From positions 1 to 64,000 of the forward strand of contig JAEINO010000012.1 in NCBI GenBank assembly GCA_016342345.1: a stretch of DNA of 64,000 nt, read 5' to 3'. Under the pieces are notes generated by a model. That model had not been told where the DNA came from, ran no database searches, and saw nothing but the letters and a program-made list of their open reading frames with translations. The stretch is from Pseudodesulfovibrio sp. (GTDB taxonomy: Bacteria; Desulfobacterota; Desulfovibrionia; Desulfovibrionales; Desulfovibrionaceae). Shown piece after piece: positions 1 to 64,000 of this stretch. Each line of letters begins with the position of its first letter. Within the stretch, counting starts at the first letter, position 1. The position numbers and the translations under genes were made by a program.

Positions 1-638
1 AAACGCAAAGTCTGGCTTCTCCAGCGACCGATGTTTTCCGTGCCGCCTTCATAGCGGAATTGCGGATTCAGGGCATCTGTAGTGTAATCGCCGTTATTGG
101 CCATGATGAAAGCGGAGCTTGTCGGGGCAGCACTTCTTTTCAGGTTGTCTTCTTCCTTGGACGTTTGGGTCGTGCTATATCCGGGGCGGTTGAAAACGTC
201 ACCCATGACCGCTCTGCTCTGCGCATCGAGCCAGGGAGTGATTTCGTCGATTTCCATCTGTCCTTTCTGTCGCCATTCCTTGCCGTCGCTGCTCAGGACT
301 TTCATCTCCAGGTTGGCAGTCTTGTCGAGGATGGCAATGGTGCCGGTGACAAGGTAATCGATTCCCAGGCCCTGAAGGACTTTGAGGGATTCGGCCGTGC
401 TGTTGGGGGCGGGGATATCGGATAGGCTTTTGCTTGTCGGTTCTACGTGTCCAAGCCATTCCAGATCGTTATTCAAGCTGGCTTGAAATGCTTTGGGGAA
501 GTACGAAAATTTTTGTGGTCCGTTGTAGGCAAACGGAAGAATAGCATATTCCTTCGTGTTTTGGGCTATGGCCGGAGTGGCCAGGATCAGGATTGCCAGC
601 AGGGCAGTGAGAACGATGTGAAGGCGTCGGTTTGCCAT
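1..638 (-). CDS. secreted protein, N-terminal part (gene runs off the window)
   Basis: The reading frame is open from an ATG at 638 to the window edge, giving 212 visible residues. A near-ideal ribosome site (GGAGG) lies about 6 bases upstream of the ATG. Residues 1-25 form a signal peptide (basic start, Leu/Ile-rich core, AIA-Q cleavage site), so the product is probably periplasmic or exported. The N-terminal region after it (start KEYAILPFAYNGP) resembles the entry domain of VCBS/FG-GAP repeat proteins of Desulfovibrionaceae; this is from memory and the repeat part itself would lie outside the window. It is transcribed away from the methyltransferase gene at 851, with a 210-base divergent intergenic region between them. 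Confidence 0.75.
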   Translation of the reverse strand, partial: MANRRLHIVLTALLAILILATPAIAQNTKEYAILPFAYNGPQKFSYFPKAFQASLNNDLEWLGHVEPTSKSLSDIPAPNSTAESLKVLQGLGIDYLVTGTIAILDKTANLEMKVLSSDGKEWRQKGQMEIDEITPWLDAQSRAVMGDVFNRPGYSTTQTSKEEDNLKRSAAPTSSAFIMANNGDYTTDALNPQFRYEGGTENIGRWRSQTLR

Positions 639-850
639 ATATTCCTCCGTAAAATGAAAATGTCTTGTTATCATGTCAATTGTGTTTTGCGTGCTTTGTC
701 ACGCGGCAGGCCTTTGTACCAGTTTCCGTGCCGGGATGCAAAGGCGGACTGTTGTTGATTCGTCGGGGTCAAGTCTGTATTGAGTCTCTGTGAACGGCAT
801 ACGTGTCGTACTGCATTACAATGGACACCAGAGATGTCCGGGGAGCGAGC

Positions 851-2134
851 ATGACGAGTAGCGGTCGGACATTCAGGCTTTTGTGTGACATGGAGTCCGT
901 TCCTTTGGTGGAAGGGCTTCTTGAGTCGCAGGGTTTTTTATTTGATCCTGAACCATTTTACCTGTTTGCGCGTAAAATAACGCATGAACCTTTCCCCCTT
1001 GGCGAAAGTTTGGCCGCCCGGTTCGGTCTTATTTATATTCAGGATCGTTCCTCAATGTTGCCTCCGCTGACTCTTGATCCGCCGCTGGGCGCGAGTGTCC
1101 TGGACATGTGTTCGGCTCCAGGCAGCAAGACCAGTTTGCTTTCCCGTCTCGTCGGACGCGAGGGCTTTGTGTTTGCGTCCGAGCCTTCTGCGGACAGGTT
1201 GGGGACCCTTCGTGCCAATTTGCGGCGTACTGGATCGGCCAATGCTGCCACGGCCAAGATCATGGCCCAGGATCTCCCTTTCCCCAACAACTCATGGGAT
1301 TACATCCAGCTCGATCCTCCTTGTAGCGGATGGGGGACCGTGGACAAGAATCCCAAGGTCATGGAATTGTGGACCGAAGCCAAGACCGCACCACTGGTTG
1401 CTTTGCAAAAGACGCTCCTTGAAAAGGCTGCTGCCATGCTCCGTCCCGGCGGGCATGTTCTGTATTCCACCTGTACGACGAATATTGCGGAAAATGAAGA
1501 TCAGGTTGCCTGGGCAATGAAGCATCTGAATCTTGAACTGGAGCCGCTTGCCGAGCCTGCCGGTTTTGTTTTTGGTGCACCGCTTCTTTCCGGGATGGAC
1601 GGTGTGTTGCGAGTGTCCGAGGACTCCGAAGGGCAAGGATTCTTTTTGGCCAGATTCCGCAAAAAGGATGACGGGAGTGCAATTGAGAGCGGCCATGTGC
1701 AAAAAAGGGAGCTGCCGGGAGCAAAGTTGAATCTCGCCAGAATGATCGGAGGAGAGTCCATAGCGTTTGATAATCTTCCTCCAGGCGATGCGTATGATTT
1801 TGGTGGCAAGGTCTTTTTTCTTCATGAACGCGCCCTGGCAATGGTGCCTGGTTTAATCCGCTGGCAGGGATTCCCGTTGGGCAAGGTGGCCGGTCGAGGC
1901 CCCAATGCCACATTCAGGCCTGGAGCAATGTGCAGGGTGTTGCTTCCCCCTGTTGCGTCAAAACACGGGCCGGATGTTTTCAATGTGGAAGATTCGGATG
2001 TTCTGGAGCAATTTTTAACGGGCCAAAGCCTTGGTTTCAGGGTCGGAAAAGGCCCTGTTGGGCTGTATTACAGGGGTTTGCCCCTCGGTTGGTTGTCCCG
2101 CAAGGGCAAAAGGCTCATTTGGTCTGCAAAATAG
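851..2134 (+). CDS. RsmB/NOP family RNA (cytosine-5) methyltransferase
   Basis: SAM-dependent enzyme expected to methylate C5 of a cytosine in rRNA or tRNA in the cytoplasm. The Rossmann motif I (DMCSAPGSKT, residues ~85-94), motif IV (DPPCSGWG, ~155-162) and motif VI (YSTCT, ~205) are all present. Both active-site cysteines of the family (PCSG and TCT) are therefore kept. The C-terminal third lacks a clear PUA domain by eye but has the extension usual in RsmF-like proteins. An upstream GTG at 803 keeps the frame open. I prefer ATG 851 because GGGGAG lies 6 bases before it and the protein then begins at the conserved RTFRLL segment. The gene stands alone, upstream of the tRNA pair. The exact RNA target cannot be read from sequence. 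Confidence 0.9.
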   Translation: MTSSGRTFRLLCDMESVPLVEGLLESQGFLFDPEPFYLFARKITHEPFPLGESLAARFGLIYIQDRSSMLPPLTLDPPLGASVLDMCSAPGSKTSLLSRLVGREGFVFASEPSADRLGTLRANLRRTGSANAATAKIMAQDLPFPNNSWDYIQLDPPCSGWGTVDKNPKVMELWTEAKTAPLVALQKTLLEKAAAMLRPGGHVLYSTCTTNIAENEDQVAWAMKHLNLELEPLAEPAGFVFGAPLLSGMDGVLRVSEDSEGQGFFLARFRKKDDGSAIESGHVQKRELPGAKLNLARMIGGESIAFDNLPPGDAYDFGGKVFFLHERALAMVPGLIRWQGFPLGKVAGRGPNATFRPGAMCRVLLPPVASKHGPDVFNVEDSDVLEQFLTGQSLGFRVGKGPVGLYYRGLPLGWLSRKGKRLIWSAK

Positions 2135-2183
2135 GTAATGGATTCCAGCCTGTTACATGCGTTAGTTTTTTCGTGAAAAAGCG

Positions 2184-2212
2184 TTGACAAATGTCTTCGG
2201 TGTGGGCAGTAT
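2184..2212 (+). promoter_or_regulatory. possible sigma70 promoter upstream of the tRNA genes
   Basis: TTGACA at 2184-2189 is followed after 17 bases by CAGTAT at 2207-2212. The -35 box is perfect but the -10 is weak. It could drive a longer precursor carrying both tRNAs. Confidence 0.35.
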
Positions 2213-2276
2213 CCCCTTCGCTGAACGCGGATGAGCGTCTCAGGCTGAAGCGGGTAGCCCCTTGATAACAAAGGGG

Positions 2277-2306
2277 TTGACAAAAAACCCGAAGCCAAGC
2301 TAAAGA
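2277..2306 (+). promoter_or_regulatory. probable promoter of tRNA-Val/tRNA-Asp
   Basis: TTGACA at 2277-2282 and TAAAGA at 2301-2306 (18-base spacer) put the start of transcription at about 2313-2318, at the 5' end of the tRNA-Val gene. The -10 is imperfect. Confidence 0.45.
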
Positions 2307-2317
2307 CACTCTCCTGC

Positions 2318-2393
2318 GGGCGGGTAGCTCAGCTGGAAGAGCATCGCCCTTACAAGGCGAGGGTCACAGGTTCGAGCCCTGTTCCGCCTACCA
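2318..2393 (+). tRNA. tRNA-Val (anticodon TAC)
   Basis: A 76-nt cloverleaf can be folded. The acceptor 2318-2324 pairs with TCCGCCT before A and an encoded CCA end. The D-arm is GCTCAGC-type. The anticodon stem CGCC/GGCG carries loop CTTACAA, giving anticodon TAC. The T-arm is ACAGG-TTCGAGC-CCTGT. The outermost acceptor pairs include two G-U pairs. Confidence 0.95.
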
Positions 2394-2435
2394 TTTCGTC
2401 TTAAAGCGTTGCTTAACACGCTTTATTATAAGTGC

Positions 2436-2512
<77 letters not shown>

Positions 2513-2521
2513 CTAAAGATC

Positions 2522-2555
2522 AAGGGTTTCAAGCAATTAGCTTGAGACCCTTTTT
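2522..2555 (+). terminator. rho-independent terminator after tRNA-Asp
   Basis: A 13-bp stem with one G-T wobble (arm AAGGGTTTCAAGC with GCTTGAGACCCTT) and an AATTA-type loop is followed by a run of five T. It ends the tRNA transcript just before the converging integrase gene. Confidence 0.85.
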
Positions 2556-2566
2556 CTTTGTTGTGG

Positions 2567-3700
2567 CTAATTAGCCGCTCGTGGCTCGTCTTCGTGGCTC
2601 GACGTGTCTTTCAGGTTTTCATCCGCTGTCTTTGTCGCCTTGTCGAATAGGGCGTGGCGACTTTTCAGGGCTTCATCCAGAGCGTTCACTGCAATGTTGT
2701 TTTTGCTCACCCGGTGGATGTATCTTTCCGTCGTTGTGGTTGACTTGTGCCGGAGCAATTGCTGGATATCCAGAATATTCGCCCCGGCATCAATCCCAAT
2801 GCTCGCCGCGAGGTGTCGCATTCCATGAAAACCGAATTTCTTAATCTCGGCCTTTTTGCAGAGTTTGACAAGCCACCAGCTGTGACAGTCGCGAACCATC
2901 CAGCGGGATTGGTCAAAGACATACTCTGATTTCCCGGCCTCCAACTTCCGTTCGGCCAAGAGTTTTTTGAGCGATTCGGCCATGGGGACTTCATCGAACT
3001 CCCAGTCACCGCCCCGGCGTTTCTGCGTCCACAGCCCTACCGTTGTTTTCGCAAAGTTGACCTCCGACCACTTGATTCTGAAAACCTCAGATTTTCTCGC
3101 CGCAGTGTAGAATGTGCACAGCAAGATGAGGCGTTCCAAGCGATCAGCAATGTCCAGCACAGCTATGAAGTCATCAAATGGAGGCACATAGCGAGGGTGG
3201 CGTTTCTCTGGGAACCTGTCCACAAGCTGGAAAGGGTTGAGCCGGTCCAGATTGTGGTACTTTATACCCCAGTTCCACGCTGCTACCAGATTCATCCGGT
3301 CCTTGTTCGCGGTGTTGCCGTTCTTTCGCCGCTTGAGCTTGCTCAGATGGTCAAGAGCCATCGCCGGGGTTATTTCACCTACTGGCAGTGTCGGCCTAAT
3401 GCTGTCGCGGAACAGCCGCTTGAAAGCACGGCGTTTCGCGTCGTAGGTCTTTTCCGTCCAAGCGGTTTGGACAAAGTCCATGTACAGCTCCGCCCATCGA
3501 CCAGTTGTCAGAGCGCGGCCAACGGTGTTCATGTCTTTCATGTTTTGTCGGTCTGCCAGTTCTAGGGCTTTGGTCGTTTCTCGTTCCCATGATTTGGCAT
3601 CTTTTTGCTTGTCAAAGAGCATAGTGCGCCTGAGTTGCTTTCCTGCAAACGGGGTATAGCGCACCGCGCCCCGCCATTTTCGTCCTTCTCGATAAGGCAT
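2567..3700 (-). CDS. int: tyrosine recombinase / phage-type integrase
   Basis: 377-residue site-specific recombinase that would integrate and excise the neighbouring element at tRNA-Asp. An N-terminal SAM-like core-binding region (~70-150) precedes the catalytic domain. Catalytic residues are visible: Arg202 in TAARKSEVF, His292 and Arg295 in FHGMRHLAAS, His318 in LRHKSTTTT and nucleophile Tyr327 in TERYIH. A ribosome site AGGAGC lies upstream of the ATG at 3700. Its 3' end points at the tRNA. The length and motifs are complete, so it is probably active. The C-terminal tail (ending SHEDEPRAAN) recalls the VEPRASHE-type peptide readable on the minus strand of the repeats at 51.4, 57.8 and 62.3 kb. 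Confidence 0.92.
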   Translation of the reverse strand: MPYREGRKWRGAVRYTPFAGKQLRRTMLFDKQKDAKSWERETTKALELADRQNMKDMNTVGRALTTGRWAELYMDFVQTAWTEKTYDAKRRAFKRLFRDSIRPTLPVGEITPAMALDHLSKLKRRKNGNTANKDRMNLVAAWNWGIKYHNLDRLNPFQLVDRFPEKRHPRYVPPFDDFIAVLDIADRLERLILLCTFYTAARKSEVFRIKWSEVNFAKTTVGLWTQKRRGGDWEFDEVPMAESLKKLLAERKLEAGKSEYVFDQSRWMVRDCHSWWLVKLCKKAEIKKFGFHGMRHLAASIGIDAGANILDIQQLLRHKSTTTTERYIHRVSKNNIAVNALDEALKSRHALFDKATKTADENLKDTSSHEDEPRAAN

Positions 3701-3743
3701 TGTATATGCTCCTGTTTCGGAAGGTCGCTTACCTGAATGAAGT

Positions 3744-3995
3744 CTACCAGAGCTCGTGTCCGCTGGTCAAATTCTTGCTGTTGCGTATGCGCTGTCTCGG
3801 CTTTGATTCTGGTTGTACCGATGCGCTGAACGCATTGCGGGCGATATACTCAGCAACTTTGTGCGAGTAGAAGCGAATCCCGCGCTTGCCGACCCGGAAG
3901 CCTCCAAGGGCTTCTCGCATGTCTCCGCGTCTCACAAGACTGGGGGAACACCCCAATATTTTTGCAACGTCATTTACTGTTAACTTCTCATCCAT
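3744..3995 (-). CDS. excisionase-like HTH DNA-binding protein
   Basis: Small protein of 83 residues if translation begins at ATG 3995; an in-frame ATG at 4052 would add 19 residues. The core KLTVNDVAKILGCSPSLVR followed by a basic/Gly wing (FRVGKRGIRFYSHKVAEYI) is the MerR/Xis-type winged helix. It lies 43 bases upstream of the integrase on the same strand, so it could serve as recombination directionality factor or as a repressor of the element. The position and fold suggest this; function is inferred. Confidence 0.7.
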   Translation of the reverse strand: MDEKLTVNDVAKILGCSPSLVRRGDMREALGGFRVGKRGIRFYSHKVAEYIARNAFSASVQPESKPRQRIRNSKNLTSGHELW

Positions 3996-4151
3996 GTTAG
4001 CGATCTTTCCATTGGTTTTGTTGGGGGAACCCGAGAGATTGCCGCCCAACACTCCAGTTTGACACTACCGCAGGATGAAAAGTCAAATGAGATTCATAGG
4101 GTTTGTGAGAAAAAAGTGATATTTTTTGAAAGTGGGGATGTTTTCAAGAGA

Positions 4152-4184
4152 AAGCCCCCTATCGGCATGTGCCGGTAGGGGGCT
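4152..4184 (-). terminator. strong stem-loop terminator after the methyltransferase gene
   Basis: Arms AAGCCCCCTA and TAGGGGGCTT with an inner CGGC/GCCG extension form a GC-rich hairpin, followed on the minus strand by TTTCTC. It sits 30 bases downstream of the leftward methyltransferase stop. Confidence 0.8.
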
Positions 4185-4213
4185 TGATTATTGCGGATGG
4201 CTCCGCAGAGCTT

Positions 4214-5240
4214 CTATTGGTTGGAGAGGAGTAAGCCTACGAGTGTCGCAACGGCAATTCCCATTGCCAAAAGCCACCAGAGGGAAGTGAGTTCAATTTT
4301 GCCAGCATTGGAAAGGAGCTTGTAGCCAGAGAGCTTTTCCATTTTGGTGCGAATCGTACCCAGCAGGTCTGCAGGGATGCCCGCCTTCTTCAAGATTTTT
4401 TCAGTGTCGTTGAGCATGACCTCGCCGTGAGTAGTGTCTGCCCGCTTGGCCCTTTCTGCGCACAGCTGCATGTAGTCAGCGTCCTGAAAGGCCTCGGCCC
4501 CCTTCTCGAAGAAGTGCGGGTCAAGTTCGATTCCGGTGCAGTTGCGACCAGTAATAACACAGGCCCTGCCAATGGCACCAGTCCCGGCGCAGGGGTCAAA
4601 GACATGAGCATCCTCAGGAATGAAGCGCTTGAGAATGCGCGCAAGAACTTCGATGGGCTTCTGGGTCCTGTGAACAGAGACCATCTTTCCCTTGGCGGCA
4701 CACCACTGCTTGAGTAGTTCATTGCCCATGCAGATCGGAGAAGACAGCACGTTCCATGGTGTCTTTTTCTTCTGCAGCTTCGTGCATCCCTTGCGCCAAG
4801 CTACTACGAAGTTTTCTTTGGCATTGGTCGGGCCACTCTTTTTCGGATCCGGGTTGTGCTTTACCCACACGCCGTGGCTGACTCCACCGTCAAAGTGCTT
4901 GGCAAGTTCATTTTCCAGCCTTTCCAGCTGAAGCGACGAGCAGAAAATGACCACAGCGCCTTTCGTTTGATCCACTACTTTGGCTATCAAAGTGACGAAA
5001 CTTTCAATGTCAAAGATTACTTCGTCAAATTCTGCCCGGGCATATCCTTTTAAGGACGTTGTAGGGGATGTCGGTCACGACAGCATCGAACTTGCCGCAC
5101 TTGCATTTTTTCATGTACTCGAACGAGTCGCCACAGAAGAGTCTACATATCGCCCAGGTGGGGAGATACGTGTAGAAAAAGGCCAGAACCATTGCCGTTG
5201 TTTTGAGGAGCTTCTTGCGAAGCGTAGACGTGTTGATCAC
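4214..5240 (-). pseudogene. DNA methyltransferase (beta class), split by a +1 frameshift, with a C-terminal membrane segment
   Basis: Two reading frames, 5025-5240 and 4214-4990 plus its upstream extension, together make one N4-cytosine/N6-adenine methyltransferase. The first carries motif IV as DAVVTDIPYN. The second carries the SAM motif I FDPCAGTGAIG and a TQKPIEVL segment, the order IV-then-I of beta-class enzymes. Reading one base less in the run TTTT at 5048-5051 (AAAA on the coding strand) joins them in frame. The gene is therefore either inactivated, slippery, or affected by an indel error. The last ~25 residues are hydrophobic (around SLWWLLAMGIAVATLVG) and look like a membrane anchor, unusual for this family. 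An element-protection or regulatory role is plausible but unproven. Confidence 0.75.
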
Positions 5241-5582
5241 CGCGTACTCCTTGTAAAAAGGGTAAACGGCCTACCGATTCGGAACTATATTATTGTCGTG
5301 TCCCGAACGACATTGACTGGGAAATCTCACCAAATTTTGGGGAGAGTTGTAGACCTTGTTGAAATGCCTCGATGGCACAAATTAGTTTTAGTCAATGTGA
5401 TTTTTGCTGAGAATTGAGTTTGAAGCTCTTCTCACCATGCAAACAAACTAGACTGTTTTTCTGGCGTTGTCAATATCTCATTGTAATCATTGGAGATAGG
5501 TTTTGGTTGCCCTGTTTTTCCATTGCTCTAATGGCTCGAAATTATTGGAAGTAAAGAAATTATAAGTTACAAACCATCCTGC
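5241..5582. other. AT-rich intergenic stretch
   Basis: About 340 bases, AT-rich, without a convincing gene on either strand. It would contain the promoter of the leftward methyltransferase gene. No clear repeat or hairpin was seen. Confidence 0.4.
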
Positions 5583-5921
5583 TTGTTTTGTTGCATTTTT
5601 TTGATGATGGGTTCCCTTTTGTTAAAAATAATTGAATTCGCGAAGCCAGCTATTGGAAAAACAAGGATCACGCCCCCTTCCTCCAAAATGCGATTCCGAA
5701 CGGGGAAACGTACGGCTTTGATTCGTTTTCATTCTGATGAACTGATTTTCGTGAAATCATCTAATTTTGTCAAAAACGACCAATTTTGGAAAGAGACTAT
5801 CACAAGGATCTTTAAGAAAAGTAATGTCAGCATCTCCCCTCTTAAAGGATATAAAAATATTGACAGCATCTATATTCCAAGAGCACGAAAAATCGGAATG
5901 GTAAAAACGATCAATCATTGA
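5583..5921 (+). CDS. doubtful small hypothetical protein
   Basis: An open frame of 112 codons with no recognised domain and no good ribosome site. An alternative ATG exists at 5610. The C-terminal half is basic and has ordinary amino-acid composition (SSNFVKNDQFWKETITRIFK), which is the only argument for a real gene. It could equally be chance in AT-rich DNA. Confidence 0.25.
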   Translation: MFCCIFLMMGSLLLKIIEFAKPAIGKTRITPPSSKMRFRTGKRTALIRFHSDELIFVKSSNFVKNDQFWKETITRIFKKSNVSISPLKGYKNIDSIYIPRARKIGMVKTINH

Positions 5922-6350
5922 CGATAACACCGCAGTCAATATTTTCTTATCCCCTGACTTGTCGAGCCTAGTTGGGGTCATTGGTCGACAGTATTTACAC
6001 CAACTAGCCCATCTCGTGAGCAATATCCTGCGGATGCACTTATGGCCTCTTGCGCTATGAATGCACGTGTTCCTGACCGCCATCATCCCGAAATTTGCTG
6101 TGTACTATTTGGGGACGCCCTCGGTCTTGCGCTCTTATCCTCTTGCATCCGTTCCCTGCCGCTCTTGGTGGGATGGCATAGCAGGGGAACGGTAGGATGC
6201 ACCAAATGGGTATCCGTGAAATGGCAAAAAAAGAATAAAAAGAGTTACTTGAGACAGTAAGATAGAAAAAGCTCTGGGCTCTTGGCTGGAAACGAGCGAT
6301 ATTGGAGGTGGGAAAAGAAGACAGGAAAAATTGGAAGCAAGGAGAAGAAA
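5922..6350. other. intergenic stretch before the Asp/Ser-rich gene
   Basis: About 430 bases with no supported gene; short open frames here lack ribosome sites. The part just before 6351 is A/G-rich and carries the ribosome site of the next gene. Confidence 0.4.
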
Positions 6351-6776
6351 ATGATCTGGTTATTAATCACTATCGTTATTGCGGGAATTGCAATCAATGC
6401 ATGCACAAACAGTGATTCTACTGTTATCAGCAGCTACAGTTTTGATGACGACGATGAAAGTTCGTCATGGTCGCATGAGGACATGTTTGACGACTCTGAT
6501 GATTTGATTATGAATCCTATCTACTCCAGCTTAATTTGCAATATTTGGCACAACAGCTCTGACGATGACATGTTCACTTCTGATGATTCTTGGTCGTCAG
6601 ATGATAGCAGTTCGATGTTTGATGACTCTTCGTCTTCAATGTTCGATGACGATTGGATGAGCAGTGACAGTACGTCCATGTTTGATGATAGTTCCTCATC
6701 AATGTTCGATGATGATTCCATGAGCTGTAGTTCTGATGATGATTTCGGCTCTGGATCTTCAATGTTTGATGACTGA
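6351..6776 (+). CDS. Asp/Ser-repeat small lipoprotein or membrane protein
   Basis: The protein has 141 residues starting at ATG 6351, chosen because AAGGAG lies 6 bases upstream; an upstream in-frame ATG at 6282 lacks such a site. Residues 1-17 are strongly hydrophobic (MIWLLITIVIAGIAINA), followed by Cys18, a plausible lipobox (I-N-A-C). The rest is almost only Asp and Ser with the unit SMFDD repeated five times from about residue 88 to the end, some copies as SSSMFDDS and others as SSSMFDDD. The chain is extremely acidic, probably disordered and able to bind divalent cations. No family is recognised. The gene stands alone and ends at a bidirectional terminator. Confidence 0.7.
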   Translation: MIWLLITIVIAGIAINACTNSDSTVISSYSFDDDDESSSWSHEDMFDDSDDLIMNPIYSSLICNIWHNSSDDDMFTSDDSWSSDDSSSMFDDSSSSMFDDDWMSSDSTSMFDDSSSSMFDDDSMSCSSDDDFGSGSSMFDD

Positions 6777-6831
6777 TGTGAATGTGTCATTCGCCGTATC
6801 GGATCTTGCGCTACCCTACGCCTTCTGGCGA

Positions 6832-6861
6832 ACAACAGCCCCTAGTTACGGGGGCTGTTGT
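6832..6861. terminator. bidirectional terminator
   Basis: A perfect 11-bp stem (ACAACAGCCCC / GGGGCTGTTGT) with a 7-base loop lies between the converging Asp/Ser-rich gene and the RepA-like gene. T-rich bases follow on the plus side. Confidence 0.85.
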
Positions 6862-6863
6862 CT

Positions 6864-8123
6864 TTAGTCGCGGCCATCTATCCATTCACGGACAGCTACC
6901 GGATCCATCTCATACTTCTCACATTTTTCAAGGAAGAAATCTTCGCCATAATGTAGGCACCGTTTTAAACGATAATGCATTTGTAATTCCCTTTGGGATA
7001 GCAGGCCGCCATTTGCGATTTCCGTCTCTGCTAAAATGGCAAGATTGGTCTTTTTGCTCATGGTGACCAGATAGGCCGCAAAGCTCCTAGGCTTTTTGGA
7101 CAAGCAATACTTTATGATGACTGCCGCTGCATTTTCGCCCTTCATTCGGATTAGTTCGTCGAGTATCCTGGTGACTTCTTTGTCCGACCTATCCGTTGCA
7201 GGAATGGCTGATAGAATTGTTGTCGGTAGGTCTGAGTCGAAGGGCCTGGGACTTGGCTTGCTTGTTTTTTTTTGTTCTTCTTTTTTCTGTGGTTTTTGAA
7301 ATGCTGGGACATATTGTGTGCCGACAAGCTTGAATGTTACGCACCCATTGTCGACGTTGACAGTCTCTTTGCCATCAGCGGTTTTCATTTCCAGTTCATA
7401 CCTATTTCCGGTCGCTTCATTAATAAGATTGATTGCGATCTGAAGCTTTAGTGTGATGTGTGAAATATGCTTTGCATTAATGCCAATTTTTTCGGCCAGG
7501 CGCTTTGCATTAATCTTCCACGGCCTATTGTATAAGAATGATTTCTCCAAAAGTTCGAAGAGCCGCATAGCAGTCGGATTGCTGATCCTTTGGTATTCGT
7601 TCAGAGATAAGTTGCGATAATGTAATGACTGGCGAAGCCGATCCAAAAACAATTCGTCAAATGCAATGCGCGGTGGATCAAGATTTCTCGAGAACGACAG
7701 GACATTGAAGCTTTCAGCGACTTTCCCCTTTGCGCCACTGGCATCGTGCACGTGGTAACTTTGATCAAATTTTATTCGCATGTTGCTATAGCGTTTTAGT
7801 GTATCATAGAAGCGGTCGATGGCCTCTTGATTCGGGTTGTTGCTGGTCCCCTTTATGCCCTTGATAAGGCTGCTTGGTGTGTATTGCGTCAGGTCGATTA
7901 TTCGCATCCAATCCCCATTGTTATCGATATTGTTTTGCGCCAAGCAAAGCAGGTACAGAAGGGTTTTGTAGTCAACATCCGTTGGCAGCTTTTCTCCTCC
8001 GCACGAAACTTCATACTTACCGTCCCCTGATACAAGCGTACTCGAGGTGTTTCGGCGGTTAACGGACCATGTGCACACTTCGATAAAATTTATATCCCAC
8101 CGAATGTTTTCCATATTTTTCAT
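6864..8123 (-). CDS. RepA/RPA-like replication initiator protein
   Basis: A 419-residue protein with a ribosome site (AGGAG, 6 bases before ATG 8123). The first ~280 residues look like the winged-helix initiator fold of plasmid RepA proteins. They contain a conserved KTLLYLLCLAQ helix, RFYDTLKRYSNMRI, then a second winged helix around RISNPTAMRLFELLE and WKINAKRLAEKIGI. A low-complexity Lys/Pro-rich linker (~290-305) leads to a C-terminal helical domain of unknown role. Within an integrated element it suggests that the element can replicate as a plasmid after excision. Family assignment is by pattern only; a different DNA-binding initiator is possible. The AT-rich region upstream (8345-8420) could hold its binding sites. 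Confidence 0.55.
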   Translation of the reverse strand: MKNMENIRWDINFIEVCTWSVNRRNTSSTLVSGDGKYEVSCGGEKLPTDVDYKTLLYLLCLAQNNIDNNGDWMRIIDLTQYTPSSLIKGIKGTSNNPNQEAIDRFYDTLKRYSNMRIKFDQSYHVHDASGAKGKVAESFNVLSFSRNLDPPRIAFDELFLDRLRQSLHYRNLSLNEYQRISNPTAMRLFELLEKSFLYNRPWKINAKRLAEKIGINAKHISHITLKLQIAINLINEATGNRYELEMKTADGKETVNVDNGCVTFKLVGTQYVPAFQKPQKKEEQKKTSKPSPRPFDSDLPTTILSAIPATDRSDKEVTRILDELIRMKGENAAAVIIKYCLSKKPRSFAAYLVTMSKKTNLAILAETEIANGGLLSQRELQMHYRLKRCLHYGEDFFLEKCEKYEMDPVAVREWIDGRD

Positions 8124-8344
8124 AAATAACTCCTGACCTGATGCTAATAGTTTTGCCTCCTATGCACCAAGTCTGAGTCAGTTTTATGCTCGTGGGTAAG
8201 GCATTGTCGAGCTGGTTGGATAGGGTATTTTCTCTTTTTGCCATATGAGAGCAATCGGTTCGCTTGTTTCAATCAAAGCTTTCGCCTTTTTGGAATAGTG
8301 CGGTTCGTGAAAGTTCAATGTTAATAGGGACTTTTTGTGGCGAT

Positions 8345-8420
8345 ATGGTTCTCTAAATACAATACTTGAAAACAATTTCTAAATACAACAACGAGCGTTG
8401 TCGTTTATGGATTTTTGAAA
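8345..8420. repeat. AT-rich repeats and palindrome upstream of the RepA-like gene
   Basis: TCTAAATACAA occurs at about 8352 and again at about 8379. It is followed by the palindrome ACAACGAGCGTTGT. These are candidate iterons or an operator for the initiator gene that starts at 8123 on the minus strand. Confidence 0.4.
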
Positions 8421-8965
8421 ATTTGCATAATAAAAGGGAAAATCAGGATGACTGTTTTCTGAGCTTTGTTTTGTTTGGCAAAAAGCAGGTCAAATCTTCG
8501 ATCTAAAGACTCAAAGAACTTTTTCTAGGGCGTAGGTGCGAACGGTCTAGCCGAAGCCAGCAGGGCGTCAGCCAGTGGTTAAATCGAGGCATAGTTAAGG
8601 GTGTTGCTATCCCTTTGTCAGCGAGAAGAGAATTTAGGCCCAGTTCCCCGTAGGGGAACCAGTGTGACGAGGGTGCCGCGTAGTGTGTGGGCGTGAAGGA
8701 AAAGGATCCGCCTTCGGCGGTAAGGATCAAGCAGGAAAAATAAAATAAAATGGAAAAGTAGAAAAAGCTTGTAGGCGCATGATCTTTGCGGCGTTGCCGC
8801 TCAGGGCAAAGGGCATCCCTTGGCTGTTTCCCCCTCAGGATGGGTGAAGTCGAAAGAGAGGGAAGGGGGGTGATCCTTTGCTTTTTATTTTGTTTCAAAA
8901 AGTTCCTTCAGAAGCTCGCATTTACGTATGCCGACGGTGTATGATGGTGGCAAACATCGGACATT
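8421..8965. other. gene-poor block with several tight hairpins; possible origin, oriT or structured RNA
   Basis: No credible gene is present; a 131-codon frame on the minus strand (8503-8898) has no ribosome site or protein-like composition. Three compact hairpins stand out: GTTCCCC-GTA-GGGGAAC at 8643-8659, CCGCC-TTC-GGCGG at 8708-8720 and GCGGC-GTT-GCCGC at 8788-8800. Together with the repeats upstream of the RepA-like gene this may be a replication or transfer origin, or a structured RNA. The function is inferred only. Confidence 0.4.
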
Positions 8966-9340
8966 TTGGTAGAAGCCAAGGAGGAAAATATCAATGTAGA
9001 AATGACGGTTCATGCCCAACATCGCATGACTGAGCGGAATATTTCCGCCGCCACCACACTCGCCTGCATTCAAAATGGCGAAGCAATTCCCGGCTATTGG
9101 AATGCCACCAAGTATTACCTGCTGGGGTACACTGCTGTTACGCAGCAGTGCGGCAAGAAGCTGAAAGTCTTGACGGTCTATGAGGGCCGTCCAACCAACA
9201 TCGTGCGCAGAAAAGAGCCGCGTCCGGGTAACCGTGACCCCGCTGTCCACGTATTCTCCATGGTGGAAATTTTCCACCAGGCTCTCCGGCGGCTGGGCTG
9301 GGCCAAATCACTGTCAACAAGCCGGAACACTACCGGTTAG
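8966..9340 (+). CDS. DUF4258 domain protein
   Basis: The protein has up to 124 residues. The segment VHAQHRMTERNIS followed by a long helix (TTLACIQNGEAI) and strands ending in VYEGRPTNIVRR matches DUF4258, a small RNase-like fold related in organisation to BrnT/RelE-type toxins. No antitoxin gene directly adjoins it, so a toxin role is only a possibility. The start is uncertain: ATG 8966 has no good ribosome site, while AAGGAGG at 8978-8984 is too far (about 17 bases) from the next ATG at 9002. A strong terminator follows. Confidence 0.6.
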   Translation: MVEAKEENINVEMTVHAQHRMTERNISAATTLACIQNGEAIPGYWNATKYYLLGYTAVTQQCGKKLKVLTVYEGRPTNIVRRKEPRPGNRDPAVHVFSMVEIFHQALRRLGWAKSLSTSRNTTG

Positions 9341-9378
9341 GGAACACCACCCGCTGATGGAACGCACATCTGCATATT

Positions 9379-9408
9379 GAGAAACCCCACCCCATCAAGG
9401 GGTTTCTC
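9379..9408. terminator. terminator hairpin
   Basis: A perfect 10-bp stem GAGAAACCCC / GGGGTTTCTC with a 10-base loop lies between the converging DUF4258 gene and the small leftward gene ending at 9413. The U-tract is weak (TCCTC). Confidence 0.8.
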
Positions 9409-9412
9409 TCCT

Positions 9413-9607
9413 CTAAGAAACCGGATTGGTATCTTTCATCGCCTCGTCAATGAATGATTGCCGACTTCTGATTTTTATTTCAGTAATATCGATCCCCATC
9501 TTTGTGAGTTTCGCGACAGCTTTCTCTTCCTGTCCGTACCTCGCTTCCCTTTCTTCGATCAAACGCTCTGCATGTTCGATCATGTCTCTTGTAATCTTGA
9601 TCGCCAT
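9413..9607 (-). CDS. small hypothetical protein, helical
   Basis: A 64-residue charged protein preceded by a good ribosome site (AAGGAG, 5 bases before ATG 9607). The first 45 residues predict one long helix (TRDMIEHAERLIEEREARYG), which could form a coiled coil. No family is recognised. It ends at the shared terminator at 9379-9408. Confidence 0.6.
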   Translation of the reverse strand: MAIKITRDMIEHAERLIEEREARYGQEEKAVAKLTKMGIDITEIKIRSRQSFIDEAMKDTNPVS

Positions 9608-9705
9608 GCTTTCTCCTTGTCAGCACTATAGCTCGGTTTCACGTTGGAGCCCATGGTCTTGAGGGAAGACTTGTAAGCTTGTGGGATGGGGAGAGCTGTA
9701 AATTC

Positions 9706-9996
9706 TTATGAGAACTGAAATCCAAGTCCATTGATGACGTTAATAACGTTTTTGAGACGCTTTTCCCCATATTCTGCAAGTTGACAGCGTAGCGAGCAGA
9801 ACAAGGCTGCATCCTCCAGTTTTATAGGAAGAAGCCCCTTTGTCTTGATCTCAATTTGGTGAGGACGTTGGTGTCGGCTTTGCTCGTATTGTTCCGCTGC
9901 GGACTCTTCTATTGCGAGACCTGCAACGCTCGAAACGAAAGTCGAAGACATGTGCCGCCGATAAACTGATACGCCAACTGCGATCAAGCTGTTCAT
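9706..9996 (-). CDS. hypothetical protein
   Basis: A 96-residue product without a recognised domain. It begins 8 bases after the stop of the gene at 10005-10274 and is probably cotranscribed with it. The ribosome site is weak. The C-terminal part (CSLRCQLAEYGEKRLKNVI) looks helical. Confidence 0.45.
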   Translation of the reverse strand: MNSLIAVGVSVYRRHMSSTFVSSVAGLAIEESAAEQYEQSRHQRPHQIEIKTKGLLPIKLEDAALFCSLRCQLAEYGEKRLKNVINVINGLGFQFS

Positions 9997-10004
9997 CGGG
10001 ACTT

Positions 10005-10274
10005 CTAGCGTGAGGATCTCAGTCGGGGAGTCATATGGACCATACTGTCATAGACAAGGGATTGGTATCTGTCACACGCCACAATACGGTCTTTGATTAC
10101 CTTTGCCCGCCCCTCCAGAATGCCGACCCAGCTTCGAACGAATTCGACATCTCCGAGCCAATCGGCTGGTTTCTCATTGTGGAAAAAGTGCACTGACGGC
10201 GCGAAGGAAATTATTGCTTTCGGGGCTTCATCACATGGTGATGTAAATATGTTTCTGATGTCCAGTTTCTTCAC
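10005..10274 (-). CDS. hypothetical protein, GTG start
   Basis: An 89-residue product beginning at GTG 10274, supported by AGGGAG six bases upstream. No family is recognised; the middle (WLGDVEFVRSWVGILEGRAK) is helical. It is the first gene of a two-gene leftward unit within the integrated element. Confidence 0.5.
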   Translation of the reverse strand: MKKLDIRNIFTSPCDEAPKAIISFAPSVHFFHNEKPADWLGDVEFVRSWVGILEGRAKVIKDRIVACDRYQSLVYDSMVHMTPRLRSSR

Positions 10275-10484
10275 TGTTATCTCCCTTGCCTGAAGAGCTT
10301 TTACTCCAGGCTCTTCTATTAGATCACCTCCTCATCGCAGAAATCAAGTTATGTTGAGTTGTTATGCGTTGTTTGTTAAATGGTTAAAAATCTTTGTGCC
10401 GCAGGTGTAGTCAGTCTGATTTTGCTGAGTGCAGGGCCGATGGATTTTCTGAAAGAATCTCACCGGCAAATGGGATGCCCATGA
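10275..10484. other. intergenic region between two leftward operons
   Basis: About 210 bases with no gene; it should hold the promoter of the 10005-10274 gene and the end of the upstream operon. No clear terminator hairpin was seen. Confidence 0.3.
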
Positions 10485-10784
10485 TCATGTGCCGTCTCCG
10501 GGCTTGTGGATTGATGCATAAGATGCCGTTTCACAAAATGTGAGCGTGATTGTGTGAACGCCTTCAGGACCACCAACCGTGTCTACCCGTTCGCTTGCAC
10601 ATGCACATAATCCTTCACTGACAATCGCAACTTCATTGTCGCGTGTCAGTGCGCAGTGAAGTAAAGTGCTGTAGCTGCAAAACGGGCAGTTGACATTAAT
10701 CGTCGTCATCGCGTTGCGTTCAATTGTGCGAGTGATCGTATTGTACTCAGTTAGCTTGTCTTTTTTGACGCTACCACTACTCAT
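10485..10784 (-). CDS. hypothetical protein with Cys motif, last gene of a five-gene operon
   Basis: A 99-residue product overlapping the preceding gene by 8 bases, so it is translationally coupled to it. A CPFC pair near residue 34 and further Cys residues (CACAS) suggest metal binding, but no complete zinc finger pattern is evident. Translation might instead begin at the internal ATG at residue 26. The family is not recognised. Confidence 0.5.
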   Translation of the reverse strand: MSSGSVKKDKLTEYNTITRTIERNAMTTINVNCPFCSYSTLLHCALTRDNEVAIVSEGLCACASERVDTVGGPEGVHTITLTFCETASYASIHKPGDGT

Positions 10785-11673
10785 TGTCGCCGCCGTTCAG
10801 TTTGTTGTATTCGCCCCTGCCGAGCAAATCTCGCTTCCTTTTTTCATATGATGATAGCTGTTTTTTATGAACAGGATGCTGAATGTGACGCACGAAAAGC
10901 TTATGACAAGCGCCATCATTTTCGGGCAGTGCAATGGCATGCATTTCAAGTTTTAAGTGGTCGCAGATCGGCTGTGTATCAATCTCATAATACGGCTTTT
11001 CATCAACTGTTTTGCCTCTGATTTTTACAGTTGTGCCGCAGAACAGGCACCTTGTTTTGATAGTGCAAAAGCCAGTTTGCGGGACAAGTTTTGATAAAAT
11101 GGTTTCGTCTGGGAGGTTGTTCCTGCCGTAGATTTCAACGCCCTGACGAGCCAAAGTAGCGGGGGTGACAAGATTGCGCCACTTTATGCGACTGATGCGC
11201 TTTACAGTGTGCTTTATGTGGTCGATGTGTGCAATGTTGCCAGTCGCCAACTGCTGTCCGTAACTGTCATTCGACAGCAAACAATACCCAGCCGCATCAG
11301 ATATTAGGACACCACGTTGTTTTGGCTCATATCCAGGCAAATCCTGCATATTGACAGTTCCGCAGCGGATCAGTCTGCCAAGTCTGGTGACCAGCTTCAT
11401 TATGTCGGTCCCGTCCCAGTGCAAATCCTGTGGCCGTATCGAGCCTGGAATCAGCCCCTCGGACTTGTAATGGTTTACCCGATGAGCAAAATCGTTGAGG
11501 GTCATTCCTGGTTCTGCAATTCGCAAATAGCCACCGCTTCTATTGATCTGTTCAGCGATTTGTTCAGGTGCATCTAATAGTTCTGGCCATGAGCAATATA
11601 TTTCACACTGCTGTGCGTCATTTTTCTCTATTTCACCGTTTTCTAACTGTGTCATTCGGCGCGATTTTGCCAT
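10777..11673 (-). CDS. uncharacterised 298-residue protein with zinc-ribbon-like Cys pairs
   Basis: The largest gene of the leftward operon. The N-terminal half is helical (PEQIAEQINRSGGYLRI). The C-terminal half contains CLFCG near residue 211 and a later Cys-Asp-His group (ICDHLKLEMH), suggesting a metal-binding module. The extreme C-terminus is very basic (YEKRKRDLLGRG). It could bind nucleic acid, but no known family fits. It starts 19 bases after the previous gene and overlaps the next by 8 bases. I cannot name it. Confidence 0.55.
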   Translation of the reverse strand: MAKSRRMTQLENGEIEKNDAQQCEIYCSWPELLDAPEQIAEQINRSGGYLRIAEPGMTLNDFAHRVNHYKSEGLIPGSIRPQDLHWDGTDIMKLVTRLGRLIRCGTVNMQDLPGYEPKQRGVLISDAAGYCLLSNDSYGQQLATGNIAHIDHIKHTVKRISRIKWRNLVTPATLARQGVEIYGRNNLPDETILSKLVPQTGFCTIKTRCLFCGTTVKIRGKTVDEKPYYEIDTQPICDHLKLEMHAIALPENDGACHKLFVRHIQHPVHKKQLSSYEKRKRDLLGRGEYNKLNGGDNE

Positions 11674-11692
11674 CTTTTCTCTCCTTTTACTT

Positions 11693-11902
11693 CTATTGCT
11701 TCATGCCATCAGATGCGCAGGGGGCTTCGAAGTTGAATTCAATATCACCAGTTTTCGGATCGATTCTGTAGTCGGTTGGGGAAATGTCGAGTTTTGTGAG
11801 CATGTCGATCATTTCCTGGACTTCTCTGGGCGTGTCTTCAAAAGATGGATTGTTCATGTTGATCACTGACTGGGGTGAAAGATCTTTGCCGTCTTTTGTC
11901 AT
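11693..11902 (-). CDS. small hypothetical acidic protein
   Basis: A 69-residue product. It overlaps the upstream gene by 65 bases if ATG 11902 is used; ATG 11857 reduces the overlap to about 20 bases. Composition (REVQEMIDMLTKLDISPTDY) is protein-like. The domain is unknown; it belongs to the five-gene operon. Confidence 0.45.
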   Translation of the reverse strand: MTKDGKDLSPQSVINMNNPSFEDTPREVQEMIDMLTKLDISPTDYRIDPKTGDIEFNFEAPCASDGMKQ

Positions 11903-12266
11903 TGTGAAATTTTCTCGTTAACAGCTGAACTTCATCAAGTTCTTTGCTTGAAAAAAGGTCGTAGACATTTGAATGCTTGGGGACGGGAAGGCCTTTTTCA
12001 ACATTAGCAAAAAGCTTCAAAGCCCATCTTGAGGCAGTTTCGCGCGGCCTCCACTCTTCTCTGCCGAAAGTCGCATGCCTGAGGCCACCGTTTTCAACGA
12101 AATATTCAAGCGTGACGCATCCATCCAACTCAAGAAAAATGGCTGTGTGCTGAAAGACATCAGACAGAAAATCGCCTTCGTACAGACATGAGGCGAGAAA
12201 TTTGTGGAGTTTTTCGCTGTTCAGCCAAATGTCCGTCCTACGGATTTGTGTGCATTCACCAAGCAT
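11838..12266 (-). CDS. hypothetical protein, second gene of the five-gene operon
   Basis: A 142-residue product from ATG 12266, chosen because AAGGAGG lies 6 bases before it; an ATG at 12284 would place this site inside the gene. The mixed alpha/beta composition has a central FLELDGCVTLEYFVENGG segment. No family is recognised. It starts 11 bases after the stop of the first operon gene. Confidence 0.55.
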   Translation of the reverse strand: MLGECTQIRRTDIWLNSEKLHKFLASCLYEGDFLSDVFQHTAIFLELDGCVTLEYFVENGGLRHATFGREEWRPRETASRWALKLFANVEKGLPVPKHSNVYDLFSSKELDEVQLLTRKFHNDKRRQRSFTPVSDQHEQSIF

Positions 12267-12277
12267 TTCGCCCTCCT

Positions 12278-12613
12278 TCAGCATTCTTGATTAAGAACGA
12301 CATCCAACATCATTTCTGGTCTGTCCAAAAAATCGTTCCGGCTCTTGGCAATGGCTTTCGGGCTTTCTGGTTTTGTCTGCATGACCACATCAATTGTGTC
12401 GAAGCCACGAAAGACTTTGCCAACATGACCAGTCTTGGAATGCTTGGAAACCTGGAGATGATAAAAAATGGCCCCGGTAGATGAGAGGCCGATGATTTCG
12501 CTGATATAATAGTCAGCTTCTTGCGGCAGATGATTGATCAGTTGTTGACAGTCAGACAAAATGATTAATTCAGCCGCTTGCTTCAGAAGAAGATCTTTGA
12601 TGGCCTGTGACAT
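12278..12613 (-). CDS. hypothetical protein, first gene of the five-gene operon
   Basis: A 111-residue product from ATG 12613, which follows a purine-rich GGGGGTGCA site; the frame is open further to 12673 but without a ribosome site. It has an amphipathic N-terminal helix (KDLLLKQAAELIILSDCQQL) then a beta-rich part. The family is unknown. The divergent gap to 12852 should hold the promoters of both directions. Confidence 0.5.
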   Translation of the reverse strand: MSQAIKDLLLKQAAELIILSDCQQLINHLPQEADYYISEIIGLSSTGAIFYHLQVSKHSKTGHVGKVFRGFDTIDVVMQTKPESPKAIAKSRNDFLDRPEMMLDVVLNQEC

Positions 12614-12851
12614 TGCACCCCCATGTTGATTCCGATTAGCAGTCAGTTGAGGGCTGACCGATGGCAAAATCATAACTCGATCACTGGTGACGTCAATAGA
12701 AAATAAGCATTTATTTAGAGTGGTTAAACTCTTTTAGTTCTCGTAGGGCATTGAGTGGTTAGGTGAGTCTACTTTTCCCCCCTGCTGAACATTGACTTCA
12801 TGATGGCTGCAATGAAACCCTTAAAGCATGAAGCCGAAAAGGATAGAAATT

Positions 12852-13145
12852 ATGGGCTATAAACAACATTTATTATTGGTCGACTCTGTTCCAGAAAGTC
12901 TGATCTTAAGTTTAACCGATTATCATAAAATGCGGGGCTGCCCAGATGATCCCTTGCGTGCAGATTTTTGGAAGTTGAATTCATTCTTGCCACGATATAT
13001 TGATGTGATCGAAACAGATGATGAGCTATTTGTGACGACAACAAGTTTAATTAACGCGGCATATTGTTCAAAAGACACATGGCACTGGGATTTGAGCGAC
13101 GATCCTGAACCGCAGCTTAAAGTGTCGACTTACCTTTTTGAGTAG
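12852..13145 (+). CDS. hypothetical protein
   Basis: A 97-residue product from ATG 12852, preceded by AAGGAT 8 bases upstream. The composition is normal, with a segment around DDELFVTTTSLINAAYCSKD. No family is recognised. It is transcribed away from the five-gene operon, so it may be its regulator or an independent cargo gene. Confidence 0.5.
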   Translation: MGYKQHLLLVDSVPESLILSLTDYHKMRGCPDDPLRADFWKLNSFLPRYIDVIETDDELFVTTTSLINAAYCSKDTWHWDLSDDPEPQLKVSTYLFE

Positions 13146-13154
13146 GCGATCTGC

Positions 13155-13359
13155 ATGCTTAAACCGCTATATAAAACACTTCGTGCAAACGTCCATGCGA
13201 TTGAAGAAACATCGTATGCTCTTGGAGAAAGGCAGCCGATTTAATCTGGTGACCCATTCTACTTGGGTGCCCGTTCCGTACGAAGATCAGCTTGCGGATT
13301 TTAAAGAGCGGTTGCTTAACAATGCAAAGAAAATGATAAAAGAATTTCATTCCAGATAG
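13155..13359 (+). pseudogene. small hypothetical gene interrupted by a frameshift
   Basis: A frame starting at ATG 13155 (start LKPLYKTLRANVHAIEETSY) stops at 13244. A second frame continues from about 13235 (VTHSTWVPVPYEDQLADFKE) to 13359. Both halves have protein-like composition and join naturally near 13230, so a single indel probably broke a ~68-residue gene located 9 bases after the preceding one. Confidence 0.35.
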
Positions 13360-13499
13360 TTGTGATAGTGAGGGGCTCATCGTTGGAAATTAGTGCAATT
13401 TTAATCTGGACGAATTACGAGTTCAGCCTGCCAGCTGTAAGTGCAATGGATCATTGCTGTCCGTGGATTCCCGCAGGAATGTTATTTTTTTCAGGTGAA

Positions 13500-13640
13500 G
13501 GCCACTTAATGGACATTTTTGACAGCCGCCAGCAGAAGTTTCAACTGCTCCAGGTCAATCTTTTTGATCGCCGAGAACTGGTGGAGTTTTTTAAGCCACC
13601 CGACAAAATTCGTGGCAATATCAACAATAATTACGCCCTA
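13500..13640. repeat. decayed direct repeat, copy A (left of the first MBOAT/SGNH pair)
   Basis: This stretch aligns by eye over about 120 bases with 16365-16490; for example GTGGAGTTTTT(T/C)AAGCCACCCG is shared, as is CGTGGCAA(T/C)ATCAACAAT. On the minus strand copy A reads as a peptide (WLKKLHQFSAIKKIDLEQLK) with no start. Copy B, also on the minus strand, carries the same peptide with a frameshift, so both are gene relics. Confidence 0.7.
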
Positions 13641-13702
13641 TTGTCTTATCTTTCTTAATCGGACAGCAATGACATCCTTCTTTGTAAACGAACAGAGCAG
13701 AA

Positions 13703-15100
13703 TCAAAACTGAAAGTAAATAAACGGGTTGAACCCGTCCGGGAAAAACATGATCGACAGCCATAGCAAGCTAAACAAAAGCGTAGGAGAGTACCACCTGC
13801 TTGAACTTGGAAACGCCCATGAGTTCCATTTTCCGATGTACTCTAGAATGTGAACAGCTACCGTTCCGACAAGGATAAAAATCACAAAGGGGTTCATCCA
13901 TGACACCCCCTGTTCTGGGAAAAACATTTGTCGAAGCATTAATCCTGCATCTTCAAAACTTGGGCTTCGGAAAATTACCCACCCGACGATGACGGAGAGC
14001 ATCGTAAGCACCCACCCTGTCATTTTAATGATCTTGGAATCTGTCTTGGGGCCGTTCTGCATCCATAATCTATTCTTGGCCAACGCCAGTCCATGCAAGG
14101 CTCCCCATGCAACAAAAGTCCATGCTGCGCCATGCCAAAGGCCACATAAGGTCATGGAAAACAAGAGGTTTACATAGGTTCTTGCCGGGCTTCTCCAACT
14201 CCCTCCCAAGGGAATGTAAAGATAATCTCGAATCCAAGAAGACAGCGAAATATGCCATCTTCTCCAAAACTCTCGCGGACTTTTGGAAAGATAGGGGAAA
14301 TTGAAATTCTCACCAAGATCGTAGCCCATGATTCTGGCTACACCGATTGCCATGTCCGAATATCCTGAAAAATCAAAATAGATTTGCATCGAGTACGCGA
14401 CGGCTACTAGCCAACTCGTGGGCGAGTCGTATGCCCCTGGGTTGGCGAACACATTATCGGAAAACATAGCCAGCCGATCTGCAATGAACACTTTTTTGAA
14501 CAGGCCATAAGTGAACAACTGAAACCCAGCGAAAAAATGAGCACGCGTCAATGGCTTATATGATTCCAACTGTGGCAGGAAATGCGATGCTCGAACAATT
14601 GGACCAGCCACTAATTGCGGGAAAAAACCTACAAATAAGGCAAAATCTAGGAAGCTGTCCCGGGGTTTAATATTTCTCCGGTAAATGTCTATGGTATAAC
14701 TCAACGTTTGGAAGGTGTAGAAGGAAATGCCAACGGGCAAAATAATATCGAGTGAACCTGAATGCAGGCCGATGGATTCCACGAGCGGTTTAAATGAATC
14801 GATAAAAAAATTGTAGTACTTAAAATAGCCAAGTAGGCCTAGGTTCACGGTCAAACTGACAAGCAACCATCTTCGACGAATTGTTTCTTTTGTTGCCAAC
14901 GCAAGGCGCTTTCCAACCACATAATCAACCACAGTTGAAAGCCATATGAGTGAAAGAAAACGCCAATCCCAGTAAGCGTAGAAGTAGTAGCTGGCAACAA
15001 GAAGAAGTACTTTGCGGCCAGTATGGTTGTTACGCAGAGAGGCTAATCCCAGTAGAACAAAGGCGAAGAAGAGAATGAATTCCAAAGAGGAGAAAATCAC
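13703..15100 (-). CDS. MBOAT family membrane O-acyltransferase (AlgI/DltB-like), copy 1
   Basis: 465-residue multi-pass inner-membrane protein with about ten hydrophobic segments. It carries MBOAT hallmarks: YFDFSGYSDMAIG (~241-253), FWRRWHISLSSWIRDY (His283) and LWHGAAW...GALHG with His323 and the presumed catalytic His336. These enzymes pass an acyl (usually acetyl) group across the membrane to a periplasmic SGNH partner that O-acylates a polysaccharide. It overlaps the SGNH gene upstream by 4 bases (ATGA), a coupled pair. A second, clearly related pair lies at 42912-45376. The target glycan is unknown. Confidence 0.92.
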   Translation of the reverse strand: MIFSSLEFILFFAFVLLGLASLRNNHTGRKVLLLVASYYFYAYWDWRFLSLIWLSTVVDYVVGKRLALATKETIRRRWLLVSLTVNLGLLGYFKYYNFFIDSFKPLVESIGLHSGSLDIILPVGISFYTFQTLSYTIDIYRRNIKPRDSFLDFALFVGFFPQLVAGPIVRASHFLPQLESYKPLTRAHFFAGFQLFTYGLFKKVFIADRLAMFSDNVFANPGAYDSPTSWLVAVAYSMQIYFDFSGYSDMAIGVARIMGYDLGENFNFPYLSKSPREFWRRWHISLSSWIRDYLYIPLGGSWRSPARTYVNLLFSMTLCGLWHGAAWTFVAWGALHGLALAKNRLWMQNGPKTDSKIIKMTGWVLTMLSVIVGWVIFRSPSFEDAGLMLRQMFFPEQGVSWMNPFVIFILVGTVAVHILEYIGKWNSWAFPSSSRWYSPTLLFSLLWLSIMFFPDGFNPFIYFQF

Positions 15101-16179
15101 TTGCCCACCTCTGCAAAGTGCTTGTGAAGGGCCTGGGCGATAAGTCGAAGTCCATGCTCATTGAAATGACCGGTGCCTGGAGGCGAGTTGATAAAGCCGC
15201 GTGTCATCTTATTTTCTTTCAGATAAAATGCCTTGAATGGGTCTGTCATATCTATGAAGCTTATACCCTTTTCTTTACAAATTCGCTTGAATTGTTCAGC
15301 TAGGTCGGCCTCTCGATCCTCAAATTCAACAATGCTTTGTTTGATCAAAGGGGTTTCAGGGCAGTATATAAAAGTAAAAAAACCAGTGCTTTGCTGTTGT
15401 AGGTTGCTTAATAAAAAACGCCATCCTTCGTCCAGATCATACGAAGCTGGAGTGGGCTGACTCTTGGCTGTTGCTCCATTAACCATGTTTGGGAGCAATC
15501 TGAACGGATAGTTTTTGATTTTTTTGTACAGGTTGAGAAATGGAGTGAGTTCGAGATATTCAATAATTGGTCCAAACAGCGCTCCTTTCCAGTTGGGCCC
15601 CGCCCAAGACCTATAAGTGCCATCCTCCAATCTCCATGGAGCAGGAAGAAAACGCCCTAATCTGTTACTTCCCCTATAGGGAAGCACATCATTCATTCCA
15701 CTCAGAAGGATTGCGTGCCCTTTGATCCCAGAAAGTTTCTTCATGTAACTGGGCATGACAAAATAGTAGTAAGGAACAGTTGCACCACCTTGCCCCAGAG
15801 TCAGGCAATAGTACGGATTTCCTTGAGACATGGAATTGAAGACAGATGCTATTTTCTTGTCGTTTGATACTTGTAAGGATTGAACATATGAGTCTCCCCA
15901 TAACAGAACTTTGGGGGCATCAGACAGGGCGAACGATTCTTCCTCAGCCAAGAGGCCATGCTGCCCGTAGTGCGTATTCCCCCATCCTTCGCTACGCCAT
16001 CTTTGCACTGATCCAGGCACAGGGACAATTTCCCCAAGAATTGAATCACGCGTTATGCGGGGATATGTGTTTAAAAATATAATACACACAACCCAAATGA
16101 ATAACGTGGAGAGCAAAGCGCCTGCTCCCCAGTGAAATAAAGTTTTTCTCAATCCTGTCATCACAAATTCACTCGCCAT
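15097..16179 (-). CDS. SGNH/GDSL-type acyltransferase partner (AlgJ/AlgX-like), copy 1
   Basis: A 360-residue protein with one N-terminal membrane anchor (~20-37) and a periplasmic domain. The block I motif LLWGDSYVQ puts the nucleophile at Ser97. A Gly-rich block (LGQGGATVPYYYF) and the C-terminal GTGHFNEHG supply the oxyanion and His positions of the SGNH fold. It probably transfers the acyl group delivered by the adjacent MBOAT protein onto a cell-surface glycan. An alternative start is ATG 16161. It is paralogous to the gene at 42912 (shared GWG/GWA...HGL and WGDSY segments). Confidence 0.8.
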   Translation of the reverse strand: MASEFVMTGLRKTLFHWGAGALLSTLFIWVVCIIFLNTYPRITRDSILGEIVPVPGSVQRWRSEGWGNTHYGQHGLLAEEESFALSDAPKVLLWGDSYVQSLQVSNDKKIASVFNSMSQGNPYYCLTLGQGGATVPYYYFVMPSYMKKLSGIKGHAILLSGMNDVLPYRGSNRLGRFLPAPWRLEDGTYRSWAGPNWKGALFGPIIEYLELTPFLNLYKKIKNYPFRLLPNMVNGATAKSQPTPASYDLDEGWRFLLSNLQQQSTGFFTFIYCPETPLIKQSIVEFEDREADLAEQFKRICKEKGISFIDMTDPFKAFYLKENKMTRGFINSPPGTGHFNEHGLRLIAQALHKHFAEVGK

Positions 16180-16364
16180 AAGTCTGAAAAGAATACCGAT
16201 TATCTATTGATTTACATTATTGAGAGTTACGCTTTTTTTTCCGTATTGTGAAGACGTTTTCCCTAGGAATACATCGAGTCTTCTCATTGCTGCTCGGCTA
16301 ATAACTGTTGCTGCCTGCGGTTTTCTGTATGAGTGCGGTCTTTTCAGGCGATGGGCACGAATGA

Positions 16365-16490
16365 ATATGTTCGGCAGCTTGCAGCAGAGGTTTCATCTCC
16401 TCTCGGTCAATCTTCTTAATCGCCGATAAAAAGGTGGAGTTTTTCAAGCCACCCGGCGAAAATCGTGGCAACATCAACAATGATTATGGT
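16365..16490. repeat. decayed direct repeat, copy B (right of the first MBOAT/SGNH pair)
   Basis: This is the partner of the repeat at 13500-13640, in the same orientation. The two copies bracket the 2.5-kb MBOAT/SGNH module. A minus-strand frame from ATG 16514 (start MYKEQHSQTIIIVDVATIFA) stops early and represents the relic gene. Confidence 0.65.
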
Positions 16491-16506
16491 CTGACTGTGT
16501 TGCTCT

Positions 16507-16527
16507 TTGTACATTTTTTTTGTACAA
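16507..16527. promoter_or_regulatory. inverted repeat TTGTAC...GTACAA before the wHTH gene
   Basis: TTGTAC and GTACAA flank a T-rich spacer immediately before the regulator gene. It may be an operator for autoregulation, or part of a promoter; there is no independent support. Confidence 0.35.
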
Positions 16528-16534
16528 GGCATTA

Positions 16535-17059
16535 ATGTTAACCGAACTGTTTACCTCCAAAACGCGCATAAAAGTGCTTTTAAAACTTTTTTTAAACCCG
16601 AATGTCTCTAGTTATCTTAGAGAGTTATCGGGTGAATTTGATTTGTCTCCTAATGCCCTGAAGGTCGAGTTGGACAGTTTAAGCGAGGCTGGCTACCTTA
16701 CGCGTAAGCAGTCTGGGCGCAGTATTTATTTCCAGGCCAACAAGAAACATCCTTTTTTTCCCGAAATCAGTTCAATAGTAAGAAAGTCACTAGGCATCGA
16801 TCAACTGATTGATGGGGTTGTAAGTAGTCTAGGGGAAGTTGAGGCGATTTACATTCTGGATGACTATGCTTTGGGCAAGGATACTGGGCTTATTGACGTC
16901 TTGGTTGTCGGCGAAGTTGATAAACTTCGTCTCGACGAGGTGAGGCTCATAGGTGAGGCAAAGGTTGGCCGCAAAGTTCGGGTTATGGCTATTTCGCTTG
17001 ATGAGTTTACAGAGAGTCAGAGCATCTTTATGGATAGGCCGCATTGGAAAGTTGTATAG
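16535..17059 (+). CDS. winged-helix transcriptional regulator with nucleotidyltransferase-like domain
   Basis: A 174-residue protein if started at ATG 16535 (AAGG six bases upstream); a TTG at 16520 is also in frame. Residues 1-80 form an ArsR-type winged helix ([20 protein letters not shown], then a wing [15 protein letters not shown]). Residues 95-170 resemble the small nucleotidyltransferase-like fold ([19 protein letters not shown]). Proteins of this pattern commonly sit at the head of polysaccharide clusters, and here it is followed after 11 bases by the first biosynthetic gene. It probably controls the cluster; the ligand is unknown. Confidence 0.75.
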
Positions 17060-17070
17060 GGAGCTTGTAT

Positions 17071-18657
17071 ATGCATGGGTTGAAAATTGCTGTTGTGGGA
17101 TCTGGTTACTGGGGGAAAAACCTTGTAAGGAATTTTTCCCAGTTGGGCTCACTTGGCCTTATTTGTGAAAAAAACGAAACCCTCTTGGAGGAGTTTCGAT
17201 CTCAGTATCCAGGGGTCAGGGGGTGTTGTGCATATAGTGAAGTTTTGGCCGATCCAGAGATCAATGGCGTGGTCATCGCAACTCCAGCTGAGACGCATTA
17301 CCTTTTAGCCAAGGAAGCGATACTGGCAGGTAAAAGCGTATTTGTTGAGAAGCCGCTTGCCTTGGATGAAGTTGAAGGTGAAACCCTTCTCGAACTCGCC
17401 AATAAGCATGGTGTGGTTTTGATGGTCGGGCATTTACTTCAGTATCACCCGGCGTTCATTCATTTGAAAGAGATGACCATTTCGGGTGAGTTGGGCCGGA
17501 TTAACTATATTTATTCCAATCGTCTTAATTTGGGGAAAATCCGTCGCGAGGAGAATGCTCTTTGGTCATTTGCTCCCCACGATATATCCATGATTCTCAC
17601 GCTGGCTAACGAAGATCCAATTTCTGTTGTGGCCACTGGAGGCAACTATCTCCATAAGGAAATTGCCGATGTGACCACGACTCACTTGGAATTTCCATCA
17701 GGCCTGAAGGCGCATGTTTTTGTTTCGTGGCTCCATCCGTTCAAGGAACAAAAGCTGGTTGTCGTTGGGGATAAGAAAATGGTTGTTTTTGACGACACGC
17801 AGCCATGGGATGATAAGCTCCTCGTCTACTCTCATAAAATAGAATGGGAAAACGGTACCCCGAGACCAAGCAAAGCTGATGCTGAACGAGTTAAGGTGGT
17901 TGAGAGCGAACCACTGCGTTCTGAATGTGCGCACTTTTTGGATTGTATCGAAGGTAGTTCGACTCCCATTACTGACGGCAGAGAAGGGATCAAGGTTTTA
18001 AAGGTCTTAAACGCAGCACAACGCTCGCTGGATAGTTTTGGAGCTGATTGCCATTCAGAAAAAGTAGCAGCCACGCGGTTTGATGGGGTTCATCAAACCG
18101 CAGAAGTGGAGGAGGGGGCTACTCTGGGAGAAGGGGTCAACATCTGGAATTATTCTCGAATTTTAAAAGGGTCCGAGATAGGTAAAGGCTGCAAGGTTGG
18201 TCAGAATGTTATTATAGGTCCAGATGTGAAAATCGGGAATGGATGTAAAATTCAGAACAATGTTTCGGTCTATAAAGGTGTGACGTTGGAAGATGATGTC
18301 TTTTGTGGGCCCTCCATGGTTTTTACCAATGTACACAATCCCCGGAGTCACATATCGCGCATGAGTGAAATAAAGGGAACCCTTGTTAAAAAGGGGGCAA
18401 CCCTCGGGGCAAACTGCACCATTGTTTGCGGTAATACCATCGGGTGCTTTGCCTTTGTGGGGGCTGGCGCAGTCGTCACCAAGGACGTTCCTGATTATGC
18501 CATGACCATGGGCAATCCGGCCCGGCAGGAAGGGTGGATGTGTGAGTGCGGAGTGGTGCTGGATGAGAGATTTGTTTGTCCCAACTGCGGGGGGAAATAT
18601 CTGAAATCCGAGATTGGGCTGTCTCGGGCCCCTGTAGAGTCTGGTGGAGCGGGCTGA
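17071..18657 (+). CDS. fusion: Gfo/Idh/MocA sugar oxidoreductase + left-handed beta-helix acyltransferase + zinc ribbon
   Basis: A 528-residue protein from ATG 17071 (GGGAGC 7 bases upstream). The N-terminal NAD(P)-binding domain has GSGYWG (10-15) and the EKP motif (93-95) of Gfo/Idh/MocA enzymes. From about 340 a hexapeptide-repeat acyltransferase follows ([20 protein letters not shown]), ending near 490. The last part holds two Cys pairs (CECG...CPNCG), a zinc ribbon. The pair of activities matches WlbA/WbpB plus WlbB/WbpD, which oxidise and N-acetylate UDP-sugars in diacetylated uronic acid synthesis; here they are fused. An intermediate aminotransferase step is not encoded nearby. Confidence 0.88.
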
Positions 18658-19697
18658 TGCTTATGCTCCTGAAAACTTGCCTTAAAGCGCAATTGTCGAA
18701 AAGAGTAGCATGGCTCTTTTCGAAGGTTGCGGTATTCTTTCGGCCCGTGGACAGAATACTTAGCGCCTCGTCTGCCAACGGAGTGGACTGGGTTCGTGAT
18801 CGGGGCGTGAGAATTGATGCTGAAGGAAGCGAGTCTCGCGACATGATTTATTTCAATCATGTAATTACGATTCCCGACGGATTCAGGATGTACTATCATG
18901 CCTCGTTTTTCAGGGATGGGGTGTGGGCCGGAAATGTATTTAGCGCGACTTCCAAGGACGGGCTTCGTTGGAAGACGGGATGTCGACTCCAACTCCGAGG
19001 CGAGAACGATGATGTTGTTCGTCATGTCCAATCTCCAACCATTGTTGAACTCGATGATGGGCATTGGCGGATGTATTATGTGGCCGAAGGTGCAGGTGGT
19101 GAGCGTACTGTGCAGTCTGCCCGCTCGGACAATGGTAAGGATTGGGTGGTCGAGTCCGGGGTGCGGGTAGATCGCTTCTTTTTTAATGGTGTTGATAGCC
19201 TTTCTGATTGCTCGGTTCAAATATTTGGGGATGGATTCAGGCTCTATTTGAGTGTTTCACAGGGGGTGCAGACCTCGATAATGAGTGCTTTCTCATCAGA
19301 TGGTTTGAATTGGGAAGCGGAGCAGGGTGAGCGAATTTCGGCTGGCGTACTCGGCAGGACCTTGATTGCCAACAATCCTTGCGTCATTCCAGTGAATGGA
19401 GAGTGGTGGATGTATTTTCGTGGTGGGGATAAGTTGGCTGTAGAGAATTGTATTTATTTGGCAAAGTCGCTTGATGGGTTGGATTGGCAGATCGAATGCC
19501 GAGTTCTCGGCCCAAGGCCCAAGTCACTGTATGATTGCCATGCTGTTGCATTCCCCTTTGTTCTACAGCTCCCGAATGGTTCATTTAAAATGTACTATTC
19601 AGGTTTTTGGGGGAAGCATTTCAATTCCCAGAGGATTGTTAATCAATGGGAAGCTGCCACTGCGCAGGCATATAAAAAACGGAGTTCTGTTCAATGA
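18657..19697 (+). CDS. GH43/GH32-like five-bladed beta-propeller protein
   Basis: A 346-residue protein started at ATG 18657, which overlaps the preceding stop (TGATG). The motif S-x-(D/N)-G-x-x-W recurs five times (for example SANGVDW, SKDGLRW, SDNGKDW, SSDGLNW, SLDGLDW), consistent with five propeller blades. MYY/MYF strands (RMYYHA, KMYYSG) are typical of GH43/GH62-related folds. There is no signal peptide, so it is probably cytoplasmic, which is odd for a glycosidase. In clusters such proteins are annotated as glycosylases without known substrate. Catalytic acids cannot be assigned by eye. It overlaps the next gene by 4 bases. Confidence 0.7.
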   Translation: MLMLLKTCLKAQLSKRVAWLFSKVAVFFRPVDRILSASSANGVDWVRDRGVRIDAEGSESRDMIYFNHVITIPDGFRMYYHASFFRDGVWAGNVFSATSKDGLRWKTGCRLQLRGENDDVVRHVQSPTIVELDDGHWRMYYVAEGAGGERTVQSARSDNGKDWVVESGVRVDRFFFNGVDSLSDCSVQIFGDGFRLYLSVSQGVQTSIMSAFSSDGLNWEAEQGERISAGVLGRTLIANNPCVIPVNGEWWMYFRGGDKLAVENCIYLAKSLDGLDWQIECRVLGPRPKSLYDCHAVAFPFVLQLPNGSFKMYYSGFWGKHFNSQRIVNQWEAATAQAYKKRSSVQ

Positions 19698-20548
19698 AGA
19701 TTGTTGGAGTTCTTGTCGCACGAATGACGTCGTCCCGTTTGCCGGGAAAACCGCTTATGGACTTTGCTGGCAAAACAGGACTTGCGCGCCATCTTGAGCG
19801 CTTTAGCATGGTTAAAGGCGTGGATGAAGTTTGCCTCGCAACATCAAAGGACCCCAAGAATCAGCCCTTGATTCAGGCGGCTGAAGACCTTGGTATCAGG
19901 GTTTATCAGGGCGGGGACGAAGATATTGTCGAGCGTTTCATTGGAGTGGGTAGAATGTGCGGTGCTGATGCTATGGTCCGCGTAGGTTGTGACAAACCAT
20001 TGTTCTCTTATGAGTTGCTGGAGCAATCTCTTTGTGAGTATTCAGGTGAGGATTACATCTATTTCAGATCTCCTCTTACGCCGGGGCTTGCTCATGAAAT
20101 ACTATCTCTGTCCGCCTTGGAAAAGACACATGAGCATTATCGCGGGACTGCCATTGCTCAATACATCAGGGAGCATCCACAGCTATTCAGCATAAAACCG
20201 CTTCAGGCTGATCCGATTTTTTGTCGTCCTGAATACCGTCTAGCTCTTGATATTCCTGAAGATTATGACCTGTTAAAGCAGGTGTTCGAGGCTCTTGATA
20301 GCGAAGGCTCTGTCGTTTCTGCCATGGATGTCTTAGCGTTTCTCGATGATAATCCTGAGTTGGCCCTCATCAACAAATATTTTGAAGACAAGAATTGTAA
20401 TGTCTATTCTAGAAACTTGGATTCGCGCCCGGTATTCAGCGTTGTGTTGGGCGACGATGGGAAGTACGTTGTCCATGATAGGGCTGGGAAAATCATCCAA
20501 TATGACAGATTTGTCGAATTTGTCGATGACCGTAAAAAATGGAATTAG
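19694..20548 (+). CDS. SpsF-like CMP-sugar cytidylyltransferase
   Basis: 284-residue protein. The start LVARMTSSRLPGKPL is the nucleotide-binding loop of the SpsF/KdsB cytidylyltransferase family, and VRVGCDKPLFS matches the GD-x-P-L substrate/metal segment, with Cys-Asp-Lys in place of Gly-Asp. The C-terminal ~60 residues (after ALINKYFED) form a small extra domain. It probably activates a sugar acid with CMP. Coupled by a 4-base overlap to the propeller gene and followed by a radical SAM gene, an arrangement that suggests one pathway. Confidence 0.8.
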   Translation: MKIVGVLVARMTSSRLPGKPLMDFAGKTGLARHLERFSMVKGVDEVCLATSKDPKNQPLIQAAEDLGIRVYQGGDEDIVERFIGVGRMCGADAMVRVGCDKPLFSYELLEQSLCEYSGEDYIYFRSPLTPGLAHEILSLSALEKTHEHYRGTAIAQYIREHPQLFSIKPLQADPIFCRPEYRLALDIPEDYDLLKQVFEALDSEGSVVSAMDVLAFLDDNPELALINKYFEDKNCNVYSRNLDSRPVFSVVLGDDGKYVVHDRAGKIIQYDRFVEFVDDRKKWN

Positions 20549-20563
20549 TTCGTGGAGTAGTTT

Positions 20564-21565
20564 ATGTCAAAAATAGTAGATAGTTACAATGAAATAGGCA
20601 AGATAAAGCCTTTCATTAATAAGTTGAGACGAATTGGTCCGAGTCCTGAATACTTCTGGTATAGGTTTAGGTGGTGGCTTGTAAATAAGACCCATCACGT
20701 GACCAAGTTTCCGATTCACATTGATATCGAAAGCTCCAATGCCTGTAATCTGAAGTGTTTAATGTGCCCACAAGGCCTCGAGTCCTTTGAAATGAAGAAG
20801 GGAAACTTCGACTTTGAATTGTACAAGCGTTTGGCTGTTGAGTTCAAGGAGCGGGGGGTCAGTTCCTTGAAATTGAGCATGCGCGGTGAGCCGTTGCTGC
20901 ACCCACAGCTTGCGGACATGGTGAGCCTGGCCAAGGAAGCTGGGGTACTTGAGACCATGATTAACACCAATGGTCAGCTTCTGGGTGAAAACAAAATCCG
21001 TGACTTGTATGAGGCTGGTCTCGACTATCTCATTATCTCTATCGATGGCGCGTCCGCCAAGACATATAATAGCATTCGCAGGGGAGGTGATTACGATCTC
21101 CTTGTGGAAAATATCGAGAATGCCCTGGCCATCAGAGATAAGATGAAACTGCGCAAGCCGCTGATCCGCCTTCAGTATGTTCTCATGCCTGAGAATGAGC
21201 ATGAGGTGGATGATTATCTGCACATGTGGGAGAGCAAGGTGGATGTTATTACTGTCAACCGTTACTCAAATCGAGGCGCGGGCGATAAACGTCTTTTTCC
21301 CTACACTCCGATCGGCCGGAGTAATTGTTATCATCCCTGGCGGCGACTCTCCGTCAATTGGAATGGCGATGCCAAGATGTGTTGCGGCGACTGGGAAGAT
21401 CGTTGCGTTCTGGGGAACCTTAACGACACAAGCATTTATGATATTTGGCATGGCGAGACATTTAATCGATACAGAAGTCTCCTCAAAAAAGAAGATCTGG
21501 ATCAAATAGCCTGCTGCAAGGATTGTTTCGTGTTGGCAAGTTATAAATGGGAAAAAGAGAAGTAA
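20564..21565 (+). CDS. radical SAM / SPASM domain enzyme
   Basis: A 333-residue protein. C61-x3-C65-x2-C68 in NACNLKCLMC is the 4Fe-4S/SAM site. The TIM-barrel continues to ~235, with GEPLLHP and TNG motifs. A C-terminal SPASM segment has further Cys residues (SNCYHPW, KMCCGDW, IACCKDC) for auxiliary clusters. Members of this group act on sugars, peptides or other small molecules; the substrate here is unknown. Its position between a cytidylyltransferase and a GT2-cytidylyltransferase fusion suggests modification of the sugar or its carrier. The stop overlaps the next start (TAATG). Confidence 0.88.
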   Translation: MSKIVDSYNEIGKIKPFINKLRRIGPSPEYFWYRFRWWLVNKTHHVTKFPIHIDIESSNACNLKCLMCPQGLESFEMKKGNFDFELYKRLAVEFKERGVSSLKLSMRGEPLLHPQLADMVSLAKEAGVLETMINTNGQLLGENKIRDLYEAGLDYLIISIDGASAKTYNSIRRGGDYDLLVENIENALAIRDKMKLRKPLIRLQYVLMPENEHEVDDYLHMWESKVDVITVNRYSNRGAGDKRLFPYTPIGRSNCYHPWRRLSVNWNGDAKMCCGDWEDRCVLGNLNDTSIYDIWHGETFNRYRSLLKKEDLDQIACCKDCFVLASYKWEKEK

Positions 21566-22935
21566 TGCCCATGAGAATAACTGTATACATAACAAACTAC
21601 AATTATTCCGCTTATGTCGAGAAAGCCATTCAGAGCGTCTTGGAACAGACCTTTGGTGATTTTGAGCTTCTTATTATTGATGACGGCTCGACAGATAACT
21701 CGCGTGATTTGATCAGCCAGTATTCAGAACATGAAAAGGTCAAGTGTGTCTTTCAGTCTAACAAGGGCTTGAATCGTACGAACAACATTGCCCTAAATAT
21801 GGCGCGTGGTGAATTCATTATGCGTCTTGATGCCGATGATGTTCTGGATGTTAACGCACTAACGATAATGAACGATTATTTGTTGCGCCATCCCGAAGTA
21901 CACTTAGTCTTTCCCGATTATTTCGTGACAGACGGTCAGGGTGAGGTGATGGATGTTGTCCGACGAAATGACTTTGATGATCTCACCATCCTTGATCATC
22001 CTGCTCACGGGGCCTGCACACTGGTCAACCGCGAATGCTTGCTCGACATAGGTGGATATGATGAAGATTTCACATGCCAGGACGGCTGGGATTTCTGGAT
22101 CAAGTTCATACGGAAATATGAGGTGGCTAACATAAACCTGCCATTGTTCTATTACAGGCAGCACGGCTCTAATCTCACCACCAACGAGAACCGACTCATC
22201 GATACCAGACAGAAAATTCTGTCCAAGCATTCAAACAATGGCAAACGGCAACTGCAGACAACGGCAATCATTCCGGTGCGTGGCCCGAGTGTTGACCCTG
22301 GTTCGGTAGCTTTTGAGAAAGTTGGGGGCAAGTATCTCATTGATTGGACTGTCGATGCGGCTCGTAAGGCTTCCCGACTCGATCAAATTGTGGTGACAAC
22401 TCCCTGCCACGTTGTTGTGGAGCATGTCCAAGAGAAGTACCCAGACGTCTGCGTGTTGCTTCGGGATAAGGCGCTTGGTTATTTCAATGTCAATTTGGAA
22501 GCGACTATTTCTCATGTTATTGAAAAAACTGAGATCAGCGGAGAAACCTCTCTCATGCTGTTATACATAGAATCACCTTTCAGGACTGCAAAATCCATCG
22601 ATGCTGCCGTGGCTACCATGGAAGTATTTGAAGCGGATGTTGTTGTGAGCGTCCGGCCTGAAAATAGTATTATTTTCAGGCCGACTAATACCGGTCTTGA
22701 GCCGGTCCGGGAGAGCTATTCTTTGAGACTGGAAAGGGACAGCCTGTTTCGATCTTCTGGACAGATATTGCTTGTGGACAAGACGTTTTTTGCCGAGACT
22801 AAGTCGATCATTGGCGGTCGAGTCGGGCATGTTCTCATTTCTAAGCAGGAATCTATGAGGATTCGGGGGGATTGGGATTTGGCATTGGCAAATGCCATCG
22901 TGGGGAATGGCCTGATTGATGATACTAAGGAGTAA
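21565..22935 (+). CDS. fusion: GT2 glycosyltransferase + NeuA-like cytidylyltransferase
   Basis: A 456-residue protein started at ATG 21565, coupled to the radical SAM gene by TAATG. Residues 1-230 are a GT-A glycosyltransferase (VYITNYNYSAYVEKAIQSVL, DDGSTDNS, LDADD as the DxD). Residues ~235-455 resemble NeuA-type cytidylyltransferases (AIIPVRGPSVDPG, DQIVVTT, ESPFRTAKSIDAA). The normal RGGSK nucleotide loop is replaced by RGPSV, so the second domain may have altered or lost catalysis. The fusion suggests that activation and transfer of one sugar are linked. Confidence 0.82.
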   Translation: MPMRITVYITNYNYSAYVEKAIQSVLEQTFGDFELLIIDDGSTDNSRDLISQYSEHEKVKCVFQSNKGLNRTNNIALNMARGEFIMRLDADDVLDVNALTIMNDYLLRHPEVHLVFPDYFVTDGQGEVMDVVRRNDFDDLTILDHPAHGACTLVNRECLLDIGGYDEDFTCQDGWDFWIKFIRKYEVANINLPLFYYRQHGSNLTTNENRLIDTRQKILSKHSNNGKRQLQTTAIIPVRGPSVDPGSVAFEKVGGKYLIDWTVDAARKASRLDQIVVTTPCHVVVEHVQEKYPDVCVLLRDKALGYFNVNLEATISHVIEKTEISGETSLMLLYIESPFRTAKSIDAAVATMEVFEADVVVSVRPENSIIFRPTNTGLEPVRESYSLRLERDSLFRSSGQILLVDKTFFAETKSIIGGRVGHVLISKQESMRIRGDWDLALANAIVGNGLIDDTKE

Positions 22936-22940
22936 AAGAT

Positions 22941-23951
22941 ATGAATTTTAATGAACTTGATAATGTGTTGGTGATTGCTGAGATCGGAGTGAATCATGAA
23001 GGTGATTTCGATACGGCAAAGATGATGATCGAAAAAGCTGCGGAAGCTGGTGCTGATTTCGTTAAGTTTCAGACCTATGCTGCGCAACGTTACGTCTCCT
23101 CTGATCAACCAGAGCGCCGTGAGCGGGTGGAAAAATTTGAGCTTTCACAAGATGAGTTCACCAAACTCAAAGGTGTGGCTGTTGCAAACGGGGTACAATT
23201 CTTTTCCACACCATTGGCAGTAGAAGACGTCGATTTTCTGGAGAACATCGTCTCGGTGTTTAAGGTTTCCTCTGGCGATCTGAATTTCCCCCAGCTCATT
23301 AAGCGCGTGGCCCAGACAGGCATGCCTATGATTATATCGACCGGTCTTGGCACTGAAGAAGAAATTCGTAAGGCCATTGATATTGTTTTCGAGGTTCGCC
23401 CAAGCGCAAAAGACGATGGATCTCTCGCTCTGATGCATTGCGTTGCTGCATATCCCACCCCGGAGGATGAGGCTAACGTGAACAATCTTCTGTGGCTGAA
23501 GGAGACGTTCGGACTTCCTGTTGGATATTCCGACCACACCCTTGGAATCAAGGCATGCGAACTGGCTGTAGCAGTCGGTGCGCGTATCGTTGAGAAGCAC
23601 TTCACCTATCGTAAAGAAGATCAAGCCTTTCATGACCATCTCATTTCTGCCGACCCCGAGGATTTGAAAAGCCTGGTCGCGAATATTCGAATGGCCGAGG
23701 TATATCTCGGTAGCAAGCAGCGAAAGCGGACGGCATCCGAGGAGAAATTCATGGATCTCATGCGTAGGTCTATAGCGGTTAACAAGGATGTTGAGGCCGG
23801 AGTACCAATCAAAGAGGAGTGGCTGACTTTCCTACGCCCAGCCTGGGGAATGGGCCTCGATGAAGTGGAATACGTGGTCGGTAGTAAACTGAAAGCTCCT
23901 TTGCGAGAAGGGCAGCTTGTTTACAAAGATAATCTTGATTCAGAGCTGTAA
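22941..23951 (+). CDS. neuB: NeuB-family nonulosonic acid synthase
   Basis: A 336-residue enzyme that condenses phosphoenolpyruvate with an N-acyl hexosamine to give a nine-carbon sugar acid. TIM-barrel motifs are present: AEIGVNHEGDFDTAK, KFQTYAA, KVSSGDLN, GYSDHTLG and EKHFTY. A C-terminal SAF (antifreeze-like) domain begins near 275 (RRSIAVNKDVEAG). Ribosome site GGAG lies 8 bases before the ATG. It follows the GT2-cytidylyltransferase gene after 5 bases. Whether the product is sialic, legionaminic or pseudaminic acid cannot be decided. Confidence 0.9.
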   Translation: MNFNELDNVLVIAEIGVNHEGDFDTAKMMIEKAAEAGADFVKFQTYAAQRYVSSDQPERRERVEKFELSQDEFTKLKGVAVANGVQFFSTPLAVEDVDFLENIVSVFKVSSGDLNFPQLIKRVAQTGMPMIISTGLGTEEEIRKAIDIVFEVRPSAKDDGSLALMHCVAAYPTPEDEANVNNLLWLKETFGLPVGYSDHTLGIKACELAVAVGARIVEKHFTYRKEDQAFHDHLISADPEDLKSLVANIRMAEVYLGSKQRKRTASEEKFMDLMRRSIAVNKDVEAGVPIKEEWLTFLRPAWGMGLDEVEYVVGSKLKAPLREGQLVYKDNLDSEL

Positions 23952-23953
23952 AA

Positions 23954-24892
23954 ATGGAAGAAACCATCATTCACATAGGTTGGGCGAAGACAGCGAGCAC
24001 AACGCTGCATGGAAGTTTGTTCGAGAACCACTCTCAGTTGCATAACATAGGGCTGCCCGGAGACGAGCGGCTTGAATTTGTGGAAGAGTTGGTCAAGTTG
24101 AGTCAGCGCGACTCTTCTCGCTATGACGACTCATTGTTAAAGAGCATGGTGAGTGAAATGAAGGAACAGTCCAGCGGGCGGAAGCTCGTTCTTGGGCATG
24201 ATTTTTTTTCTTATCACAACGCCACTGACAAAAGGATTATTGCTGAAAGGCTTCGCAGCGTCTTTGGGCCGAGTAAGGTTGTTGCAACTATCCGTAATCA
24301 GTACGATATTATTAAGTCATACTACAACGGCCTTGGTAGGGGTGAGTTCACTTTACTTTTTCCAAATGGAGACTTCTCTTTCGATGATTGGATGGCCTTC
24401 TCCATGCAGAAAAAACGTCAGGACACCTACTTCCTTTCGTGCCTGCATTATGCGGAAACTCTCAAGGTTTATGCTGATGTGTTTGGTAGAGATTCGATAA
24501 AAATCCTTCAATTTGAAAATATGGTTGATGATTTGCCATCATATTCTAATGAACTCGCGGAGTTCATTGGAATTGATCTGCAGGAGACTTTTTCGCTCAT
24601 GTCTGGTGAGCACAGGAATAAATCTCATACAGAAGCTAGTTTTTATGCACAAAAGAAAATTGGTGCCTTTTTCGATAATGTTCCCATGCTCAAGAGTCTT
24701 TTGACGAAACTGGATTTCTTGCAGGGGCGGGGGCTGGTGACGGGATTGGTAGGAAAGTTCAACCTTGCTCCGCAGCAGGACTACGCTAAGTGGAATGGTG
24801 TGATCGAGGATATGTATTCTGCTGGCAATCAAGAATTAATACATTTCTTCAAACTTGATTTGCATTCAAAGTACCCGATTCTTGCGCGGTAG
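23954..24892 (+). CDS. sulfotransferase-like protein 1
   Basis: A 312-residue protein. HIGWAKTASTTLHGSL near the N-terminus is the PAPS 5'-phosphosulfate loop, and VVATIRNQYDIIKSYYN supplies the Arg and Ser of the 3'-phosphate site. It would transfer sulfate from PAPS to a sugar hydroxyl. It begins 2 bases after the NeuB-type gene. A second member with the same RNQ segment lies at 33033. Confidence 0.78.
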   Translation: MEETIIHIGWAKTASTTLHGSLFENHSQLHNIGLPGDERLEFVEELVKLSQRDSSRYDDSLLKSMVSEMKEQSSGRKLVLGHDFFSYHNATDKRIIAERLRSVFGPSKVVATIRNQYDIIKSYYNGLGRGEFTLLFPNGDFSFDDWMAFSMQKKRQDTYFLSCLHYAETLKVYADVFGRDSIKILQFENMVDDLPSYSNELAEFIGIDLQETFSLMSGEHRNKSHTEASFYAQKKIGAFFDNVPMLKSLLTKLDFLQGRGLVTGLVGKFNLAPQQDYAKWNGVIEDMYSAGNQELIHFFKLDLHSKYPILAR

Positions 24893-24910
24893 TTTGGCTT
24901 AGGTAAAACC

Positions 24911-25504
24911 ATGGATATGCTCATGAGATTTTTTCAGAGATTGAAAAGTATACCGTCTGCCCTTGCCTGGTTCATCGATGATGTACTGGAGGGTGTCTTT
25001 CGTCATATCCCGGGCAGGCTCGGGCCATTTCATATCGGCTTCCGGTTGCGTTCCTGGTATTGGCGGCGGAAATGCCATTCTTTTGGCGATAATGTTCTTA
25101 TTTATGAGAATGTTCGCCTGTATTTCCCCCAAAATATATCCATCGGGTCGAACATCTCCATAACTGATGATTGCATCATCAGCGCCCACAGCGACCCTGG
25201 AACCGGGGAAATTACGTTGGGTGATGACATCTTTATAGGTCCGGGTACGTATATCTATTCTTCAAATCATGATTACACGACGGAAAATATCAAGAAGAAT
25301 CCTCAATACACAGCAGCTCCAGTTGTTCTTGAAGGGAACAACTGGATTGCCGCCAAGAGTGGTATTCTTGCAGGTGTCACTGTTGGTTCTGGAAGTGTCG
25401 CAGCCATGGGGGCAATCATTGTTAGCGATGTCCCTAAAAATACGTTGGTTGCAGGCGTTCCTGCGAAGATGGTGAAAACCATTGAGAAGATCTCTAATGG
25501 CTAG
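24911..25504 (+). CDS. hexapeptide-repeat O-acetyltransferase (WbbJ/LbH family)
   Basis: A 197-residue protein with left-handed beta-helix turns (NISIGSNISITDDCIISAHS, IGPGTYIYSSNHD, SGILAGVTVGSGS) and the end GVPAKMVK typical of sugar acetyltransferases. The His of SSNHDY is the likely catalytic base. The N-terminal ~45 residues are an amphipathic helix that may bind the membrane. It overlaps the next gene by 8 bases. Confidence 0.85.
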   Translation: MDMLMRFFQRLKSIPSALAWFIDDVLEGVFRHIPGRLGPFHIGFRLRSWYWRRKCHSFGDNVLIYENVRLYFPQNISIGSNISITDDCIISAHSDPGTGEITLGDDIFIGPGTYIYSSNHDYTTENIKKNPQYTAAPVVLEGNNWIAAKSGILAGVTVGSGSVAAMGAIIVSDVPKNTLVAGVPAKMVKTIEKISNG

Positions 25505-27407
25505 TCAGGTGCTCCATATTTCAGACTCCGCTTCCGGAGGTCGTGATGTGTCAGCCGATGTTGTGTTGCTTGATTTGGAGCCGGGCGAATCCAGCGATGA
25601 TTCAGCTCTAACCCTGCAAGAGTATTTTGTTGCAAATGGTGGGGCGCTGGACTTCTTTTCGACAGCAAAAGAACTGTTCATGCAGTGGGCTGAAGAGTCG
25701 CGTTTCATCGAGCAGGCGACAATTGATGGGCACTCATTGCTGTGCCCTCTCAGATGGTTTTTTTACCAGCAAATGAAGAGCCTCGTTCAGAAAGTCGAGG
25801 TCCTTCATTTCGCCATTTCCCACCTGCGCCCGGCTCGCGTTGTCGTCAGTTCGTCGGGCACTTTCTTGCCGCATTTGATTGAGCAGATATGCAAACAGGA
25901 GAATATCGACTTTATCGTGTCCTCATCAGTACCTGTTGCGCAGAGTGTTGCGAGTCGTCTGATGCGCGGCCAGTTGACCTGGCCGGAGTTGAAGCGAGCA
26001 GTGATTCTTAAATGGCATAACGTCTTTACTCATAGCATCACTCCCAAGGTGGCTCGAGTTATTTCGCGACATTTCGGGGCAATCAAATTTGGCCTTTATA
26101 GGAAGTTGCGCGGCACCCCTTCCGTCCTGTTTGTTTCGACCGTTTCCAACTGGCAGAAGGAATTCGGGGAGAATGGGGTGTGTCGGGAAGTCATTCTGGG
26201 CAAGCTTATTGATTCCTGTCGGGAGAATGGCAAGAGTCCTGCCGTGCTGTCGCTGACAGACGACCCCGACAAAGTTTTTCTCTCGAGTCTGACCTATCCG
26301 TTGTCGACGATTCCTTGGGACGCGATCCCTGCCTGTGAGGGCGATGATGCAGAAACGGGTGGTGGAGACTTGGCTCAGAGCATACACAAGTGGGCACAGT
26401 CTTCCGAGGCAAAAGGCCCGCTGAAATACAGAGGCGTTGATTTATCGTCCCTGCTACTCAATGGTTTTGCCGATTCAATGATCTCTTTTGCCGCCCGGGA
26501 AAAGAGGGAACTCGCCAGAAGCAGGCAGTGGCTGGAGGCGATGTCCCCTGAGCGGGTTGTTCTTATAGGGGAACTTTCTTCAGCTGTCTCGATGGTTATC
26601 GCCGCCTCACAAGTAGGGATACCGACGGTTGGTGTCAGTCATGCCGTCATTTATCCGAACAATACTATCTACTCCTACTCGAAGAGGGAGGACACTAGAT
26701 TGGTGCCTCAATGTTCCAAGTTTTGTGTCTGGGGGAAGTATGAAAAGGAACTCGTGACTGGAGAGTTCGGTTTTTTTGCCCCGGATGATGTGCATGTTAT
26801 CGGCTCCCCCAAAAGGAAACCCCAAGAGACTGCTGGGGTCCGAGAGGTTCTTAGCATAGATTCCGACCTGCCTATTGCTTTGTGTACATCCAACAATCGG
26901 CATCATAATTTTGCGCAATTTTTCATGAGGGAGTGGGCTCCCTGTAAGGATGAGTACTACCTTGTGGTCAAAATGCATCCCCGAGAGGTTAACTGCGGAC
27001 AGTTTCAACGCTGGGCAGAGTTCTACGGGATTAAAAATGTTAAGATAATAAAGAATTTTGACACGTTGGCTTTGCTGTCAGAGTGTGCGATCCATCTTTC
27101 GTTCAGCACGACGGTCATCATCGAGGCTGCGTGGCTTGGCGTACCGACCATCCTGATTGACGGCGGTCTGAAAAACGATTTGCTGGAGGCCGTTGATATG
27201 GGGGTCGCCTATTATCTGAGTGAGTATGCTGATTTGCCTGCTGCTATCGGAAGCGTGCTTGCGGATGGTGCGGTGGAAGAATTTGAGAGAAACAGGCGGT
27301 CCTTCGTCGAGAAGCGATTCGAGGCGGAGATGTCTCCTGAAGAGATGATGGAAAGAGTGTTAACGGACCGCGTTGCTGAATATTCAGTTCAGCAGTCAGT
27401 TAAATAA
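25497..27407 (+). CDS. large GT-B-like surface carbohydrate biosynthesis protein
   Basis: A 636-residue protein from ATG 25497. Its C-terminal half looks like the donor domain of a GT-B or CDP-glycerol transferase-like fold (KMHPREVNCGQFQRW, LHLSFSTTVIIEAAWLG-type segment, TILIDGG). The N-terminal half is unlike standard transferases and includes VVVSSSGTFLPHLIEQI. No exact family can be named by eye, and the donor is unknown. It is cotranscribed with the acetyltransferase and a GT4 enzyme. Confidence 0.55.
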   Translation: MASQVLHISDSASGGRDVSADVVLLDLEPGESSDDSALTLQEYFVANGGALDFFSTAKELFMQWAEESRFIEQATIDGHSLLCPLRWFFYQQMKSLVQKVEVLHFAISHLRPARVVVSSSGTFLPHLIEQICKQENIDFIVSSSVPVAQSVASRLMRGQLTWPELKRAVILKWHNVFTHSITPKVARVISRHFGAIKFGLYRKLRGTPSVLFVSTVSNWQKEFGENGVCREVILGKLIDSCRENGKSPAVLSLTDDPDKVFLSSLTYPLSTIPWDAIPACEGDDAETGGGDLAQSIHKWAQSSEAKGPLKYRGVDLSSLLLNGFADSMISFAAREKRELARSRQWLEAMSPERVVLIGELSSAVSMVIAASQVGIPTVGVSHAVIYPNNTIYSYSKREDTRLVPQCSKFCVWGKYEKELVTGEFGFFAPDDVHVIGSPKRKPQETAGVREVLSIDSDLPIALCTSNNRHHNFAQFFMREWAPCKDEYYLVVKMHPREVNCGQFQRWAEFYGIKNVKIIKNFDTLALLSECAIHLSFSTTVIIEAAWLGVPTILIDGGLKNDLLEAVDMGVAYYLSEYADLPAAIGSVLADGAVEEFERNRRSFVEKRFEAEMSPEEMMERVLTDRVAEYSVQQSVK

Positions 27408-27421
27408 TTGGTGAGTAGGTT

Positions 27422-28633
27422 ATGAAGCGAGTCTTGAATTGTATATGGGATTGGGGCCTCTGGTTTCGTCAACGGAAACTGGCACGCGCTCTTGCGGCTC
27501 AAGGCTGGCAAGTTGATGCAGTCCTTTATGAAGATACGGATACTCCGTGGTCATGGGGTGAGGTCTATCGAGTTCCGCGGCCTGTTATTCGGTACAGCAT
27601 TGCTGATCGGATTGCGGGGCGTTTACGCCTTCTGGCAGGGCGTCCTGTTCCATTATATGATGCTTTCCGAGTCCCCGTGCTCAAAGACCTGCTTGGTAAG
27701 GAACAGTACGACGTAGTGCAGTGGAATTACTTGGCGGAAGCAAGTGAAGCCGCAGATATTGCTCATAGGACTGGCAGTGCATTTGTTTTGGACTTGCAGG
27801 AAAACTACCCGTATAATTATTGGAGCGCAGGACGCGACCTCGGCGAAGTTGGGTTGCGATATGATTTGTCGCGCTGGCTCCAGTATGAATGTGAGGCTGT
27901 AAGCAAGTCTGACTCCGTGAACGTCTCGGTTCAGGAGATGTCTCAGCGGCTGGTGGGTATGCACTATACCGATCCTGACAAGATTTTCAGTGTTCAGAAT
28001 ACCGAGCATGAAGAAACATGGGCCGATGTACCTAAAAATCAAGACCTGCAAGACCGTTTCGGAGGCCACACTGTTGGCCTCTATGTGGGATCATGCAGTC
28101 GGCATCGTGGGTTGGATGTTGTCATCAGGGCCATGGGGCAGGTCAGGGATCAGCTTGGTGATTTTGTTTTTGTGGTGGTTGGTGCAGGTCCTTCTGTTGA
28201 TGAATGCAAACAGTTGGCCGAAAAACTTGGTGTTGCTGATCGAGTCAGTTTTGAGGGTTGGAAAGATTTCGCGGCATCACAGTCATACTACCACGTGGCA
28301 GATTTCGGGATAATTCCACACCACAAATATGGGCAAACGGACAATACTGTCCCGCACAAGTTGTACCAGAATTTCATCATGGGCAAGCCGGTTCTTGTGA
28401 GTAGCTGTCATTCTCTATTGCGGATCATGATGGAGTCTGAAGCCGGGTTGATCTTCGAGGCGGGGAATCATCATTCTGCCGCACGGGAGTTGTTGTCCTT
28501 GATACAAGGAAAGCAGGCGTCATCTTTCGCCGCCAATGCTCTGCAAGCGATGCAGGGAGATTTGGGGTGGGGAGTCATGGCTGAGAGTGTAGGAAGATCT
28601 TTCAATTACGCACTCAATGGCAATAAGTCATAA
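27422..28633 (+). CDS. GT4 family glycosyltransferase
   Basis: A 403-residue GT-B protein. The N-terminal acceptor domain begins RVLNCIWDWGLWFRQRKLA. The donor domain holds GLYVGSCSRHRGLDVVIRAM, VVVGAGPS and a shortened E-x7-E region (MESEAGLIFEAGNHHSAARE). It acts on the cytoplasmic face on a lipid-linked glycan. The sugar is unknown. Confidence 0.85.
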   Translation: MKRVLNCIWDWGLWFRQRKLARALAAQGWQVDAVLYEDTDTPWSWGEVYRVPRPVIRYSIADRIAGRLRLLAGRPVPLYDAFRVPVLKDLLGKEQYDVVQWNYLAEASEAADIAHRTGSAFVLDLQENYPYNYWSAGRDLGEVGLRYDLSRWLQYECEAVSKSDSVNVSVQEMSQRLVGMHYTDPDKIFSVQNTEHEETWADVPKNQDLQDRFGGHTVGLYVGSCSRHRGLDVVIRAMGQVRDQLGDFVFVVVGAGPSVDECKQLAEKLGVADRVSFEGWKDFAASQSYYHVADFGIIPHHKYGQTDNTVPHKLYQNFIMGKPVLVSSCHSLLRIMMESEAGLIFEAGNHHSAARELLSLIQGKQASSFAANALQAMQGDLGWGVMAESVGRSFNYALNGNKS

Positions 28634-28660
28634 ACACCAAATAGAAGTCATAGTGAAATC

Positions 28661-29626
28661 ATGAAGAGAGTCGACGGCAAAATTGCGTACATCACAGGCG
28701 GAGCTGGCTCCATTGGTTGCAACCTTATCCGGTTGTTGCTTGAGGAAGGCGCCGAAAAAATCCACATCGTGGACAATCTCTCATCTGGTCGGCATGAGTT
28801 CATTCCAGACGATCCGCGAATTTCATTTGAAGAGCTTGATATAGCTGATACTCTTGGCGTTGATAAATCACTCACGTCATGTCAGCCTGATTACATTTTT
28901 CATCTTGCTGCCAATTTTGCGAATCAGAATTCTGTGGACCACCCTTATCTGGACATCCAGAGTAACATTATCGGGACTCTGAATATTCTGGAAGCAGCGA
29001 AGAAGCTCCCAAATCTCAAGAAGATCGTCTACACATCTTCTTCGTGTGTTTACGGCAGTCAGGAAGTCATGGCGGAAACCAATTTGGTTTATCCGCATGA
29101 GACTCCGTATGCGATCAACAAGCTCGCTGCAGAGATGTATGTCATGCACTATGCCACGCTATATGGCCTTCCAGGCTTATCCGTACGTCTTTTTAATTCC
29201 TATGGTCCGTATGAGGCTGCCGGGGAATATCGTAATGTGATTCCGAACTTTATCCACAAGGCGTTGCATGGCGAGGAACTGGTGATCACTGGAACAGGGG
29301 AAGAGACCAGAGATTTTGTGTTTGTCATGGACTCGGCTGAACTGATGTGCAAGATGGCACTGTCTGATATTGGGGATGGTAGTTATTATAATTCCGGGGG
29401 AGGGAGGGAGACAACAATTGGCGAGTTGGCAACCACCATCTTGAGGCTCACCGGTTCCAAATCTGTTTTGCGCTATACCAAACCGAGAGTTTGGGATGGC
29501 ATTAAACGCCGCGTCTCGGATACGTCTAAAACACGGAATACTTTTGATTTCGTTCCTCGTTTTTCTCTCGAAGAGGGGATGAAAATAACCGTCGATTGGC
29601 ACCAGCGCTGCCTCGATGAGAATTAA
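28661..29626 (+). CDS. NAD-dependent sugar epimerase/dehydratase (GalE-like SDR)
   Basis: A 321-residue extended SDR. The Rossmann loop GGAGSIG (~14-20), the SSSCVYG segment and the YAINK catalytic pair (YxxxK) are present. Such enzymes epimerise, dehydrate or decarboxylate NDP-sugars, and GalE-like C4 epimerisation is most common for this layout. It could also be the missing dehydratase of the pathway; the motifs by eye do not settle it. Confidence 0.82.
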   Translation: MKRVDGKIAYITGGAGSIGCNLIRLLLEEGAEKIHIVDNLSSGRHEFIPDDPRISFEELDIADTLGVDKSLTSCQPDYIFHLAANFANQNSVDHPYLDIQSNIIGTLNILEAAKKLPNLKKIVYTSSSCVYGSQEVMAETNLVYPHETPYAINKLAAEMYVMHYATLYGLPGLSVRLFNSYGPYEAAGEYRNVIPNFIHKALHGEELVITGTGEETRDFVFVMDSAELMCKMALSDIGDGSYYNSGGGRETTIGELATTILRLTGSKSVLRYTKPRVWDGIKRRVSDTSKTRNTFDFVPRFSLEEGMKITVDWHQRCLDEN

Positions 29627-29640
29627 GGTTGATTAAGAGA

Positions 29641-30741
29641 ATGCGCAGCAGTTTTCAGATGGTGACGCCAGTCTCCTCAACCTCATCTTTCGATACCTGG
29701 ATTTGGCAGACTGAGTCATGGCAGTCCCTTTGGAAAGCCTACGGTATGAATGCGTGGACGGTCGGGCTAGCAGAGGGTGACGATTTACGAAGCTATGCCT
29801 TGTTGCAGGAGAGTTCGCCGCTTACCATGTCTACCTACTGGGGACGGTCAGCCCACTGGGTGGACCGTTTGACTATCAAGGGATTTAAATCACTTGAGGT
29901 TCTTAATGGTCCTGTGGTTCTCAATCCAGAAGTAGCAGAAGATATCCACCAAGCTTTCAGTGAGTATTTGGCATCCTTGCAAGACAAGCAGAGGTATTAC
30001 TCCGTTGTCGTCCGGCCAACCTACTTTTCCGAAGGCCCATCACTGGAGGCACTGGAAACGATCTATGGAAGCCATGGATTCGTGGCGGAAAGGCATCATA
30101 CATTTGTGGCCCGTACCTCCGGATCGTTGGGTGAGATCAGAAAACGGATCGCTTCAAAACGGCGCACTAAGGTCAATAAAGCCCGAAGGGAAGGGGTGAT
30201 CGTTGATGCCGTCTCTGGTCATGAGGGAGTCGAGCGTTATTGGAAAGTGCGTTGTGAAAACTGGAAACGGAATGGGCAGGAAATTGTCCCTCTGAAACAT
30301 TTTATTGATACGTGGGATGTCTTGTGGCGCGATAGCGCTACCCAGATATTCATTGCCAGAAAAGATGATCATGACCTGGCTGCGCAGACTTTGTTTACAT
30401 GTGGCAAGGACATTGCTTTGGTTGGCGTGGCTGTTAGCGATTATTCCATCAGTAACTCTTTGCCCGGTAATGACTATTTGCAATGGTATGTTCTCAAGTG
30501 GGCGCATGAAAATGGTTTTGCCAATGTCGATTATGTAGGTGCTACACCGGACACCGATGACCCGAAATTACGAGGTATTCATAGCTTCAAGAAAAGCTGG
30601 GGCGGTGAGTTGATCGAGCATGTCGTGTTTAGGAGGGTTCGGAACAATTTGTTGTCTCGGTTGAAGCAACTTTTGGACGATCCGGTCCTTGCAGCAAAGG
30701 CCCTCATTCGTCGAGCACGTCAAATGATGGGGAGGGGCTAG
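29641..30741 (+). CDS. FemAB/GNAT-like acyltransferase
   Basis: A 366-residue protein from ATG 29641 (a TTG at 29629 is also in frame). The pattern of two GNAT-like lobes joined by a basic stretch (RKRIASKRRTKVNKARREG) followed by WKVRCENWKRNGQ matches FemAB-type proteins found in polysaccharide clusters (PEP-CTERM/FemAB group). It probably adds an amino acid or acyl group to a sugar amine. The C-terminus is basic. It begins 14 bases after the epimerase gene. Confidence 0.72.
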   Translation: MRSSFQMVTPVSSTSSFDTWIWQTESWQSLWKAYGMNAWTVGLAEGDDLRSYALLQESSPLTMSTYWGRSAHWVDRLTIKGFKSLEVLNGPVVLNPEVAEDIHQAFSEYLASLQDKQRYYSVVVRPTYFSEGPSLEALETIYGSHGFVAERHHTFVARTSGSLGEIRKRIASKRRTKVNKARREGVIVDAVSGHEGVERYWKVRCENWKRNGQEIVPLKHFIDTWDVLWRDSATQIFIARKDDHDLAAQTLFTCGKDIALVGVAVSDYSISNSLPGNDYLQWYVLKWAHENGFANVDYVGATPDTDDPKLRGIHSFKKSWGGELIEHVVFRRVRNNLLSRLKQLLDDPVLAAKALIRRARQMMGRG

Positions 30742-30742
30742 A

Positions 30743-31909
30743 ATGTCCTCCCTGCTGGTTGTGATACCCGATGCCTTGTCCCATTTGATTTCAAAAGGTG
30801 AGATTACCCCTCGTTACTATAACCCGGGTGATTTGTTTGATGATGTGCATGTTCTTATGATCAACAATGATCGCCCTGACGCTACAATGCTTAAAGGACT
30901 CGTGGGAAGTGCCAATCTCCATTTGCACAATCTGCCAATCCCACCGGGACGTTTTTTTCACAAAACCTTGGGATGGAGGCCGTTTCTTCTTCGCTCTTGG
31001 GCATCAGAAGCGGTGGTTCTGGCAAAGCAAATTAAGCCTTCTCTTGTGCGTGCATACAGCAATAATTTGAATGGCTATGTAGCCTCTGAAATCAAACGAG
31101 TTCTGGGTATACCGTACCTTTTGTCTCTCCACACCCGGCCTGATGAGAATCGGGAGAGGTGGACACAAGGATGGAAAAGCAAGGTGTTCGCAAACGCTAT
31201 GCGCAGTGTTGAAGCAACATCCATTGAAAATGCGGACGTAGTGCTGCCTGTGTATGAATCAATCTTGCGTTATACTGAGCAATACAAAAATCCGAACATT
31301 GTGGTCGCGTATAACGCTGTGAGTCTACAAGGCATAACTGGAAAAAAGAATTATGCTTTGGGGACCCCTCCACGAATATTAACGGTTGGCAATCTGATGC
31401 TAGGAAAATGCCCGGACAATCTGATTTTGGCCCTGCACCACCTGGAAAGGTGTCAGTTGGATGTTATTGGCAAGGGTGAGAAAGCGGAGTACTTGAAAAG
31501 CCTTGCACAGGCGGAAGGTCTCGCAGATAGAGTGAATTTTATCTCGTCCAAGCCTAACCACGCGATATGTTCGGCAATGTATGAGTATGATATTTTTGCG
31601 TCCCATTGCGACTATGACGGTATACCTAAGGCGGTTATGGAACCTATGCTTGCGGGATTGCCTGTCGTGGTAAACCGGAGAGAAGGTGAGCAAGTACCTG
31701 AGTATGTGGATGGCAAGAATCTCATTCTCGTCAACAATACTCCTCAAGGGTACGCCTCGGCTCTGCAAAGACTACTTGGAGATGATGTTCTCCGAAAAGA
31801 GTTGGGACAGGGGGCCAGAATGTTTGCAAGAAAGTGTTTTGATCCTGAGATAGCGGAAAGAAAAGTCGTTGAAATATCAGAGAAAGTGATTGCTGGTAAG
31901 AGGACATAA
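30743..31909 (+). CDS. GT4 family glycosyltransferase
   Basis: A 388-residue GT-B protein with the donor-domain segments ILTVGNLMLGKCPDNLI, LDVIGKGEKAEYLKSL, DRVNFI and YDIFASHCDYDGIPKAVMEP, the last carrying the E-x7-E catalytic region with GLPVVV. It begins one base after the preceding stop. Confidence 0.87.
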   Translation: MSSLLVVIPDALSHLISKGEITPRYYNPGDLFDDVHVLMINNDRPDATMLKGLVGSANLHLHNLPIPPGRFFHKTLGWRPFLLRSWASEAVVLAKQIKPSLVRAYSNNLNGYVASEIKRVLGIPYLLSLHTRPDENRERWTQGWKSKVFANAMRSVEATSIENADVVLPVYESILRYTEQYKNPNIVVAYNAVSLQGITGKKNYALGTPPRILTVGNLMLGKCPDNLILALHHLERCQLDVIGKGEKAEYLKSLAQAEGLADRVNFISSKPNHAICSAMYEYDIFASHCDYDGIPKAVMEPMLAGLPVVVNRREGEQVPEYVDGKNLILVNNTPQGYASALQRLLGDDVLRKELGQGARMFARKCFDPEIAERKVVEISEKVIAGKRT

Positions 31910-31913
31910 AACG

Positions 31914-33017
31914 ATGAAAAAAAAGATACTCCATCTTGTCGCGGCGGCACGGCCCAACTTCATGAAGGTGGCCCCTCTTTACCATGCGCTTTCCCGTGAA
32001 GAGTGGTGCCAGCCCATGCTTATCCATACCGGACAGCACTATGATTCATCCATGTCACAGACTTTTCTGGATGACCTCGGCCTTCCTAAACCAGACGTTA
32101 ATCTTGGGGTCGGATCCGGACCCCATGGTGCTCAGACCGGCCGGGTGATGGAGGCATATGAAGCTGTGTGCCTCAGAGATCGTCCTGATTGGACTGTTGT
32201 GGTTGGCGATGTCAATTCAACAATGGCATGCACTTTGGCAGCCAAAAAACTCACAATCCCAGTGGCCCATCTTGAGGCGGGACTGCGAAGTTTTGATAGG
32301 TCAATGCCGGAAGAAATCAACCGGATCGTGACCGATTCAGTGAGCGATTTGCTTTTAACGCCATCCTTTGATGGCGACCAGAATCTCCTGCGCGAAGGTG
32401 TGGATGCAGAAAAAATAATTCGGGTCGGCAACATCATGATCGATTCTTTTGAGATGCTCCGTAGCACGATTGATTCCCGCAAGGCCTTCGAGCGATTTGA
32501 CCTGGTACCGAGTGAGTACGGGGTAGTGACTATCCATCGACCTGCAAATGTTGATAATCCGGAAATTCTCAAGTCGATTAGTGAAGTGCTGCTTTCTGTT
32601 TCTGAAAAAACAATGCTGTTTTTTTCGGTGCATCCTAGGACGGCGGCCCAAATGAAAGATAGCGGTATTATGGCAGCGCTTGATGCTGCGCCGGGGATCG
32701 TCGTGAGCGAGCCTGTCGGGTATTGCGATTTCATGAGTTTGGTGCAGGCTTCTCGTCTGGTCCTGACTGATTCCGGTGGACTTCAGGAGGAGACTTCGTA
32801 CCTGCGCATCCCATGCATAACTCTTCGGGAAAACACCGAACGGCCGGTTACTGTGACCAAGGGGACCAATAAGCTTGCTACGCTTCCTGAAGTGGCAGGG
32901 CTGTTTGATGAAATCCTTGGAGACCAATGGAGCAAGGGCGAACGGATAGATCTTTGGGATGGGGAGACCGCAGCAAGGACCGTGTCCTGCTTTAGGAAGT
33001 TGTTTTCAATAGAATAG
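31914..33017 (+). CDS. wecB: UDP-GlcNAc 2-epimerase (non-hydrolysing), WecB/WbpI family, copy 1
   Basis: A 367-residue enzyme from ATG 31914 (AGAGGA upstream). Motifs: ARPNFMKVAPLYHAL, TGQHYD, VVGDVNSTMA, HLEAGLRSFD, PEEINRI, HRPANVDN and the C-terminal TDSGGLQEE. It interconverts C2 epimers of UDP-HexNAc in the cytoplasm, supplying ManNAc-type donors. In clusters with fused WbpB/D-like enzymes the WbpI branch acts on diacetylated uronic acids, which may apply here. A second homologue is at 37904. Confidence 0.92.
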   Translation: MKKKILHLVAAARPNFMKVAPLYHALSREEWCQPMLIHTGQHYDSSMSQTFLDDLGLPKPDVNLGVGSGPHGAQTGRVMEAYEAVCLRDRPDWTVVVGDVNSTMACTLAAKKLTIPVAHLEAGLRSFDRSMPEEINRIVTDSVSDLLLTPSFDGDQNLLREGVDAEKIIRVGNIMIDSFEMLRSTIDSRKAFERFDLVPSEYGVVTIHRPANVDNPEILKSISEVLLSVSEKTMLFFSVHPRTAAQMKDSGIMAALDAAPGIVVSEPVGYCDFMSLVQASRLVLTDSGGLQEETSYLRIPCITLRENTERPVTVTKGTNKLATLPEVAGLFDEILGDQWSKGERIDLWDGETAARTVSCFRKLFSIE

Positions 33018-33032
33018 TATTTGGAGAGTGAT

Positions 33033-33890
33033 ATGGGTGCCGTATATATACATGTAGGGTATGGAAGAACTGCTACGACATTCATGCAGAAACATGTTTT
33101 CCATCGCTTGAAAGGTATTCAGTATTTTAACAAGAAGGAATCTCTCTTTATCAAAAGCTATACCTTGAGCGGGGATGATAGGTTTAGAGAGAGAGCAATG
33201 GAACTTGAGATGGCGTGCGATGGGAAGCCCATGTTTTTTACGGATGAGGGTTTGATTGCACATTCTCCGTACAGTCAGCTTCCAAGACTCAAAGATATTT
33301 TTCCTGATGCTACGATCGTGCTTACTATCCGAAATCAGATGAGTTATCTGTACTCACGATATGCTCATGAGGTCACTAGAGGGTATTTAGGTCAGAAATA
33401 TTGGGATGTTCCTGAGTACTCAGAGTGGATAGGAATGAAGGGTGGTCTGCTGTCCGGATTGCTTTCATACAATATGATGTACGCGGCCATAAAAAAGTTG
33501 TTCACTGATGTTAGAGTCCTTTTCTTTGAAGAATATGTGAAGGACTGGTCTATTGTAGCTACTGGTTGCGATTGTGAGTTTGACAATCAAATACCCGTTG
33601 AAGCGGACAAAGATAAGAATGCTTCGGCGCACAAGATCAATGATGTAATAGACAGGTATAATCATGTGCACAGTGGTATATTGAGTGGATTGTTTTTTCG
33701 ATTGAACAGTGACTTTAGTAAATCCCGGCAGCCTATTAAGAGAGTTGAGTGCACACCTGAGGACATCCTCGATGCAAACGTTGCAGGATCGACCTTGCGT
33801 GATATTTATTTAAGAGAAAATATCCTATTTCAAGAGGCTCTTGGGCGAAATCTACCTCCTGCGTATTTTTGGAAGGGATTATCAGAGTGA
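33033..33890 (+). CDS. sulfotransferase-like protein 2
   Basis: A 285-residue protein from ATG 33033 (GGAGAG 6 bases upstream). VYIHVGYGRTATTFMQ is the 5'-phosphosulfate loop and IVLTIRNQMSYLYSRYAHEV the 3'-phosphate site. It is AT-richer than its neighbours. The target is probably a sugar hydroxyl of the same glycan. Confidence 0.75.
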   Translation: MGAVYIHVGYGRTATTFMQKHVFHRLKGIQYFNKKESLFIKSYTLSGDDRFRERAMELEMACDGKPMFFTDEGLIAHSPYSQLPRLKDIFPDATIVLTIRNQMSYLYSRYAHEVTRGYLGQKYWDVPEYSEWIGMKGGLLSGLLSYNMMYAAIKKLFTDVRVLFFEEYVKDWSIVATGCDCEFDNQIPVEADKDKNASAHKINDVIDRYNHVHSGILSGLFFRLNSDFSKSRQPIKRVECTPEDILDANVAGSTLRDIYLRENILFQEALGRNLPPAYFWKGLSE

Positions 33891-33905
33891 TGGGTATAGG
33901 TTAAT

Positions 33906-35714
33906 ATGAGAAAGATATTTATACTGAGCAGTATTTTTAGTGGAAAAGAGAAAAAGCAATTTTTCTTTCTCCTGTGCTTCACTGTTGTCGTGGCTCTGAT
34001 CCTTGCGACAGGTGTAGGGGCAGTACTTCCCCTTGTGAGTATGTTTGTCAATCCAGACTTGCTACTAAACAACGAATGGGGACACAGGATTTATACCCTT
34101 TTAGGGGGAGGCAGTCTCGATTCTTTTACCTTGAAGCTGCTTCTGGGCTATGGCGTTCTCTATGTTGTGATTCAACTGTCACTTGTGCTGTTGAACTTTT
34201 TTCAAAACTGGTTTGTGCAGAATTTACTCTATGAGTTCAGGACAAAGATACTGTCTGGATACTTGCAAAAGAAGTATGAATTTTTCTTAACCAAGAACAG
34301 TGCAATTCTTTTGACAAATACGGTCAATGAAACAGGAATATTCATCACAAGTCTCGTGATGAGTATTCTGAATGTTTTAACCAATTTATTTATACTGGTA
34401 ATTGTCGGAGTGGCGCTAGCTCTTGTCGATTATAGAGTTGCACTTTTCGCGTCGTTTGCTGGAGGGGGGCTGTTCTTTGCCGCAAACAAGTTGCTTAAGA
34501 ACCGAATTGACAGTTGGGGAAAACAGCGTGGCGATTTATTCTCACAGATTAATAAGACTGCTCATTTGGTTTTGACTGGTATAAATCTCATCAAAGTTCA
34601 TGATAGTGGAGATGCTTTTTTAGATAAGTTTCGCAGCCAGCAAAGGGACTATAAGGCCACGAGCATCAAGTATGGCACCGTGTCTGCTTCCTTTTCCCAT
34701 ATCGCTCATTTGTTAGTGTTTGGGGCAGGCTTAATGGCACTATTTATTTCCAAAGTGTATGGGTATAATCTTATTGGAGCCATGCCAAATCTCATTTTTT
34801 ACGGCGTTGGGTTCAGTCGTATATTTCCTGCCGCAGTTATACTGTTCAGTAGTGTGATGTCGATTCAATACTATTGGAATAGCTTTGAAAAAATTAAGGA
34901 AGCTGTCGTCGACATAGATTCATCTGAAATGCTGGAAGGATCCTCAAATGGCCTTCAACTGGAGGAATTAGCCCAATCCATAGAGACAGTGGGGCTTCAG
35001 TACGGTTATCCTCAGGCAGAGGCTCAAACTCTCAAGGGTGTGGATTTAAGTATTCGCAAACGCGAGCACGTTGCCTTTATCGGTAAGTCCGGATCGGGCA
35101 AAAGTACGCTGGTCAATCTTCTACTCGGTCTGACTGTTCCGTCCCATGGAACTATCACAGTTGATGGTGCTGAGCTGAATAACGATTCCATCATGAGTTG
35201 GCGTAAACAGATCGGGTATGTTCCGCAAGAAAACTTTCTTATAGATGGAACGTTTCGCGAGAATATTGCCTTTGGAATACCTACTGCCGAAATTGATGAA
35301 GAACGCCTTGTTGAGACTGTAAGGCAGGCACGCCTTGATGTGCTGGTAGGTAGGCATCCCGAGGGACTTGACACCGAGGTGGGAGAGCGCGGAGTACGTC
35401 TTTCAGGTGGAGAGCGGCAAAGGGTTTGTATTGCGAGAGCCTTGTACCGGAAACCCCAAGTGTTGATCATGGACGAACCTACAAGTGCCCTTGATCCGAT
35501 AACTGAAAGAGGAATCATCAATGATGTTTTGGAGTCAAACACGGAAATTACTATAATAATTGTAACCCATCGCCTGGCTTCGGTCAGGAGGTGTGATATG
35601 ATCTATTTATTTGAAGATGGCAAGGTCGAGTCTCGAGGTAAGTATCAAGATTTATTGGCTATATCAGAGAGATTTGAATCCATGGACAAGGTGGATGACG
35701 TACCCTCACGGTAG
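33906..35714 (+). CDS. ABC transporter, fused membrane and ATPase domains (MsbA/PglK-like flippase)
   Basis: 602 residues. The first ~330 contain six hydrophobic spans (LCFTVVVALILATGVGAVLP is the first). The ATPase has Walker A GKSGSGKST (~393), signature LSGGERQR (~499) and Walker B VLIMDEPTSA (~520) with the D-loop and a switch His in VTHR. It is the only exporter in the cluster and probably flips the lipid-linked oligosaccharide to the periplasm, as PglK/Wzk do. No Wzx or Wzy was seen. Confidence 0.9.
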   Translation: MRKIFILSSIFSGKEKKQFFFLLCFTVVVALILATGVGAVLPLVSMFVNPDLLLNNEWGHRIYTLLGGGSLDSFTLKLLLGYGVLYVVIQLSLVLLNFFQNWFVQNLLYEFRTKILSGYLQKKYEFFLTKNSAILLTNTVNETGIFITSLVMSILNVLTNLFILVIVGVALALVDYRVALFASFAGGGLFFAANKLLKNRIDSWGKQRGDLFSQINKTAHLVLTGINLIKVHDSGDAFLDKFRSQQRDYKATSIKYGTVSASFSHIAHLLVFGAGLMALFISKVYGYNLIGAMPNLIFYGVGFSRIFPAAVILFSSVMSIQYYWNSFEKIKEAVVDIDSSEMLEGSSNGLQLEELAQSIETVGLQYGYPQAEAQTLKGVDLSIRKREHVAFIGKSGSGKSTLVNLLLGLTVPSHGTITVDGAELNNDSIMSWRKQIGYVPQENFLIDGTFRENIAFGIPTAEIDEERLVETVRQARLDVLVGRHPEGLDTEVGERGVRLSGGERQRVCIARALYRKPQVLIMDEPTSALDPITERGIINDVLESNTEITIIIVTHRLASVRRCDMIYLFEDGKVESRGKYQDLLAISERFESMDKVDDVPSR

Positions 35715-35747
35715 TTGGCACTGGCACCCGTCAACGAGAGAATAATT

Positions 35748-36680
35748 ATGGATGTTGCACCAATAAACAGGATTAAAAGACTCATCGGTTTTGCGCTGAG
35801 AGGCCCGGAGTACATGTCTCGCTATCTCTTTCCGCAATCGATGTGGAAGTGGTACGATGCTCTCGCTAGGAAGGCAGGATTGCGCCAGCTCTATTTTGTC
35901 CTTTCGTTTGATTGCGATACCGTGAAAGATGCCGCTGTGGTGCTTGATGTTGACGAAAAGTTGCGGGATATGGGGGTTAAACCTGTATACGCGGTCCCGG
36001 GAGAAGTCTTGTCCGCCTCTGCCTCTGTTTATCAAGAACTGGCCGCGCGAGGAGCTGAATTCATCAATCATGGCTATGTCCTTCACACAACATGGGATGC
36101 TGCGACTAACCAGTATGACAGTTGTTTTTTTTATGACGATCTTTCAGTTGACGAGCTTCGAAGGGATATTGAGCAAGGCCATGAGGCAATATTAGATATT
36201 CTGGGTGTTTCGGCTGTAGGTTTTCGGGCACCACATTTTGGGTGTGTGAGGGAGCAGCAACTCCGAGAAGTTCACGGAGTATTGCAGGATTTGGGCTATC
36301 GGTTCTCTTCTTCAACGATCCCGGAATATGCCTTTACACACGGTTCGGTCTTTTCGGATTTTGGGCTGGTGGAATTTCCAGTCAGTGGCTGGTGGAGACA
36401 GCCATACAACATCCAGGATTCCTGGGGGTATATGGCCGCACCGGGAGCAAGTCTAGGTGCAGAAGGATATTATGCCCACGCTCGAGAAACTGCCAACCAA
36501 TTTCGAAAGCGCGGACATGTCGGGATATTGAACTATTATGCAGACCCGTCTCAGGTTTACGACAAACCGGAATTTTTTGAAGCCGTGAAATGCTGGAACA
36601 GTGTTGCCACGTCGACGACGTACGGTGGGATTATGGATGATCTGGCTGAATTAAATGGGGTGGCTAAAAATGTTGGATAG
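35748..36680 (+). CDS. polysaccharide deacetylase-like (NodB fold) protein with altered metal motif
   Basis: 310 residues from ATG 35748 (GAGAG upstream). NodB landmarks: LSFDCDT (Asp55, Asp57), a His pair in NHGYVLH (His108 and His113) and GFRAPHFG (the RxPxx motif). The His pair is spaced H-x4-H, while the family normally has H-x3-H. Zinc binding may therefore differ. It would remove N- or O-acyl groups from a sugar. No signal peptide is evident, so it may act on a cytoplasmic intermediate. Confidence 0.75.
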   Translation: MDVAPINRIKRLIGFALRGPEYMSRYLFPQSMWKWYDALARKAGLRQLYFVLSFDCDTVKDAAVVLDVDEKLRDMGVKPVYAVPGEVLSASASVYQELAARGAEFINHGYVLHTTWDAATNQYDSCFFYDDLSVDELRRDIEQGHEAILDILGVSAVGFRAPHFGCVREQQLREVHGVLQDLGYRFSSSTIPEYAFTHGSVFSDFGLVEFPVSGWWRQPYNIQDSWGYMAAPGASLGAEGYYAHARETANQFRKRGHVGILNYYADPSQVYDKPEFFEAVKCWNSVATSTTYGGIMDDLAELNGVAKNVG

Positions 36681-36692
36681 GGTTTGAACAAT

Positions 36693-37907
36693 ATGAAAGT
36701 GCTTGCGATCTCATACGGGTACCCGCCCATGAGCTGCCCTCAGGCAATTCAGGTTAGTCGAATCCTTTCGGCTTTACCTGCCGAGGTCCACGTAATATTC
36801 AGCGGAGACAAGGAGTTTCCGGTCGATACGACCATTGGACAGGCTGAAAATTCTGTTCAATTACTTGAGGTGCCTTACCTCTTGCCGTTTTGGAAAAAGG
36901 CACTCAGGGAGGGGGCTTCACGGCTTGGCCTCAAGGTTGTGCTTCAGTCTCCTGATTATTTTATAATGTGGTTTTGGGCGGCCTACAAAGCGGCCCGGAA
37001 AGCTATCACGGAATTATCCCCTGACGTGATCGTGACTTTTGGTATGCCCATGAGTGACCATTTACTGGGACTTGCCTTGAAGAAAAAATTCAATTTGCCC
37101 TGGGTGGCGCATTTTAGTGATCCGTGGATCGATAATCCATTTACGCAGTTCAGTAAGGCAACGCGGGCAATCAATCGGTTTCAGGAGAAAAAGGTCATCG
37201 CTGCTGCGGACAGGGTAATCTTTACTTCTCCTCAGGCCATGGACCTTGTCATGGGTAAGTATCCAGCTCAGTGGAAAGAGAAATCATCATATGTCGGACA
37301 CGCATTTAATCCCAAATGCTATCCTGAGGCCGGGGGCGACAACCGGGATGTTGTTGTGCGGTATTTGGGTGGTTTCTACCCACCTCGGACCCCCCAACCG
37401 CTTATTAATGCATTGCGCCTGATTCTTGATTCGACGCCGGAGGTCCTGCAGGGGTGTCGTTTTGAACTCATAGGTCCAATCGCCAATGTGATCAAAGGTG
37501 ATTATGCCGATGTGGGGCTGCCGGATGAACTTCTGACATTTCGCGAGCCGGTATCCTATGCAGAAAGTTTGGAGTTGATGCGCGGAGCTGATGCATTGCT
37601 CGTGATCGATGCAGCGGAAGTTCCAGGAATATTTTTCCCTTCAAAGCTTGCAGACTACATTGGGGCCAATAGGCCCATACTTGGTATGAGTGACGCGTCT
37701 GGCACATCTGCGGGTATTATACGCTCGGTGGGCGGGCGGTGTGCAAACGCATCCAGCACCAATGAGTGTGCGCAACTGTTGCGGGAGTTTCTGGCAGATC
37801 CAAAGGGGATCACGATTGATCAGCAAGCGGCTTCACTGTACGAAGTGAACCACGTCGCTTCTCAATTTTTATCGGTATTGGAAACAGTGGTGGGGCAGCA
37901 GTCATGA
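36693..37907 (+). CDS. GT4 family glycosyltransferase
   Basis: 404 residues from ATG 36693. GT-B features: N-terminal ISYGYPPMSCPQAIQVSRIL, VTFGMPMSDHLLGLAL, and the donor segments VVVRYLGGFYPPRTPQPLI and GADALLVIDAAEVPGIFFPS. The usual E-x7-E is poorly conserved. It overlaps the next gene by 4 bases. Confidence 0.8.
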   Translation: MKVLAISYGYPPMSCPQAIQVSRILSALPAEVHVIFSGDKEFPVDTTIGQAENSVQLLEVPYLLPFWKKALREGASRLGLKVVLQSPDYFIMWFWAAYKAARKAITELSPDVIVTFGMPMSDHLLGLALKKKFNLPWVAHFSDPWIDNPFTQFSKATRAINRFQEKKVIAAADRVIFTSPQAMDLVMGKYPAQWKEKSSYVGHAFNPKCYPEAGGDNRDVVVRYLGGFYPPRTPQPLINALRLILDSTPEVLQGCRFELIGPIANVIKGDYADVGLPDELLTFREPVSYAESLELMRGADALLVIDAAEVPGIFFPSKLADYIGANRPILGMSDASGTSAGIIRSVGGRCANASSTNECAQLLREFLADPKGITIDQQAASLYEVNHVASQFLSVLETVVGQQS

Positions 37908-39022
37908 AAAAAGTAATGGTCCTTGCAGGGACGCGGCCTGAGGCTATCAAGGTGGCCCCGGTGGTGCTGGCCATGCGTAAAAGTGATATTCTCCAGCCCG
38001 TATTGTGTTCCTCTGGACAACATCGTGAGATGCTTGCTCAAGCGTTAGGTGATTTTGGTTTGTCACCTGATATGGATATGGATGTGATGCAGGCCGGGCA
38101 GGGGTTGAGTCAGTTGTCCGCTCGTCTCTTTACTTCAGTGGATAAGGCCATCTGTGACGTTAAGCCTGATTGTATTCTCGTGCAAGGGGACACAACAACC
38201 GTGGCGATCGCATCTATGTGCGGCTACTATAATGGTGTCACTGTTGCGCACCTTGAGGCCGGGTTGCGAAGTCACAACAAGCGTTCTCCATTTCCCGAAG
38301 AAGTGAATAGGCGGATTGCCGGAATTGTGGCGGACATTCATTTTGCGCCAACACAAAAGGGCAAAGATAATTTGGTTGCGGAGGGTGTAGACCCGGCTGA
38401 TGTGTTCATAGTGGGTAATACGGTCATTGATGCATTGGCAATTACGCGCGCGAGCCTTGATGCTGAAAAGGCCGTTTTGCCGGGCGAGATAAGAGAACAG
38501 ATCAAGCAGGGCAGGAAGATGATTCTTGTCACTGGTCATCGACGAGAGAGCTTTGGTGACGGATTCTTGAATATTTGTCGGGCAATCAAACAATTGGCAG
38601 ATAAATATCCAGACGTGTTCATGGTGTATCCCGTGCATCTTAATCCTCAAGTACAGCAGCCTGTGTATGACATACTAGGGGGGCATGAGCGTATATTTCT
38701 TACATCCCCATTGGGATACAGGGAGTTTGTCGCCCACATGCTGGAAAGTCACTTGGTGTTGACCGACTCAGGCGGGGTGCAGGAGGAGGCTCCAGCCTTT
38801 GGCAAACCCGTGTTGGTCATGCGCGATGTCACTGAGCGTGTTGAGGGATTATCTGCTGGAACAGCTCGTTTGGTGGGGACGACCATCGGCGGTATTACTG
38901 CTGGCGTGTCTGAATTGCTTGACTCCGAGGCCCGGTATTTGGATATGGCACGGTCTGCTAACCCGTATGGGGATGGGACAGCCGCAGCTCAAGTTGTTTC
39001 AATTTTGGAGAGTTGTTTGTAA
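37904..39022 (+). CDS. wecB: UDP-GlcNAc 2-epimerase (non-hydrolysing), WecB family, copy 2
   Basis: A 372-residue enzyme with LAGTRPEAIKVAPVVLAM, SSGQHREML, VQGDTTTVAIAS, HLEAGLRSHN, PFPEEVNRR, TGHRRESFG and TDSGGVQEEAPAF. This copy fits classical WecB (UDP-ManNAc formation) better than the one at 31914, suggesting that the two act on different UDP-sugars. Confidence 0.93.
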   Translation: MKKVMVLAGTRPEAIKVAPVVLAMRKSDILQPVLCSSGQHREMLAQALGDFGLSPDMDMDVMQAGQGLSQLSARLFTSVDKAICDVKPDCILVQGDTTTVAIASMCGYYNGVTVAHLEAGLRSHNKRSPFPEEVNRRIAGIVADIHFAPTQKGKDNLVAEGVDPADVFIVGNTVIDALAITRASLDAEKAVLPGEIREQIKQGRKMILVTGHRRESFGDGFLNICRAIKQLADKYPDVFMVYPVHLNPQVQQPVYDILGGHERIFLTSPLGYREFVAHMLESHLVLTDSGGVQEEAPAFGKPVLVMRDVTERVEGLSAGTARLVGTTIGGITAGVSELLDSEARYLDMARSANPYGDGTAAAQVVSILESCL

Positions 39023-40908
39023 TGTGCGGTATTTGCGGATTTGTTGGCTACCATCGCGCGCTTGACGATGCGTCTCTCAAAGCGATGACCGACACCATCG
39101 ACCATCGTGGGCCGGATGATTCCGATATCTGGTTGGATAGGGAGGCCGGAGTTGGCCTTGGTCACCGTCGGCTTTCGATTCTTGATCTCTCTCCCTTGGG
39201 CCGCCAGCCGATGCATTCTGCTTGTGGCAGGTATGTCATCGCCTACAATGGCGAGGTATATAATCACTTGGATTTGCGTCGGGAGCTCGGGGAGTATCCG
39301 TTCAAATCAACATCAGATACAGAGACGATTCTCGCCGCCATCAGCCAGTGGGGGCTTGAGGAAGCGGTGAAACGATTTGTAGGCATGTTCGCCTTCGCGC
39401 TGTGGGATAGGCAGGAGAGATCATTGTCCCTAGTGCGGGATCGTCTCGGCATCAAGCCTTTGTATTATGGCTTGAGTGGTGGAGCTGTTGTCTTTGGTTC
39501 TGAACTAAAAGCGCTGCGAGCTGCTCCGGTCTTTGATAATCGTATCAACCGAAATGCGTTGGGCCTCTATTTTCGTCACAGCTGCATTCCCACGCCATAT
39601 TCAATTTATGAGGGGATTCATAAACTGACCCCCGGCACGATTGCTTGTTACAAGGATGGCCAAACAGAGCCAGAATTGATTACATATTGGTCGTCTCGGC
39701 AGGCATGGTTGGATGGTATTGCCAATCCATTTGGCGGCACCATCGATGAGGCTACTGATGAGTTGGATGGTCTTTTGCGAAACGCTGTTGGCATGCGGAT
39801 GCTTTCTGATGTTCCTCTCGGTGCATTCCTGTCCGGGGGCATAGACTCGTCGACCATTGTTGCGATGATGCAGGAGCAATCCAGCCGTCCCGTGAAGACT
39901 TTTGCAATCGGCTTTCATGAAGATGCTTATAGCGAGGCGAAGTACGCCAAGGAAGTTGCGCGACATCTCGGCACAGATCATACGGAGCTATATCTTTCTC
40001 CTAAGGACCTGCTGGACGTCATCCCATTGATCCCGAAGCATTGGGACGAACCATTTGCGGATGCCTCCCAGATACCGACGTATTGCGTCAGTAGGTTGGC
40101 CCGCGAGTATGTCACTGTCAGCCTTTCTGGTGATGGCGGGGATGAATTGTTCGCCGGTTATCGTCGCTATTTCTATATGAACAAGTGGAGTATTGTAGAG
40201 CGGGTTCCTTATGCTGCACGATACTTCGCTTCCAAAACCCTTGCCCATATTCCAGCGCCATTTTTTGAATTATTCGGCCCGTGGGGGCCGAAGGTGCGTT
40301 GGCGTGTTGATGCTTTGTCCATGAAAACTTTCTCGGAGTTCTATCGGAATCTATTTTCTCATTGCAAACACCCAGAAGAGTTTGTCCTCGGAAGCTCCGA
40401 GCCTGAAACCCAGCTGATGAATCCTGCCAACCGTGTCAGTGAAGATCGGCTCAAGCTCATGACTTTATGGGATACCGTTGGGTACTTGCCGGATGACATT
40501 TTGACCAAGGTAGATCGCGCAAGCATGGCGGTCGGTTTGGAGACAAGGGTGCCTCTTCTGGACCACCGAGTTGTCGAATTTGCTGCTGCACTGCCAACTT
40601 CAATGAAAGTACAAAATGGGTCTGGTAAGGAAGTGCTCCGGAGAGTTCTGGACAGATACGTGCCGCGAGAATTGGTGGATCGACCTAAAATGGGTTTTGG
40701 TGTTCCTATTCAGGATTGGCTGCGCAACGAGTTGCGGGATTGGTGTGAATCCTTGTTGCAACCGGATGAGATTCGCCGACAAGGGCTTCTTAATGCCGAT
40801 ATGGTTGAACGGATGTGGCGGGAATATCTCGATGGAACTTTGCACTGGAACAGCCATCTCTGGGATGTTCTGATGTTCCAGGCATGGCTGGCAGAGGTCG
40901 AGTCATGA
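39022..40908 (+). CDS. asnB: glutamine-hydrolysing asparagine synthase homologue
   Basis: 628 residues from ATG 39022 (overlapping the previous stop as TAATG), which places the glutaminase nucleophile at Cys2 (MCGICGFVG). The PP-loop SGGIDSS lies at ~271, and LSGDGGDELFAGY follows. In glycan clusters such proteins (compare WbpS) often amidate sugar uronic acids rather than aspartate. The context favours that, but the sequence alone does not prove it. Confidence 0.88.
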   Translation: MCGICGFVGYHRALDDASLKAMTDTIDHRGPDDSDIWLDREAGVGLGHRRLSILDLSPLGRQPMHSACGRYVIAYNGEVYNHLDLRRELGEYPFKSTSDTETILAAISQWGLEEAVKRFVGMFAFALWDRQERSLSLVRDRLGIKPLYYGLSGGAVVFGSELKALRAAPVFDNRINRNALGLYFRHSCIPTPYSIYEGIHKLTPGTIACYKDGQTEPELITYWSSRQAWLDGIANPFGGTIDEATDELDGLLRNAVGMRMLSDVPLGAFLSGGIDSSTIVAMMQEQSSRPVKTFAIGFHEDAYSEAKYAKEVARHLGTDHTELYLSPKDLLDVIPLIPKHWDEPFADASQIPTYCVSRLAREYVTVSLSGDGGDELFAGYRRYFYMNKWSIVERVPYAARYFASKTLAHIPAPFFELFGPWGPKVRWRVDALSMKTFSEFYRNLFSHCKHPEEFVLGSSEPETQLMNPANRVSEDRLKLMTLWDTVGYLPDDILTKVDRASMAVGLETRVPLLDHRVVEFAAALPTSMKVQNGSGKEVLRRVLDRYVPRELVDRPKMGFGVPIQDWLRNELRDWCESLLQPDEIRRQGLLNADMVERMWREYLDGTLHWNSHLWDVLMFQAWLAEVES

Positions 40909-41810
40909 ACCGATCTAGGTTGAGACATGTACTCATGGAAAGCGGATTGTGCTTTGACAGAATCCGGTTGCTGGAGTGGTTGCTTAAGCACGATCGCATG
41001 CGTGTCTTGGCATTTCGTTTTCTTCGCCTTAGATTCTCTCCGGCTATTCTCAGCAATGCTGTCAAAACCTCCTCCGACCTTACGGAAGCGGGGCGTCTGT
41101 TTTCATTGGGGATGTCTTTTATTAACGTCGGTGACACCTACAAAACAACCACCAGCGAGCGGACTGTCCTTGCTGATGAAGTTCTGTCGCGGCTGGCGAA
41201 GACTTTGGATGGCCCACAGTTGCTTGAGATTGGAGTGTCCGACGGTAGTTCCTCTCTGAATCTTTTGCGACGAAAAGATATTTTCTCCAGTATTATCCTA
41301 ACCGACAGATTCAGCCATTTTCATGTTCGCAAAATTCCTTTGGGCAAGATGTTTTTTGATGGCGACAGGTGTTTGCTGGGGATCAAACTGTTGTGCTTCT
41401 ACCTGAATTTGGCACTGGAAAAATCCAGTAACGTCTCGGACTGTTCGAGAATCGAGACCGTCAATCCTGTGGTTGAGAAGGAAGGCGGTATTAGTGTCAT
41501 TGACCAGTTCAATCTGTTTGAAGATGTACTGGAAGAACCAGTCCATTTTATTAAATGTTCCAATATCCTGAACGAGAGTTATTTCACTAGTGAGCAAATT
41601 GTTTCTGCTGTGGGCAATCTGGCAAAGAGCCTTGTTCTGGGGGGACGGTTGGTTGTCTCACATAATAACGACAAATATAAGCATGGCGAAGCTGTGCTGG
41701 TCCTGCGTAATGATCCGAGTGCTTTTTGCGTTGAGGAAAATCTGAATCAGCATGAGTTAGCTCCGCTGTTTGAATCTTATTCATCAGACTTTCAGGCTGC
41801 GGGGGAGTAA
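40905..41810 (+). CDS. class I SAM methyltransferase-like protein
   Basis: 301 residues from ATG 40905, overlapping the previous stop by 4 bases. LLEIGVSDGSSSLNLL (~110) is motif I of the Rossmann methyltransferases, and a late segment LVLGGRLVVSHNND fits motif VI. The central part is unusual. It may methylate a sugar or lipid carrier; the substrate is unknown. Confidence 0.6.
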   Translation: MNRSRLRHVLMESGLCFDRIRLLEWLLKHDRMRVLAFRFLRLRFSPAILSNAVKTSSDLTEAGRLFSLGMSFINVGDTYKTTTSERTVLADEVLSRLAKTLDGPQLLEIGVSDGSSSLNLLRRKDIFSSIILTDRFSHFHVRKIPLGKMFFDGDRCLLGIKLLCFYLNLALEKSSNVSDCSRIETVNPVVEKEGGISVIDQFNLFEDVLEEPVHFIKCSNILNESYFTSEQIVSAVGNLAKSLVLGGRLVVSHNNDKYKHGEAVLVLRNDPSAFCVEENLNQHELAPLFESYSSDFQAAGE

Positions 41811-41814
41811 GGCG

Positions 41815-42915
41815 ATGAAAATCATGTTTTTGGTCCGTTCTCTTCATGTCGGCGGCGCAGAACGACAGCTCGTGGCCGTTGCCAATGGACTTGCCACCAA
41901 AGGGTATGATGTCGCCGTGGCTCAATATTATTCAGGCGGCTCTCTTGAACATGATCTGGTTAACGTTCAGCTCATTGATTTGAAGAAGACCGGACGGTGG
42001 GACATTCTGGGATTTTGTCAGCGCTTGATTTCATCAGTTAGGTTATTTGGCCCGGATGTCATGTATTCCTTTCTTGGAACGTCCAATATTATTGCTGCCA
42101 CCTTGAAACCTTTCTGGAAAAATACGCGTGTTGTTTGGTCTGTGCGAGCGTCGGATATGGATTATTCGCACTATGATAGGCTGGCCCGTTTTTCCAACTG
42201 GCTTGAAGCGCGGCTGGCCCGTTTTGCCGATGGGATCATCGCCAATTCAAGGGCTGGCATTGCTCATGCGATTGGTCGGGGTATGAACCGCGAGATCATG
42301 ACGGTCGTTCCCAACGGGATTGATACGGATTGCTTTCGACTAAACAAGGAGGGGGTTAGCTCTCTTCGGCAGCAATGGAAGGTGGCGGAAAATGAAGTTC
42401 TGGTGGGACTTGTTGCTCGCATCGATCCCATGAAAGATCACGAGACATTTCTTCGGGCGGTGCGCATCGTTGCAGATGCGGATAGTCATGTCCGTTTCGT
42501 TTGCGTAGGCGGGGGGGAACACGCATTTGTCGAGAAAGTGAGAACCCTGTCAGAAGAGCTAGGTTTGGGCGATTTCTTGACATGGGCAGGTGAACTTGAC
42601 TACATGAATCCCGCATACAATGCCTTGGATATTTGTTGTCTTTCATCCATGACAGAAGGGTTTCCTAATGTGGTTGGTGAAGCCATGAGTTGCGGAGTGC
42701 CATGTGTTGTTACTGATGTAGGTGACGCAGCTTTCATTGTAGGTGAAACGGGCCTGGTCGCACCCAGGCGTGATCCAGAAGCTTTGAGTGTAGCTATCCT
42801 CCAAATGGTCGCTTTGGTTCGGACTGGTGATTTTGCCAATCCCCGAAAGCGGATTGTCGACGAATTTTCCCTTGAACAGATGGTATTGAAGAGCGAGCAA
42901 GCCTTGCAGGCATGA
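41815..42915 (+). CDS. GT4 family glycosyltransferase
   Basis: 366 residues from ATG 41815 (GGGGAG upstream). Donor-domain motifs VGLVARIDPMKDHETFLRAV, FVCVGGG and SSMTEGFPNVVGEAMSCGVP (E-x7-E) are canonical. The start MFLVRSLHVGGAERQLVAVA carries the GGAE acceptor loop. Confidence 0.92.
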   Translation: MKIMFLVRSLHVGGAERQLVAVANGLATKGYDVAVAQYYSGGSLEHDLVNVQLIDLKKTGRWDILGFCQRLISSVRLFGPDVMYSFLGTSNIIAATLKPFWKNTRVVWSVRASDMDYSHYDRLARFSNWLEARLARFADGIIANSRAGIAHAIGRGMNREIMTVVPNGIDTDCFRLNKEGVSSLRQQWKVAENEVLVGLVARIDPMKDHETFLRAVRIVADADSHVRFVCVGGGEHAFVEKVRTLSEELGLGDFLTWAGELDYMNPAYNALDICCLSSMTEGFPNVVGEAMSCGVPCVVTDVGDAAFIVGETGLVAPRRDPEALSVAILQMVALVRTGDFANPRKRIVDEFSLEQMVLKSEQALQA

Positions 42916-43982
42916 CCCGAATGAGCAGAAGAATCACCACAATTATATATTGGAGCGCAGGCTTCATTTTTTCATGTCTTTTTATTTGGGCAGCATCCGC
43001 CGTGTTTAAAAATAGCGTTAGCCCCAAGGTTTGGGATGAAGCCGTGGGCAGATATATCAATGCTCCTGAAACAGTTATCCGCACTAGGGCAGAAGGATGG
43101 GCTGATTCCACGTCTGCTTCGCATGGCCTGACGCAAGCGGGTGAAAAAATATTCTTTTCTCCCGTTCCCAAGTTTTTGTACTGGGGTGATTCCTACGCTG
43201 ATGGCGTACAGGTCAAGTCGGAGCAAAGAGCGGTTAATGTCTTCAATGCCAAGGCCGTGGATTTGGGCCTCAGAGGCGTTGCTGTTGCTGATAGCGGACT
43301 GAGCATGGCTGATTTTTATTTCTATATCCCTCGTTATGAAAAACTGACGACTGATGTTGTTGGGCATGTTTTTCTGCTGGCGGGAATGCGCAGCATCATT
43401 CCCGGCTATCATCTTGACTGTCACAGTCAATTTCTTCCCGATCCGTGGCGATTCGAAGCTTCTGAATGTCCGCCGTCAGAGGTGGCTTTGGAGTATGCTT
43501 CGTCCATCAACAAGTGGCATGTGGATTTTCTCCATTCCATCTATAAATCTCTTTCCGAGTATTCATTTAGGTTCTCAGTCGGCAATCTGACAGCCAAAGA
43601 ACCTATCGTGGAAAAAGTGATACCAGGATTGGATTCCCGTCAGTTGGAAGGTGCTTGGATATTCATGTTGGATGCCTTGGAAAAGAAGACCAAAGGGAAT
43701 TTGACATTTGTATATGCTCCTTTGCGGCCTCATCTTAAGGATGGCGTCCTTGTCATGGGAGACAATGAGCTTGAGAAAAAAAAGATATTCCAGCGCCTTT
43801 GTCGTGAGAACGGAGTTGGGTTCATTGATCTTACCCAGAAGTTTGCGGACATGTATGAGCTAGATGGGAAACTCGGACAGGGCTTTTTCAACACTCCTCA
43901 AGGGGCTGGTCATCTAAACGTAGACGGACAGGCTCTCGTGGGAGAAGGGCTATATGAATACTTTTCAAGGGGAGCCCAATGA
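42912..43982 (+). CDS. SGNH/GDSL-type acyltransferase partner, copy 2
   Basis: 356 residues: an N-terminal membrane anchor (~12-32) and a periplasmic SGNH domain with FLYWGDSYADG (Ser94), AGMRSIIPG and the C-terminal AGHLNVDGQAL carrying the catalytic His. It is the paralogue of 15097-16179 and pairs with the MBOAT gene that it overlaps by 4 bases. It probably O-acetylates the glycan made by this cluster. Confidence 0.8.
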   Translation: MTRMSRRITTIIYWSAGFIFSCLFIWAASAVFKNSVSPKVWDEAVGRYINAPETVIRTRAEGWADSTSASHGLTQAGEKIFFSPVPKFLYWGDSYADGVQVKSEQRAVNVFNAKAVDLGLRGVAVADSGLSMADFYFYIPRYEKLTTDVVGHVFLLAGMRSIIPGYHLDCHSQFLPDPWRFEASECPPSEVALEYASSINKWHVDFLHSIYKSLSEYSFRFSVGNLTAKEPIVEKVIPGLDSRQLEGAWIFMLDALEKKTKGNLTFVYAPLRPHLKDGVLVMGDNELEKKKIFQRLCRENGVGFIDLTQKFADMYELDGKLGQGFFNTPQGAGHLNVDGQALVGEGLYEYFSRGAQ

Positions 43983-45376
43983 TTTTCTATTCCCTTGAAT
44001 TCCTGATATTTTTTATGGCGATCTTGGCGAGTTTCTATTTTCTGCGCAATAACTCGTCCAGAAAGGCTGTCCTTCTTGCCGCCAGTTATTATTTCTATGC
44101 TTACTGGGATTGGCGGTTTCTTAGCCTTATTCTGATCTCCACAGGCGTTGATTTCGTGGTGGGAAAGCGGATGGCGATAACTTCCGACGTTCGCCAACGT
44201 AAAATGTTGATGCTGGTTAGTCTTATCGTCAACCTGGGGCTACTTGGCTTCTTCAAGTATTTCAATTTCTTCATAGATTCACTCAGGCCGATCATTGAAG
44301 GTCTGGGCATGAATGCTGTTACCCTGAACATACTGCTGCCCGTTGGTATCTCATTCTATACATTCCAGACCCTTAGCTACTCGATTGATATCTATCGCAA
44401 AAAACTTGAACCACAAGAGAGCCTTCTGGACTTTGCCCTCTTCGTTGCTTTCTTCCCTCAGCTTGTAGCTGGCCCCATTGTCAGGGCTGCTCACTTTCTG
44501 CCGCAATTGCTCAAATACAAACCGCTGACCAGTGCGAACTTGTACATGGGCTTCCAGATTTTCATTTACGGCATGTTCAAGAAAGTGTTCATCGCCGACA
44601 GGCTGGCCATGTTCTCAGATCATGTCTTCGCCAATGCCGGGGCGTATGATTGCGTGACCACATGGATGGCTGCGGCAGCGTTCCATACCCAAGTCTACTT
44701 CGATTTTTCCGGCTATTCCGACATGGCTATCGGTATAGCCTGCATACTTGGGTATGATCTGGGTACAAACTTTAACTTTCCGTTTTTTTCCAAAGGTATC
44801 AACGAATTCTGGCAACGTTGGCACATCTCTTTATCAACATGGGTCCGGGATTATATATACTTCCCTCTGGGGGGCAGCAAAAAGGGTCGCATTAGAGGGT
44901 ATGTCAATTCGTTCCTTGCCATGGTCCTCTGCGGTCTTTGGCATGGTGCAACCTGGAATTGCGTTCTCTGGGGAGGATGTCACGGCATTGGAACTGTTGC
45001 CAACAGCATCTGGACCCATTCTGGCTGCGGGGGAGGCAATTCGCGCTTTGCCAAGGTCGCATCGTGGATTGTGACCACAGTCTTCATCGTTGCCGTGACG
45101 GTTATTCTGAGGGCTCAGGATATGGATCAAGCTTTGCTGATGTTTCGCCAAATGTTCATGCCGGAAGCAGGGCAGACTTGGCTGAGCCCGTTTGTCATTT
45201 TCATATGGCTCGCCATGGTGCCGATTCACTGGTTGGAATATACCGGAAGGTGGGAAGGTCTGTTTACACCCGTGGCGACCCGTTGGTTCTCGCCAGCTAT
45301 CATCTTCAGCTTGTTATGGTTGGTTGTCATTTTTTATCCCACCGGATTCCAGCCATTTTTCTACTTCCAGTTCTAG
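43979..45376 (+). CDS. MBOAT family membrane O-acyltransferase, copy 2
   Basis: 465 residues, the same length as copy 1 (13703-15100), with the same landmarks (YFDFSGYSDMAIGIA, FWQRWHISLSTWVRDY, LWHGATW...GGCHG). It forms an acyl-transfer unit with the SGNH gene upstream. The two MBOAT proteins are similar along the whole length, so the pairs arose by an old duplication or by separate acquisition. Confidence 0.93.
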   Translation: MIFYSLEFLIFFMAILASFYFLRNNSSRKAVLLAASYYFYAYWDWRFLSLILISTGVDFVVGKRMAITSDVRQRKMLMLVSLIVNLGLLGFFKYFNFFIDSLRPIIEGLGMNAVTLNILLPVGISFYTFQTLSYSIDIYRKKLEPQESLLDFALFVAFFPQLVAGPIVRAAHFLPQLLKYKPLTSANLYMGFQIFIYGMFKKVFIADRLAMFSDHVFANAGAYDCVTTWMAAAAFHTQVYFDFSGYSDMAIGIACILGYDLGTNFNFPFFSKGINEFWQRWHISLSTWVRDYIYFPLGGSKKGRIRGYVNSFLAMVLCGLWHGATWNCVLWGGCHGIGTVANSIWTHSGCGGGNSRFAKVASWIVTTVFIVAVTVILRAQDMDQALLMFRQMFMPEAGQTWLSPFVIFIWLAMVPIHWLEYTGRWEGLFTPVATRWFSPAIIFSLLWLVVIFYPTGFQPFFYFQF

Positions 45377-45466
45377 GTATTTTGTGTGATGTGCGCTTTG
45401 CATTGGGCTTGGGCATGCTGTAGTTAAGTTGGACAAGATCTGCTCTGAACTGGTTTAGGGAGGCGT

Positions 45467-46585
45467 ATGCGGATTGCATTATTTATAGCATCACTTGGCA
45501 CAGGCGGTGCCGAACGTGTCACATGCATTATGGCTAACTATTGGGTTGGCCATGGGCATGAGGTACATTTAGTGACGCTGTCTTGGGACGGTGCTGAGCC
45601 GGCGTATCCGTTGGATCCCCTTGTTCGTCTTGACTCCTTTGGCGCGGGTGGCCCCTCCCATGGTTTGTTGAACAAGGTTCGTAGCAACGTTAGTAGGTTG
45701 GCTGGTGTTCGCGCAGCGATACGTCGAATTGAGCCGGATGTTGTGATTAGCCATGTGGATTCGACCAATGTGCTTGTCGCACTGGCATGCGTCGGTCTTG
45801 GCATAAAACCGTTTCTGGTGGAACACATCCATCCTCCGATGCATGACATCGGGCCAGTATGGGGAACTCTGCGCTCCTTCTCTTATGGTCTGGCACGCAA
45901 GGTAGTCGTTCTGACCGAAGCTACGAGACAACATTTCCGATCCACACTTGGTGATGACAAGATTGCGGTGATTCCGAATCCTGTGGTCGAGGCGGACTCC
46001 AGTTCTCAGGCTGAGGTGGTGAAATCATATCCTAGGGTTCTGCTGTGTGCCGGGCGACTGGTTAGACAAAAAGGGTTCGATATAATGCTTGATACATTTG
46101 CTCGCATTGCACCGGACTTTCCAGATTGGGGACTTGTCATCTTGGGCGAAGGGCCTGAGCGGGTAGCACTAGAAACACAAACCGCGTCACTTGGATTAAC
46201 TGACAGGGTTCAAATGCCCGGTGTAGTGGATAATCCCTTTTATAGCTACGGAGCAGACATCTTCGTGATGCCGTCTCGGTATGAAGGTTTTCCCATGGCG
46301 CTGTGTGAAGCCATGGCTGCAGGGCTTCCTGCTGTTTCTTTCGATTGTCCGACCGGACCTGCTGACATCGTGCGCACTGAGGTTGATGGAATTCTTGTTC
46401 CGCCTGAAAGGGGCGAAGAGTTGGCTCATGCCTTGTCTCGGATGATGAGTGATCCTTTACTGCGAAAAGCATTATCCGCCAAGTCTGTGGAAGTGGCGGG
46501 TAGATTTTCGGTGGAACGGGTCATGGGAGTGTGGGAGCAATTAATACATGGTGGTAGTGCGCCGGAAGAGTCCGTGCATGGATAA
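45467..46585 (+). CDS. GT4 family glycosyltransferase
   Basis: 372 residues. LGTGGAERVTCIMANYWVGH is the acceptor loop. VLLCAGRLVRQKGFDIMLDT, VILGEGPER and MPSRYEGFPMALCEAMAAGL form the donor domain with E-x7-E. It starts 90 bases after the MBOAT gene, with GGAGG 6 bases before the ATG. Confidence 0.92.
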   Translation: MRIALFIASLGTGGAERVTCIMANYWVGHGHEVHLVTLSWDGAEPAYPLDPLVRLDSFGAGGPSHGLLNKVRSNVSRLAGVRAAIRRIEPDVVISHVDSTNVLVALACVGLGIKPFLVEHIHPPMHDIGPVWGTLRSFSYGLARKVVVLTEATRQHFRSTLGDDKIAVIPNPVVEADSSSQAEVVKSYPRVLLCAGRLVRQKGFDIMLDTFARIAPDFPDWGLVILGEGPERVALETQTASLGLTDRVQMPGVVDNPFYSYGADIFVMPSRYEGFPMALCEAMAAGLPAVSFDCPTGPADIVRTEVDGILVPPERGEELAHALSRMMSDPLLRKALSAKSVEVAGRFSVERVMGVWEQLIHGGSAPEESVHG

Positions 46586-46607
46586 AGCACAGAAGGGTAA
46601 ATTTCGG

Positions 46608-47723
46608 ATGAAAATCGCGTTATTGATAAGCTCTATGCACAGCAATGAAGGTGTCCGTGGTTGCGGAATGCAGCGGGCAGCGACTAGTTTGGCTGAGGGG
46701 TGGGTCGCTAATGGGCATGAGGTGACAATTGTTACCTTTGCACCAGAGGGAACCGCCTGTACTTTCTCGTTGGACCAACGTGTGCAAGTCCGCCAGCTTG
46801 ATCTTAATCGTCCTGTCAGCAACAGCCTGAAGGCTGCAATAAGACTTGTTCATGATGCATTGAGCATCAGGAGGGCTCTAGCTGAAATCAGGCCTCATGT
46901 TGCTGTGACATTCGGAGATCAAACGAGCATCCTGACGTTGTTGGGAGGGCTTTTCTTTGGCGTGCCTGTTATTGTCGCGGAACGAACACACCCTTTGCAT
47001 TACGAGCTTGGGCGCGTCATGGGCGTGCTGCGAAAATTACTATATCCTTGGGCGGCTGCTCATGTTGCTCAGTCTGAAGATATTGCACAATGGTATTTAA
47101 ACAACATGCGGGTTAGCAATGTTGCGGTCATACCTAATACCATAGCCAGTCCGGAGTTTCTCAGGACGCCTTCAGATAAAGCCGTCAAGACGGTCATTGG
47201 TGTTGGCATGCTCGCCGAAGTAAAGGGGTTTCCATTTCTGATCAATGCTTTTGCGGCCATCGCTTCAAATCACCCAAGCTGGCAGCTTATCATCTATGGA
47301 GAGGGGCCTGATATGCAAGCCCTGATTGACCTATCGAAGAAGTGCGGCGTTGGTGACAGGGTTGTTCTAAAAGGATGGGTTGATGACCTGAAGCGCCAGA
47401 TGAGTGAGGCGGATATGTTTGTCCTTACCTCCAGAACCGAAGGGTTTCCGAACGCTCTTGGCGAGGCTCTCGCATGCGGACTTCCTGCAGTCGCTTTTGA
47501 TTGTCCGAGCGGACCTGCGGACATAATCCGGCATGGAATTGACGGTTACCTTGTTCCTCCTGGTGATGTGGAAAAATTGGCTTTGCGTATGAATTGCCTG
47601 ATGGAAGATCGTGCGTTACGTGAAGAATTTTCTGCGTCTGCTGGTGATGTCGTGGAACGGTTTTCCCTTGAATCCATTTTGGAACGATGGGATCTCCTTT
47701 TTGACTCTGTCAGGCAGAAATGA
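46608..47723 (+). CDS. GT4 family glycosyltransferase, last gene of the cluster
   Basis: 371 residues from ATG 46608 (AAGGG upstream); ATG 46578 is an alternative. Donor motifs VIGVGMLAEVKGFPFLINAF, IIYGEGPDMQALI and LTSRTEGFPNALGEALACGL are similar to those of the preceding gene (for example both have AFDCPSGPADI/SFDCPTGPADI), so the two are probable tandem paralogues. Confidence 0.92.
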   Translation: MKIALLISSMHSNEGVRGCGMQRAATSLAEGWVANGHEVTIVTFAPEGTACTFSLDQRVQVRQLDLNRPVSNSLKAAIRLVHDALSIRRALAEIRPHVAVTFGDQTSILTLLGGLFFGVPVIVAERTHPLHYELGRVMGVLRKLLYPWAAAHVAQSEDIAQWYLNNMRVSNVAVIPNTIASPEFLRTPSDKAVKTVIGVGMLAEVKGFPFLINAFAAIASNHPSWQLIIYGEGPDMQALIDLSKKCGVGDRVVLKGWVDDLKRQMSEADMFVLTSRTEGFPNALGEALACGLPAVAFDCPSGPADIIRHGIDGYLVPPGDVEKLALRMNCLMEDRALREEFSASAGDVVERFSLESILERWDLLFDSVRQK

Positions 47724-47786
47724 TGACTATACGACCGTTGAGCCATTCTTGCTCAATTTCTCTCCCCCTCCTCCTGATTTTCTAGA

Positions 47787-48590
47787 TCATGACTTGATAG
47801 CACTGTGGAGAATGAAGGGAGAGGTGACCTTGTTGGGCCATTCCGGAAGGCCGCTTCTGTTGGCAAGCCAGACAATTTTTGAAAGGGCGCTGAAAGAGCG
47901 CAGGATGAAAGTGTTCCACTTGGATTGTGGCCTTTTTACTATGGCGAGTGAAAGTGCGGACAGATTCAGGGAAAGGAAATACCCGGCATGTGTGGTTGTC
48001 AGTTCGGAAGCATCCGCTGCTTTTTCCAGCGTAGAAGGAGACATTGGAACGTGGGCGTCATAGACTTCACGATTAAGTAATCGCATCAATGTGCCTGGAA
48101 TATGTGTGACATTAGGCACCATCGTTATAAGTATGCCCTTAGGTTTGAGCAGGCCTGCCAAAGCTCGAATTGTGGCCGTTGTGTCGGAAAAGTGTTCGAC
48201 AAGACCAAATGACACGACGATGTCAAAGCTCTCCTTTAGCTCCTCCTCAACTTGGAAAAGATCGCCTTGATGAATTGTTCCGTTAGTCTCGTTTCGACGG
48301 AGCATTTCTCTTGCTTGAGCGCAGCCTTCCGGGGAGTAATCGAGGCCTGTAACATCAAAACCGTATTGCTTGAAAAAATAGGGGAGCCACCGAGAACCAG
48401 CACAGCCTACTTCGAGGAGTTTTTTGTTTTGGGTTGAGGTGAAAGTTTCGGTAAAGAAGTCATGGAATCTTTGATCCACGTGGTAGTCGAGGCTAGTATG
48501 GGAGGGATTCACTGCTGCGGGCAGCTCTCTGTTTTTCCAATTTTCATCCCAAAATTGTTGCCCTGCGCGATCATCATTGTCTGCCATCAT
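47787..48590 (-). CDS. class I SAM-dependent methyltransferase
   Basis: 267 residues; AGGAG lies before the double ATG at 48590. LLEVGCAGSRWLPYFFKQYG is motif I, VTGLDYSPEG motif II and IVVSFGLVEHF motif IV of type 11/12 methyltransferases. It converges on the glycan cluster and may methylate a sugar. The C-terminal ~60 residues are unlike the core domain. Confidence 0.85.
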   Translation of the reverse strand: MMADNDDRAGQQFWDENWKNRELPAAVNPSHTSLDYHVDQRFHDFFTETFTSTQNKKLLEVGCAGSRWLPYFFKQYGFDVTGLDYSPEGCAQAREMLRRNETNGTIHQGDLFQVEEELKESFDIVVSFGLVEHFSDTTATIRALAGLLKPKGILITMVPNVTHIPGTLMRLLNREVYDAHVPMSPSTLEKAADASELTTTHAGYFLSLNLSALSLAIVKRPQSKWNTFILRSFSALSKIVWLANRSGLPEWPNKVTSPFILHSAIKS

Positions 48591-48860
48591 ATTCTCCTGT
48601 CCGAGTCTGACGTGTTTATCTGTGATTTGAGTATGACTACTATAGGCCTCTGGCCCTAGTTCGATGCTCAGGCACCCTCCCCCTCCTCATTTTTAGGAGG
48701 GCTGAAAAGTGTAGACTATGCTGCCGATGACCATATCGGGGCGTTTGTAGTAATATGTCCAGAGTCATCTAGTTGCATGATACTGAATCTCTTCGCTGTA
48801 TATGCTTCTCAATGTTGTTATATAGAGAAATGTATGTCTAGATGTGATGTGTATAGAGAG
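48591..48860. other. intergenic region with a stem-loop
   Basis: About 270 bases with no gene. A hairpin CCCTCCT/AGGAGGG at 48681-48701 could end the leftward carbamoyltransferase operon or attenuate the methyltransferase gene, although no T-run follows. Confidence 0.4.
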
Positions 48861-50717
48861 CTAATCTAGTTCAAACTGATTTCGCCAATCGTCTTTTTCG
48901 CCCCAAGCAGGTTGCTCGGTTTTGGTGAAAAGGATGTTGCCAACCACTAGATAGTCCATTTCAGTACGCATGAAGCAGGCGTATGCGTCCATGGGGGTGC
49001 AAACGATGGGTTCGCCGCGGACGTTGAAGCTAGTGTTGACCACTAGGCCGCAATCGTGGTCGCGGTTGAAGGCGTTGATCAGTCCCCAATAGCGGGGATT
49101 GGTCTCTTTGCTCACAGACTGGATGCGGGCGGAATTGTCGACGTGAGTAACTGCCGGGATGGTGGAGCGTTGCACGTACAAGCGCTCGTACATATTCATG
49201 GAATCATATCCTTCCGGCAGGGGAGAACATTGATCCTCGGCAACCGGGGCCACGATGAGCATGTATGGAGATGGGCGGTCGAGGTCAAACCATGTGTCGA
49301 TTTCTTCTTCCATGACGGAAGGGGCGAACGGCCTGAATCCTTCGCGGTATTTAATTTTCAGATTGAGTTTTTTCTGCATCTCCGGGTGACGAGGATCGCC
49401 AAGGATGGAGCGTCCGCCGAGCGCGCGTGGGCCATACTCCATACGGCCTTGGAACCAGCCGATGGCATTGCCCTTGCCCAGAAGCTCTGCGACCTCGGTG
49501 TACATGTTTTCTAGGTCATCGTGCTTCTCGTAGGGGGCAGAGTAGCGCCGCACTACCTGCATGGTGTCGGTTTCGCTGAATTCAGGGCCGAGGTAAGATC
49601 CACGCATGGAATCCGGGGTCTGGACAGTGCGTTCTTTACCTTGCCAGATATGGCGTGCGGCCAGAGCGGCGCCGAGTGCCCCGCCAGCATCGCCTGCTGC
49701 GGGTTGAATCCAGATATCTTTGAAGGTGCCACGACGAAGTAGCTTGCCGTTGGCCACGCAGTTGAGGGCAACTCCGCCTGCCATGACCAGATTCTCACAG
49801 CCGGTCAATTCACGGGCGGTTTCGGCCAGAGTGAAGACTATCTCTTCGGTGACCTGCTGGATAGCCAGAGCCAAGTCCATATACTCTTGGGAAATTTCGC
49901 TTTCAGGTTTCCGGGTCGGGATACCGAACAGTTTCTCCCATTTGGGAGAATTGCACATTGTCAGGCCTGTGGCATAGCTGAAGTAGTCCATTTGCAGCAG
50001 AAGGGAACCATCTTCGCGGACATCAATGAGGTCGGAGTAAATAGCCTCTTTCCATTTTTCGACACGAGGGGAAGTTGGATTACCGTAGGGTGCCAGCCCC
50101 ATGAGCTTGTATTCGCCGGAGTTGACCCGGAACCCACAGAAGGCAGTAAAGGCGGAGTAGAGAAGGCCCAGAGAATGAGGGAAATGGAGTTCCTTGATAA
50201 CGGTGATGTCTTTGCCAACGCCCTTGCCGATTGTGGTCGTCGCCCATTCGCCAACGCCATCTACTGTCAGGATGGCTGCTTCCTCGAAGGGGGATGGGTA
50301 AAATGCGCTGGCGGCATGAGAGAGGTGGTGCTCGGGGAAGAGTAGTTTGGGTTTGCCTTCTCCGAGTCTGGCAAGCTCGTCGTTCAGCATTTTACGCATG
50401 AACAGTTTTTCTTTGATCCATACCGGGATGGAGGAAAGGAAGCTGGCTAACCCTTTGGGTGCAAACCCATTATATGTTTCCAGCAAACGCTCGAATTTGA
50501 GGTACGGCTTGTCATAGAAAGCTACCGCCGTTAGGTCGGAGAGCGACAAGCCGCCTTCTTGCAGCACATACTTGGCTGCATTGTGAGGGAAGCCCGCATC
50601 ATGCTTTTTACGAGTAAACCGTTCTTCTTGGGCAGCCGCAATAATCTCACCGTCCATGAGGAGAACGGCGGCTGAATCGTGGTAGAATGCCGAGATGCCA
50701 AGAATTGTATCAGCCAT
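48861..50717 (-). CDS. carbamoyltransferase (NodU/CmcH/TobZ family)
   Basis: 618 residues. The N-terminal Kae1-like domain has LGISAFYHDSAAVL, the metal-site HHLSHAASAFYPS and TVDGVGEWATT. The C-terminal domain has GRMEYGPRALGGRSILGDPR and VNTSFNVRGEPIV, the full set of the family. It carbamoylates a hydroxyl, probably on a sugar, using carbamoyl phosphate and ATP. It is the third gene of an SxtJ-DUF5989-carbamoyltransferase operon. Confidence 0.93.
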   Translation of the reverse strand: MADTILGISAFYHDSAAVLLMDGEIIAAAQEERFTRKKHDAGFPHNAAKYVLQEGGLSLSDLTAVAFYDKPYLKFERLLETYNGFAPKGLASFLSSIPVWIKEKLFMRKMLNDELARLGEGKPKLLFPEHHLSHAASAFYPSPFEEAAILTVDGVGEWATTTIGKGVGKDITVIKELHFPHSLGLLYSAFTAFCGFRVNSGEYKLMGLAPYGNPTSPRVEKWKEAIYSDLIDVREDGSLLLQMDYFSYATGLTMCNSPKWEKLFGIPTRKPESEISQEYMDLALAIQQVTEEIVFTLAETARELTGCENLVMAGGVALNCVANGKLLRRGTFKDIWIQPAAGDAGGALGAALAARHIWQGKERTVQTPDSMRGSYLGPEFSETDTMQVVRRYSAPYEKHDDLENMYTEVAELLGKGNAIGWFQGRMEYGPRALGGRSILGDPRHPEMQKKLNLKIKYREGFRPFAPSVMEEEIDTWFDLDRPSPYMLIVAPVAEDQCSPLPEGYDSMNMYERLYVQRSTIPAVTHVDNSARIQSVSKETNPRYWGLINAFNRDHDCGLVVNTSFNVRGEPIVCTPMDAYACFMRTEMDYLVVGNILFTKTEQPAWGEKDDWRNQFELD

Positions 50718-50725
50718 GGATTACC

Positions 50726-50875
50726 CTAGAAAATGGTGTAAATGAATGGAGCAATGGCCGAGCCGCCCGTTAACACAATCAGTGCGCCGAATAAGAGTAA
50801 TGCCAGAATGATGGGCAGCAGCCAGAATTTTTTACGGACTTTAAGAAAGCCCAAAAGATCTTTGAGAAAATCCAC
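50726..50875 (-). CDS. DUF5989 family small membrane protein
   Basis: A 49-residue gene with GTG start and AGGAG six bases upstream. The product is a short amphipathic start (DFLKDLLGFLKVRKKFW) then one transmembrane helix (LLPIILALLLFGALIVL). This size, pattern and position between carbamoyltransferase and SxtJ-like genes are typical of DUF5989. It probably acts as a membrane subunit or anchor of the modification complex. Confidence 0.8.
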   Translation of the reverse strand: MDFLKDLLGFLKVRKKFWLLPIILALLLFGALIVLTGGSAIAPFIYTIF

Positions 50876-50884
50876 AATTGTCTC

Positions 50885-51298
50885 CTAGAAAGGTAGTTCT
50901 ATTTCTTCTGGTGTGTATGTGTGGTCGCGGGTTTCGAAAACTGATCCGTTTCCTTTTTTCCACTTTTTCAAAGCCATGGGATCATGTCCGAGGGCCCGTC
51001 TAAGTAAAGCCAGCGGTGTCAATATGATAAAGAATACCAGAGTCAGAATGATCTTGGACATGACAGTGCCAAGCAAATGAGAAAACCCAAGCCATGCCTT
51101 GGCAGGCAGGGTGTATATTGCTGGCCATGTCATGTTTATGACCAACAGAATGATGGCTCCCAGAAACCAGTCGCGTGTGCCGGAAAACCAGCCTGCTAAA
51201 AGGCATATGAGTACCATGGCCATACCGGTATCGCTGCATTCTTTTGGTGAGATGCTTTTGGGAAAGAATTTAGTTAGTTCGTATTTCTTTGAGGCCAT
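50885..51298 (-). CDS. SxtJ family membrane protein
   Basis: 137 residues with three hydrophobic segments (around MAMVLICLLAGWFSG, FLGAIILLVINMTWPAIY and IILTLVFFIILTPLALL). The tail is GHDPMALKKWKKG and ends in acidic residues. SxtJ-like proteins accompany NodU-type carbamoyltransferases; their role is unknown. It is the first gene of the operon. Confidence 0.8.
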   Translation of the reverse strand: MASKKYELTKFFPKSISPKECSDTGMAMVLICLLAGWFSGTRDWFLGAIILLVINMTWPAIYTLPAKAWLGFSHLLGTVMSKIILTLVFFIILTPLALLRRALGHDPMALKKWKKGNGSVFETRDHTYTPEEIELPF

Positions 51299-51315
51299 AA
51301 TATTTAGTCCTTAAC

Positions 51316-51346
51316 ATTATAATATACCCTTCGCGGTTGATGCCAA
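51316..51346 (-). promoter_or_regulatory. sigma70-like promoter of the carbamoyltransferase operon
   Basis: On the minus strand TTGGCA (51341-51346) is followed after 16 bases by TATTAT (51319-51324), with an overlapping TATAAT at 51316-51321. The SxtJ start codon lies about 20 bases downstream. Confidence 0.5.
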
Positions 51347-51417
51347 ATATTTTGTGAATAAGCAAGAACGACAAGATTAGCTTAGTGCATGCTCTGATGC
51401 GTAATATGGCTACTTCT

Positions 51418-51781
51418 TCGTGGCTCGCCCGTGGCTCCACCTGTGTTAAACGTGTTTTTTGTGTCATTGGTGGCATTCTTAACCTCCTGAAATCATGTAG
51501 GTAAGCGACTTCCCGGTTGTTCTTGTCTATTCTGTCACCCGGGAGGTCCTTCTGATAAAAAGAGTCAAAATATCAGCATGTTACACAAGCGTCTTCCCCC
51601 TGTGTGTCCGCTTTAGGGCTTAATGGATGCACATTCTCATTCGATTTAGAGGTTGGGAACGATAAGTTGTTGCGCAGAGAGCCTCCGGCGTAACAACTGT
51701 GCAATAAGTTGAGTATTGCTTCTGCGCTGGATGGAAAACGTTCAGAATCTCGATGGCGTTCTTTTTGATTCGATAAGGGAC
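51418..51781. repeat. ~360-bp dispersed repeat R, copy 1
   Basis: Starts TCGTGGCTCGCCCGTGGCTC and shares its whole length with 57760-58113 and 62334-62698 at high identity by eye, including AACGTGTTTTTTGTG, GTAAGCGACTT, CACCCGGGAGGT, GCCTCCGGCGTAACAAC and AAAACGTTCAGAATCT. In copies 1 and 3 similarity continues into the RHH gene. A minus-strand frame (VAYLHDFRRLR...QKTRLTQVEPR) remains open in all three copies. Confidence 0.9.
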
Positions 51782-51881
51782 GACATAGGGGGAGGCAATG
51801 TCTTCTCAAGTTATCACGCTTACTCGGACAGAGTCGTTGACTACAATGAGTACAATATACCTCGTAATCAAGGAGTCCATT

Positions 51882-52127
51882 ATGAGCACCGTCACAGCCC
51901 ACATACTGGAAGATGCTGCAGCGAAATTAGACGAGCTTGCCAAGGCTACAAACCGAAGTAAGTCGTTCATTGTTGCCAACGCATTGAAGCAATTCCTCGA
52001 AGAACAGGCATGGCAAGTTGCGCGAATCAACGAAAGCATTGCCCAGGCCGATGCCGGAAAATTCGCGACTGAAACTGAAATCAAGGATGAATTCGCAAAG
52101 TGGGGATTAGGCCTTGACGCTGACTGA
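51882..52127 (+). CDS. ribbon-helix-helix antitoxin (ParD/CopG-like), copy 1
   Basis: 81 residues from ATG 51882 (AAGGAG six bases upstream). The RHH core is TVTAHILEDAAAKLDELAKA followed by TNRSKSFIVANALKQFLEE. The C-terminal part (QADAGKFATETEIKDEFAKW) would wrap the toxin. The matching toxin gene downstream is truncated. A near-identical copy lies at 62800-63045. Confidence 0.88.
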   Translation: MSTVTAHILEDAAAKLDELAKATNRSKSFIVANALKQFLEEQAWQVARINESIAQADAGKFATETEIKDEFAKWGLGLDAD

Positions 52128-52197
52128 TATTCGCTGGATCCCCAGTACACGCCAGAATCTGGCAGAGTTGTCAGTGACTCAAGCAATTGCTGGATAG
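52114..52197 (+). pseudogene. truncated ParE/RelE-type toxin remnant
   Basis: A 27-codon frame starting at TTG 52114, overlapping the antitoxin end as in parDE operons. It begins TLTDIRWIPSTRQNLAEL, the usual entry of ParE toxins, and stops after 27 residues instead of ~95. The toxin is presumably dead, leaving an orphan antitoxin. Confidence 0.6.
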
Positions 52198-52375
52198 TGG
52201 GCATCTAGGTCGAGTTCCTATGACGCGAGAAATCATAGCTTCTCCCTATGCCATTCCTTACCCGATCAAAGGGAGCACCGTTGATATTTTGAATGTGTTT
52301 CACTCCGCACAGAAACGGTAATAAACAGAAGAAAGATTGAACGCTTCATCTTTGAGGCAGAACACGCTCTGCCCT

Positions 52376-53551
52376 CTACACGACATGCTCACCAGGAATA
52401 TCCAGTCCCATATCCATAATCCGGATGTATTCACTATAGGCATATACCCGGTTGCGCTTTCTGCCGCTGACCTCCTTTACGATCCCGATTAGTTCCAAAT
52501 TGCGCAGAGAGCTGTTAACTGTCGCATGCGTCTTGCCCGTAGCTTCCACCAAACTGGTCGGAGTGGTAATCGGTTGTGCCAGTAAAACATTATGAATAGC
52601 CTTAGCGGTCTTCTTTGCTTTGCCTAGGCCTTCGATAATTGCTTCATCCTTCGCGACCATCGTCTGGAGTTCTTTGGCCGTCAAAACCGCCTGGTCAGCA
52701 GTCCGCACAACTGCTTCGGCAAAGAACGCCAACCACGTTTCCCAGTCCCCATTCCGTCTTACCATGTCCAGCATGTCATAATATTGCTGGCGGTAAGTTT
52801 TAAAGTACAGACTGAGATACAAGGAGGGCTGCTTCAAAAGACCTTCGGCGCATAGAATCAAAGTGATCATCAATCGGCCAAGTCGACCATTGCCATCAAG
52901 GTGAGGATGAATCGTCTCAAACTGCAAATGCGCCAAAGCTGCTTTCAGGAGCGGCGGGATACCATCGTTATGGAGGAACTTTTCCAGATCGCCCATGAGC
53001 TCCATCAATTGATTGTGCGGCGGCGGGATGAAGATGGCATTACCGGGCCGAGTCCCGCCAACCCAATTCTGAGCCCGTCGATACTCGCCTGGAGCTTTAT
53101 CCTTGCCACGGCCACTTCGAAGCAATATCTCATGCATCTCTTTGAGCAGACGCAAACTCAGTGGAAAATCATCTTCCTGCATGCGCTTCAACCCATGATT
53201 CAAAGCAGCAATATAGTTGCTGACCTCGGCCACATCCTCTTGAGGCACAGGGACAGCCTCCCCCACTTCGTGTGTCAGCAAGTCAGACAACGAAGACTGG
53301 GTTCCTTCAATCTGAGAGGAGAGCACTGCTTCCTTACGTACATACATGTACAGAAACAGATGTGTATTCGGAACGATCTCATTGATAGCATTCAGTTCGC
53401 CCAAAGACAGGTGAGCTTGATCAAAGAGTTTCTGCAAATCGCTCCTCCACTCCACCTCTGGCTCCGGCGGTAATTGGTATGGGATATATGCTTCAACTCG
53501 CTCGTCCTTGACGCTAACGACCTCGGTTCGTCCTGTTTTCTTTCTTAACAT
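52376..53551 (-). CDS. Fic family protein (AMPylase-type) with C-terminal winged helix
   Basis: 391 residues. Fic core HPHLDGNGRLGR (215-226) keeps the catalytic His and the GNGR anion hole, but the usual HPF has His for Phe. An inhibitory helix precedes it (SSQIEG, Ser78-Glu82-Gly83), the intramolecular class. The final ~90 residues are a winged helix (PTSLVEATGKTHATVNSSLR). It would transfer AMP (or another nucleotide part) to a protein hydroxyl. Its start follows a set of TTATTTTAGG operator-like sites. The 3' and 5' parts are duplicated at 63077-63368. Confidence 0.9.
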   Translation of the reverse strand: MLRKKTGRTEVVSVKDERVEAYIPYQLPPEPEVEWRSDLQKLFDQAHLSLGELNAINEIVPNTHLFLYMYVRKEAVLSSQIEGTQSSLSDLLTHEVGEAVPVPQEDVAEVSNYIAALNHGLKRMQEDDFPLSLRLLKEMHEILLRSGRGKDKAPGEYRRAQNWVGGTRPGNAIFIPPPHNQLMELMGDLEKFLHNDGIPPLLKAALAHLQFETIHPHLDGNGRLGRLMITLILCAEGLLKQPSLYLSLYFKTYRQQYYDMLDMVRRNGDWETWLAFFAEAVVRTADQAVLTAKELQTMVAKDEAIIEGLGKAKKTAKAIHNVLLAQPITTPTSLVEATGKTHATVNSSLRNLELIGIVKEVSGRKRNRVYAYSEYIRIMDMGLDIPGEHVV

Positions 53552-53562
53552 AAGACTTCTTT

Positions 53563-53613
53563 TTATTTTAGGATAAAGGATTAAACTAAAATAACGAACT
53601 TTCTTATTTTAGG
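53563..53613. promoter_or_regulatory. operator-like half-sites upstream of fic (copy 1)
   Basis: TTATTTTAGG at 53563-53572, its complement CTAAAATAA at 53586-53594, and TTATTTTAGG at 53604-53613 lie just before the fic start (53551). The arrangement matches the better-preserved palindrome at 63396-63436. Autoregulation by the C-terminal winged helix of Fic is an inference. Confidence 0.6.
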
Positions 53614-53800
53614 CAAATGAGAAACTGAAATAGAATCAACTCATCTCACTATACTCTGTTTTGAAAACGGTTGATAGCCGCTTGGCGAAACATTTAAGCG
53701 CATCCTATAAGCACGTGGTCCGATTCTCGGGGCGAAGCGCACGTTGAATTGGCGTACACATTTTTGTATTTTCTTCTTCCCCTCAGGCGAAATGAAGATC

Positions 53801-54679
53801 TTAGCCCTCGGAAGATTTTAGTAAGATGGTGCTTAATTCTCCGACGCGAAGCTTGGCAAAATTCCAGAATCCAGGGTTCATGATCGTTTGTTGGACGATG
53901 TCCCCTGGAAGGAATCGACGCATCTCATTCTTGAAGGCTTGGGCTACATCGCCAGAGTCCATCTCCTTGAGTCTTTCGCTCAGAGCGTCCTTGAATTCAT
54001 CCGTAGACCCTTTTGCTTCTGCTTTGCGAAGAAGCGTATCTGTTGGCAGTTCAACTCCCTTGTTTGTGAGCCAGATGATGTCCCAAACATCGCGTCCCTT
54101 GATTCTGTTGGGCCGTAGAGCGAAGGCGAGGATTTTGTCGGCAAGGATTTCACTCAGGGACTCTGTGTTGAGAATCAATCCGCTTGTACCCAGATCAACG
54201 CCATAATGGTTTCTGAGCATCATCGGCTGAATGTCGAAGGAGGGCATGTCGCATATATCCACATGTATCTTCTGCTTAGGTGCCGCACGATTCTGCGGTT
54301 CAATTTCCAGACTGAACTTCCATGTGACAACATCGTCGCCTTCCTTGCTGATTTTGGGAGGCTTCACCGAAACCGGGATTCCGAATCGACCCTGAAGAAG
54401 TTCGGGCATACGGGACACAAGAGGTTCGAAGTCGCTTCCATGCAAGGGCTTGGTCGTGGTGAAGTCGAGATCTTCACTGAGGCGATCAGCTCCATAGCAT
54501 GCTCTGAGGCAAGTCCCTCCTATGAATACCATGTGCTGAAGCAGTCCAAGGTTTCTCATTTGGAGGAGAATCTCGTGGTGAAGGATTTCTTTCACCAGTG
54601 TTTCGCGTAGGGTGGTCAGGTGAGGCGCGTTCCGTGCCGCCTCAGCGGTGATCATTTGTAGCATGTTCATTGTTTTCAT
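53801..54679 (-). CDS. AbiEii/AbiGii-type nucleotidyltransferase toxin
   Basis: 292 residues of the type IV toxin class. GGTCLRACYGADRLSEDLDF (52-71) is the nucleotidyltransferase motif with its two Asp residues; ILADKILAFALRPNRIKGRD contains the conserved Lys and Arg of motifs III-IV. It overlaps the antitoxin gene upstream by 4 bases. In AbiE systems this protein modifies tRNA or acts as an NTase and gives phage resistance by halting growth. Confidence 0.9.
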   Translation of the reverse strand: MKTMNMLQMITAEAARNAPHLTTLRETLVKEILHHEILLQMRNLGLLQHMVFIGGTCLRACYGADRLSEDLDFTTTKPLHGSDFEPLVSRMPELLQGRFGIPVSVKPPKISKEGDDVVTWKFSLEIEPQNRAAPKQKIHVDICDMPSFDIQPMMLRNHYGVDLGTSGLILNTESLSEILADKILAFALRPNRIKGRDVWDIIWLTNKGVELPTDTLLRKAEAKGSTDEFKDALSERLKEMDSGDVAQAFKNEMRRFLPGDIVQQTIMNPGFWNFAKLRVGELSTILLKSSEG

Positions 54680-55209
54680 CCCTCCTGAATAAGATCAAGC
54701 GAAGCTGACCGGCTCCGTTGCAGGTCCGCTTTTGCAAGTGCTGGCGACGCTATCCATAGCCGTCTTTCTTTGTCGTATGCCAACTCGTCGGCATACGATT
54801 CAAGAGCTCGCTTGGTATGGATAAATTCGATGGTGCCGAACTTGCCACACGATAATGTTGCGCTACGCCCTGTTGAAATGATGCCGATCCAGCTGAATGG
54901 GGCCTGGGAGATGATGCCTGTTTCACTTAAGACACTTTCAAGGCTGAGGTAGTTTATATGTTTGGGGCGCAGAATCGAGACAACGTGGTAAAGTAGCAAG
55001 TGTGATGGATAGTCCACGAATGGATAAAGGTAGATCCCTCGGCAGACCCTTTCAAGTTCTCCACTTCGTACAAGTCGGTGCAATAATACCTTGAGAGCAG
55101 CTTTTGTAAGATCAGGTACAAGAGGCATGAGATCGGCCAAAGCGTAAAGATAGCTTTCGGGACTCGCAAGTCGTCGAAGCTCACGGATAATAGTTCTTGA
55201 TGGTTGCAC
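54676..55209 (-). CDS. AbiEi-type antitoxin (winged-helix) protein
   Basis: 177 residues from GTG 55209 with GAGAG upstream. The N-terminal helix-turn-helix (YLYALADLMPLVPDLTKAAL) then SGELERVCRGIYLYPFVDYP is the AbiEi pattern. The C-terminal domain (GIISTGRSATLSCGKFGTIE) completes it. It would repress its own operon and neutralise the NTase. Confidence 0.85.
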   Translation of the reverse strand: MQPSRTIIRELRRLASPESYLYALADLMPLVPDLTKAALKVLLHRLVRSGELERVCRGIYLYPFVDYPSHLLLYHVVSILRPKHINYLSLESVLSETGIISQAPFSWIGIISTGRSATLSCGKFGTIEFIHTKRALESYADELAYDKERRLWIASPALAKADLQRSRSASLDLIQEG

Positions 55210-55471
55210 AAGTGCTCTCTTGGTTACAGTTTAAGTAACCTTTCGAACACCTGTCGTCAAGAGGGTGATCTGATGCTAGTTGCGAGGCATTTTGAAAAGT
55301 GATGAGACGAGTGTTTGAAAACGTGTGGCAGGAATATTTCGATTCTTCCTGACATTTTATCTTGAAAAAGAGGGGGAGATTCGCCAATATTTGTGTCCCG
55401 TTGGTTATAAGATCTTAGTCTGGTATTATTCAAACACGTCCAACTCGGTATGAAAGAAAGAGTGTGTAATC

Positions 55472-55825
55472 ATGGCAATCAGTGAATTTGAATTTCATCG
55501 TTACGAAAAAATTATGCAAGAGTTCTGCAAGACGCAAGGGCCGCCGCCAGAATTTCACGACAAGCTGAAATGGGGTTTTACGCTTGATCCCAAGAATCAG
55601 AGCGTTGTCCTGCTCGAAATTCGTCCACGATTCAGGGGGCCCTCCAAGAAAGTCGAGATACCTATCGCCAAGGCGCGGTTCATCAAAGCCCGGAAACAAT
55701 GGAAAGTATACTGGATGCGGGGGAACGGAAAGTGGCTTCTTTACGAACCATGCCCATCAACGCGGACCATTGAAGAGTTCCTGGGCGTGGTCAAAGAGGA
55801 TTCCCATTGCTGTTTCTTCGGCTAA
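55472..55825 (+). CDS. DUF3024 family protein
   Basis: 117 residues. The segments IRPRFRGPSKKVEIPIAKAR, KQWKVYWMRGNGKW and the end EDSHCCFFG are those of DUF3024, an uncharacterised small family often found beside defence or mobile genes. It stands alone between the AbiEi and HipA genes, with a plausible ribosome site (GAAAGAG). Confidence 0.82.
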   Translation: MAISEFEFHRYEKIMQEFCKTQGPPPEFHDKLKWGFTLDPKNQSVVLLEIRPRFRGPSKKVEIPIAKARFIKARKQWKVYWMRGNGKWLLYEPCPSTRTIEEFLGVVKEDSHCCFFG

Positions 55826-55832
55826 GCTCATT

Positions 55833-57086
55833 CTATGGCCGAGATGAAAGTACTGAGGCTATTTCATTTACCTGTTTTCGGGGAACGCGGTTCTTGTTAG
55901 CAAATTCGCTCCACCTATCCACTGAGGATATCACCATGTCTACGCATTTTGCCATTGTAGATTTGGAAATTCCAACAGCCGTTCCCACTTTCTGAATGTC
56001 TGCCAATGTCGGAGCATTCCCTTCGCCAGCTATGTCGAGGGTGTGCTCTCCGCCGGGGCCATCGGAAAACATGACATCATAAGCGGGGGAGAGTCGCCAT
56101 TCCCCTTTGTGGTCCATGAGAAAACTATGGTTCTTTGTGTGGTCGTCTCTGTTGTGGGCGTACACATTGAAAACCATCCTTGTGAACATTTGTTCGACAT
56201 CGGGTTGTTGCCGCGTAAGGGCCTGTGTAGCTTTGAGAAGTTCTTCATATCCTATGCTGGGCAGTCTGAAGTCAGCATGGAGCAAGCCGCAAATTGTATG
56301 CATGTGAATGCGACGATTGCCTTCACGGTCAAACCGTTTAATCCCAAAATAGCCAGGTCCGTTGTTGGAAGGAAGAATTTTGGTGTCCGGCATGATAACT
56401 CCGGCAACACGTGCCATATCAGCGTATGCCTGTTCTATGAGCCCGGTTTCGGGGGTGTCGTTTTGAGTCCCGAATTTGACCAGCCAATGTTCATATCTTT
56501 CAGGTAAATTTTCTTCACCATGAATAATGGATGACCCATCAGATGCGAGCCCGATAAGGGCTTTGGGGCGAGCTCCGGCCGGAGAACCACCAACTTGCAG
56601 GAGGTAATCAAAGACGGCTTCAGGGCTGTCTTCCAGAACAATGCGTGAAGCTTCTGCGATCTCATCAAGGTCAATTTGTGCCTGATTGCTGTTTTTAGCT
56701 AAATCAGAATGTTCAGGGTGGTAACACAGCGCCCCCATTCCCTTGGAACCAATCCATGCCAGCCTGTCCAAGGGAGTCAGTTGGCTTGGTCGTATGCCCA
56801 GATCGCGGAGTTTGCGGTCCATCAAAAGTCGTCCCCAGCCGTCTGGGAGGCTGTCATTGAAAACACCATGCAGCCCTTCGAAGTGCTTTTCTGGTCCTTC
56901 TATTATGCTTGAGCCAGGAGTGGAGTGAAGAAGAAAAGGCGAGATGTCGAAAGTGTCGATTGGAAAATCAGGATCGAATTCAAATACGATCTTTCGTTCT
57001 ACATACGCCAGCCGCCCCACGCGGATAGGTGCATCAAGGTCCAGTTTTACGGTTAGCAGACGGATCGGCTCAAATTTACTGCTCAT
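55833..57086 (-). CDS. hipA: HipA family toxin kinase (type II TA)
   Basis: 417 residues. N-terminal HipA domain with FNDSLPDGWGRLLMDRKL. The kinase region has GGSPAGARPKAL (P-loop-like), YFGIKRFDREGN, the catalytic RDDHTKN (in HNRDDHTKNHSF) and LSPAYDV (metal Asp). It would phosphorylate a glutamyl-tRNA synthetase-type target and induce dormancy. Coupled to its HTH partner by a 4-base overlap. Not closely similar to the HipA at 60820. Confidence 0.9.
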   Translation of the reverse strand: MSSKFEPIRLLTVKLDLDAPIRVGRLAYVERKIVFEFDPDFPIDTFDISPFLLHSTPGSSIIEGPEKHFEGLHGVFNDSLPDGWGRLLMDRKLRDLGIRPSQLTPLDRLAWIGSKGMGALCYHPEHSDLAKNSNQAQIDLDEIAEASRIVLEDSPEAVFDYLLQVGGSPAGARPKALIGLASDGSSIIHGEENLPERYEHWLVKFGTQNDTPETGLIEQAYADMARVAGVIMPDTKILPSNNGPGYFGIKRFDREGNRRIHMHTICGLLHADFRLPSIGYEELLKATQALTRQQPDVEQMFTRMVFNVYAHNRDDHTKNHSFLMDHKGEWRLSPAYDVMFSDGPGGEHTLDIAGEGNAPTLADIQKVGTAVGISKSTMAKCVDMVISSVDRWSEFANKNRVPRKQVNEIASVLSSRP

Positions 57087-57385
57087 GATTTACGTCCGCG
57101 TTGGCGTTGTGAAATTTTGGACTGGTCAAGCAAAGTGTCCAGCGAAGCACTCGGTTTGGGTTGAAACAACGCACCGATTTCGTCTTCTAGACGTAATGCA
57201 AAGGCGAGCCGGATGAGGTTTTTCAAAGATATTTCCCCTTCCCCCTCAAATCTTTTGAGACTGCCCAGACTGACTCCTGCACGTAAGGCGAGTCCCTGCT
57301 GTGTGAAATTGGCCGTTAAGCGGGCGCTTTTCACTCTTTGGGCTACTTTTATTTGTATGTCTTCTGGGGATAATATATTAACCAC
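57083..57385 (-). CDS. hipB: HipB-like XRE antitoxin
   Basis: 100 residues with an XRE helix-turn-helix (NFTQQGLALRAGVSLGSLKR) and a basic C-terminus that would reach the toxin. It precedes hipA in the same operon and should repress it. The upstream region runs into the 57446 hipB fragment of the opposite strand. Confidence 0.85.
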   Translation of the reverse strand: MVNILSPEDIQIKVAQRVKSARLTANFTQQGLALRAGVSLGSLKRFEGEGEISLKNLIRLAFALRLEDEIGALFQPKPSASLDTLLDQSKISQRQRGRKS

Positions 57386-57445
57386 TAGTGCCTCTTTCTT
57401 TTAAGAGTGTTTAATATGTTGTCTTTAGTTCGTCAAGAGACGTGT

Positions 57446-57560
57446 TGCTCTTGGCTTGGGTCTAGAGTGGATGGGATTGGCTGACATATCTGAAGACAAG
57501 GTGGGACAGGCCTTGGATGAAGAGCGCATTCTGCGTCGCGCCAGAGATATAAAGGCATAG
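57446..57560 (+). pseudogene. 3' fragment of a second-type hipB
   Basis: This fragment is nearly identical to the last ~38 codons of the hipB gene at 60501-60809 (LEWMGLADISEDKVGQALDE). The 5' part and the hipA gene expected after it are absent. The sequence continues with that found after the intact hipA at ~62155 (TTATTTCATGTCG), so hipA was deleted here. Confidence 0.88.
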
Positions 57561-57759
57561 GAGGCCGTTGTGCTTATTTCATGTCGCAAAAGGCCGTGGC
57601 TTCATTGCTGTTGCTATTTGTTTTCGGCAGGTTTTTGGTATCGGTTGATTGGGAATGTATTCACGGAAAATTGGGAAAGTTGCTTTAGAAAATCGGAAAA
57701 GTATTGCCGGATGTAATCGTTTTTACATTGTCCAGTTTGGCTGTTCTTCTATCAAATTT

Positions 57760-58113
57760 TCGTGGCTCGTTCGTGGCTCCACCTGTGTTAAACGTGTTTT
57801 TTGTGCTATCTGTGCCACTCTTAACCACCTGAAATGACGTAGGTAAGCGACTTTTCGGTTGTTCTTATTGGTCCTGTCACCCGGGAGGTCTTTTCGATAA
57901 AAAGAGTCAAAATATAAGCATGTTACATAAGCGCCTTCCCTCTGTGTGTCCGTTTTAGGGCTTAATGGATGCACATTCTCACTCGATTTAGAGGTTGGGA
58001 ACGATAGGTTGCTGCGCAGAGAGCCTCCGGCGTAACAACGGTGCGATAAGTTGAGTCTTGTTTCTGATCTGGATGGAAAACGTTCAGAATCTCAATGGCG
58101 TTCTCGTTGATTG
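57760..58113. repeat. ~360-bp dispersed repeat R, copy 2
   Basis: Second copy of the repeat described at 51418. It lies after the hipB fragment and ends against aminotransferase relic sequence, not the RHH gene. Similarity is lost at about TTCTCGTTGATTGGG. Confidence 0.9.
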
Positions 58114-58121
58114 GGCATGTC

Positions 58122-58258
58122 CTATCCAGCAATAACCTCTGCGATAGTCTTCAGCTCTTCAGCCTTCAGGTACGGGTGCGTTGGCAGGCTGAAGATCCTC
58201 TCCGCGATTCCTTCACAAATGGGAAGTCGTCAACTTTATGGCCGAGATTAAAAATGGG
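58122..58258 (-). pseudogene. C-terminal relic of a DegT/DnrJ/EryC1-type aminotransferase
   Basis: The minus strand reads IFNLGHKVDDFP then, after a one-base shift, ICEGIAERIFSLPTHPYL and KAEELKTIAEVIAG plus stop. This is the conserved tail of PLP-dependent sugar aminotransferases of the DegT family (AERIFSLPTHPYL). No active-site part remains. Confidence 0.65.
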
Positions 58259-58283
58259 TAGTTTGTGGGATCACACTTTATCA

Positions 58284-58455
58284 TTACTCGCACCACAGGC
58301 TAGATAAAGGTACGGCATACATTTTGTCGCCAAAGGGCAGTGTTTCTTCGCCGTCATAGAGGATGAAACCATGCAATCATGGTTTCCGCGCATGAGTTGG
58401 CTAATTTGCGGAGTCCCTTGAAATCTCCCGTTGAAGCCTTCGCCAAAATATGAGC
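58284..58455 (-). pseudogene. C-terminal relic of an AAA ATPase with DUF4143-type tail
   Basis: The minus strand reads KASTGDFKGLRKLANS followed, after a frameshift, by GFILYDGEETLPFGDKMYAV and PLSSLW plus stop. This matches the end of the widespread archaeal/bacterial ATPase family with a DUF4143 C-terminus. It is cut by the transposase gene that starts at 58450. Confidence 0.6.
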
Positions 58456-59328
58456 TGCGGCCGAAGGCGCGAAGTTGTCGACAACGGGCACCCAAATCTC
58501 AGCGTCCGGCGACAATGCAAAGTTCTGCAATTACAAAGATCGACATACTATTATAAGCCCATCGGCGAGTCTTCGCTCAATCTGGAGTTGATGCGAAAGA
58601 TCGATGAGTTGTTTATGGAGCTGCCGTTTTTCGGTTCTCGGCAGATGCGGAATATTCTGCGCGATACGGGATATTCTGTTGGTCGAGAGCGGGTGAGAAG
58701 GCTGATGCGCAAGATGGGTTTGATGGCGGTTTATCAGAAGCCGCGAACGAGCCAACCATATCCCGGGCACAAGGTGTATCCATATCTGCTTCGGAATCTG
58801 CCGATTACAAAACCAAACCAAGTTTGGTGCACGGATATTACGTATATCCCCATGAAACGCGGTTTTCTGTACCTTGTGGCGGTCATGGACTGGCACAGTC
58901 GCGCAGTCTTATCTTGGCGTCTATCGAACACGATGGATACGGATTTCTGCGTGGCAGCATTGGAAGAGGCCATAAATCGCTATGGAGCTCCAAAAATATT
59001 CAACACAGATCAAGGCTCACAGTTTACCAGTTACGAGTTCACAAAGACTCTCAGAGATGCCGGCATACGCATTTCAATGGACGGTCGTGGTCGTTGGATG
59101 GATAACGTCATGATCGAACGGCTATGGCGTTCCCTGAAATATGAATGTGTATATTTGCGTGAGTTGAGTACAGGAAGTGAACTGCGTGAGGCATTGGTTT
59201 GGTGGTTTGATTTCTACAATAATCGTCGGCCTCATTTCACTTTTGACGGAATGAAGCCGATGGATGTATATCAAAGCTCCAAGCCAGAGGGGGTACCCCC
59301 TCTGGCTTGGAACCAAAAGGCGGCGTAA
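58450..59328 (+). CDS. IS3-family transposase OrfB
   Basis: 292 residues. The integrase core has the DDE triad in WCTDITYIP, FNTDQGSQFT and MIERLWRSLKYE, plus the YNNRRPH motif near the end. The N-terminus (HPNLSVRRQCKVLQL) is the normal start of IS3 OrfB. No OrfA is present upstream; there the sequence is ATPase relic, so the element is 5'-truncated and not autonomous. Confidence 0.9.
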   Translation: MSCGRRREVVDNGHPNLSVRRQCKVLQLQRSTYYYKPIGESSLNLELMRKIDELFMELPFFGSRQMRNILRDTGYSVGRERVRRLMRKMGLMAVYQKPRTSQPYPGHKVYPYLLRNLPITKPNQVWCTDITYIPMKRGFLYLVAVMDWHSRAVLSWRLSNTMDTDFCVAALEEAINRYGAPKIFNTDQGSQFTSYEFTKTLRDAGIRISMDGRGRWMDNVMIERLWRSLKYECVYLRELSTGSELREALVWWFDFYNNRRPHFTFDGMKPMDVYQSSKPEGVPPLAWNQKAA

Positions 59329-59359
59329 CCCGTAAACTTGTCCACCTTAAATTCGCCGC

Positions 59360-60300
59360 TCAGTGGTCCGAAGAACCGGGGCCACCTCTGTCCTCTTTAT
59401 TTCGACATCGGTAAACTACGCTTCTAGCGCCATGAACAAGTAGCTTTCTAAGGTAGTTGTTGCCTCGTTTGCTAATTCCCATCAGCCTATCTTTCCCTCC
59501 TGAAGAGTGTTGACGAGGAGTCAACCCTACCCATGCGGCAAGTTGTCTACCATTTTTGAAGGCATGAGCATCTCCAATAGCAGAAATGAGGGCGGTTGAT
59601 GTCAACAAGCCAATGCCTGGTATCGTCAGAAGTTTTTGGCATTCTGCAGATTGGCCACACAGAGTTTGTAATTGTTTTTCATATTTCAAAATTTTGCCAT
59701 CCAAATCGACTAAATCATTATAAAGATTAGAAAGATAATCTCGTTCGATTAATGTTAAACGATTTGCCAAATCTTTATAAATCTCAGGCAATAAGTTGCG
59801 TATTTTTGCCAATCCCTGTGGAATTGAAATTCCAGCCTCCAGCAGCAGTCCTCTGGTCTGGTTAGACAGGCTTGTCCTGCTGCGAACCAAGCGTTCTCTG
59901 ATACGATGTAAAGCCTGAAGGTTGAGCTGCTCTTCACTCTTGGCGGGCACAAATCGCATGTTTGGTCTGGTCACAGCCTCACAAACCGCTTCAGCATCAT
60001 TTGCATCGTTTTTTGTTGGTCTTGACGTAAGGCTTTACGTATTGAGGGGGCATTTGACGGACCTCATGACCTAACTTCTCCAATTCTCGGGCCCAAAAAT
60101 GAGAACCACAACAGGCTTCAATGCCGATGAGACAAGTCCTCAGATTTGCAAAAAATGGTAGAACATTGCGCTGACTGAGTCGCTTCCTCAAAACGGTGTT
60201 GCCTTTACTGTTTATTCCGTGAAGTTGAAAAACGTTTTTTGCCAGATCACCTTTTAGCTCGGCAAAAAGCGAGACTTTGATGCTCTGCTTAGAGGTATGA
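59360..60300 (-). pseudogene. IS110-family transposase, frameshifted and 3'-truncated
   Basis: The N-terminal part (DLAKNVFQLHG, IGIEACCGSHFWARELEKLG) is DEDD-type, with the C-terminal Transposase_20 domain (TIPGIGLLTSTALISAIGDA, GGKDRLMGISKRGN) in another frame. The two join if one base is removed from the run TTTTTT at 60009-60014 (A6 on the coding strand; NKNDANDAEAVCEAV results). The C-terminus is cut off after YRCRNKED. GGGGCCAC near 59383 and GTGGCCCC near 60322 form possible ends. Confidence 0.85.
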
Positions 60301-60427
60301 ATTACGCGGTATCGTGTGGCAGTGGCCCCAAATTAGTAATAACAGATAGGTACGCTTACTATTTCGTATGTTTACCGGAGTCGCCAACAGTTGAATCCGA
60401 CACCATGCTCTCATTTATTATCTCATC

Positions 60428-60456
60428 TTGACTCAATTTGTATTTATGACTATTAT
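60428..60456 (+). promoter_or_regulatory. sigma70 promoter of hipBA with operator
   Basis: TTGACT (60428-60433) and TATTAT (60451-60456) with a 17-base spacer. An imperfect inverted repeat (arms 60426-60437 and 60469-60480, TCTTGACTCAAT/ATTGAGTTGAGA) overlaps the -35 box and the transcript start, a plausible HipB operator. Confidence 0.7.
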
Positions 60457-60500
60457 TCTTGGCATGAGATTGAGTTGAGACAACTATTTTGGGCATAATT

Positions 60501-60809
60501 ATGAAAAAGAATCTACCTATCTCTGTCCGTAGCGGGCTGAAAAAGCTCGGCGAGTCTTTGAAAAAAGCAAGGCTCCGGCGACGGTTAAAAATGGTAACTG
60601 TTGCAGATCGAGCTGGTCTCAGCCGTGAAACTTTGGCAAAAATCCAAAAAGGCGATCCAGGGGTGAGCATAGGGAACTATGCCGCCGTCATCTTTGCTCT
60701 TGGATTGGGTATAGAGTGGATGGGATTGGCTGACATATCTGAAGACAAGGTGGGACAGGCCTTGGATGAAGAGCGCGTTCCGCGTCGCGCTAGAGATGTA
60801 AAGGCATAG
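60501..60809 (+). CDS. hipB: HipB-like XRE antitoxin
   Basis: 102 residues from ATG 60501 (an upstream TTG at 60489 is also in frame). The HTH is TVADRAGLSRETLAKIQKG, then VSIGNYAAVIFALGLG. It represses the hipBA promoter and binds the HipA that starts 10 bases after its stop. Its 3' third is duplicated at 57446. Confidence 0.88.
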   Translation: MKKNLPISVRSGLKKLGESLKKARLRRRLKMVTVADRAGLSRETLAKIQKGDPGVSIGNYAAVIFALGLGIEWMGLADISEDKVGQALDEERVPRRARDVKA

Positions 60810-60819
60810 GGGGGGCGCT

Positions 60820-62088
60820 GTGGGTAAACAAATATATGTATATGTTGACCTCCAGGGAGAGGTTTATCTTGTCGGTACATTGTGGGTACATGCCAACAAT
60901 GCCGGAGAGAGTGCGTCTTTTGAATATGCTCCAGAGTGGAGAAGATCCCCATCCAAATTTTCTCTTGAGCCAGCACTTGAGCTTGGTGAAGGATCTTTTC
61001 ACACAGACGCGGGCAAGTCTCTATTCGGTTCTATTGGCGACTCAGCGCCTGACAGATGGGGCCGTGTACTCATGAAACGCCGTGAGGCTCGTACTGCAAA
61101 GGCAGAAGATCGCAATCCTCGGCTCATTCACGATTCTGACTATTTGTTGATGGTCAACGACTTCTCCAGACAGGGAGCACTGCGTTTTGCGGCAACGAAA
61201 GATGGTCCTTTTTTGGCCACGGCCGCTGACGAAAGCATCCCTCCTGTAGTAGATTTAGGACGCCTTCTGAATGCCTCTGAAAGAATCCAGGCTCGCCAGG
61301 AACTGGATCAGGACATCAAGGACCTCGTTGATCCAGGTGCCTCTCTGGGGGGAGCACGGCCGAAGGCTTCTGTTATTGATACGAATGGCGATCTTCTTAT
61401 TGCGAAGTTTCCTAGCCGGAATGACGATTGGGACGTGGAATTATGGGAGTATTTATCTTTCAAAATGGCAGAACGTGCGGGTATTCCAACGCCTACCACT
61501 CGCTTGGAAAAAGTTAACGATAAAAATGTGCTTATCCTCAATCGTTTTGACCGCCGAGAAAAGGAAGTTCGTATCCCATTCCTGTCAGCTATGAGTATGC
61601 TTGGTTATTCTGATGGAGACCACGGCAGCTATTTGGAATTGTCAGATATTTTGGCCCAGTATGGAGCTGAAACGACATTGGATCAAAAAGATTTGTGGCG
61701 TAGGGTGGTGTTCAACATCATGATTTCTAATGTTGATGACCACCTTCGAAATCACGGTTTTCTGTACGAAGGCTCCGCAGGGTGGCGGCTCTCGCCTATC
61801 TATGATCTTGAGCCAACGCCGACACACGAGAAGCCGAGAGTGCTGCATACATATATAGACTTGTACGATGGCACAGCTTCTTTAGATGTTGCGTACAGTG
61901 TGGCTGATGAGTTTGGCCTCGATTTGGATGAGTCACGTAAGATTGCTAAAAAGGTGGCAGAAGCAACAAGGAACTGGGCCAGCGAGGCCGCTCGTCTTGG
62001 GGCGAGCAAGGCTGACATCGAAACTATGAGTTCTGCATTCGACCATGATGATCTGAAGCAAGGGCTCAAGGCCAAAGTGGTCAAATAA
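60820..62088 (+). CDS. hipA: HipA family toxin kinase
   Basis: 422 residues from GTG 60820 with a G-rich ribosome site. DSAPDRWGRVLMKRRE, the GASLGGARPKASV loop, LILNRFDRREKE, the catalytic SNVDDHLRNHGFL and LSPIYDLEP are all present, so the kinase looks intact. It forms the second HipBA pair of the island. Confidence 0.92.
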   Translation: MGKQIYVYVDLQGEVYLVGTLWVHANNAGESASFEYAPEWRRSPSKFSLEPALELGEGSFHTDAGKSLFGSIGDSAPDRWGRVLMKRREARTAKAEDRNPRLIHDSDYLLMVNDFSRQGALRFAATKDGPFLATAADESIPPVVDLGRLLNASERIQARQELDQDIKDLVDPGASLGGARPKASVIDTNGDLLIAKFPSRNDDWDVELWEYLSFKMAERAGIPTPTTRLEKVNDKNVLILNRFDRREKEVRIPFLSAMSMLGYSDGDHGSYLELSDILAQYGAETTLDQKDLWRRVVFNIMISNVDDHLRNHGFLYEGSAGWRLSPIYDLEPTPTHEKPRVLHTYIDLYDGTASLDVAYSVADEFGLDLDESRKIAKKVAEATRNWASEAARLGASKADIETMSSAFDHDDLKQGLKAKVVK

Positions 62089-62154
62089 GCTCCTGCCCCT
62101 GATCTTTTTGACGGACTGCAATTGTCATATTAAGTCCGAAATCCTACGTTTTAG

Positions 62155-62333
62155 TCGTTGTGTTTATTTCATGTCGAAAAAGGCGATGGCTTTCCTCGCT
62201 GCTGCGACTTGATCTCGGCTGATTGGGAATATGTTCACTGCTAATTGGGAACGTTGATGTGGCTGATTGGGAATATGTAAGCCGAGTGCTTTCGATTTTA
62301 GTATGTTCTGAGTTGCTATTTTTCACCAATTTT
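62155..62333. repeat. downstream segment of hipBA with three ~22-bp tandem repeats
   Basis: ATTGGGAA recurs three times at 22-23-base spacing (about 62222, 62244 and 62266). The same region is found, more decayed, at about 57575-57710 after the hipB fragment. Confidence 0.7.
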
Positions 62334-62698
62334 TCGTGGCTCATCCGTGGCTCCACCCATGTCAAACGTGTTTTTTGTGTCATTGGTGGTGTTCTTAACC
62401 GACTGAAATGACCTAGGTAAGCGACTTTCCGGTTGTTCTTATTGGTCTTATTACCCGGGAGGTACTTCCTATAAAAAAGAGTCAAAATATTAGTATGTTA
62501 CATAATCGCCTTTCCCCTGTGTGTCCGCTTTAGCGGTTTAACGGATGCACACTTCCACTCGATTTAGAGGTAGGGAGCACCGCTTTGCTATGCAGAGAGC
62601 CTCCGGCGTAACAACGGTGCAATAAATTTAGTACTGCTTCTGCGCTGAATGAAAACGTTCAGAATCTTGATGACGTTCTTTTTGATTCGGTAAGGGAT
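62334..62698. repeat. ~360-bp dispersed repeat R, copy 3
   Basis: Third copy of the repeat, located after the intact hipBA pair and before the second RHH antitoxin. Similarity with copy 1 continues beyond its end through the antitoxin and the fic relic. Confidence 0.9.
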
Positions 62699-62799
62699 GA
62701 ATAGCGCAAGGCAATGGCGTCTCAAGCGCTCGTGCTCATTGGGACAGAGTCGTTGACTACAATGTGCACAGTATCTATTTCGTAATTGAGGAGTCTATT

Positions 62800-63045
62800 A
62801 TGAGCACCGTCACAGCCCGTATTCCGGAAAATGTCGCAGCGAAATTAAACGAGTTTGCCAAGGCTACAAATCGAAGCAAGTCATTTATTGTTGCCAAGGC
62901 ATTGGAGCAGTTCTTCGAAGAGCAGGCATGGCAAGTTGCGCGGATCAACAAAAGCATTGCCCAGGCCGATGCTGGAGAATTCGCGACTGAAGCTGAAATC
63001 AAGGAAGAATTCGCAAAGTGGGGATTAGGCCTTGATGCTGACTAA
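62800..63045 (+). CDS. ribbon-helix-helix antitoxin (ParD/CopG-like), copy 2
   Basis: 81 residues from ATG 62800 (GAGGAG upstream). The protein is nearly identical to the one at 51882, with substitutions such as ARIPENVAAKLNEF for AHILEDAAAKLDEL. It has the RHH core and the same C-terminus ending GLGLDAD. It is an orphan antitoxin because its toxin is cut short. Confidence 0.88.
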   Translation: MSTVTARIPENVAAKLNEFAKATNRSKSFIVAKALEQFFEEQAWQVARINKSIAQADAGEFATEAEIKEEFAKWGLGLDAD

Positions 63046-63072
63046 TATTCGCTGGACCTCTAGCGCACGCTC
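63032..63072 (+). pseudogene. start of a ParE/RelE-type toxin, cut after ~14 codons
   Basis: The frame starts TTGATGCTGACT as in copy 1 and reads LTNIRWTSSAR. It then runs into the reverse complement of the fic 3' end. The join lies within ACGCTCTGC, a motif also found at 52363 in copy 1, indicating deletion by short homology. Confidence 0.7.
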
Positions 63073-63076
63073 TGCG

Positions 63077-63368
63077 CTACACGACAAGCTTACCAGGGAT
63101 ATCCAGTCCCATATCCATAATCCGGATGTATTCACTATAGGCATATACCCGGTTGCGCTTTCTGCCGCTGACCTCCTTTACGATCCCGACTCGTTCCAAA
63201 TTGCGCAGAGAGTTGTTCACTGTCGCATGTGTCTTGCCTGTAGCTTCCACCAGACTGGCCGGAGTGGCAATCGGTTGTGCCAGTAAATCATTGTGAATAG
63301 CCTTGGCGGTCTTCTTTGTTTTGCCTAGGCCTTCGATAATTGCTTCATCCTATTTTCTTTCTTAGCAT
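63077..63368 (-). pseudogene. fic gene with internal deletion (copy 2)
   Basis: This copy retains the first ~6 codons (MLRKK) and the last ~90 codons of the Fic gene at 52376-53551. About 885 bases including the HPHLDGNGR motif are missing; the join is at TCCT/TCCTG-type microhomology near 63350. The remaining 3' part encodes only the winged helix, and the frame stops soon after the start. Confidence 0.9.
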
Positions 63369-63379
63369 AAAGGTTCTTT

Positions 63380-63436
63380 TTATTTTAGGATGAGGCATTC
63401 GCCTAAAATAACGAATTTCTTTATTTTAGGCGAATG
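63380..63436. promoter_or_regulatory. perfect 16-bp inverted repeat, fic operator candidate (copy 2)
   Basis: Arms 63396-63411 (CATTCGCCTAAAATAA) and 63421-63436 are exact reverse complements with a 9-base spacer. A third TTATTTTAGG half-site lies at 63380-63389. The palindrome is better preserved than the copy at 53586-53613. Confidence 0.75.
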
Positions 63437-63733
63437 AGAAACTGAAATATAATCACCTCATCTCACTTACTCGTTTTGAAAAAGGTTGATAGCCGCTTGA
63501 CGAAACAGTCAAGCTTATCACCCAAGCAAGAAGTCAGATTTTCATGGTGAAGCGCATGCTTAATAATGCGCCTAAGAAATGGGGTCATTTCGTTGGACCA
63601 CTGGCGTAACCGAATGTGGCAGGATCATGCTAAAAGTAGGATGAGATAGTGGTGCTGCTCGTAGATGTTTTCCCTAGGATGGCCTGGAAGGCTCGCTTCA
63701 GAAGTAATTTGAAAAAGTATCGCAGACTCCGAC
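63437..63733. other. intergenic region
   Basis: The first ~60 bases repeat the region upstream of fic copy 1 (GGTTGATAGCCGCTTG). The rest, to 63733, holds no gene that I can support. Confidence 0.5.
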
Positions 63734-64000
63734 CTATTCTTCTGCCAAAACAGCGTGTGCTATAAATTTGGCAAAAGGTTGGATGTCGTTGCTCACGCTC
63801 GCTGATTCTAGGGCGGCCATATACTTGTTACGATTATCAACCTTGATCGTTGTCCAGGGATAGCCTCCCGACGAAAGCATCAGATTCATCAAAAACTTAG
63901 CCATGCGCCCATTGCCATCGGCATATGGGTGGATATAGCCCAACATCCAATGCCCAAGGATAGCCGACACGATGGGGGAGTCTTCGCTTTCAAGGCGATC
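63734..64000 (-). CDS. Fic family protein, C-terminal part (gene runs off the window)
   Basis: 88 visible residues. HPYADGNGRMAKFLMN is the Fic catalytic motif, with the family's His, Asp, Asn and Arg. It differs from the Fic at 52376 (HPHLDGNGR) and is a third Fic-related sequence in the island. The frame is open to the window edge, so the start lies outside. Confidence 0.85.
   Translation of the reverse strand, partial: DRLESEDSPIVSAILGHWMLGYIHPYADGNGRMAKFLMNLMLSSGGYPWTTIKVDNRNKYMAALESASVSNDIQPFAKFIAHAVLAEE

Follow-up and report, generated by a model that had tools for sequence, protein, structure and literature searches.

Attachment-site-like repeats bound a stack of toxin-antitoxin and defence units associated with a tRNA-Asp gene in Pseudodesulfovibrio

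In integron cassette arrays, gene units lie head to tail with recombination sites between them. Cis-mobilizable elements (CIMEs) are reportedly treated in Pavlovic 2004 and Bellanger 2011. In the passages cited here, CIMEs are elements that arise through decay and tandem accretion (PMC5704250), and the ssrA-specific islands of Dehalococcoides form a tandem row downstream of a single RNA gene, with a copy of that gene's 3' part bounding every island; 15 of them have no integration module and were suggested as possible cis-mobilizable elements (PMC3146451). The portions of the Shewanella paper used here place hipAB beside attR in the islands GI21 and CGI48 and report that hipAB was shown to stabilise the island (PMC8978831). 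For Islander, the cited sections give an anticodon-centred attP in 2083 of 3919 islands, together with a tandem call that needs an integrase in every island and a table with 4 tandems of three or more (PMC4383910).

The locus described here, in a 64,000-nt stretch of DNA (the window), looks like a tRNA-anchored stack of small islands, a known kind of arrangement that is visible here in unusual detail. Same-strand repeats lie at 51418-51781 (R1), 57760-58112 (R2) and 62334-62697 (R3); R2 and R3 are 89% (E 8e-132) and 84% (E 5e-108) identical to R1, a likeness far above chance level. An earlier, sequence-only reading had reported three such ~360-bp repeats in one orientation, bounding units of toxin-antitoxin (TA) and defence genes. 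Both points are borne out, and the gene groups that it named (RHH, Fic, AbiEi/AbiEii, two HipBA pairs, IS3- and IS110-type transposases, a fic relic) are correct. It had also held that no transposase of their own explains the repeats. None lies within the repeat, but this overlooked a tyrosine integrase gene that adjoins tRNA-Asp 48 kb to the left, whose attachment-site arms the repeats match.

Table 1. Positions of the tRNA-Asp gene, the attachment-type sites and the cargo genes in the window.
Feature	Position	Strand	Details
Intact tRNA-Asp, anticodon GTC, predicted integration target	2436-2512	+	ARAGORN; anticodon loop CTGTCAC 2468-2474
Tyrosine integrase, 377 aa, stop-codon end toward tRNA	2567-3700	-	Pfam PF00589, E 2.5e-18
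attL-side paired arm motif CGTGGCTC-N5-CGTGGCTC	2580-2600	+	112 bp from anticodon loop
R1: attR-type site and shared unit left end Q	51418-51781	+	arms 51419-51437, loop CTGTCAC 51532-51538
parE-type toxin 3'-end relic, within and just past R1 right end	51716-51814	-	tblastn, C135 ParE-like protein, E 1e-9
RHH (ParD/CopG-like) antitoxin, unit 1	51870-52127	+	Pfam RHH_1 E 8e-7
Fic protein, 391 aa	52376-53551	-	Pfam Fic_N and Fic; PADLOC SoFic E 3e-120
AbiEii (53801-54679) and AbiEi (54676-55209)	53801-55209	-	Pfam, PADLOC
DUF3024 protein, PADLOC candidate PDC-S43	55472-55825	+	
HipA (55833-57086) and HipB-like HTH protein (57083-57385)	55833-57385	-	
3' end of lost hipB, no hipA, unit 1 right end	57445-57564	+	94% to 60694-60813
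R2: attR-type site and Q	57760-58113	+	arms 57761-57779, loop CTGTCAC 57874-57880
IS3-type transposase, unit 2	58450-59328	+	
IS110-type transposase, truncated, unit 2	59360-59974	-	
hipB (60489-60809) and hipA (60820-62088), unit 2 right end	60489-62088	+	
R3: attR-type site and Q	62334-62698	+	arms 62335-62353, loop position 62448-62454 = TTATTAC, degenerate
RHH gene, unit 3	62800-63045	+	Pfam RHH_1 E 5e-4, just below its cut-off
fic relic, unit 3, gene middle missing	63066-63564	-	93% to 52363-52650, 82% to 53527-53749
Second Fic protein, partial in window (239 aa, to C62:64453)	63734-64000	-	Pfam Fic E 1e-11

Each repeat opens with two copies of CGTGGCTC separated by 3 bases, and exactly 113 bp lead from this arm pair to CTGTCAC, the anticodon loop of tRNA-Asp, which is degenerate in R3. 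Just right of the window lies a partial fourth copy (R4, C62:68244-68372). This copy, at C62:68245, continues into the 3' part of tRNA-Asp and the next four bases, identical at 50 of 50 positions (C62:68357-68406). The locus thus has the ends of a tRNA island: an intact tRNA-Asp at one end and a displaced 3' fragment in the same orientation at the other, a tyrosine integrase gene beside the tRNA that overlaps an arm motif pair, and CGTGGCTC pairs at attL, at R1-R4 and in related islands. In all there are one attL and four attR-type sites, the latter enclosing three units of 6.3, 4.6 and 5.9 kb. Judged from sequence, the CGTGGCTC arms are presumed to be the sites that the integrase would bind.

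The arms are constant in R1-R4 (16/16 positions, versus 67/97 across the remainder of the 113 bp; Fisher p 0.005, in a test chosen after the data were seen). No indel interrupts the 113-bp stretch, and neighbouring DNA gained indels while the arms and the arm-core spacing stayed intact. Beyond about 11 core bases (by eye), the tRNA 3' half is absent from R1-R3; because of this and the altered R3 loop, the sites are probably not fully functional. After the core, R1, R2 and R3 share about 165 bp followed by a parE relic. Pairwise identities of Q were set against those of P, the att arm side, in search of crossovers at the core and gave no clear pattern. The motif pair is confined to seven listed places in the genome's own assembly, so no excised circle was seen.

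Homology between R1 and R3 runs on past the right end of the repeat, spanning the RHH gene and entering fic (51414-52152 versus 62330-63070, 84.5%), and leftward homology of R2 reaches the hipB ends of other units (57445-57888 versus C62:67906-68372, 84%). The 360 bp are therefore the stretch common to three copies, not a free-standing element. Rightward, R2 homology stops at about 58112, ahead of insertion sequence (IS) DNA. Copy divergence is 11-21% and identity between flanks 79-89%; among left parts the closest pair is R2 and R4, which are not adjacent in the array. An Rfam scan of 50800-64000 (E up to 0.1) and a blastn search of phage and plasmid records with R1 returned no matches.

Across 36 genomes of the genus, this one included, the paired motif has 27 matches, compared with 1 for a reversed-pattern control, and it marks island ends in 10 of the 36, decayed ends without an integrase among them. 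Fifteen pairs have the 3-nt spacing of the attR type. The loop lies at exactly 113 bp in 13 of these and at 112 bp in one; R3 is among the 15, and its degenerate loop aligns at 113 bp. Of 12 pairs with 5-nt spacing, 10 are 92-112 bp from an anticodon loop and two (G046 C9) have no core. An integrase adjoins seven of the 10 core-bearing pairs, and tblastn found none at the remaining three. The two pairs without a core and the one control match are points against reading the motifs as attachment sites. In five sister species, tRNA-Glu islands share this geometry, and their integrases are 52-53% identical. The core specificity of the integrase could be tested through the single base that separates the Asp and Glu anticodon loops. 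A previously unexplained repeat becomes a precise boundary marker for one integrase family: CGTGGCTC-N3-CGTGGCTC, 113 bp, CTNTCAC, or the attL-side form. Island callers that require an integrase, such as Islander, would miss the decayed ends that it marks.

An HMM trained on 31 integrases of the same kind as the window's found no integrase match inside the three units. ORF lists and Pfam searches of selected ORFs there contain IS transposases. Phage records gave 14 matches to the tRNA-Asp integrase, with no close phage relative among the 10 listed (24-27% identical). A search of genome contigs, which may leave out the genome itself, returned one partial relative (41% in the best segment). The right-hand chromosomal flank beyond the tRNA end was unmatched in relatives, save for scattered weak protein-level matches.

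Given these features, we consider it likely that R1-R3 are attR-type sites of the tRNA-Asp integrase and that the units reflect tandem island accretion with old segmental duplication mixed in. Elements would have entered tRNA-Asp repeatedly, using its 7-base anticodon loop as the crossover core and two CGTGGCTC arm sites 113 bp away, with the newest pushing older ones away from the tRNA gene. Loss of the integrase from the older elements would then have left the three units in tandem. All three may go back to one ancestral layout, Q-parDE-fic...hipB(A)-P; attR-type sites bound them, and their cargo is TA and defence genes, which could act as stabilisers or defence. The arm pairs, their exact spacing, the tRNA halves, the integrase beside attL and the same layout in related islands are observed directly; addition of the units by site-specific accretion, and not by duplication alone, is an inference. 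DNA shared after the core is unexpected from independent insertions, which argues for at least some segmental duplication. We doubt that the integrase still reshuffles recombinase-free TA units through attR x attR exchange, as a slow tRNA-anchored TA/defence cassette system. As part of this less likely reading, the integrase family could pass between tRNA-Glu and tRNA-Asp, because the loops CTCTCAC, CTTTCAC and CTGTCAC are alike except for the first anticodon base.

Alternatively, a single old island with one attR-type end was multiplied by unequal homologous recombination, the integrase playing no part in the multiplication. This is the strongest competitor, though on balance unlikely. It would account for the same non-tRNA sequence and parE relic after the core in R1, R2 and R3, for the paralogous hipB ends and RHH-fic blocks, and for the identical, precise hipA loss at the hipB ends ahead of R2 and R4. 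It fits poorly with the divergence between copies and the very different cargo between them, with the separation of the closest left parts, and with arms and spacing that outlasted indels in adjacent DNA.

Growth and shrinkage of the array by homologous recombination between repeats, as the sequence-only reading proposed, is possible. That a TA cassette array was moved by its 360-bp flanks in this way, with site-specific recombination uninvolved, is improbable. The long flanks are indeed alike while the cargo between them differs, but 79-89% identity should make a poor substrate for homologous recombination, and the attR identity of R4 disfavours it. Moreover, the whole unit does not recur outside the array. 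Only pieces of it do: the left part at sites that resemble island ends and have an anticodon-loop core, the final 60-75 bases where parE genes end, and shorter pieces on contigs C25 and C134 (left part) and C135 (right end). The left part also occurs in sister species, so the repeat is neither found only here nor always part of one IS, the two outcomes that the sequence-only reading had named as speaking against it. Finally, it is very improbable that the repeat belongs to an IS or MITE: unit 2 has IS3- and IS110-type transposases, unit 3 has further transposase-like ORFs (by eye) and an imperfect inverted pair (51720-51807/52227-52314, 70%) flanks the RHH gene, but none of the transposase ORFs falls within the repeat, that pair is two parE remnants, a search of 48000-64000 with 12-base seeds found no inverted pair of at least 30 bases and the recurring left part stops at a tRNA anticodon loop.

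With tandem accretion as the preferred account, the island remains resemble cis-mobilizable elements in that units with no integrase match sit between attachment-type sites, in one stack with an element that has an integrase; CIMEs as defined in the cited passage retain attL and attR, whereas here both unit ends are attR-type, with decayed cores and putative mobility (PMC5704250). The Dehalococcoides islands, as described in the cited text, involve a serine recombinase, the tmRNA gene, T-loop crossover and rdhA cargo (PMC3146451), in contrast to the tyrosine integrase, tRNA-Asp, anticodon loop and TA/defence cargo found here. As in the parts cited on GI21 and CGI48, the integrase lies by attL and a hipA-hipB pair by attR, with restriction genes between; GI21 relatives use yicC and CGI48 is in tRNA-Trp, whereas here hipB(A) ends are tandemly repeated and two of three have lost hipA (PMC8978831). 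The attachment site is anticodon-centred, like the anticodon-subsite islands in the Islander sections cited (PMC4383910). Compared with integron arrays, the sites are long and anchored in a tRNA gene, and their 113-bp arm-core layout is of another kind.

The parE relic is weaker in R2 (E 8e-4) and R3 (E 2e-3) by tblastn with the C135 ParE-like protein, and a broken parE follows the unit 1 RHH gene at about 52114-52318. HipA searches of 199 family genomes (E up to 1e-60) hit this genome and 14 others, with none among the 16 other same-genus genomes in that sample. Neither the spacer nor P beside hipBA was matched at the loci of these HipA-bearing relatives, so hipBA is no fixed partner of the att arm elsewhere. 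A second hipA, on C35 (86% identical), likewise has no P nearby. One relative's locus (G028, L147) also has partial matches to the other HipA and the second Fic of the window. Against other fetched loci and arrays, Q had no blastn match and two tblastx matches only (E 0.02-0.04).

Other species, too, carry additional tRNA-Asp 3' copies piled up at this gene. Fifteen relatives, selected for such copies, together have 32 units; an integrase match of any kind occurs in 13 of these, and in nine of the 13 it is full length. In setting unit boundaries, very short tRNA matches were excluded in G139 (15 bases, other strand) and G200 (17 bases), and some short or diverged ones were accepted (e.g., G203, 27 bases). 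The relatives' arrays matched 241 PADLOC models at 1e-10 (148 of 156 ORFs of at least 130 aa scanned; eight dropped for a size limit, including G104's only one). Control stretches from nine of the same genomes matched 34 (130 of 142 ORFs scanned after random removal of 12). Overlap among the models and the mechanical choice of ORFs make this comparison only indicative. The array described here illustrates how TA and defence genes can accumulate at one tRNA gene. Among the controls, one protein accounted for several DpdE models and one for several ZorD models.

The sequence-only reading had described three repeats in one orientation; their positions were borne out, with all three copies (R1-R3) on one strand. 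Over the common length, R1 is 89% identical to R2 and 84% identical to R3. Homology between R1 and R3 goes on past the repeat, across the RHH gene and into fic, and hipB-derived DNA on the left side is common to R2, R3 and a fourth copy, R4. Because of these shared flanks the 360-bp repeat, as judged from sequence, is not a free-standing element. The reversed parE-type 3' end in Q is clear for R1 and weak for R2 and R3.

Features of the tRNA-Asp array (C62, the 76-kb contig)
Feature	Position	Content or remark
Intact tRNA-Asp	2436-2512	left part of window
attL	2468-2600	one only; four attR-type sites after it
Tyrosine integrase	2567-3700	opposite strand to tRNA-Asp, next after tRNA; Pfam Phage_integrase
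R1	51418-51781
R2	57760-58113
R3	62334-62698
Fourth copy (R4)	C62:68244-68372	just outside window
Q, right part of each repeat		~165 bp unassigned DNA and 3' end of parE-type gene, reversed
Unit 0	49 kb	integrase, DNA methylase, polysaccharide-type genes
Unit 1	51547-57890	RHH, fic, AbiEii/AbiEi, DUF3024, HipAB, hipB remnant
Unit 2	57890-62463	IS3, IS110, hipBA
Unit 3	62463-68357	RHH, fic relic, second Fic, transposase-like ORFs (by eye), hipB

The fourth copy continues into the tRNA-Asp 3' part and four bases after the tRNA (50/50 bases identical), followed by a hairpin that looks terminator-like by eye. All four copies open with CGTGGCTC-N3-CGTGGCTC, a pair of presumed integrase arm-binding sites, while CGTGGCTC-N5-CGTGGCTC stands beside tRNA-Asp, within the end of the integrase gene. 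These five pairs make up 10 of the 13 occurrences of CGTGGCTC in the contig, all on the + strand and none on the - strand.

We searched 36 genomes of the genus, including this one, for the paired motif and found 27 matches in 10 genomes, against one for the reversed-pattern control. The arms are 3 nt apart in 15 matches; the anticodon-loop heptamer begins exactly 113 bp downstream in 13 of these and at 112 bp in one. In R3 the heptamer is degenerate, yet alignment places it at 113 bp. Among the 12 pairs with 5-nt spacing, 10 stand 92-112 bp from an anticodon loop; the remaining two, on G046 contig 9, lack a nearby core. Five species (G139, G200, G201, G207, G216) carry paired attL-type and attR-type sites at tRNA-Glu(CTC), ~17-22 kb from each other, and the integrases beside attL share 52-53% identity with that of the window; the far-end tRNA part has degraded in G139. 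Among 10 of 16 ORFs listed for the G216 locus are the integrase, a second recombinase-like gene (Integrase_1), a DNA methylase, type I restriction genes and a SEFIR/TIR protein. In our own genome, contig C26 encodes a further integrase like those beside attL (54%), and C25 bears an attR-type site. Motif pairs, core distance and integrase-bearing tRNA-Glu islands together identify the repeat's arm-core portion as an attR half-site, belonging to an integrase family that works at anticodon loops. Between the Asp loop (CTGTCAC) and the Glu loops (CTCTCAC, CTTTCAC) a single base changes, at the first anticodon position, a difference that plausibly let a single family use both tRNAs.

An HMM built from 31 integrases like the window's found nothing in units 1-3. 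Tandem accretion, as outlined in a review (PMC5704250), is the best account of the array: integrase-driven insertion at tRNA-Asp would have recurred over time, and the inserted islands would then have lost their integrases. Counting against pure accretion, Q and a decayed core are common to R1-R3; because of this, some copies must, on this comparison, have arisen by segmental duplication or through close relatives inserting. The hipB ends preceding R2 and R4 lost hipA at the identical point, and the one preceding R3 retains it. In a comparison picked after the data were seen, the arms are unchanged in all four copies (16/16 positions versus 67/97 in the remainder of the 113 bp; p 0.005). This invariance and the indel-free 113-bp spacing suggest that the sites, once multiplied, remained in use for some while. 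A large polysaccharide/O-antigen-like cluster occupies 12000-50700, with carbamoyltransferase, ABC transporter and nucleotidyltransferase (Pfam) and glycosyltransferases (by eye); since it sits between the integrase and R1, these surface-sugar genes may be island cargo.

The tRNA-Val/tRNA-Asp region was matched in all 36 genomes; among the matches listed, a few were at tRNA level only, including a weak one in G213, and others, such as G128, G185, G204 and G215, had no extra tRNA-Asp 3' copy nearby. We fetched 15 relatives, chosen for extra tRNA-Asp 3' copies. The DNA before the tRNAs is common at protein level to 14; G148 shares only the tRNA region, and the G208 locus is cut by a contig end. 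Between such copies these relatives have 32 units, a figure that does not estimate prevalence. Any integrase match occurs in 13 and a full-length one in 9, a count that would miss other integrase families. Among the cargo are restriction-modification genes, Cas1 and RuvC_III/HNH_4 domains; RuvC_III and HNH_4 are presumably Cas9-like. A complete extra tRNA-Asp lies inside arrays of G200 (L051), G214 (L048), G178 (L050) and G192 (L058), with tRNA-Val in G178 and G192; apparently, some islands duplicate either tRNA-Asp or both tRNAs together.

The array fits a type already described. At Dehalococcoides ssrA, islands are likewise stacked at an RNA gene, some members lacking an integration module (PMC3146451). 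Anticodon-centred islands are frequent in Islander, whose table, with its requirement of one integrase per island, has 4 tandems of at least three (PMC4383910). With hipBA adjoining attR, the array resembles Shewanella GI21, an island stabilised by hipAB at its own attR (PMC8978831); hipBA could play such a role here. A literature search, weak as a negative, found no title on this tRNA-Asp locus.

Elsewhere in our genome (contig C135), an intact RHH and ParE-like pair (L011:5503-6019) adjoins tRNA-Glu(TTC) (L011:6229-6306), with the anticodon-loop-like sequence CTCTCACGCCGG ~25-30 bp past the parE stop. G171 C10 (L017) has a parE end resembling this one, and with other integrases, too, toxin-antitoxin modules may be a repeated feature of att junctions. 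In tRNA-Glu islands of two species, a 319-aa ORF stands at a matching place (L121:2689-3648, L117:2249-3208); the L121 copy matches Pfam Integrase_1, and a two-recombinase module is possible. On G046 C9, three CGTGGCTC in a row (L127:10495-10528) are joined to attL-like DNA that lacks a tRNA core; a deletion between attR and attL arms may have left this scar.
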